From contig JACVIX010000018.1 in assembly GCA_015711725.1 (NCBI GenBank), positions 1 to 35,529 of the forward strand: a stretch of DNA of 35,529 bases, given 5' to 3'. Each line of letters starts with the position of its first letter. Within the stretch, counting starts at the first letter, position 1. The stretch comes from Candidatus Geothermincola primus. GTDB lineage: Bacteria > Actinomycetota > Geothermincolia > Geothermincolales > Geothermincolaceae. A program made the position numbers and the translations under genes. Positions 1-35,529 of the stretch are shown here, piece by piece. The notes under the pieces were generated by a model. The model worked only from the letters and a program-made list of their open reading frames with translations. It did no database searches and had not been told where the DNA came from.

Positions 1-522
1 TACGTGAAAGGCTATTCCCTGAGGACAGAGGCCTAACCCGGCTGCCTTCTCCATCAGCGATACCGCTTCTTCTGGACTCGTTCCGAACTTGAGCGCGAGG
101 GGAAACATGCTTCCCAGATTACTCACCGCCAGCCGTACCAACACCTTGCTTCTTGGAGCCAGGATGGCCAGCTTCCTCAGCTCTTCTAGAGAATCGAATA
201 CGAAGATTCTCACGCCCTTCTCGTAGGCGTGGCGGATGTGAGAGGGAAGTTTAACCGGCGAAGAGAAGATAATGTCATCCGGGGGAACCCCTATTCGGAG
301 AAGTAACTCGGCTTCCTGCTTGGAGCCCACCTCGAACTTGCAGCCCAATTCCTTGAGAGCGGAGAGAACCATCTTGTGATTATTGGCTTTTACCGCGTAA
401 TGGATGGAGGCTTGAGGAAAAGCCTTTGAAATATTGCAATAATTACTGCGCACGCGGTCGAGGTCAAACAGGAAAAATGGCGTTTCCAATTGCGCAAATC
501 TTGCATGAAAGTTCCGGTTCAT
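1..522 (-). CDS. PLP-dependent ornithine/diaminopimelate-type decarboxylase, fold type III (5' part only)
   Basis: Only the first 174 codons are in the window; the reading frame runs off the left edge. Translation of the minus strand from the ATG at 520-522 gives an alanine racemase-like barrel N-terminus: PFFLFDLDRVRSNY, then HYAVKANN around residue 45, where Lys45 is the expected pyridoxal phosphate lysine. FEVGSKQEAELL and FVFDSLEELRKLA follow, and GSMFPLALKFG is typical of eukaryotic-type ornithine decarboxylases and their bacterial relatives. Family knowledge: these enzymes decarboxylate basic amino acids such as ornithine, lysine, arginine or diaminopimelate. The substrate-specificity loops lie outside the window, so the substrate is open; a polyamine role is the first guess. 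A purine-rich GGGTGGGG precedes the ATG. The gene is divergent from the thioesterase to its right. Confidence 0.8.
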   Translation of the reverse strand, partial: MNRNFHARFAQLETPFFLFDLDRVRSNYCNISKAFPQASIHYAVKANNHKMVLSALKELGCKFEVGSKQEAELLLRIGVPPDDIIFSSPVKLPSHIRHAYEKGVRIFVFDSLEELRKLAILAPRSKVLVRLAVSNLGSMFPLALKFGTSPEEAVSLMEKAAGLGLCPQGIAFHV

Positions 523-973
523 CCCCACCCATCCTTCGTCGGACCGACGAATATTAATGATGTGTTTATTTTTATAATATAAAACTTAACTAATGTCAAA
601 CTTGTTTTAATATTGAGAAACCTACTTCTACTCGGATAGAAAATTTTCTATTTGTGGTTACATAACTTGACCCCCTATGCGATATGGTGGCAGACCAATC
701 CTTGACCGGAATTAGCGCGTTCGGTATCTCTAGACAAACGGAAGTAAACGTTTTCGTATCCATTGAGATCCGTAATAGTATCGCGATACTTTATTTAAAT
801 TGCTTATAGCGGGCGCGGATTTTATAGTTCAGGTTATACCAATTTTTTTCTGAATATCCTGAATAATATCATTCCCGAAAAACGGAAAGAGATTTCGCTA
901 TGTTAAGATATGAACGAAAGAATATCAAAATACCGTGCCAAATTCCTTCATTGAAAAAGGAGGTCTAAAGTTT
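523..973. other. Intergenic region between divergent genes
   Basis: About 450 AT-rich bases lie between the decarboxylase start and the thioesterase start. Promoters for both directions should be here. I see no convincing hairpin, repeat or small gene. A Shine-Dalgarno AAAGGAGG at 957-963 sits just before the ATG at 974. Confidence 0.5.
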
Positions 974-1444
974 ATGGAAAAGGAAATGGTCATAAAAATC
1001 ATCGAAGAACGTTGTCCATTTGCCAGAGAGAGCGGGATGCGAGTGAGAGATGTAAGCGATGAAGGCGCAGTCACTATAACCATGGAGGAAAACGAGAACA
1101 ACCTGAACGCCTTTGGAATAACGCATGCCGGCCCCATCTGTGGTCTGGCGGAGACCACCGGGGGAGCCGCCCTGATGAAATACTTGGATCCCAGGGAATT
1201 TATACTGCTCAACGAGGTGCTTAATATACGTTTTATCCATCCCGCCAGGGGAACGTTGAAATGTTCAGTCAGGGTTACCGATGAGGAATTCGCGGCGCTC
1301 ACGGAAGAAGTCGTCGCAAACGGAAGGGCGGACAAGGCTATGGACCTGAAAATATTCGATACCGAGGGTACTCTGGTAGCGGAAGCGCAGGCTACCTTTC
1401 GCATCATGCCCACACCTCCCGAGTATAGAAAATTTTTCGAATAA
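974..1444 (+). CDS. Hotdog-fold thioesterase, PaaI/DUF4442-like
   Basis: A protein of 156 residues. An ATG 39 bases upstream in the same frame exists, but the one at 974 is preceded at ideal distance by AAAGGAGG, so it is preferred. The segment NAFGITHAGPICGLAETTGG is the hotdog active-site region, comparable to N..G..HGG....LAD in PaaI-type thioesterases, although the second residue after His is Pro instead of Gly. A C-terminal strand with RVTDEEF and KIFDTEGTLVAEAQATFRI completes the fold. Known members hydrolyse acyl-CoA thioesters. The substrate cannot be told from the sequence. It lies 59 bases before tadA on the same strand, and the two may be co-transcribed. Confidence 0.75.
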   Translation: MEKEMVIKIIEERCPFARESGMRVRDVSDEGAVTITMEENENNLNAFGITHAGPICGLAETTGGAALMKYLDPREFILLNEVLNIRFIHPARGTLKCSVRVTDEEFAALTEEVVANGRADKAMDLKIFDTEGTLVAEAQATFRIMPTPPEYRKFFE

Positions 1445-1503
1445 CATAACTTTGCTGGAAACTTGGGGCGGTGCAAAGGCTCGATTAAATTTACGGAGAA
1501 GAG

Positions 1504-1959
1504 ATGAAATCGGACAGTGATTTTATGTCGCTATCGTTGGAGGAAGCGAAAAAGGCTTCTGTTCTAGGCGACGTGCCAGTGGGTTGCGTGATCGTCAAGG
1601 ACAATAAAGTCATCGCCAGGTCATACAATCGAAGGGAAGAGACCGGCGATCCCCTAGCCCACGCCGAAATGCTTGCTTTAAGGCAAGCGGCGGAAGCCAT
1701 TGGATCATGGAGGCTGGATGGTTGCTCGGTCTATGTCACCTTGGAACCATGTCCCATGTGCGCAGGAGCTTTGGTCCAATCCCGCGTGAGTAGACTAATC
1801 TTCGGAGTTAGGGATTTCAAAGCCGGTTCCGCCGGCACCGTGTTCAATCTGGTGAGCGACCCGCGCCTTCCCCATCGAATCGAAGTGATCGACGGTGTCC
1901 GCGAGGAGGAGTGTCGCAAGCTCCTATCCGATTTCTTCAATGAGAAGCGTGGGGAATGA
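1504..1959 (+). CDS. tadA: tRNA-specific adenosine deaminase TadA
   Basis: A 151-residue cytidine/deoxycytidylate deaminase-fold protein. The zinc site is complete: HAE at residues 53-55 (His ligand plus catalytic Glu) and PCPMC with Cys83 and Cys86. The N-terminal GDVPVGCVIV and the segment ARSYNRRE match TadA. Family function: deamination of adenosine 34 to inosine in tRNA-Arg(ACG), acting on tRNA in the cytoplasm. Length is normal for TadA. The ATG at 1504 follows GGAGAAG at a good distance. The last residues (FFNEKRGE) are short compared with some homologues, but nothing is missing from the catalytic core. Confidence 0.93.
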   Translation: MKSDSDFMSLSLEEAKKASVLGDVPVGCVIVKDNKVIARSYNRREETGDPLAHAEMLALRQAAEAIGSWRLDGCSVYVTLEPCPMCAGALVQSRVSRLIFGVRDFKAGSAGTVFNLVSDPRLPHRIEVIDGVREEECRKLLSDFFNEKRGE

Positions 1960-2176
1960 GATAAGGGGAGAGGACAAAGTCGATATAGCGATTCTAATCT
2001 GTTTTCAGCTTTTTCTGAATCTCACGCGAGAGTTTTATAATCTCCCGTCTATTCGGCATCCATTTTATATGGGCAAGTCCAGCACTATATCAGTATTCAG
2101 CATATCACGGCCTAGAAACGTGCAGCGTGGAAACTAATGGATTAAAATTGCGCCCTGAAGCCTAATCGTTTGTATT

Positions 2177-2938
2177 CTACTTTCTGGCGATGATCAGGCT
2201 GGTGGTGCCAAAATGTTTGAAGGGTTGGACATAGAAGGGCAACCTCACGTTCAATCTTTTATCAATCCTCCAGAGCAATGGGAAAAACGACATAGGGTAA
2301 ATTTCCACCTCACCGAATCCGCAATTCTCGAAGAGCCTTTTCCAATTGAGTGGGTGCAAGACAAACAAATGCGTATCTTCCACCAAAATATTTTTCTTAT
2401 AAGGGTAGGGGGACGTGCCACAGAACACGCCATCCTTGTTAAGAAGCCGGTAAATCTTTTTTATGGCGTCTATGGGGCTATAAAGGTGTTCCAGCACCTC
2501 AATGGCGAGGATGAGGTCGAATTTCTCGCTCTCTTCCATCTCCTCCAATGCCATTAGCTTGAACCTATCGGTTTTGAAATAACGGTTGGCAAATTCCACC
2601 GCTTCTGCATCCAATTCTATTCCTTTGTAATTTTCCTTGTGAGGGAGTAATGCATAGAGGCCCCCAATCCCCGATCCAACCTCCAGGATGTGTTGTTCTG
2701 GAAATAAATCAACCTTTGAACATATAAAATTAAATAACGTGTCAAACTTCCGGGCGTAAGCGAGGATGTCTTCTTCAGTAAATGTACATTTAAGATGCTC
2801 CCTAAACCATTCCTGGTAGGAGGCCTTGGGGTCTTCCAGATCGATCTTGGTCTTTATGTTGTAACTTCCCCGGTAACTTTTAAGAAGCGACCTGCCCTCT
2901 TTCCTCAATCTCTCTAAAAATCTTGTGAATAAGGTCAT
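2177..2938 (-). CDS. Class I SAM-dependent methyltransferase
   Basis: A protein of 253 residues with a clear Rossmann methyltransferase core. Motif I is ILEVGSGIGGLYALLP around residues 84-99, the acidic strand-2 end is KGIELD, and the motif IV/post region FDLILAIEVLEHLYSPIDAIKKIYRLL is typical of methyltransferase type 11/12/23 families. GVFCGTSPYPYKKN and HLFVLHPLNWKRLFENCGF resemble methyltransferases found in polysaccharide or lipid modification loci. The substrate is unknown and no sugar gene lies nearby. The ATG at 2938 has a modest GGTGA site. It converges with tadA across about 220 bases in which I see no strong terminator. Confidence 0.8.
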   Translation of the reverse strand: MTLFTRFLERLRKEGRSLLKSYRGSYNIKTKIDLEDPKASYQEWFREHLKCTFTEEDILAYARKFDTLFNFICSKVDLFPEQHILEVGSGIGGLYALLPHKENYKGIELDAEAVEFANRYFKTDRFKLMALEEMEESEKFDLILAIEVLEHLYSPIDAIKKIYRLLNKDGVFCGTSPYPYKKNILVEDTHLFVLHPLNWKRLFENCGFGEVEIYPMSFFPLLWRIDKRLNVRLPFYVQPFKHFGTTSLIIARK

Positions 2939-3355
2939 GGTTGTTCACCGAAGAAGTTCATATATATAACGAAGAGGATATTTGTTCCACGTCCTTTCAT
3001 CTTACACATCTATCCTCATAAAATTTCACATCTTTACATGAATCCCCACGATTCATAGCGATTCATATAGATATACGTCCTTGCTTTAAGTGCGTTTCGT
3101 ATATTATCTGCCACACCAGACCTTCAATCAAGAAGCGAGAAATGCTTTGCTTCTCGGGGAACACCTCTTTATCAACATTACGTAGTTGATTCAAGTTTCC
3201 TACCTAAGAAAAGTAAGCCTTAATCTTTTTTATAAAATTATTGATTAACGTCCTCACCTTGTCGCTCGGCCCATATCTCCGTTTCCCCTAAATTGGGAAA
3301 TAGATGTGGGGCACTTTCGAAACCAAGGTTACAATCCATGAAGTGAAAAGAAAAA
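2939..3355. other. Intergenic region with no recognised gene
   Basis: About 415 AT-rich bases between the methyltransferase start and the tRNA-Ser(GCT) 3' end. I see no coding frame with a ribosome binding site and no strong hairpin. It should contain the methyltransferase promoter; a TATATA-rich stretch at about 2958-2967 is the best -10 region candidate. Confidence 0.4.
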
Positions 3356-3447
3356 TGGCGGAAGGGGTGGGATTCGAACCCACGGTGCGGGTTTAGCGCA
3401 CAATCGCTTAGCAGGCGATCACCTTCGGCCAGCTCGGTCACCCTTCC
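3356..3447 (-). tRNA. tRNA-Ser (anticodon GCT)
   Basis: On the minus strand a 92-base cloverleaf with encoded CCA. The acceptor stem GGAAGGG pairs with CCCTTCC, followed by discriminator G. The anticodon stem ATCGC/GCGAT closes the loop CTGCTAA, giving anticodon GCT (reads AGC/AGU). A long variable arm with GTGCG/CGCAC and a T arm GTGGG-TTCGAAT-CCCAC are present. The long variable arm confirms a class II tRNA, consistent with serine. Confidence 0.96.
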
Positions 3448-3797
3448 GCGCTTGTACAAATTCTTTAACCGATTATCCGCGCTGCAAATTAATTATATGG
3501 ACAAGCGAATTTAATTTCCACCTCATCGATGTTCTCTCCTCATTCCGAGACGAGTCCGGCAGCCATTACCCTATCAAACTATACCGCTTTCTCCTACCTT
3601 AACAAATGTAGCGCTATGATTATCAAATCGAACATTTAGGAGACCGCGTCGTTTCTTCTCCGAATTTCTCGTTTCGCAAGGATAATAAAGTTGCCTTTTT
3701 AACTTTTCTAGTCCAAGGTGTGCCCGAAAAAACCATACAGTATCGATTGCGAAATGGCATTTTGCGATTGTCTCAAAATCCGCTATATAATGTACGC
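3448..3797. other. Spacer between two divergent tRNA-Ser genes
   Basis: About 350 bases that should hold promoters for both tRNA genes. No protein-coding frame here looks real: the translated frames overlap the tRNA sequences or lack start signals. Confidence 0.45.
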
Positions 3798-3889
3798 GGA
3801 GAGGTGCCAGAGCGGACGAATGGGGCGGTCTCGAAAACCGTTGAGCCCTTCGCGGGGTTCCGTGGGTTCGAATCCCACCCTCTCCGCCA
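3798..3889 (+). tRNA. tRNA-Ser (anticodon CGA)
   Basis: A 92-base class II tRNA with encoded CCA at 3887-3889. The acceptor stem GGAGAGG pairs with CCTCTCC, discriminator G. The anticodon loop CTCGAAA gives anticodon CGA, reading UCG. The variable arm is GAGCCC...GGGGTTC and the T arm is GTGGG-TTCGAAT-CCCAC, identical to that of the other tRNA-Ser 350 bases away. It is transcribed away from that gene. Confidence 0.96.
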
Positions 3890-4410
3890 AAACAATAATT
3901 GAGATTCGCCATATAGATTTGGAGCAGATCGATAGATAAATCCTATCCATTTAATCGACCAAAGCTAGAGGATGAGATTAACCGCCTTCATGCATGGGCC
4001 GTAAACACAACGCTATATACAATTGATAAATAGACCTTATTCCATTACCCGAAGAGCGGAACTCTCCTCACAAACTCTTTTCTCAATCCGTTTGGCTGAA
4101 GAAGAAAATGTTCATTCGCCGGACAAAACAGCGGCATTCGCTTTATCCCCGCTTTTCTATGCCAATCAGGAACTGATGGACAACTCCAAGTTGATCGCGT
4201 CGAATTCGCATCTGTCAAGTTTTTTATATATTTTTCCATGCGATAACACTTCTTTATCTTAACAACCATCTACTTGTCGACAAATCTTCATGATGCATTT
4301 CAAGCCCATATCATAATATGATCATGAGAGCCTCCTTTCATTCGTGCAATTTTCATCCACCATTGGAACTCCCAATGCTCACCACCCTATTCCGAATTTG
4401 ATCTGGACAC
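3890..4410. other. Intergenic region with no recognised gene
   Basis: About 520 bases. A 79-codon frame at 4023-4262 has no ribosome binding site and no recognisable family. Nothing else stands out before the ArsR promoter. Confidence 0.4.
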
Positions 4411-4439
4411 TTGACAAAACCCTTCCTATTAGATAATTT
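4411..4439 (+). promoter_or_regulatory. Predicted promoter of the arsR operon
   Basis: A consensus -35 hexamer TTGACA at 4411-4416 is followed after 17 bases by TAATTT at 4434-4439; the alternative -10 GATAAT at 4432-4437 gives a 15-base spacer. It lies about 60-85 bases before the ArsR start and is partly covered by an inverted repeat. Confidence 0.55.
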
Positions 4440-4475
4440 ACAAATAGATATTATTAAAAACGGATATTTGTTAAT
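4436..4475. promoter_or_regulatory. Inverted repeat, candidate ArsR operator
   Basis: The arms ATTTACAAATA (4436-4446) and TATTTGTTAAT (4465-4475) are reverse complements except at one position. The left arm overlaps the -10 region and the right arm lies over the likely transcription start. ArsR-family repressors usually bind AT-rich imperfect inverted repeats at their own promoter, so autoregulation is a reasonable inference. The 18-base gap is wider than the usual arrangement in this family. Confidence 0.45.
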
Positions 4476-4495
4476 ATGCGAGGATATGTGATCCG

Positions 4496-4894
4496 ATGAT
4501 GGCAAAAAAATTGAGATGCATGGTAGATCCGGAAATCGTGGAGCTGACGGAAAATTTAAAATTGCTTTCCGATCCCAACAGACTTCGCATCATATGTTAT
4601 CTTTTACAAGGGGAGAGATGCGTATGCGAAGTGGAGCGGGAACTGGCTATTTCCCAGCAATTGGCCTCCCATCATCTCAATGCTCTGAAAGATCGCGAAT
4701 TGTTGCGTGTAAGGAGAGAAAGAACCTCTTCCTACTATTCCGTGGTAGAGGAGAAGCTTGATAGCATCATCGATACTTTGCTGCGATACCTAGGAAGTCC
4801 AAGGAAAAATGGGCGGGAAGCCGACATCGAATGTTGTCGACATGCACACTTAAATCATGAGAGAGAAGAAAGCATGACAACTAAGAGAGCCTAA
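4496..4894 (+). CDS. ArsR/SmtB-family metal(loid)-responsive repressor
   Basis: A 132-residue winged-helix protein. LKLLSDPNRLRIICYLLQGE and the recognition region CVCEVERELAISQQLASHHLNALKDREL are standard ArsR signatures. Cys42-x-Cys44 occupies the position of the arsenic-binding Cys pair at the start of the DNA-binding helix. The C-terminus adds Cys113-Cys114 and His116/His118 (ECCRHAH), a possible second metal site. Family role: dissociates from DNA upon binding metal or metalloid. It heads an operon with an Fe-S protein, a CxxC protein and a DUF318/ArsP-type permease, suggesting arsenic or other soft-metal sensing. The start is one of two adjacent ATGs (4496 or 4499), with only a weak ribosome binding site. 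Confidence 0.88.
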   Translation: MMAKKLRCMVDPEIVELTENLKLLSDPNRLRIICYLLQGERCVCEVERELAISQQLASHHLNALKDRELLRVRRERTSSYYSVVEEKLDSIIDTLLRYLGSPRKNGREADIECCRHAHLNHEREESMTTKRA

Positions 4895-4912
4895 CCAGAA
4901 GGAGAAATATTG

Positions 4913-5146
4913 ATGAAAAACATCGCTGTTTGCCTCGATGAAGAAGATATAATTCGTATCAGTCGCATCCTGGCGGACGATGACAAAGATGAAGCGCTAG
5001 CTTTTATCCGAGACGTTTTGGAGAAAAAAGTGAGAAAGGCCGATCGTCCTCACTGTGTTCCAGTCTTTGAGGTTTCCTATCGGCCTAACCAAGCCGATCA
5101 TTTTGCGAGCAGCGATCCCGCGAAGCGCTCTCGCGTAAATGGTTAA
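4913..5146 (+). CDS. Small hypothetical protein in the ArsR operon
   Basis: A 77-residue acidic-then-basic protein of no family I recognise. The ATG at 4913 follows GAAGGAG at 8 bases, and the gene lies 18 bases after the ArsR stop. The first half (CLDEEDIIRISRILADDDKDEALAFIRDVLEKKV) looks helical. The second half contains a Cys and His (DRPHCVP, QADHFA) and ends in a basic tail. The strong ribosome binding site and tight spacing argue that it is expressed. Its position suggests an accessory role in the metal(loid) response; no function is claimed. Confidence 0.7.
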   Translation: MKNIAVCLDEEDIIRISRILADDDKDEALAFIRDVLEKKVRKADRPHCVPVFEVSYRPNQADHFASSDPAKRSRVNG

Positions 5147-5171
5147 AGCTAAGGAAGGGGATAGATAAACC

Positions 5172-5717
5172 TTGGGTAATGACAAAATGAACCATTCGAA
5201 GCTTATTAACGGTTATGAGTTGGAGATGTTTTCCCCACCCTGCGATCCCGGTTCTCCGGTATGGGTAGCAAGGGTTAAAACAGATGCTATTCTGGGCCCC
5301 GTGATGCCCTATTTAAACGCAGAGGTAAAGAATGGCTTTTATGATCCTAGGATACCCACTATAGTCTGGAGGGAGGGCGCGCACAAGTTTGCGCTGAGGG
5401 ATAGCACCATCAGCATAAACAACCTTAAGGACCGCAACCACGCCGAAAGAGTAGCCAAAAAGGCGATCGAGCGTATAAACGACGTTTGGGAGCGTAGGGA
5501 TAAAATCACGCCGGATCAAACCACCAGGATTCCCCCCAAGCTCCTGGATGTGCTTCGCATGCTTCCCCGTACTAACTGCGGTAAGTGCGGACTTCCTTCA
5601 TGTATGGCCTTCGCAGCTTCGCTAATAGAGGGGGAGCGGTGCGTGGAGGATTGTCCCGTTTTACTTGAAGATGAAATGACAGAAAACCTGAGAAATCTCC
5701 GAGAAATGGGTCTATAG
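5172..5717 (+). CDS. Fe-S cluster (Fes/PF04060-like) protein
   Basis: A protein of 181 residues, apparently starting at TTG 5172, which has GGAAGGGG about 11 bases upstream; the ATG at 5187 is too far from that site. The N-terminal ~125 residues are of unknown type. The C-terminus contains Cys136-x2-Cys139-x4-Cys144 followed by Cys157 and Cys161 (TNCGKCGLPSCMAFA and GERCVEDCP). This matches the four-iron domain seen in the large subunit of the corrinoid iron-sulfur protein and in RnfB-like proteins. It may act as a redox protein for the CxxC protein and permease that follow. This combination recurs in anaerobes from memory of the families, but the partner assignment is inference. Confidence 0.75.
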   Translation: MGNDKMNHSKLINGYELEMFSPPCDPGSPVWVARVKTDAILGPVMPYLNAEVKNGFYDPRIPTIVWREGAHKFALRDSTISINNLKDRNHAERVAKKAIERINDVWERRDKITPDQTTRIPPKLLDVLRMLPRTNCGKCGLPSCMAFAASLIEGERCVEDCPVLLEDEMTENLRNLREMGL

Positions 5718-5774
5718 AAAGAACTAAAAAAGACAAGGGAGAAATTGTAAAAATAAGACATGGAGGTGAATTAT

Positions 5775-6008
5775 ATGGACATTAAGGTGTTGGGTCCGGG
5801 ATGCAAGAAGTGCAAGGCGACCAAAGAAGCCGTCCAACAAGTGATTGACGAGTTGGGACTTGATGCTCACGTGGATGAAGTCACAGATATGAGCGAAATC
5901 ATGAAATACAACGTACTTACCACTCCCGGGGTGGTAATCGATGGCAAGGTGGTCTCTAAGGGCAAGGTTCCCGACAAGAAGGAGATTAGAAAATGGCTGT
6001 CTTCCTGA
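5775..6008 (+). CDS. Thioredoxin-like small redox protein (CxxC)
   Basis: A 77-residue thioredoxin-fold mini-protein of the redox-active disulfide type. Cys10-Lys-Lys-Cys13 lies right after strand 1 (VLGPGCKKCKA), and the cis-proline loop is NVLTTPGVVIDGKVV. GGAGGTGA at 5762-5769 directs the ATG at 5775; an ATG at 5760 is in frame but precedes the ribosome binding site. Such proteins commonly sit beside DUF318/ArsP-type permeases and may supply reductant or transfer metalloid. It lies 57 bases after the Fe-S protein and 146 before the permease. Confidence 0.85.
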   Translation: MDIKVLGPGCKKCKATKEAVQQVIDELGLDAHVDEVTDMSEIMKYNVLTTPGVVIDGKVVSKGKVPDKKEIRKWLSS

Positions 6009-6154
6009 ACCACTTTATTGAATGAGCCTGCAATAAGGTCAGCCATATAAGTTGAAGTGAGTGAAATAAAAAAACAAAGAAACAACGTAAATTGTAATAT
6101 GGAAAATTTCTTATCCTCTAACGATATAGAATCTAATAACTGAGGAAGAAGAAA

Positions 6155-7246
6155 ATGTTTGGGACATTATCTTTTGGGGGCCTCCTGTGGGAGGGAGTGA
6201 GGACTTTATACGAGTATATAGTCGAGCACACCCTCTTCTGCCTCATTCCCGCCTTCTTCATTGCGGGGGGCATCGCTGCTTTCCTCAACACGGCAGCGGT
6301 AATGCGCTACTTCGGCCCTAAAACAAATAAAGCTTTGGCATATTCGGTTGCATCGGTCTCCGGAGCCATCCTGGCGGTCTGTTCCTGCACCGTGCTTCCC
6401 CTGTTCACCGGGATAAGGGAAAAGGGAGCTGGATTGGGGCCAGCGGTGGCTTTCCTATACTCTTCTCCTGCCATAAACATATTGGCGATGACCTACTCCA
6501 TCCACCTTCTCGGTTACGACCTGGGGGTCGCTCGCATTATAGGGGCAGTGGGCTTCGCCTTCGTGATTGGACTCATCGTGGCGGCTATATTCCACAAAGA
6601 AGAGGAGGCTCGAGTGAGAGCTGAGGAAGCCCGAGAGAAAGCGGCCGAAGAGGGCGAAGCTTTCGCTTACGATGGCGGCAGGGTGCGCCCAGGGTATCAG
6701 AATCTCGCCTACTTCGGCGTGCTTATCGCCATACTGGTCTATGGCACCGCTAAGATGCCCACCATCATCAAATACGCCGGTGAAATATTCCTAGTGGCGT
6801 TACTCATCTACTTGGTGCGCCGTTGGTTCACCCGCGATGAAGTCAAAACCTGGTTCTCCGAGACCTGGCGTATGGTCAAATTGATCCTTCCCGTACTGCT
6901 TATCGGGGTTTTCCTAGTGGGGGTAATCAAGGAACTCATACCACCCAGCGTTATTTCCAGATACGTGGGAGGCAACACCATCAGTGGCAACGCCATAGCC
7001 AGCGTCTCCGGCGCCTTCATGTACTTCGCCACTCTTACCGAGGTGCCCATTGTGAAAGGATTGCTGGAGCTGGGCATGGGCAAGGGGCCAGCTCTCGCCC
7101 TGATGCTGGCGGGTCCCGCTCTTTCCCTTCCCAGCATGATCGTGCTCATCAGAGTCATGGGTTTCAAAAAAGCGGGCACATATATCCTATTGGTATGTCT
7201 CTTCGCCATGTTCACCGGTTATATATTCGGTATATTCTCCCGTTGA
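6155..7246 (+). CDS. ArsP/DUF318-type permease
   Basis: A 363-residue polytopic membrane protein of the PF03773 permease family. Roughly eight hydrophobic helices occur as two inverted halves, separated by a charged cytoplasmic loop (residues about 148-175, rich in Glu/Arg/Ala). The first half carries SVSGAILAVCSCTVLPLFTGI with the Cys76-Ser-Cys78 pair, and GPAVAFLYSSPAINILAMTY. The second half carries SVSGAFMYFATLTEVPIVKGL with ALALMLAGPALSLPSM. The Cys pair and duplicated half are typical of this family, some members of which export trivalent organoarsenicals. Here, next to an ArsR regulator, a metal(loid) efflux role is likely, but the substrate is not proven. GAGGAAGAAG precedes the ATG. 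Confidence 0.87.
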   Translation: MFGTLSFGGLLWEGVRTLYEYIVEHTLFCLIPAFFIAGGIAAFLNTAAVMRYFGPKTNKALAYSVASVSGAILAVCSCTVLPLFTGIREKGAGLGPAVAFLYSSPAINILAMTYSIHLLGYDLGVARIIGAVGFAFVIGLIVAAIFHKEEEARVRAEEAREKAAEEGEAFAYDGGRVRPGYQNLAYFGVLIAILVYGTAKMPTIIKYAGEIFLVALLIYLVRRWFTRDEVKTWFSETWRMVKLILPVLLIGVFLVGVIKELIPPSVISRYVGGNTISGNAIASVSGAFMYFATLTEVPIVKGLLELGMGKGPALALMLAGPALSLPSMIVLIRVMGFKKAGTYILLVCLFAMFTGYIFGIFSR

Positions 7247-7492
7247 TCTATCCAAGCGAAAATGGCGATAACTATAGGAGGCATAAACTAGTTTTCCCCC
7301 GTGGTTCTCACTTTGTGTATATTGCCAATTAGAGGGTGTTTGTTTAATATTTGAACTTCATCATATCCACGCTGCGGGTACGAAGTATCTAAAATCTCAG
7401 TAAGATGTATAAACTCCGCTTAAATGGGTATTATTCATCTAAAGGTTTATAATTTTCGCCATTCATTGCGTCAGTTAGAAAGGAGGACAAAG

Positions 7493-8098
7493 TTGGGAAA
7501 GAAGAAGGCAGCCAGGGAAGCCGAGAAGGCTGAGAAGAGGGAGATGAAAAAGGAGAGACGCAGAAGGAGAAGAAGGAAAGCCCTCATCGGCATGACCATT
7601 TCGGGTGGAGCGATGCTTATAATTCAACTGATCCGCGCTCAATCTCAGAAGGCTAAGCAAAGGGTGACCCCTGGTTCAGGAACGGTAACCCAAAAGGACG
7701 AGGAGCCAAACGGGCTCTCCTCTATGCTGGGCCAATTGTTGGAGGCATTTCTAAAGGAACCGGCGAAGAAAGCGATCGCCGACACCATGAATGTTGCGGT
7801 ATCTATCCAGGATATCACCAATCCGGATTTGGCTACCACCATCAGGTTCAAAGGCAGCGACGTGATGGTCGAAAACGGGGTGGCGCCCGATACGCAGATC
7901 TACATCGGCACCGAGCTGGAGCTGCTTCTCGCTCTCTCCGGTGCGGGCAAGGGAGCTGAGATGTTAAAGTTCCTCCAAACTGAAGAAGGCAAAAACCTAA
8001 TCAAGGCTTTCCGGGAAGGAAGATTCAAGGTCAAAGGAGCGGTAACCCATTTAGGCCAGATGATGAAGTTTCAGTCCTTGCTCACCCCCAGCGAGTAG
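7493..8098 (+). CDS. Membrane-anchored SCP2-like domain protein
   Basis: The start is taken as TTG 7493 because AAAGGAGG lies about 8 bases upstream; an upstream ATG at 7424 has no such site. The 201-residue product begins with a very basic, Lys/Arg/Glu-rich helix (about 30 residues), then a hydrophobic segment (ALIGMTISGGAMLIIQLI), a linker, and a domain of about 110 residues. In that domain VAVSIQD, ATTIRFKGSDVMVENG, DTQIYIGTELELLLALS and EGRFKVKGAVTHLGQMMKF resemble the sterol carrier protein 2 lipid-binding fold. A role in lipid or acyl-chain binding at the membrane is inferred. It is a single-gene unit closed by a strong terminator. Confidence 0.65.
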   Translation: MGKKKAAREAEKAEKREMKKERRRRRRRKALIGMTISGGAMLIIQLIRAQSQKAKQRVTPGSGTVTQKDEEPNGLSSMLGQLLEAFLKEPAKKAIADTMNVAVSIQDITNPDLATTIRFKGSDVMVENGVAPDTQIYIGTELELLLALSGAGKGAEMLKFLQTEEGKNLIKAFREGRFKVKGAVTHLGQMMKFQSLLTPSE

Positions 8099-8118
8099 TA
8101 TAGCTAGCGGGAAATTAT

Positions 8119-8163
8119 GGCGCTGGGTTAAATCCCAGCGCCTTTTTATTTTTTATTTTTTTT
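8119..8163 (+). terminator. Rho-independent terminator
   Basis: A perfect 9-bp stem, GGCGCTGGG (8119-8127) and CCCAGCGCC (8134-8142), with a 6-base loop, followed by a long T-rich tract (8143-8163). It ends the SCP2-like gene. Confidence 0.95.
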
Positions 8164-8386
8164 ATATAATTATTTCGTTCCTCAGCTTTGGCGATTGGCG
8201 ATTTCTATGCATTCGAAAGGGCATCACATTACCTTCACCGTCTCAAGGCTTCGATTGCGAAAACTGCAACACACCTTCTTCCTTATACATACATTTGCAT
8301 TATCCCTGTCCAAAGAGTGCCCGTTATCTTATAAACTATCGTTATGATTTAATAAACTGGTCTTATGCCTTATCAACAAGCAAGAG
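8164..8386. other. Gap upstream of the MerR-TetR gene
   Basis: About 220 bases between the terminator and the next promoter. I see no gene or strong secondary structure. Confidence 0.4.
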
Positions 8387-8415
8387 TTGACAAATTAAAC
8401 CCATTCAATTAATAT
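8387..8415 (+). promoter_or_regulatory. Predicted promoter of the MerR-TetR regulator gene
   Basis: TTGACA (8387-8392), a 17-base spacer, and TAATAT (8410-8415) form a near-consensus housekeeping promoter. The transcription start would fall inside the palindrome that begins at 8417. The predicted 5' leader is about 130 bases. Confidence 0.7.
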
Positions 8416-8416
8416 T

Positions 8417-8434
8417 TGACTGAACAGTCAGTCA
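8417..8434. promoter_or_regulatory. Palindromic operator TGACTGA-N4-TCAGTCA
   Basis: A perfect inverted repeat, TGACTGA (8417-8423) and TCAGTCA (8428-8434), with a 4-base centre ACAG. It begins one base after the -10 hexamer. Its form is that of operators bound by FadR/AcrR-type TetR repressors, whose half-sites are often TGACTGA-like. Autorepression by the TetR domain of the downstream protein is inferred. Confidence 0.75.
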
Positions 8435-8551
8435 TAATTTAAGCGGGGTATTTGTTGCGCGAATTTTCGATATATATATCTACTAATATATCTACTGGAC
8501 ATTACGAGACCATGGTACTGAACCATAACAGATTAACCCTGCGGAATTCTC

Positions 8552-9469
8552 ATGATGAAAGGCGCTCAAAATTTGGCCAGATCTAAGAACAGTCTCGATA
8601 AACTCAAAGATAAGCGATATCGCGGCGCTAAAGAATTCCTAGCTGCCATCCTCAGGGAAACCGGAACTGAAATTTCCCTCTCGAAACTCGAGCAATATAA
8701 GAAATATAAGTTATTACCCCCTCCCCAAGTCGTCAATGACGAGGAGATTTACGGTGAGGAGCACTTGGAAAGAGTTAAAACCATTGAACATCTGCGGAGC
8801 AAATACGGCATGTCTTTAAAGGATATCTCCAGCATCCTTTCTATGGTGGCTTCTTTCGGAGAGCAAGAGATTGTCACCCCGGGGGAATCGTCAAAGGAAA
8901 TTTCCCGTAAAGAACAGATCATACAGAACGCCTCGGTGATTTTCGAAGCTAAGGGATACGACAGAACCACTATAGATGATATAGCGCAAGCCGCCGGTAT
9001 AGCCAAGGGTACCTTCTATATTTATTTCAACAATAAAGAAGAGTTGCTCTTGGAAGTGATAAAAAAACTAATCAACCAAACCATAGAATCCATTGAAGCT
9101 AAATCCACCGGCGAGAAGGATTTTTTCAAACGCATCATTATCAAAGGTATTGAATTTGTAAATTTATATTTGAGCAAACGAGACCTTTTATTCGTGCTCA
9201 TTGGGCAAACTGTGGGAAACCCTAGGCTGGCTCGGCAGCTGGAGGAGATTCACCTGAACCTGGTGGGGCCGGTTATAGATGATCTACGCTTCGGTATCAG
9301 GAAAGGACAAGTCAGGCCACTGAATGACCTGAAGACAATCGCTTATGGGATGATCGGCATGGGGATGATGATCGCTTATAGGTTGTCTCTTGACCAAAAT
9401 GCGGACTTTCAGAAAGCTATAGAGGAAGTGGACTCATTTATTAAAGCCGCTCTTGCAAAAAGCCCTTGA
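8552..9469 (+). CDS. MerR-TetR fusion transcriptional regulator
   Basis: A 305-residue protein with two DNA-binding domains. Residues about 27-100 resemble the MerR winged helix: a helix-turn, KLEQYKKYKLLPPP, a Tyr-containing wing (EIYGEEHLERVKTIEHLRSK) and GMSLKDISSILSM. Residues about 118-165 form a canonical TetR helix-turn-helix (IIQNASVIFEAKGYDRTTIDDIAQAAGIAKGTFYIYFNNKEELL). The rest is an all-helical TetR ligand-binding and dimerisation domain. The MerR part lacks its usual long dimerisation coiled coil. Its own promoter carries a TetR-type palindrome. Possible targets are itself and the neighbouring PP-loop/phosphatase-like pair or the SCP2-like gene. The ligand is unknown; acyl-CoA or a hydrophobic compound is common for such TetR proteins. 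The start has a weak ribosome binding site, with adjacent ATGs at 8552 and 8555. Confidence 0.85.
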   Translation: MMKGAQNLARSKNSLDKLKDKRYRGAKEFLAAILRETGTEISLSKLEQYKKYKLLPPPQVVNDEEIYGEEHLERVKTIEHLRSKYGMSLKDISSILSMVASFGEQEIVTPGESSKEISRKEQIIQNASVIFEAKGYDRTTIDDIAQAAGIAKGTFYIYFNNKEELLLEVIKKLINQTIESIEAKSTGEKDFFKRIIIKGIEFVNLYLSKRDLLFVLIGQTVGNPRLARQLEEIHLNLVGPVIDDLRFGIRKGQVRPLNDLKTIAYGMIGMGMMIAYRLSLDQNADFQKAIEEVDSFIKAALAKSP

Positions 9470-9655
9470 CCATCCAGATATGAAGAAAGTGTGGCGATCG
9501 ATCCGTTCTTTATCAAATCTTCCTAAATGATAAACTTATTCTTAGGTCATCCAGCCGACCCGTCATCGAGATATCACCACGACCTCTAGCTACCAATACA
9601 TCCTGTTGTATAAGTGAGCAGCAATATATAATTAATTGGAGGAAACAGTCACACC

Positions 9656-10501
9656 ATGGAAGAAAAAGACATTTCCCGTTTTTTTGAAAACCTGGAGGAA
9701 AGGCTGCTGGGTCTAGGGAAAGATTTTCTTCCTCATCTCCAGGGAAAGAAAGCGGCCATCCTAGAGATAGCCGGTCAAGATAGCATCGCAGCGGCGCTGT
9801 GTGCCAGCGAAAGTCATGATGATTTAGAGTTATTTATCCCAACCGTGGCTTATACAGGAACGGAATTCGGATCGCCCCGTGTGCTAGAGGAAAAAATTTA
9901 CCTGCTGGAGGAGAAATTGAGAGGCCGTGCGCAAGTACTTCCTTTGGTGGTGATGGGCTCCCCAGCTTGGTGGTCAGCGATCAACGGGCGTTACCTTTCC
10001 TTGCTGACTCGCCTCTTTGGAAACCCCTTCGTCTGCGTGGGTTGCCATATGTACCTCCATGCGGTTCGCATCCCTTTAGCGAAGGAATTAGATATCGACA
10101 CAGTGATTTCCGGGGAGAGGGAGAGCCACAGTGGAATGATAAAAATCAATCAATCCCCCCCAGCACTCGACGCCTATTCCAAACTACTATGGGAGTTCGG
10201 CATAAACCTACTTCTTCCCCTACGCAAGAAGAAAGATGACGCAGAGATCTCCTCGCTTGTGGGGGAGTGGAAAGAAATTCAAAGGCAGCGGAGTTGCGTG
10301 TTATCGGGGAATTACAGAGACCTCGACGGGATTTGCTCTATAAACGGAAGCGGTGAAGCCTTGAATGCGTATCTAAAAGAATATTTACTTCCTGTAACTT
10401 TTAAAATAGTGGAGGGCCTATTGCGTGAAGGGAACTCCGACTACATGAAAGTAACAGAAGATACGCTGCGAAAGATCATGGAGGCGCGCGATGAGCGATA
10501 G
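9656..10501 (+). CDS. PP-loop (adenine nucleotide alpha hydrolase)-like protein
   Basis: A 281-residue protein. AAILEIAGQDSIAAALCASE resembles a P-loop-like pyrophosphatase motif (normally SGGxDS, here AGQDS). A Cys pair followed by His (FVCVGCHMYLHAVRIPLAKEL) then leads into DTVISGERESHSG, similar to the tGhr region in ATP-pyrophosphatases that activate tRNA or other substrates. A later Cys (RQRSC) and ENL/EGLL helices complete it. Known relatives adenylate a substrate before thiolation, amidation or similar transfer; the substrate here is unknown. GGAGGA at 9638-9643 supports the ATG at 9656. The last 11 bases overlap the next gene, implying translational coupling with the phosphoglycerate mutase-like protein. 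The family call is tentative. Confidence 0.55.
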   Translation: MEEKDISRFFENLEERLLGLGKDFLPHLQGKKAAILEIAGQDSIAAALCASESHDDLELFIPTVAYTGTEFGSPRVLEEKIYLLEEKLRGRAQVLPLVVMGSPAWWSAINGRYLSLLTRLFGNPFVCVGCHMYLHAVRIPLAKELDIDTVISGERESHSGMIKINQSPPALDAYSKLLWEFGINLLLPLRKKKDDAEISSLVGEWKEIQRQRSCVLSGNYRDLDGICSINGSGEALNAYLKEYLLPVTFKIVEGLLREGNSDYMKVTEDTLRKIMEARDER

Positions 10502-11771
10502 GGCTTTACTGCTAATGCTTGACGGGGTGGGAGATCGCTCCCATGCTTCCCTTAACGGACAGACCCCCTTACAAGCTTCCGTCACACCAAATCTGGACAA
10601 GCTGGCCAGCAGGGGTATGTGCGGAATACATTATCCCCTCTACCCCGGCGCCTGCACCGGGAGCGATCTAGCGCATTGGAGCATACTGGGATATCCTCAT
10701 GAAGAATACCCGGGAAGAGCCCTGCTGCATGGATGGGCTGCGGGAGTGACGATCGCCGAGGGGGAAGTGGCGCTCATGGGGAATATCATTCCTACCCGGA
10801 GGGATGGTGATGCCCTCTTTATGCGACGCGACATCAAATTCCCAGAGGAGCTCTGTCGTAAATGGACAATTCTGCTGGAAGGCATCTCCTATCAGAATAT
10901 CTCCTTTGAGCCCCATTACCTTTGGAAGGAAGAGGTGCTGTTGGTGCTCAAGGGGAAGGCGTCATTTTGCATAACCGATTCTGATCCCTTCTTCCCCCAT
11001 CTTCCCATCCTGGAGGTACAGCCTTTAGAGGATTCTGACGATAAGGCAGGGGCGCAGGTAACCGCGGAAGCGGTGAACCATTTCCTGAGAGAAGCAAGGA
11101 ATAGGCTATCTTCTGTCCATCCGGATGCTGCCTTTATCACTAAATGGGCTTCCAGGGAATTGTCCGTGGAACCTTTCTCCAAAAGATGGGGGTTAAAAGC
11201 GGCCATCATTTCCTCCGGTCCTCTCTACCACGGACTGGCGCTCAAGTTGGGCATGAAAAGCTCTATGCTCAAGCCCGCCTCCTCCCCCGGGGAAGACCTG
11301 AGCGTAAAACTGGAGGAGGCGCGCCTTCTATTTCAAGAAGGCCTCGAACTGGTGATCGTGCATACTAAGGAGACCGACGAAGCGTCTCATTCCGGAAACC
11401 CAATAAATAAAGTAAGGGTATTGGAGGAACTGGATGCGGCAATCGAACTATTTCCGGATATATTCGATGACGACGACATACTTAAAATCGTAACTGGAGA
11501 TCACAGTACCTCCAGCGAAATTCACCCTCGCCTTATTCACTCAGGAGAGCCTGTTCCTTTAATTATGGCAGGGAAAAGAGTGCGCAGAGATGGGGTAGTT
11601 CGTTTCGACGAAGTAAGCTGCGCTCAAGGCGCTTTAGGATTGTTCAAAGGTCGCTACCTTATGTCGCTTATTCTCAATTTTCTCAATCGTGCCTGTTTTC
11701 ACAGTTCCCGTCCACTTCCCCGTCAGGTCCCCTTCCTCCCCATGGAGGGAAAACCTCTGTTATTCAGTTGA
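10491..11771 (+). CDS. Archaeal-type cofactor-independent phosphoglycerate mutase-like protein (alkaline phosphatase superfamily)
   Basis: A 426-residue protein with the ApgM-type layout. The first metal-binding strand is LLMLDGVGD, with TPLQASVTPNLDKLASRG next. ACTGSDLAHWSILGY contains the candidate nucleophile Ser (GSD). HTKETDEASHSGNPINKV and TGDHSTSSEIHPRLIHSGEPVPLIM supply the remaining Asp/His metal ligands. Family role: interconversion of 3- and 2-phosphoglycerate using two divalent metals. The active-site framework looks intact. Linkage to the PP-loop-like gene through an 11-base overlap, and not to other glycolytic genes, suggests it may act on another phospho-compound. GGAGGCG precedes the ATG. 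Confidence 0.75.
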   Translation: MSDRALLLMLDGVGDRSHASLNGQTPLQASVTPNLDKLASRGMCGIHYPLYPGACTGSDLAHWSILGYPHEEYPGRALLHGWAAGVTIAEGEVALMGNIIPTRRDGDALFMRRDIKFPEELCRKWTILLEGISYQNISFEPHYLWKEEVLLVLKGKASFCITDSDPFFPHLPILEVQPLEDSDDKAGAQVTAEAVNHFLREARNRLSSVHPDAAFITKWASRELSVEPFSKRWGLKAAIISSGPLYHGLALKLGMKSSMLKPASSPGEDLSVKLEEARLLFQEGLELVIVHTKETDEASHSGNPINKVRVLEELDAAIELFPDIFDDDDILKIVTGDHSTSSEIHPRLIHSGEPVPLIMAGKRVRRDGVVRFDEVSCAQGALGLFKGRYLMSLILNFLNRACFHSSRPLPRQVPFLPMEGKPLLFS

Positions 11772-11926
11772 ATCCAAAGGCTAAACAATCTAAAGTTCAT
11801 CATTTGGCGGTGGAAAAGGCGAAAGAGTTGGGGATTTTGAATATACGTGATGTTTTGAAAAAGAAAAGGCTAGCAAGAAAATATGACAAATCAAAATTTC
11901 AAGCGTTAAAATTTAGATGGTATTGA
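11768..11926 (+). CDS. Short lysine-rich open frame, possibly a gene remnant
   Basis: A 52-codon frame opens at TTG 11768 inside the last codons of the preceding gene and ends at TGA 11924. The product is rich in Lys/Arg and hydrophobic residues (AVEKAKELGILNIRDVL then KKKRLARKYDKS). It has no ribosome binding site, and I recognise no family with confidence. It may be chance or the decayed tail of a mobile-element protein. Confidence 0.2.
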   Translation: MNPKAKQSKVHHLAVEKAKELGILNIRDVLKKKRLARKYDKSKFQALKFRWY

Positions 11927-12110
11927 AGGCGAGATAGTAGTAGTTTGCGAATGATCCGTAAATATAGAGCGTGAAGACACGATGAAGAATGGATTCGCCA
12001 ATAGCAAAATAATACATCCTCAGGTTAAACTCTCGGAATTAACTGTGAAAAGTTACATAAATGATACCAAATAACCCCACCTCGTTAGATTTGCTTTTCG
12101 ATTTCACGAT
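11927..12110. other. Gap before the ferredoxin-AOR operon
   Basis: About 180 bases with no clear gene or repeat. The promoter of the ferredoxin-AOR pair is expected here, but I cannot point to a convincing pair of hexamers. Confidence 0.35.
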
Positions 12111-12125
12111 AGAAAGGAGTTGGCT

Positions 12126-12371
12126 TTGAAAGAACCAAGTCCAGAAAAAAAATTGAGAGTGGTGGAGGACAAATGCACCGGCTGCCTCAACTGCGCTCTC
12201 ATCTGTTCTTTCTCCCATGTGCAAGAGTTCAATCCTGAGAAGTCATTAATAAGAATAAAGGGAACTCCTGAACTCCTCAGCATAGAGATAGATGATCGCT
12301 GCGATCATTGCATGCTCTGCGCCAAATATTGCGCGTATGGGGCGCTGGAAATTGCTAGAACGGGGAGTTGA
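12126..12371 (+). CDS. Two-cluster ferredoxin, partner of the AOR-like enzyme
   Basis: An 81-residue ferredoxin-type protein. AGAAAGGAG at 12111-12119 fits a TTG start at 12126; the TTG at 12120 touches the ribosome binding site. Two four-iron motifs are visible: CTGCLNCALIC (followed by SFSH) and CDHCMLCAKYC. In each motif the Cys residues lie at x2, x2 and x3 spacings. The expected Pro after the fourth Cys is replaced by Ser and Ala. Genes of this kind often lie directly upstream of AOR-family enzymes and carry electrons to or from the tungsten enzyme. The stop codon overlaps the region of the next gene's start. Confidence 0.8.
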   Translation: MKEPSPEKKLRVVEDKCTGCLNCALICSFSHVQEFNPEKSLIRIKGTPELLSIEIDDRCDHCMLCAKYCAYGALEIARTGS

Positions 12372-12376
12372 GAGAA

Positions 12377-14206
12377 ATGGCATATCACGCTTACTCCGGC
12401 AAAATCCTTTTCGTCGATCTTGATTCTGGAAAGAGCGCCCGCGAACCCCTGCCGGAGAACTGGTGTGTGGAACATCTAGGAGGTTTCGGCATCAACAATC
12501 GCTTGTGCTGGGAGTTGATGACCCCCGGCACACCTCCTTTAGACTCCTCCAATCCAGTGATACTGGGAGCTGGTCCTCTGGTGGGCACCCTCGCTCCGGG
12601 GGCAAGCAGGATCATGGGTAACACCAGATTTCCGTTAACCGGGGCGGTGGCATCCGCCAGCGGCGCCATGGGCTTAGGAGCACGGCTCAAATGGGCGGGC
12701 TACGACCATTTGGTGATAAGAGGCGCCGCCTATCGACCCTCCTATATTCTCATCGATGATAGTGAGGCTCAGATCATCCCCGCCGAAGACCTATGGGGAC
12801 TGGATATCCACGACGCCACCGATAAACTCTGGGAAACTCACCCGGGATCAAGCGTCCTTGCCATCGGCCCCGCGGGCGAAAACCTAGTCCATTTTAGCCT
12901 AGCCATTATTGACAAATGCGCCACTTTGGGAAGGGGAGGCTTAGGAGCCGTTCTAGGCTCCAAAAAACTTAAGGCGGTAGTGGTTCGTGGAAGTGGAGGA
13001 GTTAAGGTTGCGGATCCCAAAGGATTTTTACGTATAGTAAATAATTTATACAGGCGTATGGAGCGATGGGAGCTGAAGGATGCCGCCTTGGCGTTGGGGA
13101 TGATCGGTGGCTGGGAGATCTACCTTAATCAGCTGGCTTCCGGGGTCAGTGAGGAAGAGAGGGAGCGTATCAAAGAAGCTTTCGGACCCCAAGCATACCT
13201 GGAATTTGAACGTCGTCGTATCTCTTGTCCCAGTTGCTTTTTAGGCGATAAGGACCGGCTCGGCTGGGACATGCGAAGCACCTGCAGCACTTCTTTTCTC
13301 AATGCCGCCATTTTAGGGGCGGCGCTGGGGCTGAATAATGCCAAGGAAGCGGTTCTCCTCCTCGATCTTCTCGACCGACTGGGCATCTGCTTCTTCACTT
13401 ATCTTAACCTCTATCTCTTCCTTCTCGACCTGAAAGAGCGCGAAATCACGGATATCAAACGATATGGAGAATTTCTTGACCTAAATGGCTTGAAGGGGGC
13501 AATAAAATTGGCGAAATCCATCGCCTTCCGCAAAGGCCTGGGTGATCTTCTCTCTCTGGGATGGGATAATATCATCGACTACTTCGGTTCCCAAGCGGAG
13601 GAGTATGCTTCGGTCATAAGGGGTCAGGATTGCATCTACGACCCGCGGGTAAGCGGGCTGGGAACCATGGAGTTTGAACAACTGGTCTCCCCTCGGGGTC
13701 CCACTTCCGCTTCCGCCGGCTCCCCCACCTATCTGCCCGGTCTCCCTCGCGAGAAAATGGTACGCCTAACCTCTCGCATGGGAGTTCCCGAGGATGCTTT
13801 GGAACGTATATATCCAAACGATCAGGCCGTAAACGTGGGGAGGCTGACCCGCTATGCCGAGGATTGGTTCTCCCTCTTCAGCAGCCTGGGGGTGTGCAAT
13901 CGCCATCAAATCAATCGTCTCTACCACGTGGACATTTTTAGAGATCTCTTTCATGCGGCGACTGGGATTGACCTTACCCCAAAGGAGATAATGGAATGCG
14001 CCGCCGCAAACTGGGAACTTTACCGCCGCCTCAATGAGAGAGAAGGTCTTGGCAGGGAGAGCGACCGCATCCCCTCCTCATGGCTTACGGAAGAACGTAT
14101 AAGTAGAAGAGAGGGCACCCTTATGGACTATTCAAGGAAAAAGAGGCTAACTCGTAAAGATCTTATGCAGCTCTTGGACGACTATTACGATGAGCGCAGC
14201 AGGTAG
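12377..14206 (+). CDS. Aldehyde ferredoxin oxidoreductase-family tungsto-enzyme, divergent
   Basis: A 609-residue AOR-family protein starting at ATG 12377, with CGGGGAG about 9 bases upstream. The N-terminal pterin-binding region is well conserved: GKILFVDL, GAGPLVGTLAPGASRIMG, TGAVASASGAMGLGARLKWAGYDHLVIRG, and CATLGRGGLGAVLGSKKLKAVVV. The cluster region reads Cys284-x2-Cys287-x3-Asp291, where classical AOR has Cys at the third position; the distal Cys appears to be Cys507 (SLGVCNRHQ). The catalytic middle region is strongly divergent from the CNDLGLD-type segment. Family function: oxidation of aldehydes to acids, or reduction of acids, with ferredoxin and a tungsten bis-pterin. The substrate is not inferable. 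The immediately upstream ferredoxin is the likely electron carrier. Confidence 0.85.
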   Translation: MAYHAYSGKILFVDLDSGKSAREPLPENWCVEHLGGFGINNRLCWELMTPGTPPLDSSNPVILGAGPLVGTLAPGASRIMGNTRFPLTGAVASASGAMGLGARLKWAGYDHLVIRGAAYRPSYILIDDSEAQIIPAEDLWGLDIHDATDKLWETHPGSSVLAIGPAGENLVHFSLAIIDKCATLGRGGLGAVLGSKKLKAVVVRGSGGVKVADPKGFLRIVNNLYRRMERWELKDAALALGMIGGWEIYLNQLASGVSEEERERIKEAFGPQAYLEFERRRISCPSCFLGDKDRLGWDMRSTCSTSFLNAAILGAALGLNNAKEAVLLLDLLDRLGICFFTYLNLYLFLLDLKEREITDIKRYGEFLDLNGLKGAIKLAKSIAFRKGLGDLLSLGWDNIIDYFGSQAEEYASVIRGQDCIYDPRVSGLGTMEFEQLVSPRGPTSASAGSPTYLPGLPREKMVRLTSRMGVPEDALERIYPNDQAVNVGRLTRYAEDWFSLFSSLGVCNRHQINRLYHVDIFRDLFHAATGIDLTPKEIMECAAANWELYRRLNEREGLGRESDRIPSSWLTEERISRREGTLMDYSRKKRLTRKDLMQLLDDYYDERSR

Positions 14207-14231
14207 TCCTCTTTTTCTCATAGGCTTTCCC
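14193..14231 (+). repeat. 39-bp direct repeat, copy 1 (over the AOR stop codon)
   Basis: This stretch covers the last four codons and stop of the AOR gene and the following bases. It recurs 77 bases downstream at 14270-14308 with one mismatch (CTCATAGG versus CTCCTAGG). Confidence 0.9.
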
Positions 14232-14269
14232 AAATACGCTTAATTGGACTCGTGAGCCATAGTTTTTTA

Positions 14270-14308
14270 AGCGCAGCAGGTAGTCCTCTTTTTCTCCTAG
14301 GCTTTCCC
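14270..14308 (+). repeat. 39-bp direct repeat, copy 2
   Basis: A second copy of the AOR 3' end (38 of 39 bases identical to 14193-14231), lying in non-coding DNA. It looks like a local tandem duplication whose intervening 38 bases are unrelated. Confidence 0.9.
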
Positions 14309-14644
14309 TGCCTCATACCAACGAGCCCTCTTATCTCCTCAGCGTTTGACTTAGGCTTCCTGTCGAGGAAGAAGCGCCCGTTTCCCGCACCTATTATATT
14401 AAATCGTATTATCAAAATTGATTGTAATCAGGGATAGTGATTTTCTGACTCCTCAATCGGTTAAGTTAATATGCAAAAACATGGGAAACGAATTTTCCGA
14501 CACTATGGTTAAGAATCATTAATATAATTTTGAAAATGTACTTCACCTACTCTTTCGGGATTTTTTAGTCATATCATATCCGCAAAATGTCGCCTGGTTT
14601 TGTTCTCTAATGAAATATTGATATAGTTGCTTAAGTATACCATG
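14309..14644. other. Intergenic region before tadE
   Basis: About 335 AT-rich bases with no gene that I can support and no clear terminator for the AOR operon. Confidence 0.4.
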
Positions 14645-14673
14645 TTGACAAACTATATTTATATATATAAAAT
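14645..14673 (+). promoter_or_regulatory. Predicted promoter of the tadE-tadG-like pair
   Basis: TTGACA at 14645-14650, a 17-base spacer and TAAAAT at 14668-14673 form a near-consensus promoter about 40 bases before the tadE-like start. Confidence 0.7.
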
Positions 14674-14715
14674 GTTAAAAGGTATCGTGATTTATGGTGG
14701 GGAAAGGAGCGAGAG

Positions 14716-15135
14716 ATGAAGTTAGCTCTCATAGATATAAAACGACTGACCTCATCTCGGGGACAGTCCACCGTGGAGTTCGCCCTGGTTTTCCCCTTTC
14801 TTCTTATCATATTTTTACTCTTCGCCCAAGCAGTTATGGTATTGAGAGCGCAGATTATCGTTACCGGGGCCGCGCGGGAAGCGGCTCGTAAGGGAGTGGA
14901 AACCGCAAGCGATGTCCTGATCAAGGGCGCCGCCTACAAAGCCTCAAACGGGCTGGACCCGAATCGAATGAAAGTAGAGGTGATCTGCCCTCACCGCAAA
15001 CGAGGCGAGCCAGTCACAGTGCGCATCAACTACCGGGTTCCTCTCTATATACCTGGACTCCAGCACTTGTTTCCCTCCGAGGTCAACGTGCGCGGCGAAT
15101 CTACCATGCGGGTGGAGAACGAGGGAAAGGTTTAA
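14716..15135 (+). CDS. TadE-like pseudopilin/pilus assembly protein
   Basis: A 139-residue protein with one N-terminal transmembrane segment. RGQSTVEFALVFPFLLIIFLL is the TadE signature: a Gly before a Glu-containing hydrophobic helix, as in Flp pseudopilins. AAREAARKGVE follows, and then a short C-terminal extracytoplasmic domain. AAAGGAG at 14702-14708 supports the ATG. Family role: minor pseudopilin of the Tad/Flp type IVc pilus. The expected TadA ATPase, TadB/C and prepilin peptidase are not in this window, so the pair is an orphan here and may serve a system encoded elsewhere. Confidence 0.85.
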   Translation: MKLALIDIKRLTSSRGQSTVEFALVFPFLLIIFLLFAQAVMVLRAQIIVTGAAREAARKGVETASDVLIKGAAYKASNGLDPNRMKVEVICPHRKRGEPVTVRINYRVPLYIPGLQHLFPSEVNVRGESTMRVENEGKV

Positions 15136-15138
15136 CCT

Positions 15139-15585
15139 ATGGAAGTTTCGATTACCAGCTTTGATACCAGAAAGAGACCTATCCATTACATGCGGAAATT
15201 TCGAGAAGAGAGGGGCGCCATTACCATCTTGACGGTCACGCTTATTGCCATCATGTTCATGCTAGGCGTGTTCTTATTCGATATCATGGTCTTCTTCCGC
15301 ACCAAAGGCGAAGCTCAATCGGCGGCTGATGCAGCTTCTAAAGCGGCGGGTCTGGAGTTAACCCCCCTATTCGGCGTGGGAAATGACCCTCGGGGAGCCG
15401 CTTCACGTTTTGCTAAACTAAATCACGCCGAAATGGTTGACTTTCAAACTGGTTCTTACCGTGGGATGCCCACGGTAACCGTCAAGGTGCGTAAACATGT
15501 TCGCACTCTCTTTCTTCCCCCTGGAAAAGGCGGCTTTTATTTGACAGCAACTTCAAAAACCTATCTGGACTTGAATCCTAAATAG
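15139..15585 (+). CDS. TadG-like/Flp pilus-assembly protein
   Basis: A 148-residue protein. EERGAITILTVTLIAIMFMLGVFLFDIMVFFRTKGEAQSAADAASKAAGLE is the N-terminal membrane segment and helix typical of the putative Flp pilus-assembly TadE/G-like family. The remainder is a short beta-rich extracytoplasmic domain ending in TSKTYLDLNPK. It lacks the large von Willebrand domain of full TadG. It begins 3 bases after the tadE-like stop with GGGAAAGG upstream; a start at 15190 is also possible. It is likely co-translated with its neighbour. Confidence 0.75.
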   Translation: MEVSITSFDTRKRPIHYMRKFREERGAITILTVTLIAIMFMLGVFLFDIMVFFRTKGEAQSAADAASKAAGLELTPLFGVGNDPRGAASRFAKLNHAEMVDFQTGSYRGMPTVTVKVRKHVRTLFLPPGKGGFYLTATSKTYLDLNPK

Positions 15586-15679
15586 GACTACTTACGAAAC
15601 CATGAGCGTGATATCATGCGGGAAATTAAAAGAAACGGAAATCGATAACCATGCGTGACTTAGCTCTACCTCAATCGAT

Positions 15680-15699
15680 GACGCGCCTTTTTGCGCGTC
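15680..15699. other. GC-rich hairpin
   Basis: GACGCGC (15680-15686) and GCGCGTC (15693-15699) pair perfectly around a 6-base loop CTTTTT. No T tract follows on the plus strand, so it is not a standard terminator. It lies about 95 bases after the tadG-like stop. Confidence 0.6.
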
Positions 15700-15987
15700 C
15701 ATGCCAACGTTAAGATAAAGTTATAAGGAAAAAGGTAACCCGAAAGCCATTTGTAACCCAAAGACATTTGAAAAGATCGAATCAAGCTTCGTCAAAAGTT
15801 ATTTTCTTCGGGCAATTAACACAACATCTTCTTGACGAAAACTAAACTCATTTCCTTAAAATCTGTTCGCTTCAGCCTTCCCAGATGTTTCAAAGCGGAG
15901 AGGAGACTAATACCTCGAAAAAACATAAAAAGTCTGATTTAAATCCCACCTTTTATTTAAGATGGCGGACAGGAAGAGGAGGTTTAC

Positions 15988-16012
15988 GCCATGCCTATAA
16001 CGTGTCGAAGAG
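15988..16012 (+). repeat. 25-bp direct repeat, copy 1
   Basis: GCCATGCCTATAACGTGT plus seven further bases; copy 2 lies 66 bases downstream with two mismatches in the last seven bases. Confidence 0.8.
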
Positions 16013-16053
16013 CAACATGGATAGCTCATAGCCTTCCATGCTGCCACGTTTTT

Positions 16054-16078
16054 GCCATGCCTATAACGTGTTCAAGAG
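16054..16078 (+). repeat. 25-bp direct repeat, copy 2
   Basis: The second copy shares the first 18 bases exactly with 15988-16005 and five of the next seven. Both lie in non-coding DNA. Confidence 0.8.
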
Positions 16079-16249
16079 GCTTCCTTATCATTTAAACCTG
16101 AACGGTAAATTCACGTTAATCCGTATGAGAAAGTTGAGATATCGAAATAGCGGGGAAAATATTAATTCACCTTTAGTAGTTTTATGTAACGTCTTATTAT
16201 CCTGGCTAAAGGGTAATGAGGACCTGAACCTAACAAAATTCTTCCCGAC

Positions 16250-16576
16250 TCAATAGATGAAGAAGGGGAAGATGTCTACCTTCCAAAGGCCTCCCTCAAA
16301 AACTAAACTAACTTTTGAGGTCTCTTCCTGCAAATTCCCCCGGCTTCCAAAGTAGAAGGTCACATCGGCTGATACCTTCTTTTCCGACTCCATCTCTATT
16401 TGGCTAGTATCGATTTTGTAACTTCGCGCCTCCCCGAAGATTCCCGCGAATTCAGCGTTCGTCCACGGCTTGGTTAAACGGTGCTGTTCCTTGTATGCCT
16501 TAGTCAGGTGCTCGAATATATATTTAGTGTCTTTACTGATACAGGCGTCCAGAAACTTCTTCAGTGCAGAGGAGGC
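16250..16576 (-). pseudogene. Second repeat domain of the lipoprotein-like gene, in frame after a TAG
   Basis: After the TAG at 16577-16579 the same frame stays open for 108 codons to TGA at 16250-16252. The translated segment (ALKKFLDACISKDTKYIFEH, then YKEQHRL, SEKKVSADVTFYFGS, EGGLWKVDIF) aligns with the upstream domain at FLDAC, LT..YKE, GS and W.VD. There is no internal ATG with a ribosome binding site near the break. It therefore looks like the second half of a two-domain protein, either cut off by a nonsense mutation or reached by stop-codon readthrough. Confidence 0.65.
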
Positions 16577-17053
16577 CTATGAGATCTTTTCCTCTTTCCC
16601 TTCCTCGGTTTGAACAGGAGTTGCGCTTTTCCAATCCAGGTCCGTGAAACTATCCACCCCCCAGATATCCCCTTTGGTCAGCACCAGGGTCTCCTCTTTC
16701 TTGCCATAGCTTCCATAATCTATCAGAACAGCTATGATGGCCCTGTCGTTCTCCAGGACCAGGTCGCTATCTGGCTGAAAGCGGTATCCTTGAAACGTTC
16801 CTAGCGCGTTTTTAAGATCTTCCCTGCCAATATTTTCTTCTAGTCCATTTTCCTCCTTATACCTATCCGTAAGCATTGACACAATTACGTCAATCTCCTG
16901 GTTTCCACAAGCGTCTAAGAAGGTAACCGCGGCATTCTCCACTTCCGTCCTCCGTTGGGAAACAGCATCGATATTCTGCCCGCAACTACCATTTAGCAAA
17001 ATAATGGTTATTAAAATCCAGGTGAATGCAATTACTTTTTCTCTTGTGGACAT
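16577..17053 (-). CDS. Putative secreted/lipoprotein with DUF4878-like domain, ending at an in-frame TAG
   Basis: The start is the ATG at 17051-17053, preceded by GGGAGAAGAAGAAC; a longer frame starting at 17152 lacks this. The 158-residue product has a short charged N-terminus, a hydrophobic segment (VIAFTWILITIILL) and NGSC, an atypical lipobox or signal-peptide end. The mature part (AAVTFLDACGNQEIDVIVSM, DRYKEENG, AIIAVLIDYGS, KGDIWGVDSF) resembles small alpha-beta domains of the SnoaL/DUF4878 type. A second copy of this domain continues in the same frame after the TAG. The gene is monocistronic on the minus strand. Function is unknown; an extracytoplasmic location is inferred. Confidence 0.6.
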   Translation of the reverse strand: MSTREKVIAFTWILITIILLNGSCGQNIDAVSQRRTEVENAAVTFLDACGNQEIDVIVSMLTDRYKEENGLEENIGREDLKNALGTFQGYRFQPDSDLVLENDRAIIAVLIDYGSYGKKEETLVLTKGDIWGVDSFTDLDWKSATPVQTEEGKEEKIS

Positions 17054-17674
17054 GTTCTTCTTCTCCCTCTCGATAATATAATGCCACTTTATTTTAAAGG
17101 TTCTCTTTTTTCTTATTATTCCTTCTCGCAACTTTTCCCTTTTACTCTTCACTTCCTTAATCTGGGCATGTAAACAGCAAGTGACCTACCTCCGAAGGAC
17201 ATAAAATATAAATTTGCTTTAACCTTTAAAATGTTCCTATCCTTCTTTAAAAGCATATTTCTCTTTTTATAAAATCGAATAATGTTCTACTTGTTTGGCC
17301 ATGTACAAGACAGATTTGTAAATCAATCTTCAAACGCAATACTTTGAGCCTTTTTCTTTAAACGCAACGCAGATAAGTACATGATATCTCTATCGCCATA
17401 ATTACATCGTTCCCCAGGATAGCAATATACAAAGCAGTTCACGTTATTCGTCTCATGGATAAACTTATATCGCCATCAATACATCATTGCCCCAGGACAG
17501 AACCCTAAGCCCAATATAGTTTCCTTCGCCAACTAAAAGTCAAACAACTATTCCGGAGCAAAAACCAATGTCAAAGCATCTAATGGGTGTAGATTATAAG
17601 GCGTGTTTCTCGTTTCTATTTATAGAAACCAGATTTGAGATAATTTCAACGAACGAAAAGGGAGAATAAAGACG
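17054..17674. other. Long AT-rich intergenic region
   Basis: About 620 bases with no convincing gene. An imperfect direct repeat of about 30 bases is visible at 17391-17420 and 17467-17498 (shared core TATCGCCAT, ACATC and CCCAGGA). The promoter of the minus-strand lipoprotein-like gene is expected near its right end. Confidence 0.4.
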
Positions 17675-17851
17675 ATGGATATTAACTCGAAAGTCGAGGC
17701 TATAGAAGATAGAATTCTTATCAACCCGAATTTTCGCCATTACACCATGTTGATCAGTTACCTGACCTCGAACCATAAAGTTCGCAATGAAGAACGCTCA
17801 AGGCTTATAAAGTTGTGCCTTCTAAAATGGCATCCCTGCAACGCGGAATAG
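17675..17851 (+). CDS. Possible small protein of 58 residues
   Basis: ATG at 17675 is preceded by GGGAG about 10 bases upstream, and the frame ends with TAG at 17849. The product is charged and helical in appearance (MDINSKVEAIEDRILINPNF, then HKVRNEERSRLIKLCLLKW). I recognise no family. It could be a regulator or toxin-sized protein upstream of the sigma factor, or a chance frame. Confidence 0.3.
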   Translation: MDINSKVEAIEDRILINPNFRHYTMLISYLTSNHKVRNEERSRLIKLCLLKWHPCNAE

Positions 17852-18039
17852 CTTGAATAGAAATGCTGCCCAGAGGTGTTAGACCATGGCAATTAGCACC
17901 GATGAAGGGAATTCTTTCCACAATTTGAATATACTTAGAAGAGAAAGGTCTCAGCTGTTGGATGCCTCCGACGAGACTACCGATGAAGCTATCTTTAAAC
18001 ACATGTGCCAGGGAAGCACATCGAGAGAACGGGTAGACT
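17852..18039. other. Gap upstream of the ECF sigma factor
   Basis: About 190 bases. A frame from ATG 17886 with a reasonable GAGGTG site runs into the sigma gene in a different frame. I see no clear promoter. Confidence 0.35.
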
Positions 18040-18624
18040 ATGTTGGGTTTGCTGTTCTTGCTGGCGGTACTGCGACTCGATCCTCAGCAAGAGAGGGAGC
18101 TGGTGGAGAGGGCAAAGACTTCCAGCTTCGCCTTTGGGGAGCTATACGACCATTACTTTCCCATCATCTATGGTTACGTTCTGAAGAGGGTGGGAAATCA
18201 GGAGGACGCGGAAGATATCGCTTCCCTCACTTTCGAGAGAGCTCTCAAAAATATCGATCGCTTCGAGTGGAAGGGGGTCTCGTTTTCTGCATGGCTCTAC
18301 CGTATAGCCACGAATATCATCACCGATTATTTCCGCTCCAAGGGCAGCCACCGCCAGGTCTCCTTCCAAGAAGTAGAAGGGATGATCCCAGCCATGGAAA
18401 TGGACGCCGCGAAAATCGAGATGATCGCGAGGTTGATGGAGATAATAGGACGACTGCCGACATCCTACCAACATATGCTCACCCTCAAGTTCTATGAGGG
18501 TTTGACCCTTGACGAGATGAGCGAGACTCTGGGTTTGAGCAAAAAGACAGTCACCATGAAACTTTACAGGAGCATGAAGGCCTTGCGTAAGTTGGTCATG
18601 GAAAGCGGCTTAGAGTTAAGTTGA
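18040..18624 (+). CDS. ECF-type RNA polymerase sigma factor
   Basis: A 194-residue sigma-70 family protein. Region 2 is AFGELYDHYFPIIYGYVLKRVGNQEDAEDIASLTFERALKNIDRF with FSAWLYRIATNIITDYFRSKG. Region 4 is RLPTSYQHMLTLKFYEGLTLDEMSETLGLSKKTVTMKLYRSMKALRKLV. Regions 1 and 3 are absent, as in ECF factors. The annotated N-terminus (MLGLLFLLAVLRL) is unusually hydrophobic and precedes the typical DPQQERELVERAK; the true start may differ, since several TTG codons are in frame. The next gene, 13 bases downstream, encodes a membrane FecR-like protein that probably acts as its anti-sigma factor. Confidence 0.9.
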   Translation: MLGLLFLLAVLRLDPQQERELVERAKTSSFAFGELYDHYFPIIYGYVLKRVGNQEDAEDIASLTFERALKNIDRFEWKGVSFSAWLYRIATNIITDYFRSKGSHRQVSFQEVEGMIPAMEMDAAKIEMIARLMEIIGRLPTSYQHMLTLKFYEGLTLDEMSETLGLSKKTVTMKLYRSMKALRKLVMESGLELS

Positions 18625-18637
18625 GAAGGTACGAGAT

Positions 18638-20227
18638 ATGCGCAGAGGCAAGAGGGCGGATTGGTTAATAAAATACTTTGAAGGCGCTCAGTTGAGTCCG
18701 CAGACAGCACAGGACTCTCAATTGATGGGAATATTGCATCTAGCCGAATCGCTGAAGTTCGCCTCCCTACTACGACCCGCTCCCAATCCAGAGGCACAAG
18801 CAGCGATAAGAAACAGATTGGTCTTTATGCATCGGGAGTCTGTAGGCGCGAGGAAGAAAAGATTTGGGCTCTTCCGCGATCATCTCCTAAGGCCAGTTCT
18901 CGTGGATGAAAGATTATGGGCATATAGAACGGCAGTAGCCTTCTCTATAATCGCCATCTTAGTAGTGGGGCTATGGTTCGCCGTGACTAGAATTCAACCC
19001 AAAGCTCCTCCTGCCGCCCTAGCCATCACCATAACCTCTGAGGTAGAGGTGGAAGTGAAGCTTCCTGGGGAGGATTGGAGAAAGGTGAAGGGACCATATC
19101 AGCTACCTCAGGAATGCGAGATTCGAACTCTCTCTCAGCGCGCCGAGGTGGATTTGGGAGGTATCGCTCTCTTTCGCTTGGATTACCAGAGCCATATGGA
19201 GATAGCCGAAGCTAACTCAGAATCTGTCCAAATGACAATATTGTCAGGCAGAGCTTATCATCGCATCAATGAAAATCTTCAATACAGGGTAGGCATGGAC
19301 CAGGCTAGCTGTCTCGCCATGGGAACAGCGTTGGACACAGAGCTCTCCGGGGGAGAAATCCGAGCCATACTTGCCATTCAACGGGACGTAAGGGTCTTCT
19401 TTAGGGAGAAGAAATATTTGCTAGCTCAAGGCAACCTTTTTGACCTGGGACAACCTGAACAAGAGCAGGAGGAGGCAAGAATATCTCCCATACCCCTGGA
19501 TATTTTAAAATCCGAATGGCTCATGTGGAATAAACAGTTGGACGAGTTGAGAGGTTGGGATACGGGGATACTCTCAGGAGTCACTCCGGACGAACGCATA
19601 GAGCCACCTCCTCCCCTATCCGGCGAGATCGACCTGAGCGCTTACGAAACTTCGGAGGGGATTAGGCTGGAGTGGCAAGTATCTTTGGTTGAACCGGAAA
19701 GCTTTGCCATCCTGCGTTCTTCCAGCTCTAACCAACTTCTATATCCCAGAGACCTTTATGCCGAGATCACCAGGAGTTCCACCAGAGCTTTCCTGGATAC
19801 CAAATATACCCAGGGATATATCTATTTCTACCGAATCGCTATGTTTTCAGAAGGGAAAATTATCTATAGCGACACGGTGAGAGTGGCAACTAAAAGGCCT
19901 ACTTCCGGCAACATTGTTCTCACCTCGGTGCTTCTACAATCCAGTCCAGGCGTATACTCCATTCAGCTTAAGTGGATAGCTGAAGGAGATCTGAAGCTAG
20001 AGGGTTGGGTTATCTGCAGAACTTCCAATGATTACGAGCCCACCTATCCCCCCCGATCCGGCGAGGATTTCTACGTATTTAAAAATTTTGATGGGCCTAA
20101 GGGTTCATATATCGACTCCTATAATCTCGAGCCAGGTGAGGTTTACCATTACAGAGTGGCCGGCCTCTACCAAGGAGCAGTGGTGATATATTCAAACCTC
20201 ACTTCCCAGACTATCCCATTTTACTAG
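18638..20227 (+). CDS. FecR-like membrane protein with C-terminal beta domains, putative anti-sigma factor
   Basis: A 529-residue protein. Residues 1-95 form a cytoplasmic helical segment resembling the anti-sigma part next to ECF factors (ADWLIKYFEGAQLSPQ, LLRPAPNPEAQAAIRNRLV). One transmembrane helix lies at about 98-117 (TAVAFSIIAILVVGLWFAV). Next comes a FecR-like beta domain (VEVKLPGEDWRKVKG, IRTLSQRAEVDLGGIALFRLD, VQMTILSGRAYHRI). The C-terminal half contains two fibronectin type III-like repeats (GIRLEWQVSLVEPESFAILRS... and SIQLKWIAEGDLKLEGWVICR...). A cell-surface signal sensor that sequesters the adjacent sigma factor is inferred. GAGAAGG lies upstream of the ATG. Confidence 0.7.
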   Translation: MRRGKRADWLIKYFEGAQLSPQTAQDSQLMGILHLAESLKFASLLRPAPNPEAQAAIRNRLVFMHRESVGARKKRFGLFRDHLLRPVLVDERLWAYRTAVAFSIIAILVVGLWFAVTRIQPKAPPAALAITITSEVEVEVKLPGEDWRKVKGPYQLPQECEIRTLSQRAEVDLGGIALFRLDYQSHMEIAEANSESVQMTILSGRAYHRINENLQYRVGMDQASCLAMGTALDTELSGGEIRAILAIQRDVRVFFREKKYLLAQGNLFDLGQPEQEQEEARISPIPLDILKSEWLMWNKQLDELRGWDTGILSGVTPDERIEPPPPLSGEIDLSAYETSEGIRLEWQVSLVEPESFAILRSSSSNQLLYPRDLYAEITRSSTRAFLDTKYTQGYIYFYRIAMFSEGKIIYSDTVRVATKRPTSGNIVLTSVLLQSSPGVYSIQLKWIAEGDLKLEGWVICRTSNDYEPTYPPRSGEDFYVFKNFDGPKGSYIDSYNLEPGEVYHYRVAGLYQGAVVIYSNLTSQTIPFY

Positions 20228-20495
20228 AATTTAGCGATTGACCTATCTCTTAATATATAAATAAGTGATTGGTTGAATTCTATTTACTATGAGAAAGTTT
20301 TACTGATTCTTGAGTGGGCTATAGGAATTTTTTATGTAAATTCAGTAAAATGTCGGTCTTACTGCTCTGCCTCTCTCAGCATCTCGAACAACAATCATGT
20401 AGAAGAACTAGCAACAACAGCTTATCCCGCCTGCATGAGTTAAACAGAGTCAAACTCAGTCGAATTCCACAAGTTGCGCTGTGCAATGCGTGATG
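20228..20495. other. Gap between the FecR-like gene and the tat promoter
   Basis: About 270 AT-rich bases; no gene, repeat or strong terminator is visible. Confidence 0.4.
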
Positions 20496-20525
20496 TTGAC
20501 TTTATTTATCACCACGGTCTAATAT
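20496..20525 (+). promoter_or_regulatory. Predicted promoter of tatA
   Basis: TTGACT at 20496-20501, an 18-base spacer and TAATAT at 20520-20525, about 70 bases upstream of tatA. Confidence 0.55.
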
Positions 20526-20596
20526 TTTACTGCGTGAGAGGACATCGGGAACTAGCATTAAGTTCCAATTACCAATAAAGGAGGTCAGCGGGCAAG

Positions 20597-20842
20597 ATGT
20601 TGGGACTCTTCCAAAGCTTCGGAGTGCCGGAACTTCTGATAATCCTGGGTATCGCGCTTATAATTTTCGGACCCAGCCGCCTTCCACAGATCGGTCGCTC
20701 CATAGGTAAAGCCATTCGCGAATTCCGAGAGGGCAGCACCGAGGTGACCAAAGCCATACAGGAAGGTTTGGAGGAACCGGAACAGAAAAAGGCTAAAAAA
20801 ACTAAGAAAACCGAGGCAGCTGAAGGAGAAGCTGAGGACTGA
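20597..20842 (+). CDS. tatA: Twin-arginine translocase subunit TatA
   Basis: An 81-residue protein with one N-terminal membrane helix (FGVPELLIILGIALIIFG), the conserved FGPSRLPQIGRSIGKAIREFRE amphipathic helix, and an acidic/lysine-rich tail. AAAGGAGGTC at about 20577-20586 precedes the ATG. TatA forms the Tat translocation pore together with TatC. No separate TatB is present in the window, as in minimal TatAC systems. It is the first gene of a cluster ending in the Tat-dependent formate dehydrogenase, which is its obvious client here. Confidence 0.95.
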   Translation: MLGLFQSFGVPELLIILGIALIIFGPSRLPQIGRSIGKAIREFREGSTEVTKAIQEGLEEPEQKKAKKTKKTEAAEGEAED

Positions 20843-20938
20843 AACAAATCCCGAGCGAAAAATTTCTCGACATTCTATTCACAACTCCCCATATGACCAT
20901 CGGTGAATAACCACTCTTTTTAAGTGATGGAGGCTAGC

Positions 20939-21670
20939 GTGGCCGATCAGAAGATGACCTTCATCGAACATCTGGAGGAGCTGCGCAGGAGAATCATCAT
21001 CGCCCTTCTAGCCATGATGGTGGCGATGGCCGTTTGCTACCTCTACTCCTGGAAAATTCTTGATATACTCAAAAACCCAGCTACCAAGGCTTCCATACCA
21101 CTCAACCTCCATTACTTCTCGGTTCTAGAACCTTTCATGGTGAGATTCAAAATCGCCCTTTACGCGGGCATAGTCCTAGCCTTACCGGTTATTCTATTCG
21201 AGATTCTGGCCTTCATCGCCCCCGCATTGCGCAAAAGAGAGAAGAAGGTCATGTATACATCGCTTGCCCTGATCATTGGCTTTTTTATACTTGGCACTGT
21301 CTTCTGTTATTTCTATATCCTCCCAGCTGGTCTTAACTGGCTAGTTGGACAAGCGGGCAATCGTCTAACCCCCACTTTAAGGGCGGAAGATTATATAGGC
21401 ATCGTCGCCTTGCTCCTTCTGGCTTTGGGTATAACCTTCGAGACCCCCCTGTTGATATTCTTGGTAGTCAGGCTGGGCATTATCACGCCTCAGAGATTAC
21501 ATAAGAACTGGCGCGTAGCGGTAATCGTGATTCTTTGTTTCGCGGCGTTTATCACTCCAGATTGGAATCCCGTGACTATGATTCTGGTGGCCGTTCCCAT
21601 GTTTTTTCTATACGAAGCCAGCATAATGTTCGCTATGTTAGGCTTGCGGAAGAGGGAAAGATTAGAGTAA
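20939..21670 (+). CDS. tatC: Twin-arginine translocase subunit TatC
   Basis: A 243-residue polytopic membrane protein. MTFIEHLEELRRRIIIAL at the N-terminus is the TatC hallmark for twin-arginine signal binding. LEPFMVRFKIALYAGIVLALPVILFEILAFIAPALRKREKK and GITFETPLLIF are further signatures, with about six transmembrane helices. GTG 20939 is chosen because GGAGG lies at 20929-20933; the GTG at 20924 precedes that site. The gene is 96 bases after tatA. It provides the signal-peptide receptor for FdhA export. Confidence 0.95.
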   Translation: MADQKMTFIEHLEELRRRIIIALLAMMVAMAVCYLYSWKILDILKNPATKASIPLNLHYFSVLEPFMVRFKIALYAGIVLALPVILFEILAFIAPALRKREKKVMYTSLALIIGFFILGTVFCYFYILPAGLNWLVGQAGNRLTPTLRAEDYIGIVALLLLALGITFETPLLIFLVVRLGIITPQRLHKNWRVAVIVILCFAAFITPDWNPVTMILVAVPMFFLYEASIMFAMLGLRKRERLE

Positions 21671-21818
21671 AAATTATAAAGTGAAAATATCGATGACAAG
21701 TTAATTTCAATTTGTATCATTATTTTTCTGTTATAATCTCTACTCGTGATAAAATGGCGCGAGTCACACAGTCGGGTTGATTATTTTCATAAGATTACCA
21801 TAGATATTTAGGAGGTCG

Positions 21819-22718
21819 ATGGAGATAGGCGATTTTAAACTTAAGCAGCGAAAAATCACCAAGAAGTTAGTCAAACAGAAAACTAAAGAGAGCGAGGAAA
21901 CCTTCCCACGGTTGAAAGATCTCATGAGGCTTTATCGCGAGATATTTGGGGTCCAGAGGAAATACTTACCAACGGTGGACATAACTATAAAGCCACTGAG
22001 TGACCTTCAGATAAGGGCGCGGGTGGAAGAAGGGATTCCGCTTATCGATAGACAAGAGATGGAAATCGACTACTCCTTCTTTCGCACCATCTTCCTAGAT
22101 ATAGCCAAAGTTTTCTTAAAGAGAGGCAAAAATTTATCGGATGAAACAAAGTCATTTTTGCTAGGAGACAATCTGGATAGCGGCACTTTAAAAGAACTGG
22201 GAGAAGCTTTTTTGCATGGCCAAGTTGATTATCTGGAGAGGCAAGCGGAAGAGTTGAAAGTGGAATCTTCGATCTTGAAAATGATGCTTCATCTCACCTT
22301 CGCGGTTTTTTTCGAAAAGATCGCCCTGCAATATCAGAAAAAAGCTGACCTGGATCAGGTCACAAGCATAGGTTGCCCTATATGCGGGAGTCCTCCTATG
22401 ATGGGATTCAATCGGGAAGGCGACGGACTGCGTGTCTTGGAATGTTCTCTATGTGGAAGCCGCTGGGGCGTTCCTCGCTTGGCTTGTCCATTTTGTCACG
22501 ATTCGCAACAGGAAGGTCTTAAATATGTCTTCGTGGAAGGGGATAACAAGAGGCGTATCTACACCTGCGAGCGCTGCAAGAGATATATCAAGATCGTGGA
22601 CCGAATGGGTGAGCCAGGAGAAGTACTGCTCCCTGTGGAGGATCTTCTCACCGGTCACCTAGACCAGCTGGCGAAAGAAAGGGGATATATCCGTTCATGC
22701 GCCAGCGTATTCTCATGA
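21819..22718 (+). CDS. fdhE: Formate dehydrogenase accessory protein FdhE
   Basis: A 299-residue protein of the FdhE family. The N-terminal half is helical. The C-terminal half has four CxxC knuckles (CPICG, CSLCG, CPFCH, CERCK) that form rubredoxin-like metal sites, with GLRVLECSLCGSRW and YTCERCKRYIKIVDR as conserved segments. FdhE is needed for activity of Tat-exported formate dehydrogenases, interacting with the catalytic subunit before export. GGAGGTCG at 21811 precedes the ATG. Its place between tatC and fdhA fits that function exactly. Confidence 0.92.
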   Translation: MEIGDFKLKQRKITKKLVKQKTKESEETFPRLKDLMRLYREIFGVQRKYLPTVDITIKPLSDLQIRARVEEGIPLIDRQEMEIDYSFFRTIFLDIAKVFLKRGKNLSDETKSFLLGDNLDSGTLKELGEAFLHGQVDYLERQAEELKVESSILKMMLHLTFAVFFEKIALQYQKKADLDQVTSIGCPICGSPPMMGFNREGDGLRVLECSLCGSRWGVPRLACPFCHDSQQEGLKYVFVEGDNKRRIYTCERCKRYIKIVDRMGEPGEVLLPVEDLLTGHLDQLAKERGYIRSCASVFS

Positions 22719-23025
22719 TAGAAGCAGATTAGATAAGAAGAAAGCACTTGTAAGAATATCTTGCTAATTTCTAGCTAACAATAATATAATATCTTCGATT
22801 TATTTTAGGATTTGCCTATAACTAATAGATCTCCTTGAAAAATAAATATTGCATATTGCGTCGGGTAACCATTTATTGCTTTTCATAACGTTAAAGTTAT
22901 TTCTATGAGCTCAAGCTTGTAGTTCATTAATCGATGAGTTCCGGCGAGAACGACATTTTAATAATACGTAATCTTTTTAATCGATACTGTAGTTGTAGGC
23001 TTATAGAGGAAAGTGGGGGTAAAGC
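22719..23025. other. Intergenic region upstream of fdhA
   Basis: About 307 AT-rich bases. It probably contains the fdhA promoter, but I see no hexamer pair I would defend, and no recognisable molybdenum-cofactor riboswitch. Confidence 0.4.
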
Positions 23026-26000
23026 ATGGAACTTACGCGAAGAGGTTTCCTGAAGCTCTCAGGTGCTGGCATCGGCACCGCCGCTCTAGTAAGCATGGGA
23101 TTCAATATCTCAGCTTACGCTGCTGGTATGGAATTGCGTACCAGTACCGCCACAGAGACCACCACGGTCTGCCCTTACTGCTCAGTGGGGTGTTCCGCCA
23201 TCGTGAGTGTCATCGACGGCAAACCCGTGGCTATTGAAGGCCTTCCGGACAGTCCGGTTAACCGGGGGAGCCTCTGTTCTAAGGGACAGGCCATCCTTCA
23301 GGTATCCACCAGCGACAGAAGGTTAAACAAAGTACGCGTGCGCGAGCCCAACTCCGAGGAATGGAAGGAGATTTCCTGGGAGAAGGCGCTCGACGAGATC
23401 GCGGAGCTGATCAAAGAAACCAGAGACGCCAACTTTAAAATCAAGGACGACAAGGGAATAACCGTAAATCGTTGTGACGCCATCGCCAACCTAGGTGGCG
23501 CGGCTCTGGACAACGAAGAACTTCATATGATCACCAAATTCGCCAGAGCCCTGGGGCTCGTCTACATCGAGCACCAGGCGCGTATATGACACTCCTCCAC
23601 GGTCTCCAGTCTTGGAGCCACGTATGGACGGGGAGCCATGACCAATCACTGGGCGGATTTAAAGAACGCCGACGTCTTCATGGTATGCGGAGCCAACCCC
23701 GCCGAAAACCATCCTTGCTCCTGGAAGTGGGTTGAGGAAGCGCGGGACAAAAGGGGAGCCAAACTCATCGTGGTGGATCCCCGGTTCACCCGCACAGCGG
23801 CGAAAGCGGATTATTTTTCTTTTATCCGCCCGGGAACCGATATCGCTTTCTTCGGCGGTTTGATCAATTATGCCATGGAGAAAAACTACATCCAGTGGGA
23901 GTATGTACAGAACTATACCAACGCCCCCAATGTGGTGGATCCTAGTTTCTCTTTCGACGTTAAAACCGGTCATTTCAACGGGTGGGACAGCGAGAAAAAA
24001 GCATATAAAAAAGCGACTGATATATGGAAGCTGGTCTACCAGGACCCCAATACTCCGCAAAGGGTGGCGTTGATCGAAGTAACCGACATGGTCAACGCCA
24101 GGGGGAAACCCACGGGCATGATCAATGGGGACCCGAAAACTTGCAGGGTGCGTACGGAAGATCCCCTCTATCCCCAGACCGTATTCGCCAAGCTGAAAGA
24201 ACACTACTCCCGTTACACTCCAGAGACTATCGAAAAAGTGTGTGGGATCCCCAAAGAAAAATTCATCGATATCGCCGAGGCTTATTGCGGCGGCACTTAT
24301 AAACCGGAGAAATCCGGTAATTTGATGTATGCCATGGGGCTCACCCAGCATACAGTCGGAGTTCAGAATATTCGCACCTTCGCTATGCTCCAGCTGCTGC
24401 TGGGCAATACGGGTATGCCAGGCGGCGGGATCAATGCCCTGAGAGGCGAGTCCAATGTGCAAGGTTCCACTGACGCTGGCGCTCTCTATCATATCCTTCC
24501 TGGTTACCTACCCGTCCCCGACTCCGTCACCCTTAACAGCCTCGATGCCTACAATGCGGCTTACTCTAAGGAAAAGATCGGTGGTTTTTGGGTAAATCGC
24601 AGCAAATTTATCGCTAGTCTGCTGGTCTCCTACTGGGGGGATTACGCCAGAAAGGACCTGAAAAAAGCCTTCGATCTGCTCCCCAAGAGAGACGGAACTA
24701 AAGACTACTCCCATATACCCTTATTCGAAGACATGTACCAGGGGATTATCAAAGGGATGATCAGCTGGGGTCAGAACCCACCGGTGGGAGGCCCCAACGC
24801 CAATCTGGAGTCTAAAGCTCTTGAGAACCTGGATTGGCTGGTAGCCATCGACCTATGGGACACCGAGCTGATGAATTTCTGGCGTCGTCCCGGTGCCAAT
24901 CCTAAGGAGATAAAGACCAAGGTTTACGCTCTGCCCGCCGCCTCATCCATTGAGAAAAGCGGGTCGATAACCAATTCCGGGAGGCTCGCGCAGTTCCGTT
25001 GGAAGGCGGTAGAGCCTCCTGGCGAGGCAAAAAGCGACCTATGGATCGTGGACCAGTTGGCACAAAGGCTGAAAAAACTTTATGAAGCCGACAACGGAGC
25101 GCCCAACCGCGAGGCTATCACCAACTTGTTCTGGGATTACGAGCGGGACGAGCACGGCGAGATCGAGGTGGACAACATCGCCCTGGAATTGGGCGGATTC
25201 AAGTGGCCTACCGATGTCAAAGGAACCCAAGATTTCTGGGAGAAAGCCCGCAAGAATGTCCTGCTTAACTTTACCGAGCTCAAGGATGATGGAAGCACCG
25301 CCTGCATCAACTGGATTTATTCTGGAATGTGGGCTAAGGAGGATGACGCGGGACTCAAGATTATCAACGAAAAAGTAGGGTTACCCAAGAATCAAGTCCC
25401 TCGCAACAAGTCCAAGTGGCAGTTCCAGTATGATCCCCAGAATATCTATAAGGACCAACCACCCCTTTCCCTCAATCCCTTATGGGCATATGCTTGGCCC
25501 ATCAACCGCCGTATAATCTACAATCGTTGTTCAGCTGATTATAACGGGGTGCCCTGGGCAAAAGATAAAGCTCTGGTAAGCTGGGACGGAACCAAGTGGG
25601 TAAACAACGACGTTCCTGATTTCTCCTTCCGTACCAAGGATCCCTCCGGCAACTTTGTGCAGGTTCCGCCTGCTGTCTCCGCCTCCGGAGTGGATGCAGG
25701 ACCCTTCCTAATGAACATCGAAAAGGGCAACCAGGTGGGACAGCTATTCGGCAACAGGACCAAAGAAGGGCCCTTCCCTGAACATTATGAACCTCGGGAG
25801 AGTCCAGTGAAAAACCTGCTCAACGGAGCCCAGTGGAATCCCACTATAAAATCGGAGTACAACTCGGCGAAAGAACAGCCAGACCTTTATGGGTTCGCCG
25901 AAGTGGGAGATCCTGAATATCCTTACGTAGGAACCACTTACAGGCTCACTGAGCACTGGCAAGCCGGGCAGATGACCAGAAATCTCACCTGGCTGGGAGA

Positions 26001-26358
26001 GGCTATGCCGGAGATGTTCGTGGAGATTTCCAAGGAGTTAGCCGAGGAGAAAGGCATCAAGAAAGGCGACTTGGTGGAGGTATACAGCAAGAGGGGCAAG
26101 GTCCAAGGAATCGCGGTAGTTACCCCCCGTCTACCTCGGCTAACTTTAGTCGATGGAAATGGCGGCATCAAAAAGGTAGATATTGTGGGCATGGTCTGGC
26201 ACTTCGGTTACACCGGGCTCTTCCCAGGCGGTCCGGAGCGAGATAAAATACCCAAGATAAGTTATGCCGCCAACCAGCTTACGCCTCATGTGGGGGACGC
26301 AAATACCACTATACCTGAATATAAAGCGTTCCTCGTCAACATAAGGAAGGTGAGCTAA
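23026..26358 (+). CDS. fdhA: Selenocysteine-containing formate dehydrogenase, catalytic subunit (UGA read as Sec188)
   Basis: An uninterrupted 1110-residue product is obtained if the in-frame TGA at 23587-23589 is read as selenocysteine; a conventional gene caller would split it into two. Tat signal: ELTRRGFLKLSGAG at the N-terminus with a cleavage-like AYAAG. A four-iron motif (CPYCSVGCSAIV, GSLCSKG) follows. The context QARI-Sec-HSSTVSSLGATYGRGAMTNHW matches E. coli FdnG/FdoG. Downstream are the molybdopterin domains (NPAENHPCSWKW, GNTGMPGGGINALRGESNVQG) and the C-terminal dinucleotide-binding domain (LTEHWQAGQMTRN). The enzyme oxidises formate to CO2, or the reverse, at a Mo/W bis-MGD centre on the outside of the membrane. 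The stop lies one base before fdhB's start. Confidence 0.97.
23601..23619 (+). promoter_or_regulatory. Bacterial SECIS hairpin following the Sec UGA
   Basis: GG (23601-23602) and CC (23618-23619) pair, with a bulged T at 23603 on the 5' side. The upper stem CTCCA/TGGAG (23604-23608 and 23613-23617) closes the apical loop GTCT. A bulged U next to a short upper stem with a GU-containing loop is the arrangement needed by E. coli SelB. The hairpin starts 11 bases after the UGA. Confidence 0.85.
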
Positions 26359-26359
26359 G

Positions 26360-27247
26360 ATGCCGAAAGCTATACTATTCGACGCCAGTAAATGCACAGG
26401 CTGCAGGGCTTGCCAGGTCGCCTGCAAAAGCTGGAATCAGCGGGAATATACGGAAACCCATAATAACGGCACCTATGAGAATCCTCTGGAGCTCACATCT
26501 CAGTGCTGGATGCGCATACTCTTCAACGAACCGGAGGAGGTAAAGGACGTAAATGACCTACGTTGGTATTTCACCAAATACCAATGCATGCACTGCGAAG
26601 AAGCTACCTGTGTAAAGGTTTGCCCCAGCGGAGCCACCAAAAAGTACAAGGTAAGCGACGATGACGCCGAGGCTTACGTGGTGATGACCGATCCCAAGAA
26701 ATGCATAGGTTGCAATTACTGCGTGGCCACCTGCCCATTCTCCGCCTGCCGTTATGACGCCAAAGAGAAGGGCATCTTCCGCTGCCGACTGTGCATTGAC
26801 CGCATCTCCCATAATTCCAGCGATTTTCCGTTCGAGAGCAAGCCTGATTTCACCGAGGAGATGAAAAAGAAATACCCTCGCAATATCCCTGCTTGCGTGC
26901 ATACCTGCACCTCTGGCGCGCTTTCATTTGGGGAGAGGGAAGATTTGTTGAAAAAAGCGGAGGAACGTAAGGATTTCCTCAAAAACAAGCGAAATCGCCA
27001 AAATGCGCAAATCTACGGTGTAAACGAGTTAGATGGCTTGCATTACATCTATGTATTAGAGGATAATCCAGAGGCTTACGGATTGCCTAAAAATCCTACA
27101 GTACCTGCAGGTGTAACCGCGTTTGAAGCTCTGGTAAAGCCAGGATACCCATGGGGCGGCATCGCTTTGGTTGGTTTAATCGCTGCCGCCGGTATCAATT
27201 TCGTGATCAATAAGCGGAACCAGGGCTTGGAGAGAAAGGAGGGATGA
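26360..27247 (+). CDS. fdhB: Formate dehydrogenase iron-sulfur subunit FdhB
   Basis: A 295-residue protein with four ferredoxin-like cluster motifs. These are Cys12-x2-Cys15-x2-Cys18-x3-Cys22 (KCTGCRACQVACKSW), CMHCEEATCVKVCPSGAT, CIGCNYCVATCPFSACRYD, and CRLCIDRI with CVHTCTSGALSFG. A C-terminal membrane helix (GGIALVGLIAAAGINFVI) anchors it, as in E. coli FdnH/FdoH. It carries electrons from FdhA across its clusters towards the membrane. The gene begins one base after fdhA's stop, and rnfC begins one base after its own stop. No cytochrome b subunit follows. Confidence 0.95.
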   Translation: MPKAILFDASKCTGCRACQVACKSWNQREYTETHNNGTYENPLELTSQCWMRILFNEPEEVKDVNDLRWYFTKYQCMHCEEATCVKVCPSGATKKYKVSDDDAEAYVVMTDPKKCIGCNYCVATCPFSACRYDAKEKGIFRCRLCIDRISHNSSDFPFESKPDFTEEMKKKYPRNIPACVHTCTSGALSFGEREDLLKKAEERKDFLKNKRNRQNAQIYGVNELDGLHYIYVLEDNPEAYGLPKNPTVPAGVTAFEALVKPGYPWGGIALVGLIAAAGINFVINKRNQGLERKEG

Positions 27248-27248
27248 G

Positions 27249-28568
27249 ATGGCTGCTGAATTAAAAACCTTCAAAGGAGGCATCCACCCTCCCTACAATA
27301 AAGAGCTTTCCTCAGGTAAGGCCATCGCCGAGGCTCCCATCCCCGATGAGTTGATAATTCCTCTTCAGCAGCATATCGGGGCTCCCTGCGCTCCCCTGGT
27401 CTCCCCCGGCGACAAAGTCAAAGTGGGGCAGAAGATTGGGGAAGCCGAGGCTTTCGTCTCTGCTCCGGTGCACGCCTCGGTATCCGGCACGGTCAAGTCT
27501 ATCGAGGAAGTGGCTAATTTCACTGGTGCCATGGTAAAAAGCGTGATTATCACCCCAGATCCCCAGCAAGAGGCATTCTCCGGCACCCCCCGGGACACCG
27601 AAAACCTCTCCCAGGAGGAGCTAAGGGGGATAGCCCGAGAGGCGGGATTAGTGGGCATGGGCGGGGCGGCCTTTCCCACCCACGTCAAGCTCACTCCTCC
27701 CAAAGAAAAGCCGGTCGATCTGGTTATCATCAACGGTTGCGAATGCGAGCCCTTCCTTACCTGTGACCATCGGCTGATGCTGGAACGCCCCGAAGACCTG
27801 GTAAAAGGGCTAAAACTGCTCATGCGCGCCGTAGGAGCGGAGAAGGGCATCATTGGGGTGGAAGCAAACAAGATGGACGCGGCGGACGCTCTGCGCTCCG
27901 CCTCCGCCTCTGAGCCCAGCGTAAGCGTGGAGATCCTTGAGGTAAAATATCCGGAAGGTGCGGAGAAGATGCTCATCTTCGCGCTAACCGGCCGCAAAGT
28001 TCCCCCAGGCAAGCTCCCCAGCGAGGTAGGTTGCCTTGTGCAGAACGTAGGAACTGCCATCGCCCTCCATGAGGCCGCCTCCACCGGCAAGCCCCTCTAT
28101 GAGAGGGTTGTTACAGTCACCGGGCCAGGAGTGAAGAACCCGGGGAACTTCCTCACCCGTATCGGGACGCCCATCTCCACGCTCATCGATGCGGCGGGGG
28201 GCTTCGTGGGCTCCCCCACCAAGTTGATCATGGGAGGCCCCATGACCGGGTGGGCACAGCCCGACGCCGGTGCCGCAGTGGTCAAAGGCACCTCGGGAGT
28301 GGTGGTGCTCACCAGCGACTTGGTTGACTTAGGAGAAGAGAGCGAATGCGTGCGCTGCTCCAAGTGCGTGGATGTCTGCCCCATGTTCCTGATGCCCAAC
28401 TTCATTGTCCAGGCCACGAAGAGAGCGCAATGGGACAAGGCGGAGATGTGGGGAGCGTTGGACTGTTTCGAGTGCGGCTGCTGTTCTTTCACCTGCCCCG
28501 CCTACATCCCCCATGTAGATTATGTACGGAAGGCCAAGGCCGAAATTGCGGCCCTGAAGAAGAAGTAG
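27249..28568 (+). CDS. RnfC homologue (electron transport complex subunit C)
   Basis: A 439-residue protein of normal RnfC length. The N-terminal domain is FKGGIHPPYNKELSSGKAI with a lipoyl-like swivelling region (VSPGDKVKVGQKIGEAEAFVSAPVHASVSG). The NADH/FMN-binding domain is GLVGMGGAAFPTHVKL, NGCECEPFLTCDHRLM and GRKVPPGKLPSEVGCLVQNVGTA. An SLBB-like domain and two four-iron clusters follow (CVRCSKCVDVCP at about 367, CFECGCCSFTCP). The normal partner is the Rnf complex, where RnfC is the peripheral cytoplasmic NADH dehydrogenase site. Here it directly follows fdhB, and no RnfA, B, E or G lies in the window. It may exchange electrons with NAD(H) on the cytoplasmic side. Confidence 0.9.
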   Translation: MAAELKTFKGGIHPPYNKELSSGKAIAEAPIPDELIIPLQQHIGAPCAPLVSPGDKVKVGQKIGEAEAFVSAPVHASVSGTVKSIEEVANFTGAMVKSVIITPDPQQEAFSGTPRDTENLSQEELRGIAREAGLVGMGGAAFPTHVKLTPPKEKPVDLVIINGCECEPFLTCDHRLMLERPEDLVKGLKLLMRAVGAEKGIIGVEANKMDAADALRSASASEPSVSVEILEVKYPEGAEKMLIFALTGRKVPPGKLPSEVGCLVQNVGTAIALHEAASTGKPLYERVVTVTGPGVKNPGNFLTRIGTPISTLIDAAGGFVGSPTKLIMGGPMTGWAQPDAGAAVVKGTSGVVVLTSDLVDLGEESECVRCSKCVDVCPMFLMPNFIVQATKRAQWDKAEMWGALDCFECGCCSFTCPAYIPHVDYVRKAKAEIAALKKK

Positions 28569-28583
28569 AGGAGGCGATGGGAT

Positions 28584-29540
28584 ATGGCAACTAATAAATT
28601 AATCGTTACCCCGCCCCCCCACCTGAGAGCCAAGGAGAACATACCCATCTCTATGAGGGATGTGCTCATAGCCCTATCTCCAGCGGTGGTTGCGGCGCTG
28701 GTGGTCTTTACTTGGAACGCGCTTTTCAATATTGCCCTATGCACGGTGGTGGCTATCCTTTCCGAGCTTCTTATGAGAAAGCTGATGAAGAGGAAGCCCA
28801 CCCTCAATGATTATAGCGCGGTGGTGACCGGAGTGCTGGTAGCCATGGTTATGCCGGCAAAGATTCACTGGGTGATGTTGGTTATCGCCACCTTCGTGGC
28901 TGTGGGCATTGCCAAAGAGCTCATGGGCGGATTAGGTAGAAACTTGTTCAACCCCGCCCTCTTCGGGTTCGTCTTCGTATGGCTCTGCTCCGGCTTTATC
29001 GCCTCCTGGGCAGGAAATCTCGGCATATTGCCCGCTGGGTTTGATGGAGCCGTCGCCGCCACTCCCCTGGCATACCTCAAGCACGGCACCTTTTCCAGCA
29101 TGCCCCATCCCTCCTATTTGGGTCTGCTCTTCGGGCATCCCCGTGGGGGCGCCCTGGTGGAAGTAGGCTCCTTCTGGGTATTGCTGGGCGCCGCATATCT
29201 CCTCTACAGAGGCGTCATCCGGGCGGCAATTCCCACCGCGATCGTGCTTACCGTCTTGCTTCTCTCCTACATATTGGGAAAGGACGGAGTATATGCCATC
29301 CTGGCAGGAGGAGTTATGCTGGGCGCTTTCTTTATGGCTACCGACTGGGTAACTAGCCCCATGACCCTGTTTGGGCAGATCGTCTTCGGCGTGATAATCG
29401 GCGTCTGTATAGTATTGATCAGAACCTACGGAGCGCCCTCAGGAGCTGTGGCTTTCTCCATCCTGATAGGAAATGCCTTCGTGCCCTTGCTGGACAAGGT
29501 GTTCAAACCACAGCGCTTTGGGGCAGTTGCTGCCGCCTGA
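28584..29540 (+). CDS. RnfD homologue (membrane flavoprotein subunit)
   Basis: A 318-residue membrane protein with about nine or ten hydrophobic helices. GGLGRNLFNPALFGFVFVWL matches the conserved RnfD/NqrB segment. The flavinylation site appears as DGAVAATPLAYLKHG, where Thr160 takes the place of the covalent FMN threonine and the usual SGAT is altered to AAT. GGAGG precedes the ATG. In Rnf, RnfD carries a covalent FMN exposed on the outside. Here it could accept electrons from the extracytoplasmic FdhAB and pass them inward. An adjacent apbE gene supports flavinylation. Ends 11 bases before a strong terminator stem. Confidence 0.88.
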   Translation: MATNKLIVTPPPHLRAKENIPISMRDVLIALSPAVVAALVVFTWNALFNIALCTVVAILSELLMRKLMKRKPTLNDYSAVVTGVLVAMVMPAKIHWVMLVIATFVAVGIAKELMGGLGRNLFNPALFGFVFVWLCSGFIASWAGNLGILPAGFDGAVAATPLAYLKHGTFSSMPHPSYLGLLFGHPRGGALVEVGSFWVLLGAAYLLYRGVIRAAIPTAIVLTVLLLSYILGKDGVYAILAGGVMLGAFFMATDWVTSPMTLFGQIVFGVIIGVCIVLIRTYGAPSGAVAFSILIGNAFVPLLDKVFKPQRFGAVAAA

Positions 29541-29551
29541 CAGCTAGGAAT

Positions 29552-29588
29552 AAAAAACAGGGGCGAGTTCTATCGCCCCTGTTTTTTT
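29552..29588 (+). terminator. Rho-independent terminator after rnfD
   Basis: ACAGGGGCGA and TCGCCCCTGT pair around the loop GTTCTA. An A-run 5' and a T7 run at 29582-29588 flank the stem. This separates the fdhA-rnfD transcript from apbE. Confidence 0.95.
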
Positions 29589-29796
29589 CTTTAAAATCAA
29601 ATCCAAAAAAGGTGATGGTAATTCCAGTTCTATCCCCGGATTACAGGTCATTCCAGTCAATTCATATCTTACGCCAATCGTCCCATGAATTTAACTGAGA
29701 AAACCATCTCTCGTATAGAGAGTCAATACAAATCAGATTCCATCTAAAGCCTCGGTCGAGAAATATGAAAACGCTCTACTAGTTGAATGTAGCAAA

Positions 29797-29825
29797 CTGA
29801 CGCTCATTTCAAGGTCTGCTATACT
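29797..29825 (+). promoter_or_regulatory. Predicted promoter giving a leaderless apbE mRNA
   Basis: CTGACG at 29797-29802, a 17-base spacer and TATACT at 29820-29825. Transcription would begin about 7 bases later, at or next to the apbE ATG at 29833. No Shine-Dalgarno lies between. Confidence 0.45.
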
Positions 29826-29832
29826 ACTGCCT

Positions 29833-30933
29833 ATGAAGGATAGAGAAATCAGGAAGAGGAATCGCAGGGACACCCTCTTATTGATCATCTTGATAGTGAT
29901 AGCAATACCCGTTGCGATATTATTCATAAGATGGGTGGATCCCGGCTACACTCGCGAGCCCTACCGCAGAAGCGAATTCCTCCTCGACGACAGAATAACT
30001 ATAGTGGCTTACGGAAAAAACCGGGAAATGGTGGAGAAGGCTGTAGACTCCGCTTTCCAAGAAATCAGACGTCTGGAGCGCGTCTTTAACCGCTACGACA
30101 CTCAAAGCGAGCTCGCGGAGGTAAACCGCGAAGCCTATCACCGCGCGGTCGAGGTATCTCCAGATCTTTTCGAGGTCCTGGATTTATCTCTTGAATACTA
30201 TCACATCACTGAGGGAACATTTGACATCACTATAGGACCTCTCATTGATCTCTGGGATATACTGGGAAGGATGCAAAGGGGTGAAGGTCCTCCCACCGAA
30301 GAAGAGATCGACACGGCCAAAGCGAGATGTGGCGCTGATAAATTAATACTCGATTCGGAATCTCGCACCGTGAGATTTACCATGGAAAATATGATCATCG
30401 ACCTGGGAGGAGTGGCCAAAGGCTATTGCGCGGACAGGGCAGTGGCTATGCTCCGAGAAAAAGGGGTTGAGAGAGGCTTCGTGGACATGGTGAGCACCAC
30501 CGTGACATTGGGAGAAAAACCCGTAAAAGCTGGCGGCCCTTGGTGGCGCATGGCCATCTCTGACCCTCGCAAAGAGGGAAGCAGCCTGGGAGTCCTCAAC
30601 TTTCCAGGAGATGTATCGGCAAGCACTAGCGGTGATTATCAGCGATATTTCGAATACGAAGGCATAAGGTACTGCCATATTCTTGACCCAGCTAGCGGGC
30701 GTCCAGCCAACAAAGGCGTGATCAGCGACACCGCGGTGATTCTAGCAGCGGATAGCCACGGTGGAGCCAGATCCGATATTCTTTCCACCGCTTTCTTTAT
30801 CATGGGTTATCCCAAATCCTTACGTTGGGCTGAGGAACATGGAATAGAGCTCTTGCTGGTGGACTCCCATGAGATCGTCCACCATACCCCCAATTTAAGT
30901 GAATATTTGGAGATAAGCTCGGAACAGGACTGA
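29833..30933 (+). CDS. apbE: FAD:protein FMN transferase ApbE, membrane-anchored
   Basis: A 366-residue ApbE-family protein. An N-terminal membrane anchor (residues about 13-34) follows a very basic leader. The core is recognisable: RRLERVFNRYDTQSELAEVN, TEGTFDITIGPLIDLW, LGGVAKGYCADRAVAMLREKG, DVSASTSGDYQRYFEYEGIRYCHILDPASG, and RSDILSTAFFIMG with the metal-binding Asp. The usual N-x-GGD/N segment after KG...A...L is replaced by VDMVSTTVTLG (residues about 217-227), a notable deviation. Function: transfers FMN from FAD to a threonine of RnfD/NqrB/RnfG-type proteins outside the cytoplasm. Its natural client here is the RnfD homologue just upstream. The start lacks a ribosome binding site and may be leaderless. 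Confidence 0.88.
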   Translation: MKDREIRKRNRRDTLLLIILIVIAIPVAILFIRWVDPGYTREPYRRSEFLLDDRITIVAYGKNREMVEKAVDSAFQEIRRLERVFNRYDTQSELAEVNREAYHRAVEVSPDLFEVLDLSLEYYHITEGTFDITIGPLIDLWDILGRMQRGEGPPTEEEIDTAKARCGADKLILDSESRTVRFTMENMIIDLGGVAKGYCADRAVAMLREKGVERGFVDMVSTTVTLGEKPVKAGGPWWRMAISDPRKEGSSLGVLNFPGDVSASTSGDYQRYFEYEGIRYCHILDPASGRPANKGVISDTAVILAADSHGGARSDILSTAFFIMGYPKSLRWAEEHGIELLLVDSHEIVHHTPNLSEYLEISSEQD

Positions 30934-30934
30934 A

Positions 30935-31750
30935 GTGATTAAAAAGGAGTACTCTTATATATTAAGGGAAGCGCTGGATGAATCCCAAAAGACGGTAGCT
31001 TTCACTGGAGCGGGCGTCTCGCTGGAAAGTGGAATCCCCACTTTCAGAGGGGACACGGGAATTTGGAGAAGTTATCACCCCGCAATTTATGGAAATCTGC
31101 CGGGCCTTGCCCTCGCCTTCCTGATTAAAACAAAGAAATTTGCCTCATTTATCCATGATGTCCTAGGGACCTTCGCCACCGCCCTTCCCAACCCAGCCCA
31201 TATCAAGCTGGCCCACTGGGAACGGGAGGGGAGGATAGTCGGAGTGATAACCCAGAACGTGGACAACCTGCATCAGGAGGCGGGAAGTAGGGAAGTGCTG
31301 GAATTACACGGAAACATTTACCGGCTACGTTGTCCAGGTTGTGGAAGAAAATATACTCTCGAAAAGCAACGCCTGCTGGAGATATCCAATCAATTAAATA
31401 GGTTATTGGAGGGCGGTAAAAGAATAAGCCGCTTAGAGCTACTCAGTTTGTTGAGAAAATTCGCCGCACGCTGCGAAGCATGTGCCAGAATTACCAGGCC
31501 GGATGTGGTCTTCTTCGGTGAACCGCTTCCGCGTCTCACCCTGGAGATGGCTTTCGAATGGTCTTCTTCCTGTGACCTTTTTTTAAGCATAGGAACCTCT
31601 GGAGTAGTTCAACCTGCCGCCTCCCTCCCTTTTATCGCCAAGCGTTCCGGGGCAAAACTTATCGAGATAAATACCGAACCTTCGGCAATAACCCGCTACG
31701 CCGATGTTTTCATACCCACCCCAGCGGCTAAATTATTCCTGTATCTCTAA
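30935..31750 (+). CDS. Sir2-family NAD-dependent protein deacylase (sirtuin)
   Basis: A 271-residue sirtuin. TGAGVSLESGIPTFRGDTGIW is the NAD-binding signature. TQNVDNLHQEAGSREVLELHG contains the catalytic His. A zinc site is visible in CPGC (after RLR) and CEAC. PDVVFFGEPLP and IGTSGVVQPAASLP complete the fold. An insertion of charged residues lies between the zinc Cys pairs. Sirtuins remove acyl groups from lysine with NAD. The GTG start lies one base after the apbE stop, so the two are probably co-transcribed. A functional link to the formate/Rnf cluster is possible through NAD, but speculative. Confidence 0.9.
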   Translation: MIKKEYSYILREALDESQKTVAFTGAGVSLESGIPTFRGDTGIWRSYHPAIYGNLPGLALAFLIKTKKFASFIHDVLGTFATALPNPAHIKLAHWEREGRIVGVITQNVDNLHQEAGSREVLELHGNIYRLRCPGCGRKYTLEKQRLLEISNQLNRLLEGGKRISRLELLSLLRKFAARCEACARITRPDVVFFGEPLPRLTLEMAFEWSSSCDLFLSIGTSGVVQPAASLPFIAKRSGAKLIEINTEPSAITRYADVFIPTPAAKLFLYL

Positions 31751-31907
31751 GCATCCGCTTCTCAAACAAGCAATAATAATTCTCTTCCGCTCGACTAGAG
31801 CCATTGTGATGTTTCATCTTGTGGAGAATCACTCAATAATTTTCCGAAAAGTCAAATTAATCAAATACTAGGAATGATGCCTCCACCTAGGAAATCATTT
31901 GAAAAAT
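31751..31907. other. Gap between the sirtuin gene and the converging tRNA-Sec gene
   Basis: About 155 bases. On the minus strand it begins with a short T-run after the tRNA-Sec CCA. I see no gene. Confidence 0.4.
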
Positions 31908-32003
31908 TGGCGGAGATGCGTAAGAATCGAACTTACCTGACGCCCTTTACGACGCCACACCGGTTTTGAAGACCGGGCCGCCCACCAGGACGAATGCATC
32001 TCC
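31908..32003 (-). tRNA. selC: tRNA-Sec (selenocysteine, anticodon TCA)
   Basis: On the minus strand a 96-base tRNA with the bacterial tRNA-Sec architecture. The acceptor stem has 8 bp (GGAGATGC/GCATCTCC), the T arm has 5 bp (GTAAG-TTCGATT-CTTAC), and the anticodon loop CTTCAAA is closed by CCGGT/ACCGG. A long variable arm contains GGCGTC and GGGCGTCA segments that pair with G-U wobbles. Discriminator G and an encoded CCA are present. It decodes the UGA in fdhA. It is encoded downstream of selB on the same strand. Confidence 0.97.
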
Positions 32004-32117
32004 GCTACTACTAAATTATTTCTAGGCTCAGTTATTCAGTGATAACTATATGAATTATAATAAATTATAATAGCTCATATATAACTATCCAGTGGATTAA
32101 TCGCAAATTCCGCTTTC

Positions 32118-32152
32118 CGTGATTTTTTCACGTTCTGAGTGGCTTTCGCCAC
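32118..32152. other. Two small hairpins downstream of selB
   Basis: CGTGA/TCACG (32118-32132) with a T loop, and GTGGC/GCCAC (32139-32152) with a TTTC loop that reads GAAA on the minus strand. They lie about 30 bases after the selB stop. Neither has a proper T tract on the minus strand, so they may be a processing or stabilising structure between selB and tRNA-Sec. Confidence 0.35.
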
Positions 32153-32183
32153 ACCGTTACAACGAAGAAGCGACAAACAAGCA

Positions 32184-34091
32184 TCACCTCAACACGCGGT
32201 AATCTCCCTCCCGACGAGTTACACGGTTCCGGTCGAAGTATTCCAAAAGGGGTATTGAATACTTCCGGCTTATTCCAAGCATGTCTTTTAAGTCCTTTAC
32301 TTCCAAACGCCCATTCTTACCAATAAATTCTCTAATTTTCTCCTCAGCCTCTCGCAGCTTGCCCCTGGCTAGGAAAAATTCTGGCGTAACCTGCTCTAGT
32401 TTGCCCTCCTCCATAAGCATATTAATATAATCTCGAGCCTTGCGGGAATCCAGATGGTATCTATCCATTATCTCTCTGAAGAACGGGGGAGCAAAACCAG
32501 CACTGGCGATTTCCTTAAGAATCTCTCTCATCTCTTCTCTCTCCTCATTGGTTAGCACCCGTCCTCTGCCCTCGATGGATACCCTTCCCTCTTTTATCTC
32601 GAAATATCCCTCGTCTACCAGTGCCTTCAATATGCCATCGAAATCCCCAGGACGCAGCGTCCCCCTCACCGACACGCGTAAAGTTTCCTTCTCCATGCCT
32701 ATTTCCCTGGGATTGGCGCGGTGGAAACTCTCCAGTATCTCCCAGATGCGCTGGTTATAATCTCTAAATATATCGGTCGGCAGAATTTTCAACTTTTGCT
32801 CCACCTGCATAGTTCGGAGGGTATCGTTCTCCAACATTCTTTCGACGGCATCCTTAACCGCTCTTTCTGAAAGCTCGCTACCCCTCACCAATTCATCCAA
32901 AGTCATCGGTTTGGGATCATCCTTGAAAGTCAATAGCAATATGTCTTCTGTCTCTCCCCGCTCTCTTTTAGCCAGCGTATCTAGGAGTTGCTCATTCGCC
33001 CTGCGATGCTTTATGGGATGAGAGTTGATTATCTCTCCTCCACCGATGGTGGTCACCGGGGAATAACTGCGCAGGATAAAACGGTCCTTATATTTCACTA
33101 CTACTGGTGATTCCAACCGCAGCTGGGCGTAACAGCTATCGCCTGGATTAAGCTCCTCCCCTTCCCCAAGAAGCACAATCCTGCCCAGTACTTCCCGCGT
33201 GGCATGATGAAAACGAACTCTGGAGCGGTTCTTAAGCGGTCTAGGCGCATCATCAATCAGATATAGCCTCACGTCAACCATATAGGTAGGGCTAAGGTAT
33301 CCAGGGCTTACAATTACATCTCCTCGATCTATCTCCTCTGTGGATATACCCGGCAAGTTTAAAGCCACCCTCTGACCAGCTAATGCTTGCTCCACATCCT
33401 TGCCGTGTACCTGTACATCTCTTACCCGCAGGATGCGGTTCTGCGGAAGCAAACATGCCTCCTGCCCCTCTAAAATGGATCCTTCCCAGAGGGTACCCGT
33501 GACTACTGTACCTATACCCCTCAAAGTAAACACCCGGTCGATAGGCAAACGGAAAGGTCCCTCCGCTTGCCTGGCTCTTACCCTTTTCGCCGCACTAGAG
33601 ATGGACTCTCTAAGCTGGTCAAGCCCCCTGCCTGTGACCACCGAGGTTACTATAATCTCCGCGCCCTCTATAGTGGTTCCTTTTAGGGTATCCCTTATAT
33701 CCTCCTTGACCAGCTCCACCATCTCCTCATCCACCAAATCGGCTTTGGTGATCGCCACCAGCCCTTCCCTCACCTGGAGCAAATCTATGATGGCTAGGTG
33801 TTCCCTGGTTTGGGGCATAACCCCATCGTCAGCCGCCACCACCAAAAGCACGAGGTCAAACCCGGTGGCACCTGAGAGCATGTTCTTCACGAAGTGTTCA
33901 TGACCCGGCACATCCACCACACCCGCCGTCGTTCCATCGGGGAGGATAAATTCAGCGAAGCCTAGCTCGATGGATATGCCCCTTTCCTTCTCTTCCTTTA
34001 ACCGGTCGGTATCCACTCCCGTTAGCGCTTTGACCAGTTGGGTTTTTCCATGATCTATATGTCCAGCTGTCCCAATAATGAAGCTGCGCAA
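32184..34091 (-). CDS. selB: Selenocysteine-specific elongation factor SelB
   Basis: A 635-residue GTPase. All G motifs are visible: [17 protein letters not shown] (G1), [12 protein letters not shown] (G2), [12 protein letters not shown] (G3) and TKAD (G4). EF-Tu-like domains II and III follow ([33 protein letters not shown]). The C-terminal third is a series of winged helices that bind the SECIS, with [20 protein letters not shown] and [38 protein letters not shown]. It delivers Sec-tRNA to UGA codons. TTG 34091 is the start; GGAGG sits inside the end of selA, 7 bases upstream, so the pair is translationally coupled. Confidence 0.96.
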
Positions 34092-34093
34092 TC

Positions 34094-35521
34094 TTAGACC
34101 TCCAGGGACGAGGAAATCCTCGATAGAGAGGCAATTATATATTTGTCGTCATCCTTCACCAAGGTTCGTGGATCAAGCAACAGTTGCTCCTCCTTGATGC
34201 GGGCGATAATAGGGGGATCGCTTTCCCGCAAACGCTCTTCCAACTGATTGACGGTTAAATACGGAGAGGTAAGGGACACCGCCCATGTAGGTAGCTGAAC
34301 TAGAGGTAACGCGCCACCACCAACCTGGGAAAATTCTTCCACCACTTTTACCTGAAAGCTGTCCCCTAATTTTTTGATTCCATTTGCCAGCGCTCGCGCG
34401 CGCTTTTTCAATTCCACCCCAGAAAGGTTCATCATAGATAGAGTGGGAATCTTCTCCATCGCTTGATGGGGCTCAAGATAGAGGCGTAAGGTCGCTTCCA
34501 GAATAGCCAAAGTTAGTTTGTCCACCCGCAAGGCCCTGGCTAGAGGATGTTTGCCCATCGCCTCCACCAGCTCTTTCTTTCCCAATACTATTCCTGCTTG
34601 TGGCCCCCCAAGAAGTTTATCCCCACTGAAGGTAACCAGATCGGCCCCTTCTTTTAAGGACTGTGAGGGGGTCGGTTCATAAGGTAGCCCGAACTGAGTG
34701 AGGTCTATCAACATCCCGCTTCCTAGGTCATCCATCAAAATTAGCCCGCTCTCCGCAGCCAGCTCGCTTAATTCCGCCAAAGAGGTCTCAGCGGTAAAGC
34801 CTACCACTCGGAAGTTACTGGGATGGGCCCGCAGAAGTATCGCCGTGGAATCGTTGATCGCTTTTCGGTAATCATCTATATATGTTTTGTTGGTGGTCCC
34901 CACCTCCACCAGTATCGCCCCGCTCTGTTTCATCACCTCAGGAAGCCGGAAAGATCCACCTATCTCTATTAGCTGTCCCCTGGATACGATGACCTCCCTG
35001 CCCTTCGCGTGAGTAGTAAGAGCCAGTAGCACCGCTCCCGCGTTATTGTTCACCACTAGGGCTGACTGCGCACCGGTGAGCCGGCAGAGCAGATCACGGA
35101 CATGCTCGCCCCGAGAGCTCCTCCCCCCTCGCTTCAAGTCCAGTTCCAGATTGCAGTAGCATCCCCCGATAACCGCTAGGTTTTCCAGAGCTTCTTCAGC
35201 GATCAGGGACCTTCCAAGGTTGGTATGGATGATCACCCCGGTGGCGTTGACCACCCGGCGCAAATTATAGCGCAGTCTTTCCCGGACCTCTTCTTCCACT
35301 AGAGGTAACAAATCCTCAACTTCGGTCTTTATCTCCCCCAATTCCATCTCGTCCCGGGCCGCTTGAATAGCTTGTCGCACCCCATCAACCACACTCCTTA
35401 CGGCCTCCACGACGATTTCTCTAGGAATGGCATCCACGGACTCATGGAATCTGTTAAAGGCATGTAGTATCTCGTTTACAGATGAAAGACGTCTCAAATA
35501 ATCTTCTTTCCCCACTGCCAA
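34094..35521 (-). CDS. selA: L-seryl-tRNA(Sec) selenium transferase SelA
   Basis: A 475-residue fold-type I PLP enzyme. NATGVIIHTNLGRSLIAEEA, GEHVRDLLCRLTGAQSALVVNNNAGAVLLAL and SRGQLIEIGGSFRLPEVMKQSGAILVEVGTTNKT are SelA hallmarks. The PLP lysine is about Lys302 in FSGDKLLGGPQAGIVLG. It converts Ser-tRNA(Sec) to Sec-tRNA(Sec) with selenophosphate. Length is close to the family norm of about 460. The start is set at TTG 35521, but there is no good ribosome binding site and the frame remains open to the window edge, so the true start may lie beyond. selD is not in the window. Confidence 0.95.
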   Translation of the reverse strand: MAVGKEDYLRRLSSVNEILHAFNRFHESVDAIPREIVVEAVRSVVDGVRQAIQAARDEMELGEIKTEVEDLLPLVEEEVRERLRYNLRRVVNATGVIIHTNLGRSLIAEEALENLAVIGGCYCNLELDLKRGGRSSRGEHVRDLLCRLTGAQSALVVNNNAGAVLLALTTHAKGREVIVSRGQLIEIGGSFRLPEVMKQSGAILVEVGTTNKTYIDDYRKAINDSTAILLRAHPSNFRVVGFTAETSLAELSELAAESGLILMDDLGSGMLIDLTQFGLPYEPTPSQSLKEGADLVTFSGDKLLGGPQAGIVLGKKELVEAMGKHPLARALRVDKLTLAILEATLRLYLEPHQAMEKIPTLSMMNLSGVELKKRARALANGIKKLGDSFQVKVVEEFSQVGGGALPLVQLPTWAVSLTSPYLTVNQLEERLRESDPPIIARIKEEQLLLDPRTLVKDDDKYIIASLSRISSSLEV

Positions 35522-35529
35522 TCCATCCC

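Follow-up and report, generated by a model that had tools for sequence, protein, structure and literature searches.

The question raised by this locus is where a formate dehydrogenase passes its electrons when its genes are followed by rnfC and rnfD. Quinone reduction via a cytochrome b is the norm for enzymes of the FdnG/H type. The window analysed here is the whole 35,529-nucleotide stretch of the Candidatus Geothermincola primus contig JACVIX010000018.1 (assembly GCA_015711725.1), and its relevant features are listed in the table. The initial annotation placed fdhA, fdhB, rnfC and rnfD in one operon, and its coordinates and the intergenic gaps of 1, 1 and 15 bases were confirmed exactly. 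It also gave apbE as the next gene; apbE does adjoin the operon, but it does not belong to the same transcription unit, because it lies beyond a terminator and has a promoter-like site of its own. The terminator, a strong hairpin followed by a T-run, was read directly from the sequence and was absent from the output of a simple terminator scanner; its position between the two units rules out apbE as an operon member in the window.

Features of the fdhAB-rnfCD locus and its neighbours (positions in the window)
Feature	Position	Strand	Description
tatA	20597..20842	+	
tatC	20924..21670	+	Tat export of FdhAB; neighbour kept in relatives
fdhE-like	21819..22718	+	formate dehydrogenase accessory protein; FdhE central/C domains; upstream of fdhA in relatives too
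fdhA	23026..26358	+	catalytic subunit of Tat-exported Sec formate dehydrogenase, FdnG-like; U188 = TGA at 23587-23589
fdhB	26360..27247	+	FdnH-like ferredoxin subunit; four clusters, one C-terminal hydrophobic helix
rnfC	27249..28568	+	cytoplasmic subunit; NAD(H)/FMN/2x[4Fe-4S]
rnfD	28584..29540	+	polytopic membrane subunit; covalent FMN site T160, riboflavin ligands N123 and D254
terminator	29552..29588	+	Rho-independent type; closes the fdhAB-rnfCD operon; AAAAAACAGGGGCGA-GTTCTA-TCGCCCCTGTTTTTT
promoter-like site	29797-29825		ahead of apbE; scanner prediction
apbE	29833..30933	+	FAD:protein FMN transferase; own unit; would flavinylate RnfD T160
tRNA-Sec	31908..32003	-	
selB	32184..34091	-	
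selA	34094..35521	-	

FdhA scored 1052 bits against TIGR01553, above the FDH-N alpha cut-off of 814, and with its Tat motif and Sec188 it meets the FdnGHI criterion of a Tat-exported Mo/W-Sec alpha subunit. FdhB is FdnH-like, and its closest solved structure is E. coli FdnH (1kqf_B), yet it remained under the FDH-beta equivalog cut-off (192 bits vs 335). The hydropathy peak that marks its C-terminal helix falls within the last 80 amino acids, both in the window protein and in 64 of 70 homologues. On sequence evidence TGA188 is read as Sec. This reading rests on the exchange of Sec and Cys among 52 aligned FdhA homologues, where position 188 is TGA in 45 and Cys in 7, and not on a SECIS fold, since the stem found just 3' of the codon was no better than those of shuffled sequences (z -0.48). 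The selenocysteine machinery is represented in the window by tRNA-Sec, SelB and SelA.

Both RnfC (543 bits, TIGR01945 cut-off 246) and RnfD (250 bits, TIGR01946 cut-off 207) exceeded the thresholds of their families, and their homology to the closest solved chains, 7zc6_C and 9eri_D respectively, is full length; the nqrB cut-off was not reached by the window RnfD. RnfC meets the Rnf criterion of an FMN/NAD fold with two [4Fe-4S] clusters, and RnfD that of a covalent FMN site with riboflavin ligands, the latter at the sequence level only. RnfD has 318 amino acids and consists of PF03116 alone, with no fused PF00175 domain. Its AlphaFold model, which is of modest confidence (mean pLDDT 65) and was used for fold matching only, matches the Rnf RnfD chains 9eri_D and 7zc6_D. 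Residues T160, N123 and D254 align with T156, N123 and D249 of Acetobacterium woodii RnfD, the roles of which have been described (PMC11889175), and are unchanged in all 82 sequences of the half-Rnf type, by which we mean an RnfC-RnfD pair without RnfA, E and G. In RnfC, the eight cysteines that bind the clusters are likewise unchanged in 80 of 80 half-Rnf sequences.

In phylogenetic analysis a single branch separated the half-Rnf RnfD sequences from every full-Rnf homologue sampled (support 100/99), and the same was true of RnfC (support 98). Where relatives also own a full Rnf, its RnfC and RnfD sit across a well-supported branch from the half-Rnf copies. The half-Rnf clade has diagnostic residues, for example E112 and W255 in RnfD and C172 and T333 in RnfC. 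The C-terminal tails of half-Rnf RnfC are shorter than in most full-Rnf rows; the idea that this marks a loss of contact with RnfB was considered and dropped, because in the alignment the A. woodii RnfC tail is also short.

The window genome is a MAG of 225 contigs that is 99.7% complete, and the absences reported for it rest on that assembly. Checked family by family, it was found to encode a single RnfC and a single RnfD, with no member of RnfA/E, RnfG (FMN_bind) or the complex-I/Ech 49-kDa subunit (NuoD/EchE-type). Nor does it have the NqrA-F set of a Na+-NQR, as PF02508 and PF04205 have no members in it. RnfB was looked for in the operon only, where there is none. A complete rnf operon elsewhere in the genome with homologous rnfC and rnfD, which would have refuted the initial annotation, is thus not found. 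A soluble-type NAD-dependent Sec formate dehydrogenase lies on another contig, beside Wood-Ljungdahl genes.

A search proposed in the initial annotation, for fdhA-fdhB-rnfC-rnfD adjacency without rnfABEG, showed that the arrangement recurs across phyla without rnfA, E or G. It is present in many anaerobic bacteria, among Actinomycetota (Geothermincolia and allies), Bacillota and Chloroflexota, and the four-gene set is also found in the family, order and class of the window organism. The gene order is fdhAB-rnfCD, rnfCD-fdhAB (seven loci) or fdhAB-rnfDC (one locus), and the association therefore outlasts rearrangement. Among the 78 loci of the genome collection with an RnfD call, FdhA was in the same operon in 47, and 11 more had FdhB only, several of these being cut short by the end of the contig. 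RnfA/E/G were present at 1 of the 78 loci, and neither RnfA nor RnfE was found adjoining half-Rnf loci; the 79 loci were chosen by similarity to half-type RnfD, so this scarcity is partly a matter of selection. A conserved downstream cytochrome b, which would also have counted against the initial annotation, was not found in relatives, where rnfCD is kept instead. The same RnfC-RnfD pair accompanies a Tat-exported [NiFe] hydrogenase and a Tat PhsA-like molybdoenzyme; the partners are all exported enzymes of dehydrogenase or reductase type, and the phenomenon is broader than formate dehydrogenase. No relative of RnfD was found in viral contigs.

The best-supported reading is that FdhAB and RnfCD form one membrane complex, an electrogenic and reversible half-Rnf formate:NAD+ oxidoreductase. 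We put its probability at roughly 0.77. It draws on the observed operon and its recurrence in other genomes, the conserved cofactor ligands, the separate clade and the absence of RnfA/E/G, and there is no biochemistry, expression data or complex structure behind it. FdhA would oxidize formate on the outer side of the membrane, and FdhB, anchored by its single transmembrane helix, would use its four clusters to pass the electrons on to the FMN of RnfD, which ApbE would have attached to T160; the contact between FdhB and RnfD is inferred only. Within RnfD the electrons would cross the membrane from FMN to riboflavin, and RnfC would carry them through two clusters and FMN to NAD+. The step from RnfD to RnfC is taken over by analogy from Rnf structures, while NAD+ as acceptor in the half-Rnf subfamily and formate-dependent NAD+ reduction itself remain inferences. 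This is the path that the initial annotation had suggested, from an outward-facing formate dehydrogenase via RnfD flavin and RnfC to NAD in the cytoplasm, or in the opposite direction, and its worry over the missing RnfA and RnfE dissolves: in published structures of Rnf (PMC11889175, PMC12174285) the leg from cytoplasm to periplasm runs through RnfA/E and RnfB, and the way back through FMN-RnfD, riboflavin-RnfD and RnfC. The half-Rnf complex would be the inward leg alone, and RnfB, A, E and G, the outward leg, would be dispensable, since the electrons originate on the outer side. Each electron would carry one negative charge inward, with scalar protons released outside and consumed inside, and formate oxidation would therefore build membrane potential. 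In reverse, membrane potential would drive NADH-dependent reduction of CO2 to formate on the outer side; reversibility, the direction in vivo and any ion coupling are again inferred.

It is possible, though we think it unlikely, that the complex and electron path are as described but that RnfD also moves Na+, as in the gated-channel model of RnfD/NqrB; the complex would then be more than an electrogenic wire and would act as a genuine redox pump. For Clostridium tetanomorphum Rnf and Vibrio cholerae NQR, an ion path through RnfD/NqrB has been proposed (models summarised in PMC12174285), and many carriers have sediment-type isolate labels which, from the titles of their records, are consistent with soda-lake samples. 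However, the Na+ step of A. woodii Rnf is assigned to RnfA/E (PMC11889175), which are absent from the window genome, as is RnfG, the conformational shuttle of the RnfD model; the energy available between formate and NAD is also small (about 0.11 V at standard potentials).

A hybrid Rnf, in which FdhAB docks on RnfCD while RnfA/B/E/G are borrowed in trans so that formate electrons feed a complete pump, is improbable. RnfA/E were found elsewhere in the genome of 19 of the 20 other carriers tested, where gene content does not rule out a mixed complex, and a relative in the family of the window organism has a full rnfCDGEAB. RnfA/E and RnfG are absent from the window genome by our family searches, nor were RnfA/E found in a Dehalococcoidia carrier, and in genomes with both types the half-Rnf RnfC and RnfD belong to a different lineage from the full-Rnf copies. 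We give little credence to reduction of quinone or another membrane acceptor by FdhAB, with RnfCD co-regulated but working apart from it on the NADH side or in flavin transfer. Quinone is the usual acceptor of such enzymes, and with two UbiA-family genes in the window genome a quinone pool remains possible; but the operon has no Ni-hydrogenase-type cytochrome b (Ni_hydr_CYTB, PF01292) and the window genome gave no match to one, no other gene lies between fdhB and rnfC in relatives, where gaps of about 1-30 bases are conserved, and RnfC stands with RnfD in 69 adjacent pairs. A decayed rnf operon beside an unrelated fdh operon, by chance insertion or as a remnant, could be suspected from the presence of only two of six Rnf subunits, but it is refuted by the comparative data: the reading frames are open and, as the invariant ligands show, clearly constrained, the arrangement recurs in several phyla and in different gene orders, and the clade is separate.

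The proposed FdhAB-RnfCD complex shares flavin ligands, cluster cysteines and the RnfD fold with the RnfABCDEG of A. woodii and C. tetanomorphum, but it lacks RnfA, E and G, and its electrons would enter from an exported formate dehydrogenase and not from ferredoxin. With FdnGHI it shares a Tat-exported Sec FdhA and an FdnH-like FdhB with a C-terminal membrane helix, whereas the cytochrome b gamma subunit is replaced by RnfCD, which points to NAD(H) and not quinone. Soluble NAD-dependent formate dehydrogenases (FdhA with NuoEF-type subunits) have the formate:NAD chemistry in common, but they are cytoplasmic and neither transmembrane nor electrogenic. Two-subunit Nqr/Rnf-like systems (PMC8238504, PMC11334425) also have an NqrB/RnfD-type membrane flavoprotein that serves as a single leg from NAD(P)H to the exterior or back; in these, RnfD carries a fused PF00175 domain and lacks the flavinylated Thr, and the partner is NqrC/RnfG-like, whereas half-Rnf has a separate RnfC, retains the Thr and has a catalytic oxidoreductase as partner. 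The initial annotation suggested a previously undescribed complex, which has to be qualified on one point. Frank et al. 2016 (PMC5080403) noted a 'truncated Rnf' of subunits C and D beside formate dehydrogenase in the uncultured Firmicute unFirm_1, with RnfC and formate dehydrogenase both detected in the metaproteome, and this is very probably the same system. That report concerned a single MAG, treated the arrangement as an oddity and called it a cation-pumping Rnf, and gave no mechanism, electron path, distribution, clade or cofactor analysis. Some other literature leads to 'RnfCD' (PMC5736913, PMC11844248) proved to be full rnfCDGEAB operons.

If the proposed complex is real, it would be a type of respiratory complex that joins outer formate, or H2, to inner NAD(H) using flavins and iron-sulphur clusters only. 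How NADH is coupled to formate and H2 at low potentials is a standing question in syntrophs and acetogens, notably those without Rnf, of which Syntrophomonadaceae isolates are an example (PMC5017805), and a path from NADH to formate driven by membrane potential would be a direct and testable answer. The half-Rnf would also be a natural isolation of the Rnf inward leg, in which RnfD-RnfC transfer and any ion transport by RnfD could be studied without RnfA/E, and at least one carrier, Anoxynatronum buryatiense Su22, is cultivated and offers an experimental entry point. More tentatively, RnfC-RnfD may be a portable port through which exported enzymes that are unrelated to one another (formate dehydrogenase, [NiFe] hydrogenase, a PhsA-like molybdoenzyme) are joined directly and electrogenically to cytoplasmic NAD(H) without quinone or cytochrome. 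It may also be a main energy-coupling site in the window organism, which has Wood-Ljungdahl genes but in which neither RnfA/E nor a 49-kDa subunit of Ech/complex I was detected. Were this so, there would be acetogen- or syntroph-like anaerobes of neither the 'Rnf' nor the 'Ech' type.

The genes fdhA, fdhB, rnfC and rnfD are separated by gaps of 1, 1 and 15 bases. Among 52 aligned FdhA homologues, residue 188 was encoded by TGA in 45 and was cysteine in 7, and because of this exchange the TGA at this position was read as selenocysteine. Gene coordinates support the operon of the initial annotation, in which a Tat-exported FdhA precedes FdhB, RnfC and RnfD, and the TGA/cysteine exchange supports its view of FdhA as a selenocysteine protein. 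The terminator placed after rnfD was likewise found; apbE is indeed the next gene, but it begins 292 bases past rnfD, beyond the terminator, and has a promoter-like site of its own. FdhA scored above the FDH-N alpha cut-off, FdhB, which has a hydrophobic helix at its C-terminus, was FdnH-like (E. coli 1kqf_B being the nearest chain of known structure), and RnfC and RnfD each exceeded their own subfamily cut-off. The predicted RnfD model, of modest confidence, gave TM-scores of ~0.8 against the RnfDs of A. woodii and C. tetanomorphum.

Table. Positions of the operon features and other genes in the window
Feature	Position	Strand	Remarks
Arsenic/metal-type cluster	4496-7246		
ArsR-type regulator	4496-4894		in arsenic/metal-type cluster
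ArsP-family permease	6155-7246		in arsenic/metal-type cluster
MerR-type + TetR-type DNA-binding domains	8552-9469		joined in a single protein
AFOR-type (aldehyde:ferredoxin oxidoreductase) gene	12368-14206		
TadE and TadE/G-like pilus assembly genes	14716-15585		
ECF-like sigma factor, then 529-aa protein	18040-20227		529-aa protein without Pfam match
tatA, tatC, FdhE-like gene	upstream of fdhA		
fdhA	23026-26358		Tat signal, single in-frame TGA
Terminator of fdhAB-rnfCD	29552-29588		hairpin and T-run
tRNA-Sec, selB, selA	downstream of operon	opposite	

In the A. woodii Rnf, electrons of ferredoxin enter at RnfB and reach the outside by way of the [2Fe-2S] cluster of RnfA/E and then RnfG; they return from the RnfD FMN (T156) through riboflavin (N123, D249) to the clusters and FMN of RnfC and on to NAD+ (PMC11889175; review PMC12174285). 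Residues T160, N123 and D254 of the window RnfD align with T156, N123 and D249, and are unchanged in 82 of 82 RnfDs from RnfC-RnfD pairs lacking RnfA/E/G (half-Rnf); the eight cluster cysteines of RnfC are likewise invariant among half-Rnf RnfCs. Since these ligands and cysteines are kept, the operon corresponds to exactly the return leg of Rnf plus an outside enzyme delivering electrons. The initial annotation had raised the lack of RnfA and RnfE as a caveat. Their absence was borne out, as no match to RnfA/E, RnfG, Ni_hydr_CYTB or the complex-I/Ech 49-kDa subunit was found in this MAG (3.17 Mb, 225 contigs, 99.7% complete), but it is no obstacle, because RnfA/E sit on the leg that is not needed. 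A full Rnf was also present in 19 of 20 other carriers checked.

A careful tree of 92 RnfDs, including three from solved Rnf structures, contained one branch (support 100/99) parting 24 full-Rnf from 68 half-Rnf members without exception, and a quick RnfC tree that included A. woodii RnfC gave the same single split (SH-aLRT 98). Diagnostic residues were E112 and W255 in RnfD, the latter adjoining riboflavin ligand D254, and C172 and T333 in RnfC. Within the class, RnfCs of hydrogenase and formate type intermix (77% identity) and the RnfDs keep apart (38-40% identity), from which we infer that RnfC would serve both types as a common NAD side, and that RnfD would be specific to the partner.

The closest named relatives of the window genome are Candidatus Geothermincola and Candidatus Solincola (Actinomycetota), and the same operon recurs in its family, order and class (RnfD identity 48-69%). 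Scanning GTDB genomes with a profile built from these RnfDs gave 79 distinct loci. The adjacency was confirmed in other genomes: at the 78 loci with an RnfD call, FdhA lay in the same operon at 47, FdhB only at 11, a PhsA-like Tat molybdoenzyme at 7 and a [NiFe] hydrogenase at 2; 10 were edge-truncated or other, and one was a full Rnf. Because loci were picked by RnfD similarity, the counts hold for this type of RnfD and not for RnfDs in general. Three gene orders occurred (fdhAB-rnfCD, rnfCD-fdhAB and fdhAB-rnfDC). Carriers include Dehalococcoidia and, among Bacillota, Syntrophomonadaceae, Halobacteroidaceae, Tindallia, Dethiobacter and Anoxynatronum buryatiense, the last of these an isolate. 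Misbinning may explain the loci that bear the labels Thioalkalivibrio (L109) and Hydrogenedentota (L130). Ca. Solincola-type relatives (loci L043-L054) have a gene for a ~830 aa P-type ATPase (E1-E2 ATPase) between rnfD and apbE; the window has none there.

A second set, hydS-hydL-(~165 aa protein)-rnfC-rnfD-protease-hypF, was found in Geothermincolia and allied lineages, and is a predicted Tat-exported [NiFe] hydrogenase with RnfCD in place of the expected cytochrome b. The ~165 aa protein (L157, 7360-7857, minus strand; L161, L163 and others) is conserved, with about four hydrophobic segments that we read as membrane helices; it had no match in Pfam or NCBIfam, and is possibly an adaptor joining HydS to RnfD. 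These genomes often carry three adjoining sets, Fdh-RnfCD, Hyd-RnfCD and a complete rnfCDGEAB. A Tat PhsA-like molybdopterin enzyme, which adjoins RnfCD in L056, L061, L088, L091, L132 (additionally with a TorD/NarJ-type chaperone), L139, L142 and L153, is a third partner, of unknown substrate. In L115 (8950-13691) and L126, from MAGs labelled Desulfovibrio and Syntrophomonadaceae, [NiFe] hydrogenase genes come after those for RnfC, RnfD and a Tat FdhB-like protein; this is a second type of hydrogenase half-Rnf, one that includes an FeS relay subunit.

Frank et al. (2016) noted that the unFirm_1 Rnf "appears to be truncated", with C and D alone adjoining a formate dehydrogenase, and its metaproteome contains RnfC and FDH (PMC5080403); for a syntroph from a soda lake, Timmers et al. 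(2018) named the subunits RnfC, D and G (PMC6295475). In the literature searched, which left out most subscription journals, we found no account of the system, of where it occurs, of its hydrogenase version or of a mechanism.

On contig C15 (L202) of the genome carrying the window, an acetyl-CoA synthase cluster is accompanied by methyltransferase and MetF-like genes and by a Sec formate dehydrogenase that is cytosolic and has NuoE/NuoF-type subunits. With the window operon added, the organism has Wood-Ljungdahl genes and two formate dehydrogenases, one cytosolic and NAD-linked, the other transmembrane. As the genome has two UbiA-family genes, a quinone pool remains possible. The potentials are about -0.43 V for formate and -0.32 V for NAD+. 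Inferring from sequence evidence only, electron transfer from formate to NAD+ would be electrogenic and near equilibrium, carrying charge inward and releasing protons on the outside. With plentiful formate the complex would build membrane potential, and with formate held low by a partner the membrane potential would drive NADH electrons onto CO2.
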